From contig JASXTE010000001.1 in assembly GCA_030280995.1 (NCBI GenBank), positions 33,413,700 to 33,477,699 on the forward strand: 64,000 nt of DNA, in the 5' to 3' direction. The first letter of the stretch is position 1. The number at the start of each line of letters is the position of its first letter. The DNA comes from Hemileia vastatrix (lineage: Eukaryota; Basidiomycota; Pucciniomycetes; Pucciniales; Zaghouaniaceae). Below, piece by piece: positions 1 to 64,000 of the stretch. Both the position numbers and the translations under genes were made by a program. Under the pieces are notes generated by a model. It was not told the DNA's origin. It saw only the letters and a list, made by a program, of their open reading frames with translations, and did no database searches.

Positions 1-452
1 TTTTTGGATAATTACAACAGGTTGGGGTCACTTATATAGTGATTTCAGAAAAAGAAGCCCTGTTATATAATAAAATTGTGATATTGAATCAACAATTTTA
101 CCACTAATTTAACATAAAATTGTTATTAGTGGGAGTCTGTCAATAGACCAATTAAATTTGTGATCTTTGCAGATAATAAACCAATTAAACTGATTAATTG
201 TTTTCTTTTAAACAGGACTCTTAATCTTTTCTTTTATTGGTTTGTAACATTCATTAAATATTTAGAAAGAATCTTACTGACAGTTGTTTTCTTTTAAATA
301 TAAAAACACGGCTACATATTGTAGACCAGTTAAATCAAGTGACCACATAAAAAGCATATTTGACTTTTGGCACTTAAAGATTCACTTCATACCAATAAGT
401 AAGCAATAAAATTGTCTTCAGTGGTATTGATAAATACTGATAAAACTCCTTT
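1..452 (+). other. A1 untranslated leader
   Basis: AT-rich sequence with no convincing reading frame. It matches, with scattered differences, the reverse complement of 12790-13305 in A2, so it is the transcribed leader between primer-binding site and first ORF rather than host DNA. Confidence 0.7.
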
Positions 453-500
453 TTGAAGTTTTCATATCTAAATTTTCTATTCTTTAAATTCCACGTGAAA

Positions 501-1037
501 ATGTGTGACAACAATGACATTGTAAGTAATAAGGCAAAACCTTATAACTTAAGACCTAGAGCTGAAAGACCTGTTACAGGACATTCAAGTAGAGGGTCAG
601 GACTCTCCCATAATCAACAACACTCCACCAATGTCTCTGGAGGAAAGGGAAAAGCTTTTAAAGCAGGTTTCAATAAAGAAGTCAAAAAATACATTACAAG
701 AACAAGTTCACTCCCTATCCAACCTACTGAATACCTTGACAATAAGAGTCAACAATATAGTGGACCAGATCAACAATCTGGAAAAGAGAGCAGCTCAAGG
801 TTTCATAGAAGTCAACCAAGCTCTAGTGGACATAAAGACTCAACCACCAACAGTGGTACCCAACAATTCCATAGCAACACCTCCAGCCCAAGAGGAGGAC
901 CAAAATTTACAGTAAGCAAATGGAAATGGGATTGGTACGCCCAAAACTACAACAACCCTCCTAAACAAGGATCCAGCAGTCACCCTTACAGGGGAACGCC
1001 AAGGAGAGGCAGGGGAAATGGAATAAGTCCTTGGTGA
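501..1037 (+). pseudogene. A1 ORF1: small coiled-coil/basic protein (frameshifted)
   Basis: Two overlapping frames are open here. The more protein-like one starts at 631 (MSLEEREKLL) and shows heptad-spaced hydrophobics through about residue 65, suggesting a coiled coil. It ends early at 915 because A1 lost one base relative to A2. In A2 the same frame runs on into an aromatic/basic tail (KWNWDWYAQNYN, then Arg/Gly-rich), which in A1 lies in the other frame up to 1037. The other frame, from 501, is also long and Ser/Gln-rich. The protein precedes the capsid-containing gag ORF. I do not recognise a named family; a gag-accessory or N-terminal gag segment is the simplest reading. Confidence 0.5.
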
Positions 1038-2617
1038 GTCATCCAACTTCTTATGATCAATTGCCCCAACCTAACAATGAACTACTTATAGGTAATGAGA
1101 TTGATAAGGAAATATTGGATATGATTGATAATGATTTAAAAGATTATTCATTTGAAAAAAATATGTTAAACTTGTCTTTGCACAAAGACAATGTAGATAG
1201 TTTTATTGATCACCAGGATAATGCTATTAATATGAAATTGGAATCAAATGATGAGTCTTCTGAGTTGGACACAGAAAAAATAGAATATTTTTTAAAAGAA
1301 AATCCAATGGAATAAAAGATAATAAGTAAATTATTATTGAGAATTGAAAAATTGGAAGAGTTCTCAAAAGAGTCAAACAATAATACAGAAAAGGTATTAT
1401 TACAGCTAACACAATCATTGAGTGCAACAGCCAATAGATTAAAAATTATTGAAAATTCAAATAATGAATTAGTCAATGAGAATAAAGGCTTAAAATCTGA
1501 GATTAGAAATTTAGAAAATAAATTAGAACACTCTCAGAATATAATGGCTACCATTGAGGGATGTGTTAAATTATCTTTTTCAAATGTAAATGACACTCTA
1601 ACTCATGTACCAGTAATACAGGATAGGTTACAAAGAGTGGAAATAGAAGTAGCAAACATGTTGAAAAATACTGAAAGAATAAAAGATAACACTTCTTATG
1701 TAGCAAGAGTACCTGTTTTCATGAAACATGCAAATGAAACACCAATGATGGAACATGAACATAGTATCATGGACTCTGAGAATAATAAATCAGTAAAAGA
1801 TGAAATACATGATCATCTTTCTAAAGTAAGTGAATTAATTAATATTCCTCAGGTTAGGGAAGCAAAAACTAGCCAAAAGAACTGGCCTAAGTTAGATCAG
1901 TACCCATCTTTTGACGGAGATTCAAAATCTGATTGGCAGCAATTCATACAAAGAATTGATAACTTAAAATTTTCATACAAATTACCTGATGAAGAAATTA
2001 ATTCAAAGTTAATATCTTTATTTACAGATGTGGCCTTATTATGGTTTGAATCTGTATTGAGTGAGGTAATTAATTACTCCTGGAATGAATGGAAGGCACT
2101 AATTGAAAGGCAATTTGGTGGCCCAAAATTTAGAATCACTCAACAAAGATTGTATGAAAAGGCCAGATACAATCCAAATGCTGGAGATAAACCTATGGTA
2201 TTTTTAATTAATTTAATAAAAATCATGAAAGCCATGGATCCAAAAATGGATTATGAAGAGTGGAAAGAAAAGATAATATACAAGTTACTTATATAAGTTA
2301 GAGACATTATTGTAGCTAGAACTGAAACCATCAGAGATACCTCTGGGTTCATTAATATATGTAATGAGATATTATTAAACCACAAATATGAAACCAAGTA
2401 TATCAAATACAGGCAGAGTGTTGACATGATAAAACCTACTACAAGTAAATTACCAGTGGAGAAGAAAAAACCTTCAGCTCCCCTTGTCCCTAAATAACAA
2501 GAGAATAACACTTGTTATAAATGTAATGAACCTTGGGTTAAGGGTCACACGTGTAAGAAGAGAATAAATGTTATTGAAACCTCCCAGAATTATGAACCAA
2601 GTAATCATGAAGATGAA
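1031..2617 (+). pseudogene. gag: A1 gag (capsid and nucleocapsid)
   Basis: The frame starts by overlapping ORF1. It has a long acidic/coiled-coil N-terminal part (to about 1800), then the retrotransposon capsid region beginning near NWPKLDQYPSFDG and including WQQFIQRIDNLK and IERQFGGPKFR. It ends with a single zinc knuckle of the Ty3/Gypsy type, CYKCNEPWVKGHTC (about 2511-2552, CX2CX7HXC). In-frame stops lie at 1313-1315, 2294-2296 and 2495-2497; the same positions are sense codons in A2. Gag would form the particle and bind element RNA. Gag runs into protease without a clear separate start, so a single Gag-Pol polyprotein is likely in the ancestral element. Confidence 0.85.
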
Positions 2618-2620
2618 AAT

Positions 2621-3193
2621 GTGGAATCCAGTGAGGATTGTAAAAGTAACATATCTTACAGTGATGATGAAAATGAGATGTTTGTATTAGAACAGGATAT
2701 AATGTTCCTGAATGATGCTATACCTCATACAGATACATCTTTAACTTCCATTGAAGAAGCTGAAATAATTAAAGATGTATCTCATAATACTTACAAAATA
2801 ACACCTATCAGAGCACCTGTTATTATATGTGGAAGAGAAATGAATGCCATTCTTGACACTGGGGCTGCAGGTAGTGTAGTTTCAATTAATACATTAATAA
2901 AACCTGACAGTAAGTATAAGGAAAAACTAGAACCTGTTCAGACAAAGAACTGGAGGGGTTTTGGTTCAATATTAAATCCAATTGGCAAATACAAAAATGC
3001 TGTATCCTTTAAATATAATAATGGATATGTTAGAGCAGTATGTGAATTTGTTGTAATGGATAATAATAATTGTAGTGATTGGTTTATTATTGGCAATGAT
3101 TTATTGACAAAATTTGGCATTAAACTAGATCCTGCAAACAGTTGCTTCACTATAGGCGTGAATGGTAAGAGAAAATTCAAAATATGTTCTTAA
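2621..3193 (+). pseudogene. A1 aspartic protease
   Basis: Retropepsin-like domain with the catalytic triad AILDTGAAGSVVS (DTG at about 2856) and a later flap/hydrophobic segment WFIIGNDLLTKFGI. It would cleave the polyprotein. The acidic spacer before it follows directly from the zinc knuckle of gag. A TAA at 3191 replaces a GAA found in A2, separating it from reverse transcriptase; otherwise the domain looks complete. Confidence 0.85.
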
Positions 3194-3199
3194 AATTCA

Positions 3200-4143
3200 G
3201 TGTATACCATTTCTCCTAGAGAAGAACAACTGCAAGGTGGAAGAACCACCACTGAAGTGGTTGAATTGGACAATGAAATCCAAAAGGCCTGTTTCAGTCC
3301 TCAACTCTCAAAAATTGAAGAAGAAAATATTTTGAGATTGATTAAATCATATCCTATGGCATTTGCTCATGGTTCAAATGAACTAGGATTGGTCAAAGAC
3401 CATGAGATGAAAATCTCTTTAAGCTGTGATTTGGATAATATTCCTGGCAGCCTAAAAAGAAACCTTACCCAGCATCTCCTGCAAAAAGGAAAGATATTGA
3501 AGACAATATAAAAATGTTGTTGGAAATGGGTATTGTTGAAAAAGTGGACACAACACCTAAGTATTGTGTCATTTCACCAGTATTGATCTCTTATGAAAAA
3601 GATAAGGCAAGATTATGCGGTGATTATAGAGCTCTGAATACATACACAGTAGATGATATTTACCCTCTACCAAGGATAGCTTCTATCCATGCTACTTTAC
3701 AAGGAGAAAAATATATTTCCTGTCTGGATGGAAACAAAGGTTACCACCAGATTCCTGTGGAAAGAAATTCTCAAAATTACTTATTAATAACCACACATAT
3801 GGGTATATATAAGTATGTGAGAATGCCATTTGGCCCAAAGAATGCGCCTTCAGTCTTCCAAATATTGATGGATAGTGTTTTTCATCAGGAAATGGTTGAA
3901 GGATGGCTATTGGTCTATATTGATGACATCATAGTGTTTTCAAAAACATATGATGAACATTTAAATCACCTGAAAAGAGTCTTTCAAAGAATGGATGAAA
4001 TTAATATGAAAATTGCATTAAAGAAATGTAAATTTGGATTCCAATCTTTGAAAGTCCTTGGACATGTTGTATCTGGATTACAAATTTGTGTTGACCAGAA
4101 TAAGGTGGCAGCAATAAAAATATTGGTATACCTAAGAATGTAA
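3200..4143 (+). pseudogene. pol: A1 reverse transcriptase
   Basis: All main polymerase motifs are visible: CGDYRALN, LDGNKGYHQIPV (first catalytic Asp), MPFGPKNAPSVFQ, and the box YIDDIIVFSKTYDEHL with both catalytic Asp residues. Two one-base losses in A runs break the frame, near 3455 (before the PYPASPAKRKDIE segment) and near 4120 (before SFLGMCGYYRQY). The polymerase core between them is uninterrupted, unlike A2 and F, whose catalytic residues are changed. Confidence 0.9.
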
Positions 4144-4160
4144 AAGAAATTCAAAGTTTT

Positions 4161-4713
4161 TTGGGTATGTGTGGATATTATAGACAATATATTAAAAATT
4201 ACCAATCTATTGCAGCTCCTTTGACAACATTAATCAGGAAAAATGAGGCTTTCATTTGGAATAATGAAAGACAACACGCCTTTAATAAATTAAAGGAATG
4301 TTTAGTGACAGCTCCAATTTTGGGACTGCCAGATTTCACCTTACCTTTTATCTTGTACACTGATGCAAGCTTCATAGGTTTAGGTGCTGCTTTACAGCAA
4401 AAACAGATTATAAATGGAAAATTATCTGAAGTAGTTATCTGTTATATATCCAGAACCTTAAGAAAAACTGAATTAAGGTATGGTGCCACACAGTTAGAAT
4501 GTTTAGCCGTGGTGTGGGCTTTGGAGAAGCTTCATTACTATCTGGAAGACCAGAAGTTTGACCTTATAACAGATTGCAGTGCAGTAAAATCATTGCTAAA
4601 CATGAAAACACCTAATAGGCACATGTTTAGATGGAAACTAGCTGTACTAGAGTACAGAGGAAGAATGACAATCACTCACAGAGCAGGAACATTGCATTCT
4701 AATGTGGATTTAT
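4161..4713 (+). pseudogene. A1 RNase H
   Basis: Starts in the RT connection (FLGMCGYYRQYIKN) and carries Ty3-type RNase H motifs: LYTDASFIGLGAAL (first Asp), LECLAVVWALEKLHYY (Glu), DLITDCSAVKSLL (Asp) and the end-of-domain THRAGTLHSNVDL. A TAA follows where LSR normally continues. The domain would degrade the RNA strand of the RNA/DNA hybrid. Confidence 0.85.
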
Positions 4714-4727
4714 AATCTAGAAGTCCT

Positions 4728-6254
4728 TTGCCAAATGATGCTGACAACCCAGCTTATGTACCTGAAAATAAGGTTATACATATATTTGGGATTTATATAG
4801 TGGATTTAGAAGAAAAATTTATGCATACTATATTAGAAAATTATTCATCTGATAAAGATTTGTCTAAACTATCTACCATTCTTAATGATCCAACAAATGC
4901 CTCCATGAGTGCATTAATTAAAACCTTGCCTCCAAAGTATAAAAATGCATTGGAAAAAGGTAAATTATCAATTGAAGATGGATATATATATTACGGAAAA
5001 AAGTTAAGTAATGTTATATTAATACCACCTTCTATGAAAGAGTTAATTTTGAGTACTTTTCATGATGACATCTTAGCTGGTCATTTTGACTTTAACAAAA
5101 CATTAAACAGAGTTAAAAATACAGCCTGGTGAATAAACATGAAAGAAGATGTATAAAAATACATTGAAACATGTGACTCTTGTCAGAAATCTAAAAGATC
5201 AACTGGTAAGAGAGTTGGGTTGTTACAACAAATAGAGCAGCCAAAAGCTCCATGGGAAATTATAAACATGGATTTTGTAACTGGTTTGCCATTAGCAGGA
5301 AAAGAAAGTTTCAATTCTTGCTGGGTAATTGTGGATAGATTAACAAAAATGTGTAAGTCTATCCCTACCCATAAAGAGGTATCTGCAAAAGACTTGGCAT
5401 TACTATGGTGGACTCAGATGATGAATACTTCTGGGTTCCCCAAAGCCATAATCTCTGAAAGAGATCCTAAATTTACTTCAGAGTTCTGGACATCTTTGAT
5501 GGAAGTATCAGGTTTTCAATTGAAATTGTCTACAGCACACCATCCACAAACTGATGGGCTGGCTGAGAGAATGATACAAACTCTAGAAGACATGATCAGA
5601 AGATATTGTGCCTTTGGATTAGAATACAAAGACAATGAGAAATTCACACATGACTGGGTAACATTAATTCCTGGCCTTGAATTTGCTTATAACAGCACAA
5701 CTCATCCTGTAACAGAGAAGAAACCATTTGAACTCTGGCTGGGATACGTACCAAATACCCCAGTGAATCATTTAAATAAATTACCAAGGTTGGATATACA
5801 CCCTGGTACTAAATCCTTTATTCATATGCAACAAATGTGTAGAAAGCATGCAGAAGAATGCATCCAAAAAGCATTTGAATATGAAAAGAAAAGGTGGCAC
5901 AAATCTCATAAAGAATTTGAATTCAAAAAGGGAGATGAAGTCCTCATATCAACACTACATTTTAACTTACAAGGTAATGTTAAATTAAAGGATCCCTTTG
6001 TAGGACCTTTTGTAGTAAGTAAAATTGTTGGTAATAATGCAGTGGAAGTCATATTATATTCTCCATATGATAGGAAACATCCAGTTTTCCCTATCTCATT
6101 ATTGAAACCTTACCATGCAAATGATACTGACTTATTTCCAAAAAGAAGGGGAAGGCCTAAAAAGCAACCTGAAGAAATTGTGGAAAAAGCAGAGATTGAA
6201 AAAATACTCAAGAAAAGAATCCTTACTAAAGAAAAAGAACTGAGTATTTACTAA
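4728..6254 (+). pseudogene. A1 integrase
   Basis: The N-terminal HHCC zinc-binding region is around 5060-5200 (LAGHFDFNKTLN... CDSCQKSKR) and is broken by TGA (5130) where A2 has TGG and by TAA (about 5153) where A2 has CAA. The catalytic core then reads INMDFVTGLP (D), IISERDPKFTSEFW (D) and TDGLAERMIQTLED (E), so the DDE triad is intact. The GPY/F module follows (DPFVGPFVVSKIVGNNAVEV). The C-terminal tail has an AT-hook and leads into the chromodomain. It is cut from that domain by a one-base slip at about 6250. Confidence 0.88.
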
Positions 6255-6349
6255 GATTTAAAGGGAAATCAAATGAATTTGATAAATGGATACCTGAAAA
6301 AGAAATTTCTAATTTATCCACCCTTCTTAAAAAATTTAAACAGAAATGA
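6138..6349 (+). pseudogene. A1 integrase tail: AT-hook plus chromodomain
   Basis: PKRRGRPKKQP at 6138-6170 contains the AT-hook core RGRPKK. It is followed by EKILKKRIL, then, after a one-base frame change near 6250, YLLRFKGKSNEFDKWIPE and a helix ending in LLKKFKQK with TGA at 6347. The order YL-(R/K)FKG-x-W-x-PE-helix is the chromodomain pattern of chromoviral integrases. By family knowledge such domains steer integration to modified chromatin; an AT-hook just before it would add AT-rich DNA binding. The binding target is inference. Confidence 0.7.
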
Positions 6350-6528
6350 ATTTCTGTTCAACAAGCTGAGGGGTTAAAAACCAGTACTCATAATAATTTA
6401 TTATGTTTTATTTCTTTAAAGTATAATCTTTAATGCTACAGAGTTAATCTGAATACCTAAAAATTACAAACAAATAAATAAAATGTATAACTTATCATTT
6501 TTTTTACTGTTTTTTTTGGGTGGGCGAG
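6350..6528 (+). other. A1 3' untranslated stretch with candidate polypurine tract
   Basis: Non-coding sequence between the chromodomain stop and the LTR. The last bases before the LTR (6518-6528, GGGTGGGCGAG) are G-rich and are the best candidate for the plus-strand primer. No other feature seen. Confidence 0.4.
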
Positions 6529-8030
6529 TTTCATCCTGTATGTATCCAGGACTGAGTAAAAAGTGCTTATAAGTTATGTTAAACACATGAACTATACATG
6601 GGAACAATAAATAAGAGTACACAAATAGTATACATAAGTAAAATTATGATAAATACACAAAAAATGCCATTATAACACCTTATATACACGCATATATCCA
6701 CCTTTTATAGGTCTTATGTACTTAATATTAAGTTGGAATATGTTAGGGTAATCTTAAGAACCTTAGGTATAAGGCTACATAACTTTTAAGTACACTTAAA
6801 GCTGTTATATTCATTGTTTTACGCAAAAAACAAGAAATGCGCTTTATTTCACTTAAAAGTTGACTATATGCGCTATAAAATTAAGAATATCAAAAATGCG
6901 CTTTGACATATCAAATGGGCTCATTGAGGACTATTTATTTGGCTATTTAAATGCATAAAAATAACACTTTTAATATTTGGTGTTTTTTATGCCAGAAATG
7001 GCTTCTGTGTACTGGCCACATACTGCCTGCTTTTTTCCCGTGTGAATAGCTTCATTTTTAGCAAAGTTAGCTTTTTCACACTATTATTACCCCACATTCT
7101 ACGCCCACTGTGGGGAAACACACTAAAATAGGCGACAGGCGCTTATTTAGTGTCCTAGCTTAATTAATAGTGCATTGACCTTGTTTATATGCACTAATTT
7201 CATTAATAACCTCATTCTTGGCATCTTATTTCATCACCACACTTAAATTTGCCTAATTTTAGTCAAGGATTTACCCATGCAAGCACCTGCCAAGGACTGC
7301 ATGTAGTTACCCCACATCTCACACTCTGTTTTAAGTTTTTTGGTGATTTCTCAGTCAATTTTGGTTATTTTTGGATGGGAATTTCATGTAGTATAATGTC
7401 AGGATTAGCCCCTCCATTTCTACAGTAAATCCCCCTTATTCTTAAGCTATTATTAACCTTAAAAAGTCTCCTTTAGTCTTTTATATTATTGTTTTATACG
7501 CATATACTCTCTTTTTTTCTTTTTCTTTAATTTTGATGGATTTCCCTTATTATTACTGGATTTTTGCAGTTTTTATTGTCTAATTATGTCATGGATAACT
7601 AAGGATGTTGATGGGAAGGTCTATTAGTGGATTTGAGGCGTCATTAACTGTGTATTTGATGGTATATCAAGGGATTTATTGGGGAACTCAGTGTGTATAA
7701 AAGGAGGAGGTTTTTGGGTCTTATTTTCTTCATTCTTTATCATTTAAAATTTAACCAATATAACCAAACAAATTACAATACATATCAATTAGTACTTTTA
7801 TAAGACTTTTGAATAGTATCTGAACTATAAAATCTATTTTTCTACCAACTACAAAGATTGTAAGCCATATATAAAAATAGTGAGAATTATATTACTGAGA
7901 CCTTTAAATTTGATTATATTTTACTACTCATTGGATTTATACTACAGTATTCATATAGGACCATTTAAATCTTCTAGAAAACTGACCATTCAAGCTAGTT
8001 CACGTCCTTGTACTTGACCTTAGCCTGACA
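6529..8030 (+). repeat. A1 3' LTR (family A, 1502 bp)
   Basis: The segment is an inverted match to A2's 5' LTR (16424 down to 13401 without its insertion). Termini in A2 are TGTCAG/CTGACA; A1's left end has decayed to TTTCAT while the right end keeps CTGACA. A TATA box lies at 7696-7703. The right edge is fixed by the switch into A2 integrase codons at 8031. Small reading frames inside are not conserved. Confidence 0.88.
7696..7703 (+). promoter_or_regulatory. TATA box of the A1 3' LTR
   Basis: TATAAAAG preceded by GTG. The same box occurs in A2's 5' LTR on the minus strand at about 15249-15256. Position about three quarters into the LTR fits a U3 promoter with a short R-U5 after it. Confidence 0.55.
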
Positions 8031-8599
8031 AGTAGTCACCATTTGAGTCCACCATAGTAATTCCAAGTCTCTTGCAGATACCTCTTTATGGGTAGGCATA
8101 AATCTACACATTTTTTTTAATCTATCTACAATTACCCAGAAAGAATTGAAGCTTTCTTTTATTGCTAATGGAAAGACAGTGACAAAATCCATTTTTATAA
8201 TTTCTCATAGAGCTTTTGACTGCTCTATTTTTGTAACATCCCAGCTCTCTTTCCAGTCAATCTTTTACATTTCTGACAAGAGTCACATGTGTCTACGTAT
8301 TTTTGTACATCTTCTTTCATGTCTATCCACCAGGCTGTGTTTTTACCTCTAGTTAATGTTATGTTAAAATCAAAATGACCTGCTAAGATGTCATCATGAC
8401 AAGTACTCAACATTAACTCTTTCATAGAAGGTGGTATAACTATTACATTACTTAGCTTTTTCCTGTAATATATGTACCCATCTTCAATTGACAGCTTACC
8501 TTTTTCAAGGAAGCTTTATACTTTTAAGGTACGATTTTAATTAATGCACTCATAGAGGCATTAGTTGTATCATTTAAAATGGTAGATAATTTAGACAAA
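8031..8599 (-). pseudogene. A2 integrase, N-terminal part
   Basis: Contains the HHCC zinc-binding region (AGHFDFNITL ... CDSCQKCKR, around 8225-8400) and the start of the catalytic core, MDFVTVFPLAIKESFN with the first Asp. It breaks off after TQMVTT at 8031, at the point corresponding to TQMMNTSG in A1. The break is the A1 insertion site; AGTAG (8031-8035) would be the local copy of a 5-bp target duplication. Confidence 0.85.
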
Positions 8600-9069
8600 T
8601 ATATATCAGATGATAATTTTCCAATATGGTTTGCATAAATTCTTCCTCTAAATCCAAAGTTTCCATCTACATGTGCCTATTAGGTGTTTTCATGTTCAGT
8701 AATGATTTACTGCACTTCAATCTGTTATTAATTAAAACTTCTGGTCTTCCAGATAGTAATGAAGTTTCTCCAGGTCCCACACAAGGGCTAAACATTCCAG
8801 TTGGGTGGCACCATACATTAATTATGTCTTTTGTAAGGCTGTGGATATATAACAGATAACTACTTTAGATAATCTACAATTTATTATCTGTTTTTGCTGT
8901 AAAAAAGCACCTAATCCTGTGAAGCTTGCATTAGTATACATGATAAAAGGGAGGTTAAAATCTGGCAGTACCAATATTTGATCTGACATTAAAAATTACC
9001 TCAATTTATCAAAGGCGTGTTGTCCTTCATTATATCAAATGAAAGCCTCATTTTTCCTTATTAATGTAG
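8600..9069 (-). pseudogene. A2 RNase H (degraded)
   Basis: Reverse-strand homology to A1 4161-4720: the Asp-containing VYTNASFTG-like segment, the GATQLECLALVW region and the transition to integrase are recognisable but spread over several frames with multiple stops. No functional domain remains. Confidence 0.7.
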
Positions 9070-10020
9070 TTAAAGGAGCTGCAATTTATTGGTAGTTTTT
9101 TTATACTGCCTATAATATCCACACATACCTAAAAAACTTTGAACATCTTTCAAATTCTTAGGTATACTAATATTTTTTATTGCTGCCACTTTATTCTGGT
9201 CAACAAAAATTTGCAATCCAGATACAAAATGTCCAAGGACTTTAAAGGATTGAAACCCAAACTTAAATTTATTTAATGCAATTGTCATATTAATTTCATC
9301 CATTCTTTGAAATAATCTTTCCTGATGATTTAAGTGTTTATCATATGTTTTTGAAATCACTATGATTTCAATAAAATAAACTAAAAGCCATCCTTCAACC
9401 ATTTCCTGATGAAAACCACTATCCATCAATTTTTGGAAGACTGAAGGTGCATTCTTTGGGCCAAAAGGCATTCTCATATATTTATATATCCTCATGTGTG
9501 TGGTTATGAGTAAGAAATTCTGAGAATTCATTTCCACAGGGATCTGGTGGTAACCTTTGTTTCCATCCATACAGGAAATATATTTTGCACCTTGTAAGGT
9601 AGCATAAATAGAAGCTATCCTTGGTAGAGGGTAAATATCATCTAAAGTGAATGTATTCAGAGCTCTTTAGTCACCACATAATCTTGCCTTATCGTTCTCA
9701 TAAAAGATAAAAACTGGTAAAATAACACAATACTTAGGTGTTGTGTCCACTTTTTCAACAATACCCATTTCCAACAAAATTTTCATGTTGTCTTCAATGT
9801 CTTTCCTTTTTTTCAGGAGAATATGGGTAAGGTTTCTTTTTCAAGCTTCCAGGAATATTATCCAAATCACAACTTAAAGAGATTTTCATCTCATGGTCTT
9901 TGACCAATCCTAGTTCATTTGAACCATGAGAAAATTCCATAGGATAAGATTTTATCAATCTCAAAATATTGTTTTCTTCAATTTTTGAGAGTTGAGGGCT
10001 GAAAGAGGCTTTTTGGATCT
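9070..10020 (-). pseudogene. pol: A2 reverse transcriptase, catalytic box lost
   Basis: Homologous to A1 RT: MDGNKGYHQIPV, MPFGPKNAPSVFQ and KFGFQSFKVLGHF are clear, and the region continues uninterrupted into FLGMCGYYRQY, showing that A1's frame slip at this point is derived. The active-site box reads VYFIEIIVISKT where A1 has VYIDDIIVFSKT, so both catalytic Asp are gone. Upstream the frame is broken near 9670 and 9840. Confidence 0.85.
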
Positions 10021-10027
10021 TATTTTC

Positions 10028-10840
10028 CTATCCCAACACTTCAGAGGTGGTTCTTCCACCTTGCAGTTGTTCTTCTTTAGGAGCAATGGAATAAACTGAA
10101 TTTTCAGAGCAAATATTGAATTTTCCTTTCCAATTCACGCCTATAGTGAAGCAACTATTTTCAGGATCTAGTTTAATGCCAAATTTGGTCAATAATTCAT
10201 TGCCAATAATAAACCTATCACTAAAATTATTATTATCCATTATTACAAATTCACACACTGCTAAAAAATATACATTATTATATTTAAATAATATGGCAGT
10301 TTTGTATTTGCCAATAGGATTTAACACTGAACCAAAACCCCTCCAGTTCTTTGTCTGTACAGGTTCTAATTTATCCTTATACTTAATATCTAGTTTCATT
10401 AAAGTGTTAATATAAACTACACTACCTGAAGCCCCAGTGTCAAGAATGGCATTCATTTCTTTTCCACATATAGTAACAGGCGCTCTAATAGGTGTTATTT
10501 CATAATTATCATGAGATACATCTTTGATATTTTCAGCTTCTTTAAAGGAAGTTAAAGATGTATCTGTATGAGGTATTACATCATTCAGGATCATAATATC
10601 CTGTTCTAATAAATATATCTCAATTTCATCATCACTGTAAGAAATGTTACTTTTACAATCCTCACTAGATTCCTCCTTTTCATCTTCATGATTACTTTGT
10701 TCAGAATCTTGTGATTTTTCAATAACATTTATTCTTTTCTTACAAGTATGAGTTTTATCCCAAGGTTCATTACATTTGTAGCAAGTGTTATTTTCTTGTC
10801 TTTTATGGACAAGGGGAGCTGAAGGTTTTTTCTTCTCCAC
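10028..10840 (-). pseudogene. A2 nucleocapsid knuckle and aspartic protease
   Basis: One open frame of 270 codons. It opens with the zinc knuckle CYKCNEPWDKTHTC, has an acidic linker (NHEDEKEESSEDC) and then the protease with AILDTGASGSVVY, the same layout as A1 2511-3193 but without A1's stops. This shows that knuckle and protease were translated as one polyprotein in the ancestral element. Confidence 0.85.
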
Positions 10841-12285
10841 TGTTTACTTATTTGTAGTAGGTTTTACTACCTCAACTCCTTTCTTGTAATTAATATACCT
10901 GCTTTCATATATGTGGTTCAATAATATTTCATTGCATATATTAATAAACCCAGAAGTATCTCTGATGGTTTCAGTTCTAGCTTCAATAATGTCTCTGACA
11001 GATATAGGCAATTTGTATATTATTTTTTCTTTCCACTCATCATAATCCATTTTTGGATCCATGACTTTCATTATTTTTATTAAATTCATTAAAAATACCA
11101 TGGGTTTGGATCCAGCATTTGAATTATATCTGGCTTTCTCATACAATCTTTTTTGAGTGATCCTAAATTTTGGGCCACCAAATTGCCTTTCAATTAGTGC
11201 CTTCCATTCCTTCAAGGAGTAGTTAATTCCCTCACTCAATACAGATTCAAACCATAATAAGGCCACATCTGTAAATAAAGATATCAGTTTTGATTTAATT
11301 GCTTCATCAGGTAGTTTGTATGAGAATTTTAGGTTATCAATTCTCTAAATGAATTGTTGCCAATAGGATTGTGAATTACCATCAAAAGAAGGGTACTGAT
11401 CTAACTTAGGCAAGTTCTTTTAGTTAGTTTTTGCTTCCATAAATTAAGGAATATTAAGTAATTCACTTACTTTAGAAAGATGATCATTTATATCATCCTT
11501 TACTGATTTTATATTCTCGGAGCCCAAGACACTATTTTCATGTTCAATCATTGGTTTATCATCTGAATGTTTCATAAAAACTGGTACTCTTTCCACATAG
11601 GAGGCATTATCTTTTACTTTATCAGTATTTTTCAAAATTTTAGCTATCTCAATTTCTACTCTTTGTAAATGATTCTTTATTACAGGTACATGTGTTAAGT
11701 TATCATTCACATTTGAAAAAGACAATTTTACATGTCCTTCTATGGTAGCCATAATATTCTGAGAATGTTCTAATTTAATTTGTAAAATCTTAATCTCAGA
11801 GTTTTATCTTTATTCTCACTGGTTAATTGACTATTTGAATTTTCATTAATTTTTAACCTATTGGCTGTGGTACTCAATGATTGTGTGAGGTTTAATAATA
11901 CACTTTCTGTATTATTGTTTGACTCTCTAGAGAATTCTTCTATTCTTTCAATTCTCAATAATAATTTGCTAATGATTTTTGATTCCATTTGATTTTCTTT
12001 TAAAAAATATTCAATTTTTTCCATTTCCAATTCAGAAGACTCATCATCAGGCTCAAGATTTACTTCATTTTGTTCCTTTTTAATGTGACTGGTATTATCC
12101 TGGCTATCAATAAAATTATGTATGTTGTCATTTTGTAAAGACAAGTTTAAGATGTTATTTTCAAATGTATAATTTTTTAAATCTTTATCAATTATATCCA
12201 GTAACTCTCTATCAATCTCATTACCTATAAGTAATTTATTGTTAGTATTATATAATTGATCATGATAAGATGGATGACTTACCAA
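10841..12285 (-). pseudogene. gag: A2 gag (coiled-coil and capsid)
   Basis: Same order as A1: an N-terminal acidic helical part (SHPSYHDQLYNTNNKLLIGN, then DDESSELEMEKIEYFLKEN), a coiled coil, and the capsid segment with ALLWFESVLSEGINYS and IERQFGGPKFR. Several stops and slips break it between 11270 and 11780. The frame of 11770-12285 reads through the position of A1's stop at 1313. Confidence 0.8.
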
Positions 12286-12299
12286 GGTCTTTTTCCATT

Positions 12300-12683
12300 T
12301 CACCTGTCTCTCCTTACCTTTCCCCTGTAAGTGTGACTTCTGGAGCCCTGCTGTTGATGAATGTTGTAGTTTTGGGCATACCAGTCCCAATTCCATTTTC
12401 TTACTGTAATCCTTTGCTCCTCCTCTTGGACTGGAGGTGTAGCTCTGCAATTGTTGGGTGCAACTGTTGTTGGTTGAGCTTTTATTTCCACTAGAGCTTG
12501 GTTGACTTCTATGAAACCCTGTGCAGCTCTTTTCTTTATATTTTTCATCTGGTCTACTATGTTGTTGACTCTTATTGTTAAGGTGTTTAGCAGAGTGGAT
12601 AGGGAGTGAATTTATTCTTGTAAAGTATTTTTTTTCTTTATTGATACTTGTTTTAAAAGTCTTTCCCTTTCTTCCAGAGACAT
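12300..12683 (-). pseudogene. A2 ORF1 coiled-coil/basic protein
   Basis: Starts MSLEERERLLKQ at 12683, has one in-frame stop near 12610, then RVNNIVDQMKN... through the aromatic tail RKWNWDWYAQNYN and a basic end (SHTYRGKVRRDR) closing at 12300. Comparison with A1 shows this is the ancestral frame. Product unknown; see the A1 ORF1 entry. Confidence 0.55.
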
Positions 12684-12789
12684 CTGTGGAGTGTTGCTGT
12701 TGGTGGGAGAATCCTGGCCCTCCATTTGAATGTCCTGTAACAGGTCTTAAGCTATAAGGGTTTGCCTTACTACTGACAATATCATTGTT

Positions 12790-13400
12790 GTTGTCTTACA
12801 TTTTTATGTGGAATTTAAATCAAAAACTTGAAATTTGAGATATTATAACCTCAAAAGGAGTTTTATCAGTATTAATCAATACCACTGAAGATAGTTTTAT
12901 TGCTTACTTTTAGGTATTAAGTGAACTTATTAGTGCCAAAAATTAAATATGCTTTTATGTGGTCACTTGAATTAACTGGTCTACAATATGTAGCAGTGTT
13001 TTTATATTTAAAAAAGAAATTTGTCAGTAATATTCTTTCTAAGTATCAAATTAGTTTTAAAAACCAATAAAAAAGGGATTAAGAGTCCTGTTTTTAAAAT
13101 AAAACAATTAATTAATTTTTATTATCTGGTTTATTATCTGCAAAGATCACAAAATTAGTTGGTCTATTGACAAACTCCCACTAATGACAATTTTATGTTA
13201 AATTAGTTGTAAAATTGTTGATTCAATATCACAATTTTATTATATAACAAGGCTTCTTTTTCTGAAATTACTATATAAGTGACCCCAAACTGTTGTAATT
13301 ATCCAAATATTTCTATAGGGATTTTATTTACTTGTAGCCTCTCTTTGAATTTTTCTTACCAGAAGATAACCAACAGAATTCTTGAGGAAAGGTCCACAAT
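12790..13400 (-). other. A2 leader with candidate primer-binding site
   Basis: Untranslated stretch between 5' LTR and ORF1, matching A1 1-500. Immediately after the LTR end (13401) the minus strand reads ATTG then TGGACCTTTCCTCAAG, so a primer-binding site beginning TGG near 13396 is plausible. The complementary tRNA was not identified. Confidence 0.5.
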
Positions 13401-13429
13401 TGTCAGGCTGAGGTCAAGTACATAGACGT

Positions 13430-14956
13430 TGTGGTCTTCCAACATTGGCAGGGGCCTTTGTTGTGTGATTTGGCGCAGTTTGTGCATGTCTTAATTGACA
13501 TCTGTTAAAGAATTGGGTATTTTCCTGGTTTTATTCCGTGGATATTGGGTCTGCGGGTATGTGGGTGCTATCATTGGATAGCCCTGGTTTTTCTCTATAT
13601 TTTATGTCTTGAAGACATTTTTCATATTCTGAGTTTTAAGGGGTCATTTCCTCATTTTTCATTTATAAAAGATTGCTGTTTAATTTTGTTTTTCGTGTTT
13701 TACGGGCTAACCTTAAGTCTTAGGGTTAAGTGCTTAGTACCGTTGGATAGAGCTAATTTTTCTCTATATTTCATGTCTCAATGTTGTCATAGTGAAATTC
13801 CGTGTTTTAAAGGTTTTAGTAGTTGTAGCTAATTTTTCTAAGTAGATTAGTGGTTTTTATTGGTTTTCTGGCTTCAGGGAGGCCGGGCCGCTTCAGGCGG
13901 CATCTCCGACGTCAGGCGGCCTGCCCGCCTCTGTTTTAGGAGGTTGGGGAGCGCTCCAGGAGGGTTTTTTATGCAATTTGGTGGGTACAGGCGCCAGATT
14001 GGTGAGTGCGCATGGGCTCTTAGTTAGTGGTCTGTGTGTAAATAGTGAATAAGACAGTTTGGAAAAACCTTAATCATCATACAACCATCTGGAGGTGATC
14101 TCATTGTTCCTCACTCAGTTTTCACTGTTTTCTGGCCACAATTGGCTGTGTTTGTTGCAAGTAAGTTCTTCATTTAACTTAACTTTGGCAACTGTTTTCT
14201 CTGTTATAGTCTTGCAAGCTATAGCAAGTATTATTGCTGTCTCTGGTGTGGATTTGCAGCCTACATCAAGTATCTTTGCTGTCTCTGGTGTGGACTTTGT
14301 TCTACATTTCAGTTCTTTGGTCTGGTAGTCTATCTGGTGACTACTTTCTTGGCTCATCAAGCAGTCAAGTGTGTTAAAAAGGGGCTTTAGCAAAACAGGA
14401 ACCAACTTACTTTAGCAAGTAAATCTCACTCTATTTTTCTAAAGAGACAGGGGATTTTCTCTCTGGTTTTTCTCCAACTCCCTTGGTCAAGGCCTATAGC
14501 TAGTACTATAGGATTGTCTACACCGGAGGTGATATGATTGTTCCTCACTCAGTTTTCACTGTTTTCTGGCCACAATTGGCTGTGTTTGTTGCAAGTGAGT
14601 TCTTCATTTAACTTAACTTTGGCAACTTTTTTCTCTGTTATAGTCTTGCAAGCTATAGCAAGTATTATTGCTGTCTCTGGTGTGGATTTGCAGCCTACAT
14701 CAAGTATCTTTGCTGTCTCTGGTGTGGACTTTGTTCTACATTTCAGTTCTTTGGTCTGGTAGTCTATCTGGGGACTACTTTCTTGGCTCATCAAGCAGTC
14801 AAGTGTGTTAAACAGGAGCTTTAGCAAAACAGGAACCAACTTACTTTAGCAAGTAAATCTCACTCTATTTTTCTAAAGGGACAGGGGATTTTATCTCTGG
14901 TTTTTCTCCAACTCCCTTGGTCAAGGCCTATAGCTAGTACTATAGGATTGTCTACA
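13430..14956 (+). mobile_element. Solo LTR of family B with ACGT target duplication
   Basis: Starts TGTGGTCTTCC and ends TAGGATTGTCTACA, flanked by ACGT at 13426-13429 and again at 14957-14960. Joining the flanks restores the A2 LTR sequence found intact at 8001-8010 on the opposite strand. There are no internal genes, so it is a solo LTR left by recombination. It is longer than other B LTRs because its last 432 bp are duplicated in tandem. Confidence 0.88.
14091..14956 (+). repeat. Tandem duplication of the B LTR 3' end (434-bp offset)
   Basis: 14091-14522 and 14525-14956 are near identical, both beginning GGAGGTGAT and ending GTCTACA. Each carries a shorter internal doublet (GCTGTCTCTGGTGTGGA, twice). 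The open frames inside are repeated translations of this duplication and not genes. Confidence 0.9.
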
Positions 14957-16424
14957 ACGTGAACTAGCTTGAATGGTCACTTGTATAGAAGATTTTAAAG
15001 CTCCTATATGAATACTGCAGTACAAATCCAATAAGTATTAAAATATAACTCAATATAAGGGTCTCAGTAATTTTAATCTCACTAATTATATATGGCTTAC
15101 AATCTTATAGTTGGTAGAAATATATATTTAATAAATTCAAATACTATTCAAAGACTTTATAAGTACTATTGATTTTTATTGTAATTTTAATGGTTATATA
15201 TTTGAATTGTAATGATCAAGAATGTAGAAAACAAGACCTAACCCCCCCTTTTATACACAATAACTTCCCCAATGAACACCTTGATTTACCAGCTAAATAC
15301 CTGGATAATAATGCACATTCCAACTAATAGACATTTCTAAACAACATAAAGAGTGACTAGTAACATAATTATAATGATATAACCTGCTAAAATCCTGTAG
15401 TAATAGGGATAATTTATCAAAAATAAAGAATAAGAAAAAAAGAGAGTATACATGTGTAATACATTGAAATAAAAGACTAAAAAGGGAAAATTAAGACTAA
15501 TTATTACTTAATAATAAGGGGAATCAAAAGTAGAAATGTTGGGGCTAATCATGACATTAAACTATGTGAAATCTCTATTCAAAAATATCCAAAATTGACT
15601 GAGAAACCACTTAAAAACTCAAAAAAGGGTGTGAGATGTGGGTTAACTACATGCAGACCTTGGAAGGTGCTTAAACAGGTAAATCCTTGACTAATTTAGG
15701 TGAAAGTAGGTGTGGTAGTGAATTAAAGCGCTAAGATTGAGGTTAGTAATGAAATTAGTGGATATAATAAGGGTCAATGCATTTATAATTAAACTAGGAC
15801 ACTAAATAAGCCCCTGTCACCTATTTTAGTGTGGTTCCCTACAGTGAGCCTAGAATGTGGGGTAATTATAGATTGAAAAAGCTAACTTTGCTTAAAATGA
15901 AACTATTTATTGACACAGGAAAAATGCAGGCAGTATGTGGTCAGTACACAGAAGCCATTTCTGGCATAAAAAACACCAAGTTTGAAATGTTATTTTTATG
16001 CATTTGGGTAGCCAAATAAATAGCTCCAATTAATATAAAATTATCTGTCAAAGCAAATTATCAATATTATTAAATTTATAGCACATATATTCAACTTTTA
16101 AGTGATATAAATCACATTTCTTGTTTTTCATGTAAAATAATGAAGACAACAGCTTTTAGTCTACTTAAAAATTATTTAGCCTTATATTTAAGGTTCTTAA
16201 GATTACCCTAAAATATTACAACCTAATATTAAGTAAATAAGACTTATGAAATGTGGATATATGCATGTATATAAGGTTTTATAATGGCATATTTAGTATT
16301 TTATCATAAATTTACTTATGTATACAATTTTTGTACTCTAATTTATTGCTTCCATGTATATTTCATGTGTTTAACATAACTTATAAGTACTTTTTACTCA
16401 GTCCTGAGGATATACAGGCTGACA

Positions 16425-17167
16425 GTAAACAAAATTCAGTTCTGGCCAAGACCCAAGAATACAACTGAAGTCAGAGGGATTTTGGGCATATGTGTTTATG
16501 TCAGAATTTTTATTAAGGACTTTTCTTCCTTGGCAGCTCCTTTGAGAAGGTTGAATTAAAAGGATGAAGAGTGTAAAAGTCCATTTGTGAAGTTGAAGAA
16601 GGTTTTTGGAGAAGATATTGTTCTGCATAAGTTTGATTATGAAAAATGTTCAGGCAGGATTTATTTACAATACAGCACATGTCTTTTTCCCCATGTGGTG
16701 CAAAAATTATGCGACAAATGCAAAACAATTTTTTTTGCACTTAAGACCCATCTAAGACCTTTAAGTGCCAAAAATAATTTTTACATAACCGTTGCATAAT
16801 TGTTGTGCCCCAAGACAAACAAACATTTATTGTAGTGTTAGCAGTTGACTCAAGTTATATTGCTTCTGGTGAGGCCTTGTATCAGATGGATAAAGCTGGT
16901 TATATTAGACCAGTCAGTTATGAATCTGTGGTTTTTACCAAGGGGGAATTAAGATATTCTCAATTGAAATTAGAACTCTGTGGAGTGGCAAAATTTCTGA
17001 ATAAATTGCAAAATTTTTTATGCAGTCAACACTTCAAATTGTAGGTGGATGCTAAATCTCTAATACAAATGATTAATTCCCTAAGTTTTACAAATGCACC
17101 CATGACCAGATGGGTAGCTTTTATTTGAAATTTTTCTTTTATTTAGTTCATATGACTGGAAAGAAGT
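16425..17167 (+). pseudogene. pol: D element pol, left part (RT end and RNase H)
   Basis: Begins abruptly at the A2 LTR edge with codons matching KNIQSWPRPKNTTEV of family B (22590), so RT's C-terminal connection. It continues into RNase H (VDSSYIASGEALYQMDKAG, ELRYSQLKLELCGVA around 16850-17000) and stops at 17167 where the B element begins. The rest of this pol gene resumes at 30461. Many stops. Confidence 0.8.
16662..16826 (+). mobile_element. MITE-like insertion in D RNase H
   Basis: About 165 bp between the codons for IYL and VLAVDSS, absent from the family B homolog (22836), where these codons are contiguous. Its ends are imperfect inverted repeats: TACAATACAGCACATG on the left and the reverse complement TACAATAAATGTTTG on the right, with a shared AATTATGC block further in. 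No coding capacity. Exact ends and target duplication are uncertain. Confidence 0.45.
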
Positions 17168-18208
17168 TGTGGTCTTCCAACATTAGCAGGGCCTTTGTTG
17201 TGTTATTTGGTGCTGTTTGTGGAATGAAATTATTGTATAAAATATGGGTCTATCTGGTTTTATGGGATGAATATTGGGACTATTGGTATGTGGTAATTAC
17301 CATTTAATAGCCCTGGAGCTTCTTTGTATTTCATGTCTTTTTGGCATTTTTCATATTCTAAGTTTAAAGGGATCTTTTTCTCATTTTTCATTTCTAAAAG
17401 ATAGATGTTTTATTTTATTTTTTGTGGTTTTGGGCTAACCTTAAGGTTTAGGTTTAAGTGCTTGGTACCATTGGATAGACCTTATTTGGCTCTATATTTC
17501 ATGTTTCAAAGTTTTTATTGCTTAATTTTGTGTTTTAAAGGTTTCAGTAGTTGTAGTGAATTTTTCCAAGGTAAATAGGGTATTTTGACTCAGATGTGGG
17601 TGCCTGAATGGCGTGAAGCTGCATGCGGGCCAGAATATGACATTGGAAGGTGGGAGAAGTGCTTTAAAATGGTTTTTATGCATTTTAGAGGTGGAATTGG
17701 GTAAGTTTTGTTTGGATCTTGCATCTACATATTGAAGAAGAAAGTTTTGGGGCAACTCTAACCTAGATACAACCATTTGTTAATTAGATCACTTTATCTC
17801 ACTCAGTTTTTACTGTTTTTGGGCCCCAATTGGTTGTGTTTGTTGCACAGTTACTTCTTTATTTAACTCAACTTTGTTAACTGGCTTCTCTGGTGTAGCT
17901 CTTCAACCTGCATCAAGTATTATTTCTTTTTTATGTGCAACAAGTGCACTGTGTCTCTCGTTTATGGTGTGGATTTTCTCTGCATTATAGGTTTTGGTTC
18001 TTTGGTTCTCAGTGGTCTGCTATTGGCTACTGTCTTGGCTTGTCAAGAAGTCAAGAAGCTGTTTGAAAGGGGTATTGTAACAGTCTTCAATTTTCAGTAT
18101 CAAATTAATCCCAACTGGCATTTCTTAAAGGGACAGGAGATTTTCTCTCTGGTTTTTCTCAAACTCCCTTAGTCAAAGCCTATAGGTAGTACTATAGAAT
18201 TGTCTAAA
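17168..18208 (+). repeat. B element 5' LTR
   Basis: TGTGGTCTTCC... to ...GAATTGTCTAAA; the terminal CA seen in the solo LTR is decayed to AA. TGGTTCACAATGTGGGG starts at 18213 and is the candidate primer-binding site. Open frames within are not conserved. Confidence 0.85.
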
Positions 18209-18329
18209 TTTCTGGTTCACAATGTGGGGAGAGGGTAATCTAGATTTTTGGAATCTCTGTTACTGTTGGACTCTCTTCTTTGGTGGACTTTTTGTGGATT
18301 TTGGATTTTTTTGATTAAAAATTTGATTT

Positions 18330-20277
18330 CTAGAACCTGTTGGACCCATAGCTTCAGGACCCTCTTTCTCTAGTGGTGGTGGTAGTGGAACTAGCTTTAC
18401 TAAGGATTTTTATCCTCCTGTTTCTGTTGGGCCCTCTGTCAGGATCAAGTCTTGGAAGGGGTCAATGTTTATGAGGGAGGATGTGGAGGTTTTTTTGGAG
18501 ATATTTGAGGCTCCTGCAAATGTGGATTGGGCTTCTCAATTGGACATGGTGAAGCAAGTAATTTTCTATATTGGTGATAGGGCTTTGGTAATGAAGGTGT
18601 GTGCTATGGAAGGTTATAGAAGGAAGTAATTGAAGAATTTGTGCCTCCAGATGATGAATAGGTGGGGATCCATGTATTCTTTAGTGGATCTCAATATGAT
18701 TGCAAGTGAATGGCAATCTTATGTAGGGGTGGACAACCTCTATTCATATAGAAAGTTTTTGGCTTAGCTGAAGCCAGTTGTGGGTTATCTGTAGGAAATG
18801 GAGGATATGGAAAGCACTTAATCTTTCAGGGATATTTTTTAGTCTTCTCTTTCTAGGGAGGTTAGGATAAATGTGTTGAAGGGGCTAGCTAGGAAGGACA
18901 AGATAAAGGTGCTTCCCAATGGGAATCAAAAGCTACCAGCTCTCTCTGTGGTCAAGGAGTTTGTTTAAAAGCATTTGAATTTATTGGAATTGGACACTTT
19001 CTAGGAAGCTAACACTAAATATGTTAGCAAGGTTAGTGAGGCTCTAGTAGAGGATGTGGAGAATTCAAGGAAAAATATGGATAATGCTGGAGAGTGGAAG
19101 GTTCCTGAAAAGGCTAAAGAGGTGGACCCTGTGGTAGAGCAGTTGGCTGATATGAAAAATCAGCTACATATTTTTTTCAGGAGGCTCAGGAGGCCAATAA
19201 GGCTCCTTCTCAGCCTAGAGATTTTGAAACGAGGGCTGGTAGAAGTGATCCTTGTGTTTTCTCTTACTGCAGCAGGAAGGGAAATAAATAAAATGATTGC
19301 TTAGAATTGAACAGGGATTTGTTTGAAGGAAAAGTGGAGTTTGATGTAAAGTTTTTCAAACTACCTTATGAAACATTTTTCAAAGATAGTGATGGTCAGG
19401 CTCCTGTGGATTTGTTCAGGAGGAGGCAGAATAGTGGTTCAAGGAGGCCAAGATTTGATAAGTATCCAGATGAGGCATCTGCTTCTAAAAAATTTGGAGA
19501 TGATAGAAAAGGGAAGGGAAAGGAGGCCAAAAGGGTCTCATTTGCATCTTCTATTGGTGGTCTAGAGTTGTATTCTTGTGGTGGTAAGTCAGGTGGAGAG
19601 TGCTTGGCTGGTGTTTATGATGTTGAATCAGGAAAATGGGAAAGCCTAAGAGCAGTGCTCAGGCTCAGCCCAAGTTAAAGAATTCTAAAGGTGATCCTAA
19701 GCTGAGTGGAGATAGGAGGAATTAAAAGCAAGGAGGAGATGTAAAAAATGCAGAAGGGGATGGCTGATATGGGTCCCCAAATTTTGGAGCATTGGAACTG
19801 AATGCAGAGCTAATTCGTATGGAGGTTAATTCTTATTCTGAGGAGGATGTACCTTTGGACACATGGCCAAAGCCTGCTGGGATTAAAGGTTCTAGAAATT
19901 TTTCTGGTTTTATTTCTGTTGTTGGAAAATCTGATGATGGTGGTCCTCAAGAATCTTCAAGGACCAATGTGGTGAAGCCAAGGGCTCATTTTGAAAGGCC
20001 ATTGGTTTCTGGTCAGGAGAATTTTATGAACTCTGTGTTGGAAAGAATGAAAAAGGTTCAGGTTTCCCTCTCTTATGGGGAATTATATGCTATCAGTCCT
20101 GGATTGGCTGATAGGCAAAAGAAATTTTTGACCAGAAGAAGGGTCTCTTATGGGGAAGGGGAATATATTTGGGATTCTGCTGAAAATTCTGGTGATGGGG
20201 CAGATACTCATTTTTCTGCTCCTCTGGGATTTTTCAATGTCACCCTACATGGCATGGAAGCTAGTGAATCAGTTGAT
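18330..20277 (+). pseudogene. gag: B element gag
   Basis: A Ser/Gly-rich start (SFSSGGGSGTSFTKDFYP) is followed by a capsid-type helical region (EVFLEIFEAPANVDWASQL, then RKDKIKVLPNGNQ). A degenerate zinc knuckle near 19245-19300 (SYCSRKGNK, NDCLELNRDLFEG) has Asn where His is expected. A basic/Ser tail follows. Stops occur about every 100-200 bp, several at TAG/TAA where Gln would fit. The arrangement matches the basidiomycete Ty3/Gypsy type whose knuckle is followed by an EL-RDL segment. Confidence 0.7.
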
Positions 20278-20561
20278 TAAGATTCTCAAATAAACCTGAT
20301 TTCATTTTATGAGGCCACTTATTTGAGTCTCCCCCTCAAGACCAGAATTGGTGAAAATTTAAGAGGGATAGGAGTTTATGTCACTGATCTAGTGGGGACT
20401 TCTGAGTTTTTTAAATTGGATGTTGGTGGAGCCATTGGGAAGGTTCACTTTTATGTTTCCAAGGGGGCAGTAGAATCTGTTTTGGGTGGGCCATTATATA
20501 TGGATTCTCAGGTAAAAATTGGTTATCAGTTTATTTTGAATCAGTTTGGAATTTACTGGTG
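20278..20561 (+). pseudogene. B element aspartic protease-like domain
   Basis: DSQINLISFYEATYLSLP at the start is where the active-site DSGS-NL motif is expected; the essential DTG/DSG is not intact because a stop follows VD at 20278. The remainder (VHFYVSKGAVESVLGGPLY, then YQFILNQFGIYW) matches the hydrophobic flap and C-terminal part of retrotransposon proteases. Confidence 0.6.
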
Positions 20562-21936
20562 AGGATGAAAGGAGACTTCATATGAGGTTGTTATCCCCTG
20601 GTGAGGATGGTTGGGAAAAAGAACTGGCTTGTCATTTATGTGCCAGTGTACGGATTTTTGCAGAAGAATAATGGAAGTGGGTTCTGCTTCTGGTTTTTTG
20701 GAGTGTAGCTCAAGCTCTAGTGGAAGTTTGTCTTTTTAGAGTAATGAGGGCTGATCACCCTAGTGCTTTAACCTCTCCACAAAATGAGGAAATCCCAGGT
20801 TGTAGTAGGTCAGCTCCCTTGGAGATATACCAAGTGAATTTTCAACTTTCTCTTCTTCAAGTTTCTCTTTTCTGCAAGTATTCATCAATTATTTTGTAAA
20901 ATCTCTGTTCTCTTTCAAGATTATTAATTCTTTTTAGTTAAAGTTCAAGCAAGAAGATTGGTTATATATCTTTATTGAAAATATGATGGAATGCTGTGGA
21001 GTGGTGAGGTCTAAAAGTAAGTCCTCCCAATTGTGCACTGCTAGGGTTTTTTCTAAACCTTTCAAAAAATTAACTGGGCCAAACCTTAAGCATTTTGGAA
21101 ACCCCTGGTTATTTTTGTAGGTCAGAAAAAAAATAAAGAAAAGAATATAAAAATTTCAAGATAACTGAAGAAAACAAAAAAAACTGAAGATAATGAAGAA
21201 AGAAGATAAGAATTTTTTTTTTTGAAAATCAACAAGATCAATTTTTGGGCCTCTAGCATGAGGTTAAACTGAATAATTTTAGAAGAGATGGTTCTGAAGA
21301 GGGATCAAGATTTGAAGATTTAGAAGATGGAAGTGAAGATGAAGATCTGGATTTAAGGGAAAGTTTTGGAGTGGTGAGATTAGGAAATAAAAGTAAGTCC
21401 TCCCAATTTTGAACTGCTATGGTTTCTTCTGAACCTTTCAAAAGTATTACCTTGGCCACACATGTGAGAAATGGGGAGACTCTTGGTTTTTTTCCAGGTC
21501 TGTTGGTGAAGAATTTCTGAAGATCCCTGAAGTTGAAGTTGAAGCAGAAAAGTATAAGAAGGTAGCTCAGAAGATTAGGTCGGTAAATTAGCCTATTTAA
21601 GCTAGTTTGAATTCTCCTTTGAAGAAACCTCTTTTGTGAAGAAATATTTACTGTAATCCTCTGGTAAAGAATCCTCCTGATTATTTGGAAACTGCTGGAA
21701 TGACTGTGGAAAGGTTGAAGGTGGTTAATTTTGGTCCTGATGGTTGGTTATCAGATGAAAGGAAAAAGTTGTTGTTACTTGTGATTGTTTTGAGGGAAAA
21801 AGCATTGGCATTTGTGGAGAAGGAAGGAGGTGTTTTGAAACATTTTTATGGAGAAACTTTCTTGATTCCTGTGTTGTACCATTAAACTTGGAAGATCAAG
21901 CAAATTTAAATTCCAGCTTCTATTAGGGATGATTTT
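20562..21936 (+). pseudogene. B element protease-RT spacer with direct repeat
   Basis: Poorly conserved linker between protease and RT. The GEDGWEKELACHLC region at about 20600 is coding-like. 20998-21075 and 21368-21450 are direct repeats 370 bp apart (GGAGTGGTGAG ... AAGTAAGTCCTCCCAATT). Around 21130-21340 the sequence is purine-rich. From 21690 (NPPDYLETAGMTVERLKVVN) it is coding again and leads into RT. Confidence 0.5.
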
Positions 21937-22700
21937 ATGGAGATTATTAGGGAAATAGTCAGGACTGGGTTATATGAAAATTCAACATCTAGCTATTCTA
22001 GTCCAGTTTTCTGTGTGAATAAGAAAAATGAAAATTTTAGGGTGGTTCACAATCTCAGGGAATTGAATAGAATCACAATCAAGGATGCTGGAATTCCACC
22101 AAGTTCAGAGTATTTTGTTGAACCTTTTTCTGGAAGGGGTGTTAGAGTTTGGGTGATATTATGGGTGGTTATGATGAGAGGGGACTTCATGTGGATTCTA
22201 GGAGGCTCAAAACTTTTCAGACTTCTTTGGGAAGATTTCAACTCAGTAGGTTACCTCAAGGAGCAACTTATTCAGTGGAAGTCTATCAAGCACAGATGGC
22301 TTGGATTTTACAGGATGAGGTCCCTACTCATGCTGGTGGTTTTATTGATGATGACAGAATTAAAGGTCTCACGAAAGATTATGGTAATGAGGTGTTGAAA
22401 GAAAACCCTGGTATAAGGAGATTTGTTTGGGAGTATGCAGTAACTCTAGAGCAAGAATTTTTTAGGATTTAACAGGCTGGTTTGATTATCTCTGGGTCAA
22501 AAGTTAGTTTTTTTGTTACTTCATTTGAACTTCTGGGTCATTTGATGAGTAAAGAGGGAAAGATTTTGGAAAAGAAGAAAATTAAAAATATTCAGTCATG
22601 GCCAAGACCTAAAAATACTACTGAAGTTAGGGGGGTTTGGGGGTGTGTGTGTATGTCAGGATTTTTATTAAAGATTTTTCCTTGTTGGATTCACCTTTGA
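21937..22700 (+). pseudogene. pol: B element reverse transcriptase
   Basis: Motifs: SPVFCVNKKNENFRVVHNL, LKTFQTSLGRFQLSRLPQGA and the active-site box GGFIDDDRIKG. The box with FIDD and a following IKG differs from family A's YIDDII and is the form I associate with another basidiomycete Ty3/Gypsy group. The C-terminal connection is SKEGKILEKKKIKNIQSWP. It is split over three frames by slips near 22130 and 22470. Confidence 0.8.
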
Positions 22701-22779
22701 AGAAGTTGAACAGAAAATATGTAAATGTATATTGAGAATTGACTGAAGAATGTGAAGATGTGATTCAGAAGTTAAAGAA

Positions 22780-23230
22780 TGTGTTTGGGGAAGATAATGT
22801 TTTTCATAAATTGGATTATGGTGTTGGTGCTGGAAAAATTTATCTGGAACTGGACTCAAGTTATATTGCTGCTGGTGCTGTCTTTTCTCAAGAGGATTAA
22901 AATGCGAGGGTCAGGCCAGGAAGGTATGAGTCAGTGGTGTTTAATGAGGTGGAATCTAGGTATTCTCAAGCTAATTTGAAGTTGTGTGGTTTAGCAAAAA
23001 TTTTAGAGAATCTACAGACTGTTTTGTGGGAGCAGCATTTTGAGCTGCAGGTGGATGAAAAATCTTTGGTTCAGATGATTAACACACCTAGTATTCCTAA
23101 TGCTCCAATGACTAGGTAGGTGGCATTTATTCAGCATTTTTATTTGACCTGGTAAACAAGCCAGGTAAAACTTTTACTATTCCTGATAAATTATCAAGGA
23201 GGCCACCAAAAGATAAATATTCTGATTCTG
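22780..23230 (+). pseudogene. B element RNase H
   Basis: LELDSSYIAAGAVFSQ (first Asp), ESRYSQANLKLCGLAKILEN (Glu-containing helix) and LQVDEKSLVQMINTPSIPN (Asp) in order, then the KPGKTFTIPDKLSRRP end of domain. Frameshift near 22900. Same architecture as D, whose copy at this point was split by B itself. Confidence 0.8.
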
Positions 23231-24830
23231 AAGAGCTTGATGAAGATTTTCCAGTGGTTAGGGCCAGCACAAAAGGTGCTTAACTTTTTTTCTATCCTCC
23301 CCCAAGAGGTTAAACTGGCTGTATCTGATCTTTATTCTGTTTATCAAGATTTTTTTGTTGATGAAGATGGGACTGTTGTTTGAGATGGCTCAAACTTAGA
23401 AAATGGTGTTTTTTTGGTGAACTGGATTCTCTGAATATTCAGTGGAAAGAGACGGATGTTTGAAAATTTAAAGATTGGTGTTCTTTGTGGGCTGGTCAAT
23501 TGGCTCATGTGCAAGCTGGTAATTAAGATGACAGGGATTTACCCTTAGATGTTGTTCTTTTTGGATTTGAATATGAGAACTGGGGTCAGTCTGGGTTTTA
23601 TTTTATTTTGGTGGAATATCTGTTGACCTTGGAAAGGCCAGATAATTTTTATGATGAAACTTGGTTGGCAATCAAAAGGAAAAATTCTGGGTTCTGCATT
23701 TCAGGAAGGAGGTTGATCAGGAGGAGACATCAAAATCCTCAATTTTTAGTGACTCAGAAGAAGGTTCAAGAAGTTGTTTTGAAGACTTTGCATGAAGGTC
23801 TTGGTCATAGGGGCTTTGGGGAGACTTAGAAAAGAGTAGCAGACAGATTTTGTTAGCCTGGTATGAAGTTGTCTGTGCATGGTTGGGTTCAGTCTTGTGA
23901 AGAATGTCAAAGAATAAGTCACTTGAAACTAAAATAGGTTGGCCATGCTACTGGAGAATAAACTGTGTTTGGAAGAGTCAGTCTGTATGCTGTTCATATT
24001 AAAGAGGGCAGGTATAAATATTTGATTGTTTCTAGGGAAGATTTGTCTGGTTGGGTTGAGGCTGTGCCTCTGGTTAATTTGACTGCTGAAAATGTAGGAG
24101 AATGTTTGAAGAAAGATTGATTTTATAGATATGGATTGACAAAATAGGTTACTTTTAATTGTGGGCCAGAGTTTGGTGCTGAATTTAATGAAGCTTTTTC
24201 TAGAATTTGTTCAAAGGTTAGAGTGGCTACAACTTATTATCCTGAACCTGAAGGCATGATTGAAAGAGATCATCAAGTTATCAAGAATGCTTTGGTGAAG
24301 ATGTGTGGAGGCATTATTTAACCTTGGTTTTGTTTTCTAACAGGTCCACTGTGAAGAGGAAAACTGTATTTTCTCCATATGAGCTAATATTTGGACAGAA
24401 AGTAGTTTTACCAGTAGACTTGGAGCAATTTTGTATCTTGGAATTTATTGGGATGATGTGCACTCAACTAAAGATTTAATTTCTCCAGAATGCAGCATTT
24501 GGAATATAAAAAGAATGTCAGGAGAAGGAATACTCTAGAATGATGAAAATTTGTAAGCAATCAGTCAGATACTGGGACAAGAAGTTGGAATATAGACTCA
24601 CAAATCCCTTAAAGCCTGGTTTGTTGGTATTGGTATATAATAGAAATTTGAAGAGTCAGTGGGAAAAAAAAATTTCTGACAGGTGGAATGGACCTTAAAG
24701 AGTCATATCTCAGGTTTACAGAGGTTCTTATGTTTTGGAAGAGTTGGATGGTGCATTCTTAAAGAAAAGAGTGGCTGCTGATCAAGAAAATAGTTTTTAT
24801 CTAAGGGGCACTAGAATTGCTGAAGACTAA
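23231..24830 (+). pseudogene. B element integrase (catalytic residues lost)
   Basis: The HHCC region is at 23770-23930 (LHEGLGHRGFGET ... WVQSCEECQR). In the core the first Asp is changed (VSLYAVHIKEG against VSLDAVHLQEG in D), the second lies in FNCGPEF, where Asp is expected, and the Glu is kept (EGMIERDHQVIKNALVK). The C-terminal end matches D and E (GSYVLEELDG, then FYLRGTR) and closes at 24828. About ten in-frame stops. Not functional. Confidence 0.82.
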
Positions 24831-25344
24831 CTCTGCAATGAGGATAAAATATGGTCTTTCTTTTAATTATTTTTGTGGTTTTGTTTAGTCCACTATGACT
24901 CTAAACTGGAATTTATTTCAGTCTTTAAGTTCTGAGCTCTTTTCTTTTTTGGATGTTGTGTTTTTTGTTAGATGGTACCCAGGGGGGGCTTCTAGATTTT
25001 ATATTTGCAAGTGTGGGGGTAACTGATGAGCTGGCTTCTCTGTAGAACAGTTAGCCCAAAATGTCTGTTTCAAGCCTTTGGTTTTGTCCTAGTTGAGCTC
25101 TGGTGTTGTTTTTGTTGTTTTTCAGATTTACAGTCCTCTATGACTTCAAACTGGCTTGGACTGGCTCTTCAATCTTTGGTTTCTTTGGAATGGTGGTGGA
25201 TCACTGGTGGTCTCCCATCATTTTTTACTCATTGAAGGGAGCCCACCCAGTGATCTTTTATTTGGACTAGACTAGGATTTTCTTATTATTGTTTTCTTTT
25301 TTATTTTTATTTTGTTAATTGGTTTCATGAGTGTGGTTTAAATT

Positions 25345-25617
25345 ATTTTATTTTATTTTATTTTATTTTATTTTATTTTATTTTATTTTATTTTATTTTA
25401 TTTTATTTTATTTTATTTTATTTTATTTTATTTTATTTTATTTTATTTTATTTTATTTTATTTTATTTTATTTTATTTTATTTTATTTTATTTTATTTTA
25501 TTTTATTTTATTTTATTTTATTTTATTTTATTTTATTTTATTTTATTTTATTTTATTTTATTTTATTTTATTTTATTTTATTTTATTTTATTTTATTTTA
25601 TTTTATTTTATTTTATT
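25345..25617 (+). repeat. Microsatellite (ATTTT)n, about 54 units
   Basis: Uninterrupted pentanucleotide array of about 270 bp without a visible interruption. The open frame through it is only a translation of the repeat. Confidence 0.97.
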
Positions 25618-25686
25618 CTCTTTTTATATGGTGTTTATTAGGATAAAAGATGTGGAAGATTTTTAAAAAATATATATTTGGTCTTT

Positions 25687-25933
25687 CCACATCAGGGTCA
25701 ACTGGATGTGGGCAAGCATTGGTGGGAAAAAGGCTCATCAATTTTCCAGGAAATTCTTTTATCTTTAATCTTATAATTTATTATTAGTCAATTTTTTTTA
25801 TTAATTATAATAAATTTTATATTATATTTTACTTTATCTCAAATTATTTAAAAATTATATAAAGGTGTATCCACATCAAGGTGCACTTGGATGTGGGTAA
25901 GGTATCATGGGATTAGCTCATCAACTGGCTGGG
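25687..25933 (+). other. Two copies of a CCACATC-GATGTGG hairpin module
   Basis: 25687-25711 and 25871-25896 each begin CCACATC and end GATGTGG. The second has a 10-bp stem CCACATCAAG/CTTGGATGTGG with one bulged base and a GTGCA loop. Each is followed by GGCTCATCAA or AGCTCATCAACTGGCTGGGGG. One further copy is present in D (33054-33110) and one in E (57655-57718, minus). Confidence 0.6.
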
Positions 25934-27239
25934 GGATACCATTTTTTTAATGTTATTTTCATTTTTAATTTTCTCAATCTCTCCGAAAATTGGTCATTAT
26001 AAATTTAATTTATTTCAATTTTTTATATATACTTAATTTTAGTAGTATGTGGGGTAGCAATATTAAAAAAAGATAAAAAAATATAAATTATGATTGTATT
26101 TCAGTTAATTGTTATTTTAATTTTAATTTTATTTATTTATTTTATTCTGTTTTATATTTTGTTTATTTAATTTTTATTTATTTTATTTTAATTTTATATT
26201 ATTATTACAGACAAAGAAGAATAGAAGACAGAAGAAGAATTTCAAGAAACTAATTTTTGGAAGAAGAAGCTTCTGGCTGGTGGTTGTAAATGTGTTGTCT
26301 TTTTTGTTTTTTGTTTTGATTCACAGAAGAACTATATTCCTTGAAGTGAATTCTGTTGGTCATGCTTTATGGGTTGAAATGATCAGGAACTGGATGGACT
26401 GGGAAAAAATGGATGAAGAGTAGTAAATGGGGATGGAGTGTTGGAATGTGTGTTTGGTTATTCTTGAAATTTTCCAGTGGTTATCAAGAAGCTTTTTCCT
26501 CAAAGTTGTTTCAAAAAAATTCAAGGGTCCATGGAGGGCAAATAATTTTATTTTATTTGAACACATCATACTGAGATGTTGTTTCATGTCACCATAGTCT
26601 ATCGTCAATGTGGTTTAAAAATTTTCAGCAACTCCAATAGAAAACTCAGGAGGAGGTGTTCCATCTAAAACAAAAAGAGATATGGTCAGATATTTTTTAG
26701 GAAAGAACTATGGAGAATTTTATTGGTACTTACAGACTGGAAGATCAATAAATTTAAGAAATTTGGGAAAAAGTAATTCTGAAGGAGCATAAAGTCTGGT
26801 TGGAGAAGGATCAGCCAAAAAAAGATATGGATTCTCTGATCCTTCTTTCACTAGAATGGATGAAGATGGATTGTTTGCTTTCTGGGTTTTAAGATCAGCA
26901 AAAAAGGTCTAGTTATTTTTATTGATTAACTGGAAATTCGATGTGTAGCTGTTGTTAGGTGAAAGTTCTGGGTTATTGGGATTGACTGAAGAAGAAATGG
27001 TGGTCACAATAGGTGGGCTACTAGAACTATGATAGGAAGGAAAAGATGATTTGGATTTGCAGTTATATTTTTATCCTCTGGAAGAAGGGTTGGAGGTTTT
27101 GGAGCTGTCAGAAGAGTAGTTTTCTGGCATAAGAGAGGTGTAGGTTCCTTTTGGGAAAGTGTCAAGAGAATTTAATTTTGGAGCTGTTCTGGAAGTGCTG
27201 TTATTTTGTTGATGGGAGGCCCTAGAAGGTCTTTTATTT

Positions 27240-27786
27240 TGTTGTTGTTGTTGTTGTTGTTGTTGTCAATTTTGACTTCTGGGAAGTGATGGATTGAAAG
27301 AGTCCAGTGGTTCATTTTTTTTCTAGTCAATGTTGTTTTAGGCCCTCCTTCTTTGGGAGTTGAAGGAGGATTTTATGACGCAGAAGCAGAAATCCATGTT
27401 GTTACGGAAACCCATGTGGGTGCAGAAATTTTTGGTGCGGAAATACATGTGGAAGTGGAAACATGTATAGGAGAGGTGCCACACCCAAGCCTAGAAAGGA
27501 GACTTGGAGCAGTAGAAGGAGTAGAAGTAGGAATTGTTTGAGAGTTGGTAGTTGGGTTATTAGAAGCAGAATTTTAGATTTGAGGAAGAGATCTTCTGGA
27601 TCTTCTGGAAGGTACTGAAGGGAGAGAAGAATATCCAGGTCCATATTCTGCAGATCTAGTTGGCAATCTGAATATGTATTTGTGGGATGATGAAAGAGGA
27701 GGAATAAGAAGTTGTGAATCCCTTTCAAATTTTCTTTTTCTGGAATTTTAAGGATCACAGGCTTTGTAATAGCAGTTGGAGTCCAT
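27240..27786 (-). pseudogene. B element second antisense reading frame (basic, Ser/Pro/Thr-rich)
   Basis: On the minus strand an ATG at 27786 opens MDSNCYYKACDP, then a stop, then NSRKRKFERDSQLLIPPL. RSAEYGPGYSSLPSVPSRRS, a second stop and a Ser/Thr/Pro-rich stretch (NSASNNPTTNSQTIPTSTPS) follow, ending in poly-Asn encoded by a GTT microsatellite (about 27236-27266). One frame stays open for about 180 codons with three stops, two of them TAA positions where Gln would fit. RKRKFER resembles a nuclear localisation signal. Function unknown; it may be a downstream exon of the antisense gene at 28536-29185. Confidence 0.4.
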
Positions 27787-28058
27787 GGATTAGGAAATAA
27801 AGGTGAAAGATCTTCTTTTCTGGATGAAAAGTTTTCAATAATAGTCTCTTGAAGCAATAAAGAATGGGAGTTTTGTGGAAGACATTGTGAGATGGAAAAC
27901 TGGGATAAACAAAACAGAAAAGAGGTTAAAAAAAGGTGGATGTTGGAGTGGAATTTCGAATATCAAGATAATAATGAAATTTTTGTATGATGCATTCAAC
28001 AAGGAGACTTTAAACTGTTGGGAAGTTCATCAAGACCTTAAGCTGAAAATTGTTGGAC

Positions 28059-28446
28059 AGTCCATCAAGACTTTAAACTAAAAAATGGTCTTAGTCCCCC
28101 AAGAATATAAACTGAGCAATTTTTGATGGGTGAGTCCTTCAGGACTATAAACTGATAATGATTTGGTGTTAATTTGGTAGAGGGCATCTAATGGGGTGAG
28201 TCTCTAAATTTAATTAAGGCAGGTGTGAGGGTAACTGATGAGCTGGCTGATCTTTAGAAAATTTACCCCAGAACGTTAGTTTATTTCTCTGAGTCTTTAG
28301 TGGTTTGATCTCTGGTTCTGTCTTTTAATTTAGGTTTTGGGTCCCCCAAGATTATAAACTGAGAGTTTTGAGTCCCACAAGACTATAAAATGAGGGATGT
28401 TAGTCCTTCAAGACTTTAAACTGAGGTTTTTGAGTCCCCCAAGACT
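28059..28446 (+). repeat. Mini-dyad array in B (RGTC-N6-GACY-AAACTGG type)
   Basis: Copies at 28059, 28093, 28133, 28340, 28371, 28402 and 28433; outliers at 24887 and 25132. Each is AGTC or GGTC, six bases rich in C/A, then GACT, GATT or similar, followed by a TATAAACTGA-like tail. The same unit recurs in D and E. Confidence 0.65.
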
Positions 28447-28535
28447 GTAACCTGAGGAAGTTTTTTGTTTACCTACATTCAGGAACTCTGGAAAAGTGTC
28501 AAATTTTTATTTTTAAATTAAAATTCAGGAAAGGA

Positions 28536-29185
28536 TTAAATTACAGAAGAGAATGAAGAGGTGAAACCAAAATTTTCAGCATTGGCTTTGAATTGTTTGA
28601 TGAGGTTTTTCTTTTTCTCAATGTCATGTGGATCTTTAGCAGGAGTGGATTGAAAATAGTTAAGTAAAAAGTGTTTTTTTTGAAAAGAGTTTTGTTAGAA
28701 TCTTGTTTTGATGTTTAGTATAGGATTAAGGGTTGGTGGTTCAATGGTTCCCATATTATCATCATCACTGTCAGAGGCAGGATTAACTGTAGGGTCATCA
28801 GTAATACAGTCATTATGAAGAAAATTCAATTCATGATCTTAAAATTGTTTATCTACCATCAGATGGACAAGGGATGGTGGAACTAGAAGTTCTAATAGTG
28901 GTGGCACTTCTTTTGGGGGGTTTATTTTTTTAATTAATCTGGGTATCAGAATTGAAGGCCTTGATCTTTTGGTTTTAGTAGAAGATAGACCAGGTTGTGG
29001 TGGGAAGAGACTTTTGAAGAAGATAATGGACCAGGTCTAAAGCAAGTCTTCTTTCTGGATTGGCACACATTACCGGAGGTTTTTTATGGATGAGCTGGTG
29101 GTTTTATGGTGCAGATAAGATTATTATCAATACAGTATTGGAAAGGACTCATTTCTGAGACAGATTTTGGAATAAAGTAGCACAT
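28536..29185 (-). pseudogene. Antisense Zn2Cys6-like gene, B copy
   Basis: Minus-strand frame from ATG 29185. A cysteine cluster keeps the spacing of the E and D copies: (C to F)-X2-C-X6-C-X12-(C to G)-X2-C-X6-C, with YCIDNNLICTIK and NVCQSRKKTC visible. After a frame change near 29000 it continues with KTKRSRPSILIPRLIKK and an acidic part (DPTVNPASDSDDDNMG). The C-terminal block TPAKDPHDIEKKKNLIKQF aligns with the tail of the E copy, and the frame stops at 28536. Total size (about 216 codons) is close to E's 222. Two TAA stops. Probably a DNA-binding accessory protein, by motif only. Confidence 0.55.
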
Positions 29186-29225
29186 GGTAGATGTGCTGAA
29201 GAAAAGAATTTGGAGATTCTTGATT

Positions 29226-29235
29226 GGAGGGAGGA
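29226..29235 (+). promoter_or_regulatory. Polypurine tract of B
   Basis: GGAGGGAGGA immediately before the 3' LTR. The identical tract precedes D's LTR (35577-35586), and GAAGGGAGGA precedes E's. It would prime plus-strand DNA synthesis. Confidence 0.8.
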
Positions 29236-30456
29236 TGTGGTCTTCCAACATTGGCAGTGGTTTTTGTTTTGTTATTTGATACTGTTTGTGGATTTCTTAA
29301 ATGATATTATTTTATAAAATATGGGTCTATCTGGGTTTAGGGGTGAATAGTTGGACTATTGGTATGTGGTTGTTAACATTGAATAGCCCTGGCTTTTCTC
29401 TATATCTCATTTATCAATGAAATTTCTCATATTCTAAGTTTAAAGGGGTCTATTTCTCATTCTTCATTTCTAAAAGATAGCTTTTTAATTTAGTTTTTTG
29501 TGTTTTTTGGGCTAAATTAAGTCTTAGAGATAAGTGCTTAGTACCATTAGATAGACCTAATTTGGCTCTATATTTCATTCAAAATGTTGTTATTGCTTAA
29601 TTTTTTGGTCTAAAGGTTTTAGTAGTTGTAGTGAATTTTTCTAAGGTAAATGAGGTATTTTGGCTCAGATGTGGGTGCCTGCATATACAATTGGAATATT
29701 GGGGAGGTGCTTGGGCATGGTTTTTATGCATTTTAGAGGTGGAATTGAGAAATTTTGGCTGGGAGCTGGCATCTACATATTGGAGAAGAATGTTTTGGGG
29801 CATCTCTAACCTAGATACAGCCATCTGGTAATTAGATCACTGTTTCTCACTCAGTTTTCACTGTTTTTTTCCACAATTGGCTGTGTTTGTTGCAAGGTTA
29901 ATTCTTCATTTAACTTAACTTTGGAAACTGTTTTTTCTGGTGTAGCTTTTCAACCTGCATCAGGTATTATTACTGTTTTCTGTGCAACAAGTGCATTAGG
30001 GGGTATCAAAGTTAGAAATTTTTAATTATTTAAAAGGTATTTCACAGCACAAAAAGAAAGCCACAAGCATGACATTAATTCTCAGTAAAAAGATGTTTTG
30101 GGGCACAAGATGGCATACCTTAAAAAATAATCATAATTGATTTGGCAGAAAAAAGAGGTATTTTGAAATGGAAGATTTCTAACTTTTTTACCCCCTATTG
30201 TGTCTCTGGTTTCTGGTGTGGATTTTATCTACCTTTCAGGTTTTGGTTCTTTGGTTCTCAGTGGTCTTCTATTGGCTACTGTTTTGGATTTTCAAGAAGT
30301 TAAGAAGTTTTTCGAAGGGGTATGGTAACAGTCTTCAATTTTCTGTGGAAAATAAATCACACCTGGTATTTATCAAAGGGAAAGGGGATTTTCTCTCTGG
30401 GATTTCCCAAAATCCCTTGGTCAAGGCCTATAACTAGTACAATAGGATTTCCTACA
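29236..30456 (+). repeat. B element 3' LTR
   Basis: TGTGGTCTTCC... to ...GGATTTCCTACA, matching 17168-18208 over its length apart from a 197-bp MITE inserted at 29999. Without the MITE it is about 1.02 kb, close to the 5' LTR. Confidence 0.85.
29999..30195. mobile_element. 197-bp MITE with TA target duplication
   Basis: Left end GGGGGTATCAAAGTTAGAAA; the reverse complement of the right end is GGGGGTAAAAAAGTTAGAAA. The MITE is flanked by TA on both sides (29997-29998, 30196-30197). The 5' LTR lacks it: AACAAGTGCA runs straight into CTGTGTCTC at 17940. No coding capacity. Confidence 0.85.
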
Positions 30457-30460
30457 ATGT

Positions 30461-32429
30461 TCACTATTCCAGATTGATTGTCAAGAAGACCACTAACTGA
30501 TGAGAGTTCTCACTCAGACAAATTCAATGAAGATATAATTTTTATCAAGGCCAGCACAAAAGGCTCTGAAGATTTCCCTTAACTCCCCCATGAGGTTAGA
30601 CTGGCAGGTGCTATATGTATAAATAACAACAATAAATTCCCCCTTGAGGCTAAACTGGAAGGCTGGATATGTATGAATCATGAAAATGAAAACCTCCACC
30701 ATGAGAATAACCTGGCTAATTGTATAAATCTGGAAAATGATGTGCTTTGTGATTTTGACATTGGTGTAGATAAATTTGGTAGAATAGAGGTTTTAGAAGA
30801 AGTGATTTATTATGATGAGGATTTTGAAATTTTGTGAGATAGTATTAAATTGGTTTATGTTTTATGTGTTGGATTATTAGATAATTTGGTTAAATAGAGG
30901 TTGGGAGAATAGGGAAATTCAGTTAAAAGTAGGTTGGATGAAGAAAAGTTGGTTGATGCTGAAAGAGGTGTTCAAAGGGTAGAAGAAAATTTAAGTAAAA
31001 TAAGGTTCAAAAGTTCAGAGGTGGAAAAAAAGAAATTCTATTATGATAAGTAGGCAAAGTTAAGTTTTAAAAATATTGGCTCATTCATGTGCACGTTATT
31101 TTGGTAATAGGTAAGTGCCCATATATGTGGTGTTGATAAAATTTCAAGATGAAGTCTAGGGTCAGACTGGATTTTATTGAAGTATTTTTATATATTTATT
31201 AGCCTTGAAAAATCCAGAGAATTTTGATAATAATTAATGGGTGACTATCAAAAGGAATTCACTGGCCTTTTAACAATTTGGTAGAAGACTAATGAAAAGG
31301 AGGTATCCAAATACTCAAGTTGTAATTACTCAAAATAAAAAACAAGAGTTCATTATGAGGTCACTTCATGAAGAACTTGGACATAGAGTTGTTTGTGAAA
31401 CTTTTAGACAAATTTCTGATAGATTTTGGTGGCCTGGTATGAAAATTTCTGTTAAGCAGTGGGTTCAGTCATGTGAACAATGTTAGAGAAAAATTTATTA
31501 AAGGCCAAAAGAACCTGGACATGTGACTGGTGAAAACACTCTTTTTGGTAGGGTTAGTCTGGATGCTGTTCATTTACAGGAGGGAAGGTATAAAGACTCT
31601 ACTGTATCCAGAGATGATTTATCTGGATGGGTTGAGGTAGTGCCTCTTATTAATTTGAATGCCAAAAATGTTGCAGATTTATTTATGAAGAATGGGGTGT
31701 ATAGATATGGAGTGATGAAGTCTGTAGCTGTGCATGGAAGTCCTTAATTTGGGACAGAGTTTAGGGAAGCTATATCAAGAGTTGGATCAAAGGTTAGGGT
31801 GGCAAACATATATTATCCTGAAGCTTATGGAATGGTAGAAATAGGAAATCCAGTCATTCAGGATGCTTTGGTTAAAATGTGTGGGAGAAGTGCTAGAAAG
31901 TGGAGGCACTATTTACCATTAATTTTATTTTCTGGAAGAATAATTACCAAAAGGACAGCTGGATATTCACCATAAAAATTTTTTTTTAGACAGAACACAG
32001 TTTTACCAGTTAATTTAGAAGATGATTTGTATTTTGGAGTAGATTGGGACATGGCCAAACCTACTAAAGAATTATTATTATGGAAGAATGATGCAGCTAA
32101 AGAAGAAAGAAATATACTTAGAGAAGGCATATTCCAGGATGATGAAAATCCAAATAAAGTCAGGAAGATATTGGGATAAGCAGTTGGAACATAGAATTAG
32201 GAAACCTTTGAAAACTGGAGATATTTTTTTGGTGTAAAATAGGAGTTTGGAAATTCAGTGGGTGAAGATGTTTTCAGATAGGTGGAATAGATGGTATAAA
32301 GTCAGAGAACAGGTTTCTGGCAGTTCATATGTTTTGGAAGAGTTAAATGGAGTAGTTTAAAAGAAGATTGTTGCTGCTGATGAAGTGAAGTAGTTTTATC
32401 CTAGGGGCACCAGGAGTGTGAAAGCTTAA
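30461..32429 (+). pseudogene. pol: D element pol, right part (RNase H end and integrase)
   Basis: Resumes exactly where 17167 stopped (FTIPD, LSRRPLTDE). After a variable acidic linker, integrase begins: RRYPNTQVVITQNKKQEFIM, HHCC region LHEELGHRVVCET ... WVQSCEQC, then the core VSLDAVHLQEG (D kept), VHGSP (expected second Asp region altered) and EAYGMVEIGNPVIQ (E kept). The C-terminal end matches B (SSYVLEELNGV, FYPRGTRS) and stops at 32427. Numerous stops. Confidence 0.8.
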
Positions 32430-33461
32430 ATCTAAAATTAGGGCTAACTATTTATATTTATATGAAGAATAAATCTTGAGTGAGGATAAAATACTCAAAA
32501 TCATTACAAAGAAAAAAATCATTAAATTCAAATGTCAAAAATTTTATGGTGAAGAATTTATGTTGGAATGTATTTTTTTGGAAGAAGAGTTCATAGGGGA
32601 ACCTTCTAAATTAAATATTTGCAAGTTTGGGGGTAATTGATAGGCTGGCTGCTCTATACACAATTACACCACAATTTTTTTTACCAAAGTTTCCCTTTTT
32701 CTAGATAAATCTCGGATTTGCTTTTTTCATATAGGTAGTCCTCTAATACTATAAACTGGATTAATACAATTTCAAAATAAATACACTCATTCCAATGCTG
32801 GATTCAAGATTTTATTTTATACATTTTATTTTTGATTTCTGAAATTTTATGTTAGAATTTATCTCATTTTCATTTTGAATTTTATAAGAATTTATTTGTT
32901 CAAGGATAATGCTCACTGGTGGTCTCAAATAATTTTTACAAATTGGAGGGAGCTTAATTATTGATCACTTCTTTATTTAGTCATTCTTTTTTCAATTTTT
33001 AAAATTATTTATGTTTAATTTTCAATTTCTTTCCTGTTTATCTAACATCATGGTGAACTTGGATGTGGGTATGATTTCAAGGGTATGGCGCATTAAATGG
33101 CTGGGGGCATCTTTATTTATTAAATTTTAAATTTTAAAAACTTAAAACATCTTTTAAATTTTTAATTTTCATTTCAAATTTTTCATTTTAAATTTTATAT
33201 ATATCTAATATAAATATTTTTTATAAAAAAATAAAAAAATAAAAAAAATAAATATTAATAATAAAATATTAAATAAATATTTAAATATTTAAACATAAAA
33301 AAAAGTCAACCAAAATCAAATAATAATTATAAAATTTTAAATTTTAAATTTTCTTTTTAATTTTAGTTTATTTTTTTTATATTTATATTTTTATTTTTAT
33401 ATGGTGAAACGGTCTAATTGAGTTACAATATCTGTTGGATTCTATTTCAATATATGCTGTT

Positions 33462-34035
33462 AGTCCTCCAAGACTTTAAACTGGCTGGTTTTCAAGATTT
33501 TTATTTGTTGCTGTTTTGGGTCTGTTAGTTGTTCAAGAAATTAAACTGGATAATTTAAAAGATTTTTGGTTTTTGTTTATTGGATCAGCTAATCTATCAA
33601 GACTTAAAATGAATTTTAATGAATTTTTTCAAGATTTTATGAATATTTTTTGGGCAAGGATTATCTTAATGGTTATTCTGGATGGGTCCTCTAAATCCTT
33701 AAACTGGAAAATTTTGGTAATTAACAGTGTTATGGAAGATTTTGGATAAATTTTTGGAAGGGTAATTAATACCCTAGCTGGATTATTGGTCTTTTGGATG
33801 TTATGGAATTTTAAAATGTTTGGTTGAAGGATGTGTTGGGAATTCTACAATGGAAAATCTTTGGTTCACCACAACCTAAAACTGGAATGATATACAAGGC
33901 ATTGGTCCACCATGAACTTAAACTGTAAAAATTTGAGCAATCACTCTTTGGTCCATTTAGACCTTAAACTGGCTATTCATTCATTACATGGAAAATTTAG
34001 GTAGGTATTTGCAGATTGATTAATCCACCAAGACT
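33462..34035 (+). repeat. Mini-dyad array in D
   Basis: Clear units: AGTCCTCCAAGACT (33462), GGTTCACCACAACC (33863), GGTCCACCATGAAC (33904), GGTCCATTTAGACC (33950) and AATCCACCAAGACT (34022), each followed by a TTAAACTGG-like tail. Arms covary (AGTC/GACT, GGTC/GACC, GGTT/AACC). Weaker units lie between. Confidence 0.65.
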
Positions 34036-34362
34036 ATAAGCTGGCAATTGATTAAAATTTTGGTTCACCAAGTCTTAAAAATTTGAATTTTAATCTATTT
34101 GTACAATAAATTCAAATTTTTTTTAACTTATCATTGGTAAATCAGTACTAAAACTTATAATCACTCATTTGAAAAACTCAATCATTGATGGATATGGTGC
34201 AGCTAACTTTAGAAAATGAAGATGTCAAAGAATGGATCTGATTTTATTATGGCTAAAGAAATGTAGAAATATTTAGGGGTTATTGGTGGAGATTGTTAAG
34301 GAGTATATGGATATCCTACTCTATGGAGAGTGTAGAGGTGTTTAATAATAGGGTGCAAGAAT

Positions 34363-34680
34363 GTGATGCAATTAAAGGCTGGAAATAATGATGCTAAGAA
34401 AGTCTTGCAAAATTTGAAGAATTCTGAAAGTTTTGAAGTGGTTGAAAGGGTTGGAAACTTATTTAAATGTTGTGATGCTGAATCTTTTGAAGTTGCAAAG
34501 AGAGTTGAATTATTAGTGGGTCTCACTGGTAGACTATATTGGAGGAAGCTTGGAGGACCTTATGGCAAGAATGGAATCGAAGTATTTGGCTCGGTGGGTG
34601 AAGATCCCACTCTCTCATGTTGTGAAAATAAGAGATTGGTAGAGGGGAGACTGAAGGTATTGAAAACTTACTCTCAGTAG
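34363..34680 (+). CDS. Conserved small sense frame in D 3' region
   Basis: 105 codons, no known domain. The C-terminal half (RKLGGPYGKN, VFGS, TLSCCE, RLVE, ending SQ-stop) is shared with the E copy on the minus strand (56714-56508), and further upstream both carry CCDAES. E has an extra 14-15 residues created by an internal duplication. The frame overlaps the far end of the antisense transcription unit, so conservation could also reflect non-coding sequence. Treated as hypothetical. Confidence 0.35.
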   Translation: MMQLKAGNNDAKKVLQNLKNSESFEVVERVGNLFKCCDAESFEVAKRVELLVGLTGRLYWRKLGGPYGKNGIEVFGSVGEDPTLSCCENKRLVEGRLKVLKTYSQ

Positions 34681-34796
34681 TGGAATCATCACAAGGAAAA
34701 TACAGTTAACTTCTAGTTCATATCAACAAAAGTCAGACAGCATGATTAAACAGCACTAAAGAAACAAATTTCAAAAAGAAGAGGAGATTAGAAAAA

Positions 34797-35440
34797 TTAA
34801 AACAAATAATCTCTTTGAAATCTTTCTACATTAGCATCAAAGCTTTGCATTAGTAATCCTCTCTTCATAATTTCTTCATTATTATTGGCTTGAGTCTTTG
34901 AAATTAAGCTAAAAAATTTTGCTTCATATCATCAAAATATCTAAAAAGAGGTATTAATAAAATTTAGGATAATGATTTATATAATCAGTTTGGACCAGGC
35001 CAACATCATCTGTATTGGTTTTTTCAATAGCTTAAATAAAGGAGAGTATAGTTATTAGGTTGATTTAAAAGAAAAAAATTAAAGAAATGAACTAAAATTT
35101 GGAGCCAGGAAATAGAGTTTCAGAAAAACTAAAAGAAGAAACTGGAATAATATGATCATGATCTTTAGAATAGTGTGGAAGATGATGATCAGGATTAGGT
35201 TTTTTGGAGGAGGAAGCTGTTTCGGCCCTAATATTTCTAAAGAAAGTTTGAATTTTGGTTAGTGTCTTTTTAGGTATAGTAGTATCAGGTAGAGCTTCTG
35301 GGCCTGTGTAGAAGTTTGTTCTGGAAGGAATTATTGAACAAATAAATTTGACAGGCAGTTCTTCCAGGAAGTCCAGGTTTAGAAATTAAGCAAGGAACCT
35401 GGTATTTGGTGCATAATTTGCATGAGACAGATAGATCATT
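34797..35440 (-). pseudogene. Antisense Zn2Cys6-like gene, D copy
   Basis: Minus-strand frame opening at 35440. It has CKLCTKYQVPCLISKPGLPG then RTAC, that is CX2CX6CX12C with the fifth Cys changed to Tyr and the last lost in a short deletion. The Pro/Ser-rich middle (IPSRTNFYTGPEALPDTT, IPKKTLTKIQTFFRNI, ASSSKKPNP, PVSSFSFSETLFPGSK) is nearly residue-for-residue like E. An acidic piece (TNTDDVGLVQ) and the tail NNNEEIMKRGLLMQSFDANV follow, then TAA at 34797. Two or three stops and slips. No intact ATG at E's start position. Confidence 0.6.
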
Positions 35441-35576
35441 TTATGAAATTTTATAATAATGATAATGAAGATGAAACTGAATATGTGTATTGGAGGAAAT
35501 GGTTAGAGTGGATGAAGAGAGGATAAATGAATGATTTATCAAATATGCAAATTTAAGAATGATGACATTCTTCATT

Positions 35577-35586
35577 GGAGGGAGGA
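35577..35586 (+). promoter_or_regulatory. Polypurine tract of D
   Basis: GGAGGGAGGA directly before the LTR start TGTGGAAGTC, identical to B's tract. Confidence 0.8.
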
Positions 35587-36622
35587 TGTGGAAGTCTAAA
35601 GTATAGTATGGAACTTAAAATATTTATAGTGGAAACTTGAATGATTTTTATAAATATTTGAAAGGCCAATCTTATTTTATATATCTCTTTATTATTATTA
35701 AAATAATGGATGGCTTAAAATGAAAAATGGGTTAATTATCTGAGTCAAAAGATAAAAATTTATATAATGGACAAAAATTATATTTATAGGCTGGAAAACA
35801 TGTGGAAATGAAATTCAAAAGCCTCAAGAGAATTAGAAAATTTTCTTATAATTTTAACTATTTTTCTAATTTTTTTAATTTTTTTATTATTTTGCAAAGT
35901 TTACTAAATATTTTTGATTTTTAATGAATTACTTAACTTTAATGTCTTTTAATTGGATAAATAGGGATGTGAATAATACAAAAAATTTCTGAGATTGTAA
36001 ATAAGAAGTATCTTTATAATATATAATTTTTCTAGAATTTTATTATGGATTCAAGGTTCTAATTGAATCCTGAATTCTGGACAAGCCCAGGAAAATCTCT
36101 GGATGAGCTCTAGCAGGGAAAGGTGGGCACATGGATTAACTATCCATATAAATCCTGTAGACTCAAAAGTAGTAACTTATCTTAAAATGCTTATTAAAGA
36201 CAACCATCATTACGTTTTACATAACATTTCATATTTTGTAATACCCTTGTAAAAATAACAGTTTTATATAAAACTTCATAAATTTTACTCAACAACTCAT
36301 AAATATATACTTACAGGGTATCAATAGAAATTTCTCAACTTCAGGGACGCATCCTTAAAATCCTTTTATAAAAAGAAAAGCTTTATAAAAACAAAAATAT
36401 TCAATTATTTAAATAACTTTTCTTAGTACAAGTCTATTGTTGTATTTCTTCAACTAATCTTTAAGAACACAGATTCTGCATCTCTAAACTTTTACTTTTG
36501 ATTTGTCAACTTATCACTTTATATCAAGTAGAGGATTCAGCTTAGCTAATTTTGAACTCTTATTTTACTTAAAGGGAAAGTTTTTTCAAAGGTTTGTACA
36601 ACTTCCTTAGATTCTGCTTACA
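35587..36622 (+). repeat. D element 3' LTR (1036 bp)
   Basis: TGTGGAAGTCTAAAGT... to ...GATTCTGCTTACA. The same ends occur in E (55558 to 54485, minus). It is related to but distinct from the B LTR in sequence. No genes inside. Confidence 0.8.
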
Positions 36623-37230
36623 GAAAGGAGACAGTAAGAGTCTTCTAAGCTGGTGGAAAGAATGTTTTGTTATTCAATTGAGGGGAGATCTGGTGCAAGC
36701 TTGGAATTCTATTTTTCATAAAGATCATTGAAAAAACATATAAGCTAAATTGTCTTCCAAACGCAAGTCAGAATCAGATTCAGCAGCAAAAGTTAAAGTT
36801 ATATCATTCATAGCTGAGTGAATTTTCTTCCTAGTAGAGAGGTGCTTCATTATTTTTGGTAGAAAAGGTTTTTGGTTGAAGGTTTAGGTGATGAGTGCAA
36901 AGTGGGAATTCACTACCAAATGAGCAGGTGGGGTGTGTAGATAGAAAAATTTTTTATGTGCTTGCCATCAAAATTAAGTAGCATAGAGGGAAGAGAGAGA
37001 TAAGGATGGAATCTACAATTATAGGTTGTGTGAATTTCTGACAGATCAGTCATGGATGTATTAAGTTTGGGATCAGGAATTGGGAATGAAAATTGGGGTA
37101 TAAGAGGTGTTATAATGCATTATTGTGCAATAATTATCCACTAGCCCTGAGGATAGTGGATAAAAATCTTTGCAATTGATGATTTCTGATCCTGGAAAAG
37201 AAAATTACTGATTCCCAATTGCAGATAAAA
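36623..37230 (-). mobile_element. Internally deleted Harbinger right end
   Basis: Matches 42090-42180 joined directly to 43180-43740 of the neighbouring Harbinger remnant, so about 1 kb of transposase is missing. The palindrome TTATCCACTAGCCC...GGATAGTGGATAA is at 37135-37164. No functional gene. Confidence 0.6.
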
Positions 37231-37488
37231 ATAATTATACCACTATTATCTTTTGCATTTATTTTTGCTAATAATTGGGTTATTAGACCTTTTATGTGTC
37301 AATGTTTACCACTATCTGACATTTTTATCCTCAATTTTTAACCACATTTTGGAGAGCTTTCTGGTCGTGCCAGCCTCCCTGCCTTTCTGGGCACCCCCAT
37401 CCTGTCTATTCATTCTATCTGTTCAAAACCCCTCCCCATCTCATCTGTTTGTTTCTTCTCCTTTTTATGTTCAAATATCTCAACATGC

Positions 37489-38450
37489 CTTGTCATAATA
37501 GATCTTCTCAAAGGCACCCTTCCCCCAGTTTTTATTTCAATCCCATTACTACCTCTTTTCACCACTCAGCTGAGAAATCAAATACCATTAAACTAAAAAA
37601 AGGTGATCATCTCATACTTATCAACTGGATGAAAATTAAAATTAATTATGATTCTTGTTTTGTTGCTGAGAATGAAACTAAAGTAGCATGGCCCCCTGCA
37701 TCAAATGTCAATGGATATCTTCTAATGGCCAATGAATTAAGAAATAAGACAAAGGGATGGATTGATAGTTTGTCTTAACAGATTTCTGAACACTTCAAGC
37801 ACTATTGATCCAAATACAGGAAGGCTAAGAATCTTTCATCTTCCTCTGGTTTTTATATTACTGATCTTGATATCAGTAAGGGCATAAAAACTATAGACAA
37901 TAAACTTTATTCTTTATGTCCTTACTATAAAGAGATGGATTCCATATTTGGAGAGCAAGCTAATATTAATCCTGAAAAAATGTTGGATGGCAAAGATGAT
38001 ATCTCTGAACATTATTTCTAAAAAACTTTTTTTCCTTCCTCTTCTACTCAAGCCTCCCCTCATTTGACTTCTACCAATCATGAACTCTTTTCAATAGAAT
38101 CTTATGTAAATATAAACCAACCTGACCTCATTCCAATGAGATTTTATTTCTTGTCTAGTTTTTTTATTCTTTTTTATTTCTAGAATGGCTAATGAAAAAA
38201 TTGAAGATCCTCAAGCAAGTGAGTCTAAAGCTAGTATAGAAGAAGTATTTTAAGCTTTCTTTAAAGAGGGATGAGAGAGCACATGAATTGTAGGAGAAGA
38301 AGTTTAAAAAAAGAGGGGAAGGCTCTTGAGTACAATTTCATATTGGATCAAATGAAACTCAAGTATCAACTTGAAGAATGTTTAAAAAATAAAGTTTTCT
38401 TGATAGAATGTCTTAAAGCTTATAAATCTGTTGGGTAAATTGAACGCTTA
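37489..38450 (+). pseudogene. SANT/Myb-like protein of Harbinger
   Basis: Starts MPCHNRSSQR, then the conserved block KKGDHLILINWMKIKINYDS, CFVAENETKVAWPPASNVNG and ANELRNKTKGWIDSLS, a TAA at 37778, ISEHFKHY, then KAKNLSSSSGFYITDLDISK and SLCPYYKEMDSIFGEQANIN. A second coding part at about 38270-38450 (LEYNFILDQMKLKYQLEECL) follows. This is the companion DNA-binding protein typical of rust Harbinger elements, needed by family knowledge for nuclear import or DNA binding of the transposase. In-frame stops and missing exon joins mark it as a pseudogene. Confidence 0.65.
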
Positions 38451-38990
38451 ATGAAAATGTTTGATTACTAGTTTTTTTATTTTTTTCATATTTTATTTGA
38501 AATTTTTTTAGAAAGTTTATTGATATATTGCATTAAAGCTAATAAGTCTTTTGAGAAAATTTACTGATTAATGAAAATTTTTTATGACTAGTTTTTTTAT
38601 ATTTTTTTCATTCATATTTCATTCCAATTTTTTTTGAAATTTTTCTCAATAAAATACATTAAAGCTAATAAAACTGTTGAGTAAATTGACTGGTTAATGA
38701 AAATTTTTGATGACTAGTTTTTTTATTTTGTTCATATTTTAATTAATTTTTTTTTAGAAAGTTTCTTGATAGAATGCAATAAAGCTAATAAGTCTTTTGA
38801 GGAAATTGACTTCTCAATGAAAATTTTTGATGACAAGTTTTTTTATATTTTTTTGTTCATATTTCATTCCATTTTTTTTTTGAAATTTTTATTGATAAAA
38901 TAAATTAAGGCTTATAAATCTTTTGAGGGAATTGACTGCTTAATGAAGATGCTTACAGACTGTTTTTTCATTTTTTTGTTCATATTTCAT
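38391..38990 (+). repeat. Five-copy tandem repeat of the SANT gene 3' end
   Basis: The landmark AAAGCT (AAGGCT in the last) falls at 38415, 38535, 38661, 38781 and 38907: spacings 120, 126, 120, 126. Each unit reads like LIECxKAxKS-E-IxxxMKxFD followed by a T-rich intron-like stretch. The alternation suggests duplication of a dimer. Confidence 0.75.
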
Positions 38991-39400
38991 TAAAAAAATT
39001 TTACAAGTCAAAAAATTTACGCAACTTATTTAAAAATTAGGCAATACCCCCCCCCCCTGCAATTTACTCTGGAAGGGGGTAAGCATTACTGAATTTTCAT
39101 TTTTTTTCATAAATAATTAAATAAATCAATTAAAAAAGATAATCAATGAAGTAAAGGAATCCCAAACACTATCTGTCAATGATTTCATGAGCAAAGTCAA
39201 AGAAAACATATGGAAAGAATGGTATTATGAACTCATCCATAGAATATAATTGAATGAACACCTTTATACAGCACAAGGGCTTGATGGTATTATACTATAT
39301 TTGATTGATTATCTTTGATTATCTTTGATAACTGATGAATCAAAAATTTAAGAAAAAAAAAATTCAAAAATTCTTTAATTATCGTATTTAGAGCCCCTCC
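38991..39400 (+). other. Stretch without clear gene
   Basis: Contains a C10 run (about 39049) and at 39140-39300 a coding-like piece (ESQTLSVNDFMSKVKENIWK, EWYYELIHRI) of unknown origin. Otherwise AT-rich. Confidence 0.3.
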
Positions 39401-40400
39401 CTATTATTTTAGTATTCATTGACCCTTCACCCATTACCTTAAATACCTGGTTTTTTAAACTTTGATTAATATGAAAAGAACATCCAGAATGAGTAAAATA
39501 TTTTCAAGATTCCAATCCAGGAGATGCCTTAGTAGTTTGATGATTATCTCTTGAAGAGTTCCAAATAAATTCCATAATTCCATTTCCTAATCAAATTTCC
39601 ATGATAAATTTATGATCTGGAAAGTGTAGTCCATGGCCTTTGATTTTAGCAGGTGAAGGGATTGGTCTTCCAGTAAAAGGATTGATATAACAGAAAATCC
39701 AAAAAGTATGAATATTAGAAATGGTTTTGTTAACATGGCTCTAACTATAAAACCCTTCATATTTGATGACAACATAAGAATAAAATATATAATTGTTACT
39801 GAGCTCAACCCATTCTATATGTGTCCAATTGGGAAGTCAAGCTTTCTCGGCCAGTTTATGATTAGATTGAAATGCACAAATATATAATTTTTCAAAGCAA
39901 TTGGCCAAGAAATAATTGAGTGATACTAAGCTTTTACATCTTTCTAAATATTTCTTAATTTCTTTATCACTGCTTTTCTGGAGTAAAGAATAAATACCTG
40001 GAGAGAAAATTAAGAAATAAGGTTTTCTTAAAATTTTTTGAAAATAAAGACTTACCAAGTAAGGCACCCTTTTCATAGCCAGGTCTCCAGCCAAGTTGTA
40101 TCATAATTCCTCCACTCTTCTTTTGATTTTGTAAAGTTTTTCAAGCTAATGCCATCTGACATAAAGCAGTAGTGACATCTAATAATTTATTGAACACCTC
40201 ATATTAAATACCATTGAATGAATGAAAATGTATAATTAATTGAGGTTTATATCCATTACTAATAATTGCAACCACAATGTCCTTTCAACTAGCAGTTAAG
40301 TACTTGATATTTTCTGCTAATTAATTGGTATATTCTTTTTTTACATATTATAGTTTTGAAGTAAGAAAGATTTTCCAAAGAACCAAAGAAGTCTTTACAA
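39400..40400 (-). pseudogene. TET/JBP-like 2OG-Fe(II) oxygenase pseudogene
   Basis: On the minus strand: GYKPQLIIHFHSFNG, KSGGIMIQLGWRPGYEKGAL, then a GTAAGT...TTCTCTCCAG intron-like gap (about 39993-40050). FEKLYICAFQSNHKLAEKA, WTHIEWVELSNNYIFYSYVV and YEGFYS-stop-SHVNKT follow, then INPFTGRPIPSPAKIKGHGL, NGIMEFIWNSSRDNHQTTKA and FTHSGCSFHIN. The order GWR-GYEK, HxD, GG-type strand, D-HxT, G-S-I is that of the TET-like dioxygenases expanded with transposons in basidiomycetes, as I recall the family. The iron ligand HxD reads HVN here, and at least four stops are present. Intact homologs oxidise 5-methylcytosine. Confidence 0.55.
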
Positions 40401-40649
40401 AATTGTTTCTTTCTAATTAAACTTTATTTTAGATAAGATTTTCTCTTCTTATTAGAAATTTTAGGCTTCACTTCTAAAAAAAGGTTTTGAAGATGATGAT
40501 AGTGATGATAATGATGAGAGTAATGAGAGTACTGAAGACTTTGACATTACTCCAGACATTTTGTTGATATTTTCAAATCTATATTTTTTTGAAATATAAA
40601 AAAATAAAAAATAACAAAAAGCGAAAAAATAAGAGAGAAAAATTAATAA

Positions 40650-41640
40650 TTAATCTTCAATTTCTTTCTACCTTAAACCCCCAATTCCCCCTTTTTGATG
40701 TCCTCAATACCCCCCCTATTATCCTTTTTTTGGTCTCCTCAATCCCCATTTTTTTCCCCTTTGGAATCCTCAAAATCCCTCTCTTTTTTCCTTTGGTATC
40801 CTTAAAACCCTTCTTTTGCCCCCTTTGGTGTCCTCCAGATTCCCCCTTTTCCCCCTTTGGTGTCCTCAAGACCCCCCCTTCCTTTTCCCCCCTTAGGCTC
40901 CCTCAGGAACACCATTTTCCTCCCTTTGGTCTCTTGAAAAACCCCCCTCCCCACCTATACCAGGTCCTAATTTCTTCAGCCCTCCTGCCTCATCACTCCC
41001 CCCTTCCCCCTTATCACTCCTTCCCCACGTTCCCTCCCCCCTAACCTCTTCTCCTTCCCCCCCTTCATTACTTAGAAATTTGCTAAAAAATTGATAATTT
41101 AATGAAAAAATTTGGGACAATTTTTCATTACCCTAACAAATTTTCAGTGATTTTCTAATTTAATGAAAAATTGTGACCAAACATTCATTAGCCTAAAAAA
41201 TTTTTAGCAATTGACTAAGCTAATGAAAAATTGACAAAATTTTTCATTAACGTAGCAATTCATTAGCAAATTGATAAATAATAAAGTGCCGCAGGAGGAG
41301 AGGTGAGGGGGAAGGGGGAATTGATTATGACCTGGTATAGGTGGGTAAGGGGTTTTTCCAGAGACCAAAAGGAGGAAAGGGTGGGCCTGAGGGAGCCCAA
41401 GGGAGGAAAAGAAAGGGGGGTCTTGAAGACACCTAAGAGAAGAAAAGGGGGATGTTGAGAACACCAAAGGAAGAAAAAGGGGATTAAGGAGGCCAAGGAG
41501 CAGGAAAAGGGGAGAATGAAGATACAAAGGAGGGAGGAAAGGTGGAATAAAGGCCAGGTCTAGGAGGGATAAAGCTGGGATGAAGGGAAAAAAATAAGAG
41601 AAAAGAGGGAGATATAGAAAAAAAAGTGTTAATTTAACCT
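40650..41640. repeat. Giant inverted repeat, polypyrimidine/polypurine arms
   Basis: Left arm 40650-41066 is C/T-rich. Right arm 41283-41640 is its imperfect reverse complement; for example CACCTATACCAGGTC at 40960 pairs with GACCTGGTATAGGTG at 41329. The spacer (41090-41280) is itself built of inverted TTAATGAAAAATT-type motifs. Arms consist of about 33-38-bp units around CCCCTTTGGTGTCCTCAA. Open frames over the arms are low-complexity Pro/Phe or Lys/Gly translations. Confidence 0.75.
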
Positions 41641-42069
41641 TGATAACCAAAAAAAGAACCTTTTAAAATAAAAAAAACAGGAAAAAATACAAAAATAAAA
41701 ATAAACAAAAATAAAATAATTAGCAATCAAAAAATTAAAAAAAATGAATAAAAAGACTTACCTGAAGAGATGAGATGATAAAATAAGTGAAACATAATTT
41801 TTTGAGGGATTTTTGAGGAGAGGATGAAACAGATATGAGGGATGAATGAAAAAAGAAACAATGAAAAATTATGCAATTGCTGAAAATATGCGCTTTCATG
41901 TTGAGCTGGTGAATTAAAACAAATGGGAAATCAAAAAAAGAGATATTCACAGTAAATTCAAAAAAAATTAATATGCAAAAAAAAACACCAACCCAAGTGA
42001 ACAAAGAAGAAAAGTTGAACATTTGGAGAATATGAAAAAAAATTAAAAGGGTTGTGTTTCAAAATGTTG
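41641..42069. other. Harbinger internal non-coding stretch
   Basis: AT-rich, no gene. 41865-42069 matches 62620-62820 of the other Harbinger copy (GCTGAAAATATGCG, TTTCATGTTGAG), so it is the region 3' of the transposase. Confidence 0.6.
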
Positions 42070-43260
42070 GAGGGTTATTTGAATAATGACAGAGTGTAAG
42101 CCAGTGGAAGGAATATTTTGTGATTCAAGGGAGGGCAGAGCTGACACAGGTTCAGGATTCTATTCTTCATAAAGATCATTACACTTATCCTTTAAATCAG
42201 CTAGGATATTGTTGAGTATAACACAATTCATTATACAATGATTTGCAGTTTTGATTTCCATTTTTTTTTGAAATTGGATTCTGAGTTCCCAGAGACTAGA
42301 AACTCTTCCCTTTAAAATCCCAATAACATGTTCAATTTGTACTCTTTATTTTGCAAGATGATAATTAAAAGATTTTTTTGGGTCATTTTTTAATTTTTCA
42401 CCTCAGAAAGCAGGTATAATATATTTTTCACTTGCATATGCTGAGTCTGCTAGTAGGTACTAAGATTTTTCAAATTATTGGTCAGGATTTTGAGAAATCT
42501 TTATTCATTGGAGCATGGAAGAGTCATGAAATGAGCCAGGACAGCCACTACAAATAGCAATAAACTTTTTATTGATATCAACAACAAGTTGAATGGAAAT
42601 AGAGAATATAGGAAGAAGATAAAAAGTTAGTTCATGAAGAGAAACTTGAGAAAAATTTGAAGAAAGCTTCTTTTGCAATCAAAATAATTGTTTCCATCAT
42701 GAGCAGGCTTTTGGCTCAATGGTATAGTTGTACCATCAACAATACCTACACAGACAGGGAGACCTTCAGCTTGCATTACTTGATAGGATTCAAGTCGCTG
42801 TTGTGGAGTTGGCCAAGCAAGTGTTTGAGACTTGAGAGAAAGGATAGCAATCATGCAGCACTTGGTGTATAATATGACAATACCATATCTTATGGTAAAG
42901 AGATTATCTAAACATCTTAAGGCAGAACAATTTCTATTTGAACCAAGGAGACATAGTGTGACAGAAAGTTGAAAGGCAGGTTTACACTGTGTTTTATAGG
43001 AATTATTATAGAAGATAGGATGATTGGAGATGAGTTGAGAAAGTTTGAAAAAGAAGCAGGAGAAGTTTGAAAAAGTTTTGTGAAGTTTAAATGAGGAATT
43101 TCAAGAATTTAGGCAAGATCATATCTGGGAACATGATAAAGATTTGGCCCCCTTTGAATGAAGTAACACTTTTTGAAAAGAAAAGACATATAAGCTAAAG
43201 TGTCTTACAAACCAGATTCAGAATCAGAGTCAGTGGCTAAAGCTAAAGTGATAGCATTCA
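42070..43260 (-). pseudogene. Harbinger transposase, decayed
   Basis: Minus-strand homolog of 62791-63999. Clear pieces: RLESYQVMQAEGLPVCVGIV, then DGTTIPLSQKP (first catalytic Asp), LADSAYASEKY (second Asp) and IEHVIGILKGR (Glu). More than ten stops and slips. The direction and position next to a SANT-like gene match the autonomous Harbinger layout. Confidence 0.8.
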
Positions 43261-43630
43261 TAGCTGATTTAATTTGCTTCCTAGTAGATAGGTTCTTCAT
43301 TATTGTTGGTAGAAGGTTTAGGTGATGAGTGGGAAGTGGGAATTTTCCACCAAATGAGAATGTGATGTGTGTAGATAAAAAAAATGTTAAGTTTTTGCCA
43401 CCAAAATTAAGTATTATAGAGTGAAGAGATACATAAGGAAGATAGAAAATTTTATCTGTTTGCCACCAAAATTAAATAGCATAGAGTGAAGAGACACATA
43501 AGGATGGCTTTGTCAATTATATGTCATGTGACTTGCTTACAAATCAATCATGGATGGGATGAGTTTGGGATCAAGAATCAGAAACAGAAATCGAGGTATA
43601 AGAGGTGGGATAATGCATTATTGTGCAATC

Positions 43631-43662
43631 CTTATCCACTAGCCCCAGGGCTAGTGGATAAG
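43631..43662. repeat. Perfect 32-bp palindrome near Harbinger right end
   Basis: CTTATCCACTAGCCC, loop CA, GGGCTAGTGGATAAG: 15-bp arms with no mismatch. A slightly decayed copy is at 37135-37164 in the deletion derivative. Confidence 0.85.
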
Positions 43663-43740
43663 AATTATCCCCAATTAATAATTTCTGATTGTGGAAAAAA
43701 ATATTCATGATCCATAATTGCAGATCCCTGAACATTTATA

Positions 43741-43974
43741 CTCTCTAATATTAGGTGAGGATATTATAGGGTATGCTTAATTATTTTATAAATAAGGTTA
43801 CATAATCTTTAAAAGATCTTAAAATTGTTTATCATTGTTATTTTTGGCTTGTAAAGTAGGTGGTTGTGATAAATACAGTAGTTTTTATAAGAATAAAGTA
43901 AAAAGGAGATGGAATCTCTGACTGAGGATACTAGTTTTGTTATTTAATATTATTATTATTTCTTTTTATCTACA
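43741..43974. other. No recognisable feature
   Basis: AT-rich sequence between the Harbinger remnant and the inverted-arm element; I see nothing in it. Confidence 0.3.
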
Positions 43975-44639
43975 TTGAAAAGTTTAAAACTCAATTATTT
44001 TACTTAAAGTAGATAAATAATTTTTTTGTATATGATTTTTTATTTAATTGTATATAATAGTTATATATGAATTGGATGTAATTATAAAAGGATGATTCAA
44101 AACAACAAAAAAGAGCTTCTTTTATAGTTAAAATGTACTACAAGGGGAATTTTGTTGAAGTCAACAAAAGTCATTGATAAATAAGTTAAAGTTGTAATAT
44201 AAATTAAAATGAAAATCAATTGAGAAGATAAATTAAAAGATTAAGTTGAGCTTTAATAAAATAAGATAATTTAAGTTTAAGTTTTATAAATAACGCAGAT
44301 AAATTTTCTCTTAAAGTTCCAATGAACTACCAAAGCCTCTTTCCTTTCCCTCCCTGGCCCCCCTCTAACCAACTTCAAGCTAGGTCTGAGTCCCAGTAAT
44401 TACATGGAGTTAGATCTACAACTTTCCTGTAGGTTTTTATTACTTTATTTGTATTTGAATTATTAATCCAATTAGTTTTAAAAAAAGTGAAATGAAATTT
44501 TAATTAAATAAAATAAAAAATGTTTGCACAAGTAAAAACAACTTAAAGACTACTTCATTAATTGTACTATAGCTAATATTTTTTACACAATACAATACTT
44601 AAAGAATTAGAAATATTAAATTTATAATATTTTTATTAA

Positions 44640-45074
44640 CTAAATATTGAGTGATAATTTTAATCAGACCATTTTGACTATTTTAAATAAGTTACTGGCT
44701 GACAATTATAGTGAAATAATTGATAAATGTGCTTTATATCACTTCAAAGCTAGACTTATGCACTATAAATTTAATTAAATTTAAATTGCACTTTGATGGA
44801 TTAAGTTTGCCTATTTAAAAGAATTGATTTGGCTACTTAGACGTCTTAAAATAAGACTTCTAAAATTTGATGATTTTCATGCTAGAAATGGCTAATGCAT
44901 ACTGGCCTTATCCTTCCTGCATTTATCCCACCTTTATAGCTTCATTTATAAAAAAGTAAGTGATTTCAAGCTAAATAACCCCCACAGTTTATTTTCTATA
45001 TGTGTAATAATGCTAAAACAATTGAGAGGTGCTTATTTAGTGTCCTAATTGCATTAGTAGTGCATTGACCTCAT
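44640..45074 (+). repeat. Fragment of a family A-like LTR
   Basis: Matches the middle of the A LTR (6840-7180): GTGCTTTATATCACTTCAAA against GCGCTTTATTTCACTTAAAA, GCTAGAAATGGCTAATGCAT, GGTGCTTATTTAGTGTCCTA. It breaks off at TTAGGGGGTCTCCAACC (45072), which looks like the left end of a MITE whose right end I could not find. Confidence 0.55.
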
Positions 45075-45846
45075 TAGGGGGTCTCCAACCTTAATAAATA
45101 TGCCACACAAACAGGCCATATAAAGGGTACCAAACCTCTAACTAAAAAATAAATACATATTTCATGTAAAGTTGTATTTGGACAGCATATTTTTCCCCAA
45201 ATTCCCTTCTTTTGGGTCAAAAAAGTCTTCAAAACACCTTACTTTTTCATCATGATTAGTCAGCACTAGGTACCAAAGTGCCACCACCTAGATTTTTTTT
45301 ACCTAATCCTTAAAAGAATATTCATATGAGAAAATTATATGAATTACCAGGACTTAAAATATACCTTAATCATAAACTTACCCTTAATCTTCATAAATTT
45401 TCACTGACATAACATACCACCTTTAGTCCACTTTCAAATTGAGATCACTGCTACATTTCTAGCTCTTGATTTAATGGTTAATTCTGACATGGATTCCAAA
45501 GCTGTGCTACCTCCACCAATAGAATCTAGCAATACTTCATGATCTGAAAAAGTTCTATGAGTTCTAAAACACTATAAATCATCCTTTCTCATTTTAAAAG
45601 CCTAGCTTAACTAACTTACAATTTTGTGCAATGAAATTCCCCAGCTTCCCAGTTTCTTGAATTTTGGTTCAGCTCCCAGACTTGAAATTGCATAATATTT
45701 TCAAAATGTTTCTACATCACTCTGATATCTCTTCTTTTCTCACATGAATTAATTACTGTTGGTTCTTATACTTCTCACTTCACAGCTCTCAAGGTTAGTC
45801 ACTTTCTCATTTTTAGTAGTTTAATTGCTTATTGAAATATATTTTT
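45075..45846. other. Stretch without gene
   Basis: Begins GGGGGTCTCCAACC. Moderately balanced sequence without a conserved open frame. Possibly the body of a non-autonomous DNA transposon. Confidence 0.25.
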
Positions 45847-46698
45847 TGTCAGACTAGGTATCTCCAGGACTGAGTAATTATTATGTTTAAAATCAGATAA
45901 CCTTAATTACATTAAGCTCATTACTTAAAAATAAGTTTAAAATACTTACATATATGGTTATAATACATATATATATAATTATTACACTATTATATGACTT
46001 ATAGTAGTTTAAATAGCTTATCCATAGCCTAATAATACTTATTAAGATGTTAATGGAGTCATAATATACTTATCTTAAGTTATATTAAGTAATTATAGAC
46101 ATACATAAGCTTATATGTATACATAAACCTCATATTCAGTGAAATATGTAGTTATATTATGTATATTTAGGTCTATAAGTGGGGTTTAACCTCTTGATAG
46201 CCTATAACCTTTAATTTTATGCTTATTTAAGGTCATATGGACGTATTCAGTGGACTCACAATTCCTAAACATGCATATACACCTATTTCAGGTGCATATA
46301 TCCAGTTTTAACAACTTAATCTGCTTCCTTGGATGGATTTTCACAGATTTATGGGCTGATATATGATTACTAGGTTAATGTAGATGATTAGGGATGTTAT
46401 TAGGGGCTTGGACAACTAATTTTGTTCTTTATATGATTTTGGTTTCAATATATACTCTTTAAATGAGTTATTTTATCTGTTTCTTTATGTTATCCGCTTT
46501 TATCTGTTTATTCTATTTATGGTATGGGTCTGTGGTATCATTAATTGTGATGGAGGGTCCTTACTGGAGGTCTGGGTGTTCAAACTGCTTGAAGTGGATT
46601 CCATGTGGAGGTGATGGGCCCTCACAGTGCTGTGATTTCCAGGGATAGTAGTGACATCATCTGGATTGAAGGTCTGTGCAGGCCCGTGGATTTTGACA
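45847..46698 (+). repeat. Divergent family A-like solo LTR
   Basis: Starts TGTCAGACTAGGTATCTCCAGGACTGAG, closely matching the A LTR start, and a TTTTGACA end is at 46698 (852 bp). Internal similarity fades and no target duplication is visible, so the right edge is tentative. Confidence 0.45.
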
Positions 46699-47839
46699 GG
46701 TTATTAGACATCACTTACTTACTAAACTTCAAATAAACATTATAAAATAATTATTATCATATATAAATATATTATAAAGCATTTATAAATTAATATTATA
46801 TTTATATAAGCTATAACTATATTTTATTATTCTATTTTCCACCACTAGCACGCATAAAATCCAAGTATTGTGAGTTTATATTGAGAATAACTATTTTATT
46901 AGTCTTCCCCTGAGGTTTAATAAATAAATCATTTAACAATAAGTAGTAGGACCATTAATATTTACTATTAAATCATACTTAAATACTAGCACACACTGAC
47001 ATTTTTCTTGTCTTTTTTTGATTCTTTTTATACCATCCTTTTTGCTTTAATAGCTAATTGATTTGATCTTTTTTAATTTTTCCCATTTTTTCTCGCTCTT
47101 TATCTTTATATTATTCTTGATTTATTAACCTTTTGGTGTTTTTGGTCATCTTTAGGTTTTTTCACTTTTTTGGACTTTTTCCTTGCAAAATTGCTTCAGA
47201 ATCATTTGGAACCAACATGTAATTTTATCTGATATAGTTCCACATAATTGAAGGTTTCTTTGGTCTTTTTTGGTCTTTTCATTTTTTAAAACCATTTGTA
47301 AAATTTTTCAAAGCCTTTCCAAGTGAAATTTAGGTTTTTTTGGGAAATATTTGCTCATTTTTTCACTAAATCAATTTTGAATTCTTTGGAAACATTTAGA
47401 AACAATTCAGAAACCTTTTAAAAGCATTCTAAAGTGTTTTTGGTCTTCTTGGGTATTTTGGGACACTTTTTGGCACTTTTTCTTTGCAATATTTTTCAAC
47501 TTTTCTGGGAACATTTTGGCACTTTTCTGGTAAGGTTTTGGGGTTTTTTGAGGCAATATTTGGGGAACTTTTTTCTGGAAACTTTTGAAGAGTTTAAGGT
47601 AATTTTGGGATACTTTTCTGAAAAATTATTGGAAACTTTTTGGAAACTTTTGGGACACATTTTTGGGACCTTTAAGACATTTTTGGGACACTCTTTGTTA
47701 GCCAGTAGCTTATGTAACATATTAAAACCAGTCTGCTTAAATTTATTACTTAATTACTTAATTACTTAATTACTTAAATATTTAAATATTATAAAATTAA
47801 TATTTCAGAATTATTAAGTATTATACATTATGACTATGT
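46699..47839. repeat. AT-rich stretch with TTTTGG minisatellite
   Basis: 46699-47030 is AT-rich filler. 47150-47720 is built of loose repeats of GGRACAYTTTTTGG/GGAAACTTTT; the 111-codon open frame there is its translation (FWKLLGHIFG-type) and not a gene. Confidence 0.5.
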
Positions 47840-48450
47840 TTAATAACTATATTACAATTTATGTTGTATTCTTTGAGTTTTTTTATTGATGCAAAAAATT
47901 TTACCTAATTAAAATTTTATTTAATTTTTATAAATTTAATTAAATGAAAAAAAATAAAAATAAATAAATTAAACCTATGGCCAAATTATAGATCTAATTC
48001 CTTGTAATTACTGGGGTGCAGCCCTTTCTTGTAGTCAGCTATAGTGAGGCCAGGGAGAGCAAGGAAAGATCCTTTAGTATTTCCTTGGTACTTTAAGGGA
48101 TAAGATATTTTAACTTTGTAATTTATTAAACTAACTTAAATTATTTCATTTTATTAAATTCTAATTATTTTATTAAAATTTATCATAAAAATTTAATTTA
48201 TCTTCTCAATTCATTTTAAATTAATTTTATATTAAAATTTTAACTTATTTATCATTAATTTTGTTGACTTCAACAAAATTCAAGTTGTATTAATTTTTTC
48301 CATAAATTTTTTTTACTTTTTTTGTTTTAGATCATTCTGATTTAGATACATTCACGTCATATTTACTATATACAATTAAATTAAATCATATACAAATAAT
48401 TTATTTTTCTACTTTAAATCATTTATTTGAAATATAACTGTTCAACCTGA

Positions 48451-50321
48451 AAAAAAGAAATAAAAAATATTATTGAATTACTACTCTATTGTTCTAAGTC
48501 AAAACATTCTGTTCCATCTTCAGTTTATTATCTTAAAATCAAGCTTATTTATCATCCTCATCTACCATGCAAGCCAGCCATTGGGGGTCTCTCTGAATTT
48601 TGGAGGACAAAAAATCTTGTTTTAAGGACAGGAAATACTTGCATGTTTGATATAGGGTGTTCCAAAGGGTCAAGGATTCCTGGATTGGAATGTTGTATTG
48701 TGGGTTGAAAAGGTGGAGTAGGATAAATAATAAGAAAAGAGTGGAATTGAAAACTTTAAAACTAAATTTTGTGAAAAAAAGACAAATGTCAATTTCACTT
48801 AACTAATTAGTTTATGACTGCCAAGTCAAAAATTAAAATTGGTCTCAGGAGAGGCATAAACCATGGAATGTTGTTTTTGGAATATATACTAAAAAATAGT
48901 TGTACCTTTCAGCACAACTATAGTACACTATGTAGATAATATTGTTTCAAACTGTCCTGCAACAACCAGACTAAGGCATGTCACGGCACAGGCCTTGCTA
49001 CTTTCAAAACTCAAAATGGAGTGAGACAGTGACTTGTGGCCTGTTACAGCAGATAATGTTGCTGCACAACTCTTTCTTCCTTTTTTGTTTTTATTACTTT
49101 TTATTTATTACAATCTCACTCAGCAAAGGGCATAAAGTTATGGTAGACAAATAGGCTAGATAACTCACCCCTACATCCATACCAACCTTTTCCAACTAGC
49201 TCCATCACCACTGCAATTGCCACCCTGAGAAACCCTGACTCACCTCACCCCAGCTCCACCACTTCCACCTCTAACCACCTCCACTACAACTTCAACTCCG
49301 CCTCAATTACAGCCATTTCCTTTATCACTATTTTAATTTTCACTGGCTCTTCCACCTTCTCCTCCACCTCAGCCTCCAGATACAAAAAAAAATTAGAAAA
49401 AAAAGAAAAAAAATATGTGTGTGACTTCTCCATATATTTTTTCTTATTTTTTTTGTTTTCTCATTTTTTTTAGCCTAACACTCCACCATCTTGCCACTTC
49501 ACCACCTCCCCCAAACATTTGCACCTCCACAACCACCCTTCACACCTCAACCACCTCTTGTGCCACCACCACCAGTTGCACCAACATCAACACCACCACA
49601 ACAACGACAACATCCTCTTTTAATAAAAGGGGGAATAGAAAGAAATGATAAAATAAGTGAAAATCTTAGACAGTATAAAGATTGCCCATATTCTGGCTGG
49701 AAAAATGTGTTCAGATTATAAAAATGTAGCAGGTTGAGAAAATAAGCAGTCACCACTGGAAAATGAGATTTTACACTTATAAAATGAGCAGAAAACAGTG
49801 AAAGGGGTGTGCAGTGACACTTAGAATTTTTTCAGGACTTAGGTAGCTGTAGCAGCACATAGCAATTTGTGCTTTGTTATTTGCAAGGTAAGTTTATGGC
49901 TTGTGATCAGTTGTTGCAGGACAACCTGCAACATTATGGTCCCCTATAGTGGAAGAAAATAGTTTGAATAAATTTTTAATAATTTCAAACTTAACATTGA
50001 AAGAGTAATATTAGTATATATAATTACTGACAAAATTATTTTTTATTTATAATTTATATATATATATATAAGATTTTTAAAAAAGTTATTTATTTTTCAG
50101 AACTCAATAATTGATTTAATATTGATTATAGTACTTAATTTCTCAGGCCTGTTAAGTCAGTTAGAAATTACAGTGAGATTTAATTATTTAAAATTACTTA
50201 AAATAAAATAATTAATTAAATTATTTTGTAAGTAAAATTTTTATAATTTGAAAAGTATATTTAAAAACTAAAATAATTTTTTTTAGATATAATATTTTTA
50301 TTCAATCATACTATCTGTGAA
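48451..50321. other. Region without recognisable genes
   Basis: About 1.9 kb. 49190-49390 and 49490-49620 are C-rich, encoding Pro/Thr-rich runs. One such frame (49491-49721, ending DCPYSGWKNVFRL) is not pure low complexity at its C-terminus but has no family I recognise. CTGCAACAACCA (48957) and its near complement (49912) may be ends of a small insertion. F's 5' LTR could not be delimited. Confidence 0.35.
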
Positions 50322-52380
50322 ATGGATGCAGACAAGAAAATTGTGGTAAGTTCTAGAGCTAGTATTTCTGATTTTAAGAAATTTATCTAATTAAATATAA
50401 CATAGGACATAGTCATGCAGGAGGCCAAACCCTCAGAGCAATACAACTCACCAAGGATAGCAGAGAACCTTCCACCAGGTTTGAAAATTAAGAAAAAATC
50501 AGCATGTTTTTCTCAGTGGTGAACAACCATGAGTGAGAGTGGAAAAAATTGAAAGCATGGCTGGAGATTTTGGAAGAAAAAGTCATGAAATAATGAACAA
50601 AAGGTAGATATATTTCAAAAAGAACAATTAAGTACTGACCAGCCCATGAAATCCCTCTACTCATCAAGGAGATTCCCCACCATCAGACATGAAAACAGTG
50701 TAAAATTTGAAATGGAAACGGATAAATACAAATTGGGACAGAATCCAAAATAAAATCCAGGTATTACAGGTTCCTTAACCTAGTCTTTCAAGGCCTCCTC
50801 CACCACAAGTGAGCCATCCCCATCCCTAGAAAGTAAAGAAAAATGAAAAAGGCAGTATGAATATAAAAACTTGGTAAGTAATACACCAAATAAATTAGCA
50901 GGTATTAATACTGAAAAAGTTTTTTAGGTGAGAGTGATTTGGAGGAGGAAATAATTAAATATTATAGACAATCATCAGAAGCTCAAGTTTTAAATACTTT
51001 TGATGATGGATTTTCTTATATTTAATGATCATGTAGCTCTATTATTAAATGAAGACAATAGTACTGTGGTTAAGACCCTGAAGAAATATCTAAAATAATA
51101 AATGATTCTTATTCAAAACTTGTAAGAAATCAGTTAGATGTAAGTTGAGTAATAAACCTTAGAATGAATAGTTTAATTCATGAATTTGGTAAGAGATTAA
51201 ATCAATTAGAAATTTCTCATGAATTAAGTATTGAGATAACTGATAATGTTGTTAAAATATTATGAAGTAAGGTCTATCATAAGATAAAATCAGCTGTTAA
51301 GGATATGAATAAACAGCTTATACTTTGTAAAAATGAAAACCAGTCTATAAAAGATAAACTTTTTAATATGAACAAAGAAATAGATATTTTGAAATCCCAA
51401 ATTGCTTCAATCTCTAAAAAATTATTAGTTAATGAAAAGAGAAACACTTTATTAACTCATAATATAAATGAAACATTATATAAAATTCCATTATTTAGAT
51501 TAGCAGAAAACAATTTTAATTTATCTTATAAATTGAATAAAGAAAAAATTAATTATATCCAAAGGAAATTTTCAAAAGTAAAAGAAAAACAATTTTTGTT
51601 TGATAATGTTTCAGATAAAAATTTTCTAGAGAAACATTCTCAGAACTCATTGAAAGAGAATCTAAGTGGATATATTTCAAAAATCTCAGAGTTTTTAAAT
51701 AATGTAAAAGATATTAAAAATCCTGATTGTAATCATCATCAAAAGAATTAACCAAATTTAAATCAATAACCTATTTTTGATGGTTATACTGCTTCAGACT
51801 GCCAACATTTCATCCAGAGAATTGATAATTTAAAATCATCATACAAATTACCAGAAAAAGAAATTACTTCTAAATTAATTTTTTTACTTATTAATGTTTC
51901 TTTAATGTGGTATGAATCTATTCTTATGTATGAAGAAGAGTACTCATGGCAGGAATGGAAACAATTAATTGAAAAAAGTGTGGTGTTTCAAAATTCAAAT
52001 TAGCACAATTGAGGTTGTATGAGTAAAGTCAATATTTTTTAAAATTTTCTGAAAAATCCATAGTCTTTTTAATGAAATTATAAGAAATATTGAAAGCTAT
52101 GGATCAAAAAATTTATTTATACTACCAAACACATTAAGAGATCTAGTGGTAGCCAGATCTTAAAATACTTATAACACTTCTTCTTTTATTAATATCTGTA
52201 GTGATGTTCTATTAAATCATAGATATAAACCAAGAGGAAATTTACAAAAGTATCATCAGCAAAATTACATTGAAAAATCTGGACATAAAACTCCTGATAA
52301 GATTGTAAAAGCTTCTGCTATTATTTCCCCAAAGAAATATTCAACAAATAATTGTGTAAAATGTGGAAAGTAAAGGCAGA
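50322..52380 (+). pseudogene. gag: F gag
   Basis: An N-terminal segment from MDADKKIV (50322) is poorly conserved. A 148-codon open part at 51305-51751 (coiled coil, KDKLFNMNKEIDILKSQIAS) corresponds to A1 1490-1830. Capsid (FDGYTASDCQHFIQRIDNLK, QEWKQLIEK) follows, and then a ruined zinc knuckle (NNCVKCGK) near 52350. Frames broken many times. Confidence 0.7.
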
Positions 52381-52559
52381 AAGGCAATTTTTGAGACAAA
52401 AAATAAATTTTTTGGAACAAAGTGGGCCTTAAAATCTGAAGATTTTAATGAATCATCAGATGTTAAAAGTGATATATATTTCTTATGAGAAAGAAAGTGA
52501 CATCTTTGTATTAAAAAATTATATCCAATACATAGATAAAATTTTTCTACAATGGATGG

Positions 52560-53030
52560 AATATTGTCTAATGTTGAAGATGCAAAAATAATCACTGATA
52601 TTACAGAAAATTTTATAGTCATTACACCAATTAAATTTGCTTTTCTAATAAATGGAGAAAATACAGAGGTGATATTAGATTCTGGAGCTGGATGAAGTAT
52701 TGTATCTTTAGCATCTTTAAAGAAAATAGATAATGACTATGAGAGAAAACTAGAAACTTTTTCTTCAGGAAATCGGAGAGGATATGGACCAGTATTGAAC
52801 CCTCTAGGTAAATATTCTACTTCAGTTTTCTTTAAAACTAAACATGGGTATGTAAGAGCAGTGTGTAATTTTATTTTTATGAAGAATAATAATTTAAGTA
52901 ATTAGTTTATAATGGGAAACAACATTCTAAACAATTTGGAATAAAATTAGACCCAGAAAATCAGTGTTTCACAATGGGAAAAACTGTTAAAAGAAAATTT
53001 AAAATAGTTTTTACTTCACCAAATTTTTAC
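52560..53030 (+). pseudogene. F aspartic protease
   Basis: EVILDSGAG-stop-SIVSL carries DSG as active site with a TGA just after. GYGPVLNPLGKYSTSVFFKT and NFIFMKNNNLSN match A1 protease. Confidence 0.75.
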
Positions 53031-53269
53031 TCAAATATTAATTCTTGTAATAATTTAATTTGATTAAAAGGTAGGATTTCTGAAGAAGTGAATCATCTTG
53101 ATGATGATACTTTAAAATTATCTTTTGGTGAACAATTGAATGAAGAATAAAAACAAGAAATAATGATCTTGGTGAAATTTTTTCTGGTGTCTTTTTCACA
53201 TGGTAAACATGAGTTAGGATTTGTATTCATTAATGAGATGAAACTAAATTTAACTTTTGAATTGGATGG

Positions 53270-53990
53270 GATTCTTTCTAGTTTGGAAAAGAAGCCTTAT
53301 CCTTCTTCTCCTATAAAAATTTAAGATATAGAGGATAATATCTTAGCACTTTAAAAAAAGAATATCATTAAAAAAGTGGATGTTACCCCTAAATATTGTG
53401 TAATTTCACCTGTATTTATATCTTATGAAAAAGATAAAGCAAGAATATGTGGAGATTACAGAACATTAAACACCTATACAGTTGATGAAATTAATCTCTT
53501 ACCAAGAATAAATACAATACATGCAAGCTTACAGGGATCAAAGTATATCAGCTGTCTACATGGCAATAAAGGTTATCATCAGATTTGTGTTGATAAATTA
53601 TCACAAAAATTTTTGTTGATTTCTACTCATATTGGAGTTTATAAATATATAAAGATGCCTTTTGGACCAAACAATGCACCTTCTGTGTTTCAAAAAGTAA
53701 CAGATAGTACTTTCTATCAAGAAATCATTGAAGGATGGTTAATGGTATACCTAGATGAAATCATTATTTTTTCAAAAACATTTGAAGAACATAATAATTC
53801 ACCTATCAAAAGTCTTTGAAAAGATGGATAATTTTAACATGAATTTACCTTTAAAAAAATGCAAATTTAGTTTTTATCCTTTAAAAGTTCTGGGACATGT
53901 GGTATAAGGGTTTAAAATTTGTGTTGATCAAAACAAAATAGCAGCCATACAAAATGTTGGAGTGCCAACTTCTTTTAAAAAAATTAAATC
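53270..53990 (+). pseudogene. pol: F reverse transcriptase, catalytic residues lost
   Basis: TPKYCVISPVFISYEKDKAR, CGDYRTLNTYTVDEI, then LHGNKGYHQI where A1 has LDGNKGYHQI (first Asp changed to His), MPFGPNNAPSVFQ, and VYLDEIIIFSKT where A1 has VYIDDIIVFSKT. Two of the three catalytic Asp are changed, so the enzyme would be inactive. Confidence 0.85.
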
Positions 53991-54484
53991 TTTTCTGGGT
54001 ATGTGTGGTTATTATAGACAGTATATAAAAAATCACCATATAATTGCTGCACCTTTAACAAATCTATTTAACAAAGATGTTTCTTTTATCTGGACTGATG
54101 AAAGACAAAAATCTTTTGAAACATTGATAAAATGTTTAATTTCAGCACCTATTTTAGGATTATCTCATTTTTCTAAACCTTTTGTGTTGTATACAAATGC
54201 AAGTTTTCTATGATTAGGATCTTCACTTCATCAAAAGCAATTGGTGAAAGGAAAAAATGTTAGAAGTGGTTATATGCTATATTTCAAGAACCTTGAGACC
54301 AAGTGAATCAAAATATGGTGCCACTCAATTGGAGGGTCTATCAGTAGTAGGAGCTTTGGAAAAGTTGCATTACTATGTAGATGACCAAAATTTGAATTAA
54401 TTACTTATTTTAGTCCTTTATAATCATTATTGAATTTAAAAATACCTAACAGACATTTTAGAAAGACTCATACAGTTGCCTTTC
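53991..54484 (+). pseudogene. F RNase H, cut by E
   Basis: SFLGMCGYYRQYIKNHHIIA, LYTNASFL (Asp changed to Asn), KYGATQLEGLSVVGAL, then IPNRHFRKTHTVAFL. It ends at the E LTR edge at 54485; A1 continues LEYRGRM at this point. Confidence 0.8.
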
Positions 54485-55558
54485 TGTAAGCAGAATCCAA
54501 GGGAGTTGGATAAACTGAAAAAAACCCAGTCCCTTTAAGTAAATAAGGAGTTCACAATTATCCAAGATATAACCTCTACTTGATAAGAAATAACCAATAA
54601 GCTATTTGTTATTAAAGGTGTTGAGATGTAAATTCTGTGCTCTTTATAATGAGGTTTAAAAACACAACATTGAAGTTGTATTTAGAAAAGTTATTTAAAT
54701 GATTGAATAATATATTTTTATGAAGCATTTATTTTTATGATTTAGTTTTTATAATCAGATCCCTGGTGATGAGACCTTTAAAATGGTACCCTATAAGTTA
54801 ATATCTATGATGATGTTTGAATTTATTGTAATGTAATGTAATAGTGTTATATTTATAAGGGTATTACAATTTTATAATTTGTTTTATAAAGTAAATTAAT
54901 GATTGTTAAAATATGTGTAGTTGTTGTTGGTTGTTGTTCAATAGATGGATCTCTCCCTGTATCTAATTTCAAGTCTAAAGGTATTATATCAATATTGTGT
55001 CATGTGCCCTACTTTCTCTTACCTGAGCATTCTGGAGCTTGTCCCGAGCTTGTCTGGAGATCTCCAGAGTTTTTTAAGAGATTTCACAGATCTTTGGACT
55101 CAATTAGAACCTTTAAAATACTAAAAAAAAATCTTGAAGAGTTACAGATGATAAAGCTACTTCTCCTTTATATTCCATTATGATTCTTGTAGCCTGCACA
55201 GCCCTATCCACGTAGTAAAAAATTATCAAGGTTAAGCAAATTATGAAAAATCAAAAATACTTTATAAAATTATTAAAAATAGTAGAAAAATAGTTAAAAT
55301 TCCAGCAAAATTCCCAAAGGCTCTTGAGATTCCTGAATTCAATTTACATACATTTTTAAAACTATACTTGCATTTCCTGCATGGTAATTATTTGTTGAAT
55401 CTTGACCTGTAAAATCAACCCTTTTTACCCACTTTTAATACTTAATTTATTTAATATAACCATTTTGAAATTTGATTGGCCTTTTCAATCTCAACAATCA
55501 TTCACCAAAAATACTTTATAATAAACTTAAGTGCCATACTAAACCTTTGACTACCACA
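54485..55558 (-). repeat. E element 3' LTR (D type, 1074 bp)
   Basis: Minus strand TGTGGTAGTCAAAGG at 55558 to GGATTCTGCTTACA at 54485, the same termini as D's LTR. Preceded by polypurine tract GAAGGGAGGA (55559-55568). Confidence 0.8.
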
Positions 55559-55568
55559 TCCTCCCTTC
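55559..55568 (-). promoter_or_regulatory. Polypurine tract of E
   Basis: GAAGGGAGGA on the minus strand immediately before the LTR; one base different from B and D. Confidence 0.75.
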
Positions 55569-55708
55569 AATGAAGAAGTTCCCCATTCTTTAAATTTGCA
55601 TAATTGATCAAACAAATATTCATCCTCTCTTCATCCTCTTCAAACATTTGTCTTAACTAGTCCAGAAAAATTTCAACTTTTTATTTTAAAATTAATATCA
55701 TCATCAAC

Positions 55709-56374
55709 ATGTCATCAAAAGACCTTGCTTACCCATGTGAACTTTGTGCCAAATACCAGGTTCCTTATCTAATTTCTAGCCCTGGTCTTCCTGGAAGAAC
55801 TGCCTGTGGTCTTTGCAGGCTTAATAAAATCAATTGTAATCATCCAATTATACCTTCCAGAACTGACGTCTATACTAGACCAGACACTCTTCCTGATCCT
55901 ACTGTTCCTAAAAAACAATTATCAAAAATTCCTACCTTCTTTTGTAATATAAAGGCCAAAATAGCTTCTTCATCTAAATATCCCAATCCTTTTATGCCAG
56001 TTTCTCCATTCAGTTTTTCTGAATAATTATTTCCTGGCTCAAAAAGTTAGTCTTTTAATTTTAATTTCAAAATTCTCCTACTAATTCCAAATCTAACTAC
56101 CATCTCTCCATACTCCTAAGATATTGAAATCACCAATACAGATGACATTGGCCAAGTGCAGAATAATTAAATAAATCATTATCTTTTATTTAATAGATAT
56201 CTCTTTCTTGACGTTTGTGATGATATGAAGCGTAAATTTTTAACTTTTTTTCTGGAAACTCCTGTCAATAATACTGAAGATTTAATGAAGAGAATAATTT
56301 TGATGCAAAGCTTTGATAATGATCTTGAAAGATTCCAAAGAGATTTTTTATTTCAATTGTCCCCTCTTATTTAA
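55709..56374 (+). pseudogene. Antisense Zn2Cys6-like gene, E copy (best preserved)
   Basis: A single plus-strand frame of 222 codons from ATG 55709 to TAA 56372-56374, opposite to the element's own genes. The first 106 codons are uninterrupted: CELCAKYQVPY, then GLPGRTACGLCRLNKINC gives CX2CX6(C to Y)X12CX2CX6C, the spacing of a fungal binuclear zinc cluster. Next come IPSRTDVYTRPDTLPDPT, PKKQLSKIPTFF and PVSPFSFSE. Four in-frame stops follow, but the same frame keeps TNTDDIGQVQ, DVCDDMKRKF and TPVNNTEDLMKRIILMQSFD, NDLERFQRDFLF. All blocks recur in D, and the zinc cluster and tail recur in B. Likely a DNA-binding regulator of the element; function is inference. Confidence 0.6.
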
Positions 56375-56507
56375 AATTTTAATACCTTGATTATTTTTAT
56401 TCTTTTAGTGCTGATGATCAATTTTGTCTTGTTGATTTTAATCCTTTAAATTCATCATATATTTTGAAATAAAATTTATAAACCGTATTCTCCTTGTGAT
56501 GATTCCA

Positions 56508-56714
56508 CTACTGAGAGCAAGGTTTGAATCCCTTCATAATCTCCTCTACCAGTCTCCATCCCTCTTCACAGCATGAGAGAGTGTGCCTCCCTAATGAGCC
56601 AAATACTTTTGATTCCATTCCCACTGGGCTTCCCCCTGAGCCAAATACTATGATTACATTTTTTCCATAGGGTCCTCCAAGCTTCCTCCTAAATAGGCTA
56701 CCAAAGAGACCCAC
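56508..56714 (-). CDS. Conserved small sense frame in E 3' region
   Basis: MGLFGSLFRRKLGGPYGKN, then VFGSLG, TLSCCEEGWRLVEE and an SQ end. It pairs with the D frame at 34363-34680. An extra VFGSGGSPVGMESK arises from an internal duplication. Upstream the CCDAES block is also shared. Hypothetical. Confidence 0.35.
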   Translation of the reverse strand: MGLFGSLFRRKLGGPYGKNVIIVFGSGGSPVGMESKVFGSLGRHTLSCCEEGWRLVEEIMKGFKPCSQ

Positions 56715-57108
56715 TAAATTCCAACTCCTATCCTTCTTCTATGATTCAGCATCACAACATTCAAATAATTTTCCTACCCTTTAAGATAAATCCTAATTTT
56801 ATATCATTAATCATAATTATCCAGACATTTTTAGCACCTTTATTCTTTAACTTTTAAAAACCTCCACAAATAAACTTTAAAATCTCCAACTTCTTTTAAT
56901 CCTAAATAACTTCATTTAATGATATCTCCATTGTTAAAGTTAGATGCACTGTTATCATTAATGACTGTTTTGTCCAAATGAGTGAGTAACAGTTTTAGTA
57001 CCAATGAACCAGTGAGAAATTAAAAATTACTGAATTGAATATCCCTCTTTATCAAAATTTCCACCTAAAATTCTTGAGATCCAAACTTTTATTTGATTAC
57101 CAGTTTTT

Positions 57109-57433
57109 AGTCTTGGTGGACCAAAGTGAACGTAATTTGCCAGTTTAAAGTCATAGGGGACCAATTATCGAAATTTTTCTGTTTGTTTCCAGTTTAAGGT
57201 CTTAGGAGACCAAATCCTATAGTTTATTTCCAGTTTTAGGTCATAGTGGACAAAAGATTGTGTCACTTGTATATTTTTTTGAAATTTTCTTCTTTAATAT
57301 TCAGTTTTAAGTCTTGATGGACTAAAAGATCCAATAGAGTTCCAAAATCTTTTTAAGTATTCAGTTTAAAGTGTTGACATACTAACCAATCAAAAAGTCT
57401 TGAAAATTAGCTAGTTTAAAGTCTTACAGAACT
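57109..57433 (-). repeat. Mini-dyad array in E
   Basis: Plus-strand starts 57109, 57149, 57198, 57239, 57310, 57370 and 57420, plus 58019 outside the array. Each is preceded by CCAGTTTAA-like sequence and reads AGTC or GGTC, six bases, GACC or GACT. Reverse-complemented it is the unit of B and D. Confidence 0.65.
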
Positions 57434-58384
57434 AACAAAATGTCTTGAGGTGAATTCCAGTATTTGTTGAACATTGGTAATCCACGTCTTTTGTTTCAAG
57501 ATATAATAAAAGAAAATAAAATATTTAAAATAATAATTATAAGAAAAAGAAAATAATTTTTTATTTTTGAAATTTGTAATTTTTAAACTTAAAATTTATA
57601 AAAAAAATGTCCTAAAATTTGAAAATTAAATTTAAATATATATAAAAAATCCCCCCAGTCATTTGATGAGCCATACCCCTGAAATCAGGCCCAAATACAA
57701 GTGCACCTTGATGTGGGATACACAAGTAAGAAATTAAAAAAAAGGACATAAATTAATTTCAAAAATTTGAAAAACATAATAAAAAAATAGAAATGATCAG
57801 TGGGTGGGCTCCCTCCAATTTATAAAAATGATTGATGACCACCAGTGATCATTATCTCTGAAAAAATTAATTTTAATAATTTTAAAGTGAAAATAAAATA
57901 AAATTCTAACATAAAAATTCAAAAATAAAATTTCATAAATTGAAAATAAAACATAAAAAATCCTTGAATCTGACTTTGAATTAGTGTAATTGTTTGAAAT
58001 AGTTTTGATCCAGTTTATAGTCTTATTGGACTTTCTATTTAAAAAAAACAAAGCAATGATTTAACTAGAAACAGGTAAACTATGGTAACAAACATTGTGG
58101 GGTAATTGGGTATAGAGCAGCCAGCCCATAAATTCCCCCCAAACTTTCCAATATTAAATTTAGAAAGTTTACATGTGAACTCTTCTACCAAAAAAAATTA
58201 TATTCCAACATAATCCTTCACCACAAACTTCTAACATTTGAATTTATTGATCAATAATTTAATGATAGTTTTAGTTTACACTCTCTTGTGGAGTAAATCT
58301 TCTTTAAACAATAATAGAGTATTTTATCCTCATTTTGGAGGAAATCTTCTAAAAAATAGTGTGCAGCTTATCCTAATTTTGGAG

Positions 58385-59735
58385 TTAGACCTTGGCACAC
58401 CTGGTGCCCCTAGGATAGAACCGCTTAACTTGATTGGCAGCTACCCTCTTTTTAAAACAACTCCAACCAACTCTCTTAACACGTATGAACCTCCAGATAC
58501 CTGTTTTCTAACTCTGTATGGTCCATTCTACCCCACTGAATTTCAAACTCGTATTATACATCAAGACTGTATCTCCAGTTTTCAAAGTATTCTGTAACCT
58601 ATGAGCCAACCTCTTATCCCAATATTTGACTGACTGATTCTTAATATTTATCATTTTTGAGTATTCCTTTTCTAGAGTTTCTTCTTTCTTTTCTAACTGA
58701 ACCATTCTTGCACATAATAACTCTTCAGTAGTTTTGACCATATCCCAATCTACTCCAAGATATGATTCAGCCTCTAAATAAACTGGTAAAACTGCTTTCT
58801 GTCCAAAGAATAGTTTGTATGGGAATATCCAGTTGTTCTTTTGGAAGTGATTCTGTCAGAAAATAAAACTAATTTTAAGTAGTGCTGCCACTTTTCACCA
58901 CTTGATCCACACACTTTAACCAAAGCATCTTTAATAATTTTATGCCCTCTTTCTACCATTCCTTCAGCTTCTAGATAGTATGGGGTCGCTACCCTAACCT
59001 TTGATCCAATTTTGACATAGCCTCTTTAAACCCTTTCTCAAATTCAGGACCTCCATCAACTGTTACCTACTTCATCACTCCATACCTATATACCCAATTG
59101 TTCATCAAAAATTCTTCCACATTCCTGGAATTCAAATTTATAAGAGGCTCTGCCTCTACCCAACCAGATAAGTCATCTGTCTACAATAAATTACTTATAT
59201 CTCCCCTCTTTAATATGAACAGCATCTAAACTAACCCTACCAAAAAGAATATTTTCACCAGTTGCATGTCCAGGTTCTTTTGGACTTAAATAACTTCTCT
59301 CTTGACATTATTTTTATGACTGAACCAATTTTTTAACCATAAAAATATATCAAAAATTTGTATAATGGTTTATCCAACTCCTCTATGCCCAAGATCTTCA
59401 TGCAATGAATTCATAACCAACTCTTGCCCTTTATTTTGAGTAATAACTACTTGAGGATTTGGATACTTCCTCCTCATTAATCTTCCTCTGGAGAGATAAA
59501 ATGCCAGTGACTTCCTTTTGATAGCCATCCACTCATCATTATCACTTTTTTCTGGTCTTTCTAACTTTAATAAATATTTAACCATTTTATAATAAAATCC
59601 AGTCTGTCTCCAGGAATCATCTCGAAAATACATTAATATTATTTCAAAGGGCACTTCCCTATCTCCTAAATCACCTGCACATGAATGAGCCAATAACTTT
59701 AAATCTTGACTTTGCCTTTTATCATACAAGATTTT
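58385..59735 (-). pseudogene. E integrase (B/D type)
   Basis: Begins in frame with YDKRQSQDLKLLAHSCAGDL (aligned to D at 31050), LKLERPEKSDNDEWMAIKRK, RRKYPNPQVVITQNKGQEL, and HHCC start LHEDLGHRGVG. The core keeps VTVDGGPEFEKGFKEAMSKL (second Asp intact) and a KLKEWWKEGIK-like Glu region. The C-terminal half has EKEYSKMINIKNQSVKYWDK, RLAHRLQNTLKTGDTVLMYN and ends FYPRGTRCAKV at 58385. Stops and slips near 58860, 59040 and 59290. Confidence 0.8.
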
Positions 59736-60173
59736 TTATATTTCCATCTTAGAAATATCATTACCCATAATAAACCAATTGCTTAAATTATCATTTTGCA
59801 TGACAAAAAATTCACAAATAGCTCTGACAAAACCACCATTATATTTGAAGAATACAGAGGTTTTGTATTTGCCAATAGGAATTAAGGTAGAACCATAACC
59901 TCTCCATTTTTCAGAAGTTATAGGTAATAATTTACTTAAATAATCCTTATCTACTGAAGCTAAAGACTTTTCAGAGACTACACGTCCTCCAGCACCAGAG
60001 TCAAGAGCTACATCAACATTTTTACCATTAATGATAACAGGTGCTTTCAAGGGGGATATGGCTACAGAATTGTTAGAAATATCTTTAATTATTTCAGCAT
60101 TTTCCACTGAAGATAAATTCAATACACATTCTTCAGATATATTATCTAAATAATGGACATCCTGTTCTAACAT
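59736..60173 (-). pseudogene. E aspartic protease (family A type), 3' truncated
   Basis: APVIINGKNVDVALDSGAGG contains the active site DSG; SEKWRGYGSTLIPIGKYKTS and WFIMGND match A1. It breaks after GNDISK at 59736, where A1 continues LLTKFGIKLDP, and integrase-type sequence follows. Confidence 0.85.
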
Positions 60174-61134
60174 TAAAACATCTTTAACAGAGTCATTGCC
60201 ATAGGAGATATTACTTTCACAATCACTAGAAGAATTATTGACATCAATTTCAGCTTCATCAGTGTCTTCATTTTGTTCAACAAGATGAATTTTCTTGTAA
60301 CAGACATATCCCTTTTTCCATGGTTTGTTACATTTATAACAAGTATTTGTTGCATATTTTTTAGGTGCAACTGGGGCAGAGGGTTTACCAGATTTTTCTG
60401 GGAGTTTTGTAGAAGGTTTATTCTGATCATTATAAGATTTACCAATGTAATTCTTTGGTTCATATCTATGGTTGAGTAGTACCTAATTACAGATATTAAT
60501 GAAAGAATAATTTTCCCTTACATGCTCAGTTCTAGCCACAATCAAATCTCTAAGAGAATTTGGTAATTTATACAAGATTTTATCTCTCCAAATATCATAA
60601 TCCATCTTTGGATCAATTGCTCTTAGGATTTTTGTTACTTTCATAAGAAAAACAATGGGCTTTTCAACAGAGGAGGATACATATTTAGTATTCTCATACA
60701 GTCTTTGCTGAGCTAACCTGAATTTTGAACCACCAAACTGATTCTCAATCAAGGATTTCCAATCATTCCATGTATAATGATTGTTATCTAAAAGGACAGA
60801 TTCATACCACATCAAGGCTACATTGGAAAATAAAGAAATTAGCTTAGAAAAAATTTCCTCATCAGGTAGTTTATAAGATCTCTTTAAATTATCAATTCTT
60901 TGGATAAAGTGTTGCCAATCAGAGGAAGAATCACCATCAAAGGTAGGATATTGGTCCAACTTAGGCCAATTTTTCTGACTACTGGGATGGTCCATTTTTT
61001 GGTTTGAATTATTCTTCAATAACAATTCCTGAAGTTTAGCCAGGTGTTCAGAAATTTCATTATTTACAGAAACAGCTGGTGCATGACCATCACAAGATTT
61101 TTTGCTAGTAGCAAAAGATTTTACAGACTCATTA
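60174..61134 (-). pseudogene. gag: E gag (capsid and knuckle, family A type)
   Basis: Capsid: NWPKLDQYPTFDGDSSSDWQ, LPDEEIFSKLISLFSNVALM and IENQFGGSKFRLAQQRLYEN, uninterrupted for about 220 codons, then a TAG at 60481. The knuckle reads CYKCNKPWKKGYVC: Tyr replaces the zinc-binding His. The 5' part is missing because a Harbinger inserted at 61135; the first codons (LTPPNE) run into the transposon end. Confidence 0.85.
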
Positions 61135-61152
61135 GGGGGTGTCAGTTCTGGC

Positions 61153-61277
61153 AAATCCGCACTTAAATTAAGTGCGGATTTCAAACAAAATCAGCACTTA
61201 CAAATCAGCACTTAAATTTTGCAAAAAAGTCACTTATTTCAAAAAAGGGTGTCAGTTATGACCTCAAATCAGCACTT
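61153..61277. repeat. Harbinger subterminal palindrome and AAATCAGCACTT sites
   Basis: 61153-61181 is a perfect palindrome, AAATCCGCACTTAA-A-TTAAGTGCGGATTT. AAATCAGCACTT recurs at 61188, 61202 and 61266. A second GGGTGTCAGTTATGACC resembling the terminus is at 61247. Likely transposase-binding sites. Confidence 0.65.
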
Positions 61278-61410
61278 TTTTCCCGTTTTTTTTCACAACC
61301 ACATTTTGGCCACAAAACATCCCTTCCTTTCTTACCCCATCCCTGTCACATGTGACACACTGACCTTCCTCGCTACCTACCCATCAATCCTCGGCACACA
61401 CCCCTTCCTG

Positions 61411-62415
61411 ACATTTTCAATATTTTGACCAGGCATGTTTACATTCTTTTTTACTTATTTCTTCTACTTTTTAATCTTTTTTCTTGTTATGTGCCAGTTT
61501 CATAATGCCTCCCAGACATTCCAAATCTCAAAAGGTAACTCAAAAATCTGCTTCGTCACAAAAGTCTCCTCGTAAAGCAAGGATTACATAGAAAAAAAAT
61601 CAGTGACTTTTTCTATTACTTACAACTGTTTTTACAGAATTGAAAACTATGTTTCAGCTAATATTTTATGGAAGTGAACTCTGTTCTTCGCCCGAAGAAC
61701 AGAGTTCATCCTCCTATTTTCACATTCTGTTTGCACCAATCTCCAACATTTTCAATATTTTGACCAGGCATGTTTACATTCTTTTTTACTTATTTCTTCT
61801 ACTTTTTAATCTTTTTTCTTGTTATGTGCCAGTTTCATAATGCCTCCCAGACATTCCAAATCTCAAAAGGTAACTCAAAAATCTGCTTCGTCACAAAAGT
61901 CTCCTCGTAAAGCAAGGATTACATAGAAAAAAAATCAGTGACTTTTTCTATTACTTACAACTGTTTTTACAGAATTGAAAACTATGTTTCAGCTAATATT
62001 TTATGGAAGTGAACTCTGTTCTTCGCCCGAAGAACAGAGTTCATCCTCCTATTTTCACATTCTGTTTGCACCAATCTCCAACATTTTCAATATTTTGACC
62101 AGGCATGTTTACATTCTTTTTTACTTATTTCTTCTACTTTTTAATCTTTTTTCTTGTTATGTGCCAGTTTCATAATGCCTCCCAGACATTCCAAATCTCA
62201 AAAGGTAACTCAAAAATCTGCTTCGTCACAAAAGTCTCCTCGTAAAGCAAGGATTACATAGAAAAAAAATCAGTGACTTTTTCTATTACTTACAACTGTT
62301 TTTACAGAATTGAAAACTATGTTTCAGCTAATATTTTATGGAAGTGAACTCTGTTCTTCGCCCGAAGAACAGAGTTCATCCTCCTATTTTCACACTCTGT
62401 TTGCACCAATCTCCA
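61411..62415 (+). repeat. Three 335-bp tandem repeats with internal palindrome
   Basis: Units start at 61411, 61746 and 62081 (ACATTTTCAATATTTTGACC) and are essentially identical; the third differs by one base near its end (CACACTCTG). Each contains ATGCCTCCCAGACATTCC, the start of the SANT-like protein (MPPRHSKSQK), ending at TAG, and a perfect 32-bp palindrome GAACTCTGTTCTTCG-CC-CGAAGAACAGAGTTC (61676, 62011, 62346). The repeated 66-codon open frames are by-products. Confidence 0.92.
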
Positions 62416-62790
62416 TCCCTTTCAATTCTATCAACACATGCTTGTCTTCCCTCCCCATGCCTTTCGCTATCCTCCCAGCCCCATTGTATGCCATCCTCTT
62501 TTGATCCCCATTTCACCCCTCTCAACCTCTCCCAGACCCTTTTCTTCATTTAAAATGCCTCGGAACCCTTAATCTTCCCTTCCAACTCTTTCCCAACCTT
62601 TGAGTGACTGAAAAAATATGTGTTTGCTGAAAATATGCGATTTCATGTTGAGTTGATGAAAGAAAACACAGAGAGAAAAAAAATAAGACTTTAACAGCAA
62701 ATTCAAAAACCAAAAAAATATGCAAAAAAATTTTCCATTCTCAGTGAATAATACATGCAAATTGATAATTTGAAGAGAAAGAGAAAAAAA
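62416..62790. other. Harbinger non-coding stretch
   Basis: C/T-rich to 62580, then AT-rich sequence matching 41865-42069. No gene seen. Confidence 0.5.
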
Positions 62791-63999
62791 TTAAAATTGC
62801 GTTGAAAAATGTTGGAGTGTTATTGGAAGGATTTTTGACCTTATACTAGTTGATTGAGAAATAGAAGTGTTGGATATAGTCGGAGGTGAATCAACTTGTT
62901 CATCTTCATACAGCTCTAACCATTGATCTTTGAGGTCAGCAAGTAGGTTATGAAGTATAGTGCAACACAGAATCCAGTTGATCACCGCCTCCATTTCAGA
63001 TTTATTTCTAAGAGGACTTCTTAATTCCCTTAAACTAGAAAAACGACCTTTCAAGATTCCAATAGAATGTTCAATACGTACTCTTGACTTTGCCAAATGA
63101 TTGTTGAATTTGGCATTTTGACTGTCTTCTGAAGCTGCTCCCCGAAAAGCAGGAAGTACATACTTTCCATTCACATAAGCAGAATCTGCAAGAAGATACT
63201 GATTTTCATCAAAGAATTTTTCAGGTTCATTTGAAATATGCATTCTTTGGAAGACGTAGGAGTCATGACATGAGCCAGGATAGCCAGCGAAGAATGATAT
63301 AAATTTTTTGTTTACGTCACATATAAGCTGAACGTTAATTGAATATCTATAAAGAAGATATATTTGTTTGTGTTAGTTTCAAGGAGGATGAAAGGAGTTA
63401 AAAATAATCTACCTCTTTTTACGGTCAAAGTAATTGTTTCCACCTTGACCAGGTTTCTGGCTCAAAGGAATAGTAGTACCATCAACAAAACCAATACATC
63501 CTGGAAAGCCCTCTGCTTGCATAACCTGAGATGATTCAAGTCGCTCTTCTTTTGTTGGCCAGGTGAGAAGTTGAGATTCCAAGGAGTTGATGGCAGTGAT
63601 ACATCGTTTGGTATAAGTGTTAACTGAACCATACCCTAAATCAAAGACATTTTCTAAACGTTTCAAAGCGGCTCCATTACCATTTGAACCCAAACGACAT
63701 AGTGTGATGGCCAATTGAATTGAAGGATGTCGTTGTTCTTTTTGAGAATTATTTTGAAATATGGGATGATCCTGAATAAGCTCAAGCAATTTAAGGAAAC
63801 ATTCCTGAGAAGTCCTGAACAGCTGTCTAAAACTGGGTGTAGATAGGTTAAGAAGTGTTTGGATGATGTACTTGGGGGTATGAAGTACTTGAGGCTTTCT
63901 GGGAAGAAGGTAACGTTTCCTGGCCATTTTTGATAAAACGACAAAATCTTCTTCTAGATCAGAATCGGAATCAGAGTCGAAGAGCAGTTCAAGCGCCAT
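62791..63999 (-). CDS. Harbinger transposase, two exons, apparently intact
   Basis: Exon 1 is 63999-63413 and exon 2 is 63346-62791, separated by a 66-bp intron (GTAGAT...TTATAG on the minus strand). Coding length 1143 nt, 380 residues, no stop. The start is MALELLFDSDSDSDLEEDF, an acidic N-terminus, followed by a helical DNA-binding part. The DDE_4-type nuclease has DGTTIPLSQKPGQGG (first D), LADSAYVNGKY (second D) and RVRIEHSIGILKGRF (E). The intron falls just after FDRKKR, so the two catalytic Asp are on different exons. It would cut and paste the element together with a SANT-like partner; that partner is only a repeated fragment here. The decayed copy at 42070-43260 is its homolog. Confidence 0.88.
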
Positions 64000-64000
64000 G

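What the first reader, a model, noticed from the sequence alone, without database searches (positions are those of the whole stretch)
55709..56374. Antisense gene with a Zn2Cys6-like cluster shared by three retrotransposon copies
Opposite to gag-pol and just inside the polypurine tract, E (55709-56374), D (35440-34797) and B (29185-28536) each carry a reading frame of about 215-222 codons. Seen directly: cysteine spacing CX2CX6CX12CX2CX6C, with 5, 4 and 4 of 6 Cys kept and different ones lost in each copy. The Pro/Ser middle is shared by E and D (IPSRT, LPD, PKK, TFF, ASSSK, PVS-FSFSE, LFPGSK) and a tail of the type NNxE-MKR-LMQSFD is shared by all. Differences between E and D in the cluster fall often at third codon positions. 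Known: this spacing is that of fungal binuclear zinc-cluster DNA-binding proteins. Inference: an antisense-encoded regulator of the element, not described to my knowledge.
Basis: partly seen in the sequence, partly recalled or inferred. Interest (0 to 1): 0.87.

Follow-up and report, generated by a model that had tools for sequence, protein, structure and literature searches.

The report
Spliced antisense zinc-cluster gene in retrotransposons
Several old, high-copy families of jumping elements in this large genome carry, on the strand opposite to their other genes, an extra intron-containing gene for a small protein with a zinc-cluster-like domain that natural selection had preserved.

Summary
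In three families of LTR retrotransposon (window copies B, D, E) a gene lies between pol and the 3' LTR on the antisense strand. I compared 94 further places from the host genome (39 E-, 18 D-, 20 B-family DNA hits, 17 protein hits). Between D and E families that frame was under purifying selection: dN/dS 0.29 (exon 1) and 0.30 (exon 2), against 0.43-2.07 in the other five frames; within E it is 0.89/0.72, within D 0.62/0.55. Two of E's four internal stops, shared by most copies, lie in a phase-1 intron. Its usual length differs between families (75; 61 or 64; 70; 59), mostly not by multiples of three, while both exon frames stay conserved. An intron antisense to the element's own RNA can survive retrotransposition. 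The protein has six cysteines, CX2CX6CX12CX2CX6C. Pfam Zn_clus matches, above its cutoff in 3 of 6 natural copies, with the halves in swapped order: apparently a circularly permuted Zn2Cys6 cluster. Antisense accessory genes are known in plant elements and in Botrytis Boty; my paper searches found neither this protein nor such an intron. A role as DNA-binding regulator is inferred. Transcription is untested.

The parts
55709..56045 (+). E copy: exon 1 of the antisense gene (ATG; zinc cluster; Pro/Ser-rich middle)
   Evidence: codon-position bias; ATG in 22 of 41 aligned rows
55736..55837 (+). E copy: six-position cluster CX2CX6CX12CX2CX6C (third Cys reads Tyr in E)
   Evidence: Cys in 33, 31, 28, 32, 15 and 33 of 41 rows; Pfam Zn_clus in natural copies
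56046..56120 (+). E copy: phase-1 intron GTTAGT...TAAG, 75 nt, holding codons 114 and 137
   Evidence: GT 26, AG 40 of 41 rows; divergence jump; length modulo 3 differs between families
56121..56356 (+). E copy: exon 2 (acidic TNTDD stretch, tail of the MKRxxLMQSFDxDxERFQRD type) to the family stop codon (CAA in E)
55559..55570 (-). E polypurine tract, sense strand
   Evidence: similar in B and D
54451..55558 (-). E 3' LTR
   Evidence: maps to an LTR pair 84% alike in locus pair L048/L049
58368..59735 (-). E integrase region of pol (decayed)
   Evidence: Integrase_H2C2 3.5e-15 in the homologous D stretch
35097..35449 (-). D copy: exon 1 (frameshifted)
35031..35096 (-). D copy: intron remnant (66 nt; 61 or 64 in 12 of 19 D-family rows)
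34797..35030 (-). D copy: exon 2 to stop codon
35587..36648 (+). D 3' LTR (outer end approximate)
28857..29185 (-). B copy: exon 1 (possible starts 29185 or 29152)
28787..28856 (-). B copy: intron GTAGAT...ACAG, 70 nt
28536..28786 (-). B copy: exon 2 to stop codon
17168..18201 (+). B element 5' LTR (ends approximate)
29236..30449 (+). B element 3' LTR (outer end approximate)

Best explanation
An old clade of LTR retrotransposons carries an accessory gene on the antisense strand between pol and the 3' LTR. Shown: a two-exon frame with a phase-1 intron; a protein of about 200 residues with an N-terminal six-cysteine cluster, a basic Pro/Ser-rich middle and an acidic-then-charged tail; purifying selection on that frame between families; later decay of copies. 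Shown by sequence comparison, with weak single matches: the cluster is a Zn2Cys6 binuclear cluster with its two halves in swapped order. Inferred: the gene is transcribed from a promoter in or near the 3' LTR, whose edge lies 150 bp upstream of the ATG in E. The antisense mRNA is spliced; the genomic sense RNA cannot be, because there the splice signals are reversed, so the intron survives each round of reverse transcription. The protein enters the nucleus, binds DNA through the CDxCRxKKxKC half, probably at the element's own LTR or PPT region, and tunes element transcription or integration.
For: Codon test, net D x E divergence: exon 1 c1/c2/c3 .049/.021/.211, exon 2 .060/.035/.154, intron .222, 3' flank .272. 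dN/dS D x E .29 and .30; other frames .43-2.07; within D .62/.55, within E .89/.72. Repeat among three B subfamilies: exon 1 c3 net .10-.17 against c1, c2 .02-.06. Intron: 75 nt in 32 of 40 E rows, 61 or 64 in 12 of 19 D rows, 70 in 9 of 10 B1 and 59 in 5 of 7 B2 rows, same place, phase 1 in E and B, exon registers kept. Cluster: Zn_clus 30.1 (L013), 27.4 (L024), 26.3 (L014) bits against cutoff 21, two stretches each, best stretch residues 31-45 on profile 1-15; the first halves alone match profile 17-34 in L013 and L024 (E .05 each), and L018's best stretch is there too. Ppr1 (1pyi) is hit in the same swapped order (E .065). Genome: 5782 first-look candidates, the 150 scored all matched.
Against: No transcript, protein or binding data. 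Zn_clus passes its cutoff in 3 of 6 selected E-family copies, 0 of 6 B- and D-family copies, 0 of 3 window copies; 1 of 7 rows of A2 had no match. B- and D-family copies show only one half each, though in the permuted register, and one B-family copy with all six Cys shows none. L014's first half alone gives no match. Each half of the Ppr1 hit is weak. No homologue in 5.8 billion proteins, though fungal coverage there is unknown to me. B's 3' flank is less diverged than the intron (.05-.11 against .16-.28) and exon 2 c1 in B reaches .13. Most copies are broken; GT is kept in 26 of 41 rows and, by my reading, 9 of 19 D-family rows. The fifth Cys is Phe in 15 of 41 rows. Sense frame +2 also has low dN/dS (.43/.52). 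The model of E exon 1 was useless (pLDDT 40).
Confidence: 0.66

Rival explanations
1. The conserved frame is a by-product of coding on the sense strand (an env-like or pol extension).
For: Sense frame +2 has dN/dS .43 (exon 1) and .52 (exon 2) in D x E pairs, the lowest of the other five frames.
Against: That frame shares its third positions with the antisense frame, so signal leaks in. Antisense position 2 is the most conserved and position 1 next, the order expected of antisense coding. Stops in sense +2 run 3.2-10.5 per 100 codons against 1.0-1.5 in the antisense frame.
Confidence: 0.02
2. The protein is a selected accessory factor but not a DNA-binding regulator: a nucleic-acid chaperone or packaging protein acting on element RNA or cDNA through its cysteine cluster.
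For: CX2C-rich small basic proteins act so in retroviruses (recalled); no DNA binding was tested.
Against: Cluster halves match the DNA-binding Zn_clus profile and, weakly, Ppr1, including the CDxCRLKKIKC face.
Confidence: 0.18
3. The antisense RNA itself is the active product (dsRNA that feeds silencing or anti-silencing) and the protein is secondary.
For: Proposed for plant antisense ORFs in PMC7264820 (passages read).
Against: Selection acts on codons and spares the intron, which an RNA role does not need.
Confidence: 0.07
4. A host transcription-factor gene was captured once and is a passenger.
For: It has an intron and a host-type domain; retrotransposons can transduce genes (PMC7264820, passages).
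Against: It is present in three diverged families and several subfamilies at one place, with selection continuing between them. Capture as origin is possible; passenger status is not.
Confidence: 0.03
5. The internal stops are true ends or are read through, and there is no intron.
For: In E the intron is 75 nt, a multiple of three, and in frame.
Against: Common D- and B-family lengths (64, 61, 70, 59, 56) are not multiples of three, yet exon 2 keeps its register; GT-AG ends sit at the jump in divergence.
Confidence: 0.03

Closest known systems
Antisense additional ORFs of plant Gypsy elements (Grande gene23, RIRE2, Retand TRP28 proteins)
   Same: [quoted passage not shown] proposed nuclear or DNA-binding regulator (passages of PMC7264820 and PMC11963269)
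   Different: Different host kingdom and protein. The word 'intron' does not occur in either main text, though PMC7264820 asks that spliced antisense transcripts be looked for; here the domain is Zn2Cys6-like and the gene has an intron
brtn of Boty-like elements, Botrytis cinerea
   Same: Antisense gene in a fungal LTR element (title in the reference list of PMC8365987; text of PMC7264820)
   Different: I did not see the original paper, so its protein and intron content could not be compared
HBZ of HTLV-1
   Same: Antisense gene with a promoter in the 3' LTR; nuclear (passages); spliced form recalled, not from a call
   Different: bZIP protein of a retrovirus (recalled); no shared domain known to me
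Fungal Zn2Cys6 regulators (Ppr1, Gal4 type; Pfam PF00172)
   Same: Six Cys in two CX2CX6C halves with a CDxCRxKKxKC face
   Different: Order of halves swapped; small protein without a large regulatory region; encoded in a retrotransposon

Membership tests
Zn2Cys6 binuclear cluster (PF00172) | Six cysteines, CX2CX6CX5-12CX2CX6-8C (consensus recalled) | tested here: met
   CX2CX6CX12CX2CX6C; Cys in 15-33 of 41 rows per position and all six in 7 of 41; all six in 2 of 21 B-family rows, near-identical to each other
Zn2Cys6 binuclear cluster (PF00172) | Pfam gathering score | tested here: inconclusive
   Above 21 bits in 3 of 6, 0 of 6, 0 of 3
Zn2Cys6 binuclear cluster (PF00172) | Basic half first, second half after it | tested here: not met
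   Profile 17-34 precedes profile 1-15 in the protein; so a permuted relative, not filed as an ordinary member
Zn2Cys6 binuclear cluster (PF00172) | Zinc and DNA binding | not testable with these tools
   needs protein
Antisense additional ORF (aORF-3R) of LTR retrotransposons | Between pol and 3' LTR, antisense to gag-pol | tested here: met
Antisense additional ORF (aORF-3R) of LTR retrotransposons | In most copies and conserved like other element proteins | tested here: inconclusive
   Conservation met: dN/dS .29-.30 against .57-.69 for integrase, D versus 4 E-family rows. Share of copies not measured: searches started from the gene itself
Antisense additional ORF (aORF-3R) of LTR retrotransposons | Own antisense transcript | not testable with these tools
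   no RNA data
brtn of Boty | Sequence homology to brtn | not tested
   brtn sequence not available here

The most novel reading that the evidence does not exclude
A retrotransposon clade made its own transcription factor: a circularly permuted Zn2Cys6 protein, encoded by a spliced gene kept on the antisense strand so that its intron survives reverse transcription. Splicing would then act as a strand check, letting the protein come only from nuclear antisense transcripts of integrated copies, and the factor would switch the sense promoter in the LTRs.
Probability: 0.35. Interest if true: 0.88.

Novelty: new variant of a known kind. Interest (0 to 1): 0.76.

Why it matters
Antisense genes of LTR elements are often argued from open frames alone. 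Here codon-level selection, repeated in separate families, together with an intron whose length changes out of frame while both exons keep theirs, gives strong evolutionary evidence for a translated, spliced antisense gene without RNA data. A permuted binuclear zinc cluster would widen what is known of that fold, and the system offers a place to ask how elements regulate themselves in very large, repeat-filled genomes.

Tried and rejected
Sense-strand coding, chance open frame, passenger gene and readthrough were tested and disfavoured. Protein database searches gave nothing for the gene or for E's gag-protease frame, nor did viral contigs. Folding E exon 1 alone gave pLDDT 40 and was not searched against structures. 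One element of about 13 kb with LTRs 84% alike was found among five regions fetched (L048/L049), so that insertion is old; young copies were not sought. No listing or abstract start that I saw named a Zn2Cys6 or intron-bearing antisense retrotransposon gene. Of papers I read passages of PMC7264820 (and its section 5), PMC11963269 and PMC8365987; the rest only as listings.

Full report
What was checked. The three frames were translated and compared. E has four internal stops. D matches E in three pieces in different frames. B matches in its tail (against E, L012 and L018, 2000 shuffles each: 0.0005, 0 and 0 as high; tail HMM E 6.8e-5) and in its cluster (0 and 0.001 for two rows; cluster HMM only E 0.42). 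All three share the polypurine tract next to the LTR. In E the LTR edge is at 55558 and the ATG at 55709.

More copies. The window lies in a 747.6-Mb assembly. DNA searches gave 42 matches from 40 scored candidates for E (1670 first-look candidates), 40 for D (1447) and 40 for B (4739). I fetched all 39 other E-family places, 18 of 39 for D and 20 of 39 for B. The protein search scored 150 of 5782 candidates; all 150 matched, and 77 of 150 (my hand count) had no stop in the matched stretch. I fetched 17 of these, chosen for long open frames or high score, so not a fair sample. D and its 18 fetched relatives form one clade, support 1.0.

Selection. Within the E family variation is nearly flat over codon positions, with dN/dS .89/.72 for exons 1/2; within D it is .62/.55, so D keeps some older, selected differences. 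Between D and E families it is .29/.30, with c3 changing far more than c1 and c2; intron and 3' flank diverge like or above c3. The five other frames give .43-2.07. Net of within-family differences, dN/dS is roughly 0.1 (my subtraction). As a yardstick the integrase of the same elements gives .57-.69 in its sense frame (D versus four rows; a fifth, L056, matched only 120 bases and was not paired). The B family repeats the pattern in three subfamily comparisons, one row (L087, near-identical to L086) dropped. Exon 2 c1 in B is less clear (.03-.13), and B's 3' flank is only .05-.11; both count against a simple picture.

Intron. In 41 aligned rows GT is kept in 26 and AG in 40. Divergence between D and the E-family is .29-.48 in the windows inside the intron and .17 at the start of exon 2. 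Length is 75 in 32 of 40 E rows, 61 or 64 in 12 of 19 D rows, 70 in 9 of 10 B1 rows, 59 in 5 of 7 B2 rows, 55-58 in 4 of 4 B3 rows, and 86-92 in 6 of the 17 protein hits. By my reading GT is kept in 19 and AG in 20 of 21 B-family rows, and in 9 and 15 of 19 D-family rows. In L077 exon 2 is one frame on from exon 1, in L085 two frames on, as the lengths 70 and 59 require. The phase is 1 in E and in B. This is hard to explain without splicing. With exons joined, 2 of 41 rows and 3 of 17 further copies read 199-201 codons before a stop. One of the first two (L012) keeps GT and AG but starts ATT; two of the last three start at ATG, but none of those three keeps GT. D- and B-family copies other than D were not tested for this. 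So near-complete frames exist, but none that I tested was intact in every signal.

Why antisense matters. A sense intron would be spliced out of the genomic RNA and lost at the next reverse transcription. An intron whose signals lie on the other strand is invisible to the spliceosome there. This follows from established retroelement biology (recalled) and is inference for this element.

Protein. Natural copies L013, L024 and L014 score 30.1, 27.4 and 26.3 bits against Zn_clus (cutoff 21), each in two stretches of which the tool places only the best (residues 31-44 or 31-45 on profile 1-14 or 1-15); the other three copies of that call score 16.5-19.7, and L018's best stretch is residues 8-24 on profile 17-34. 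Cut alone, the first halves of L013 and L024 match profile 17/18-33/34 (E .051.046), that of B-family L094 profile 17-35 (E .0096), that of L014 nothing. So the half that resembles the start of the profile comes second. The profile of seven rows finds one PDB chain, Ppr1 (E .065, weak), again with both halves swapped. B- and D-family rows fall below the cutoff, one without any match; the five matches keep the permuted register. The two halves of a Zn2Cys6 cluster are related by approximate two-fold symmetry (recalled), so a permuted chain could still bind two zinc ions; this is inference. Function as a regulator rests on the domain, on analogy with plant elements and on position near the LTR.

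Elements. E has gag- and protease-like frames next to it (59739-60998, weak Pfam matches below cutoff), but at 59754 similarity to other E-family copies ends, so E appears truncated there and abuts another family's gag. D has an H2C2 integrase (3.5e-15). Assignment to Ty3/Gypsy is by general layout and is not tested.

Known ground. Antisense ORFs between pol and the 3' LTR are reviewed for plants and noted for Boty (PMC7264820, passages and section 5; PMC11963269, passages). Retand elements encode TRP28 proteins antisense, suggested to regulate. So the kind is known; the zinc-cluster protein, its permutation and the intron did not appear in my ten searches of this open-licence library, which lacks most subscription papers. 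A similar cluster in mushroom proteins is a faint recollection of mine, not checked.

Noticed in passing
62600-63900 (-), second copy 41850-43050 (-): DDE_Tnp_4 transposase (8.6e-27) with only four stops in the frame; a more decayed relative lies 20 kb away.
   Followed up: partly
27405-27962 (-): A second open antisense stretch of 186 codons in the long region between pol and 3' LTR of element B; no Pfam match at E 0.1.
   Followed up: partly
3-5430 and 8030-13307: Two inverted copies of another element, about 86% alike; related DNA (65-70%) at 51740-54462 and 59757-60981.
   Followed up: no
54455-60981: E sits between a + strand fragment ending at 54462 and a - strand gag-protease-like fragment starting at 59757, a nested or rearranged set.
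   Followed up: partly
61411-62426: Three tandem copies of a 335-bp unit, about 99% alike; related DNA lies inverted beside an E-family copy in L052.
   Followed up: no
E-family copies, codon 36: The fifth cysteine reads Phe in 15 and Cys in 15 of 41 rows, which looks like a subfamily change rather than decay.
   Followed up: no
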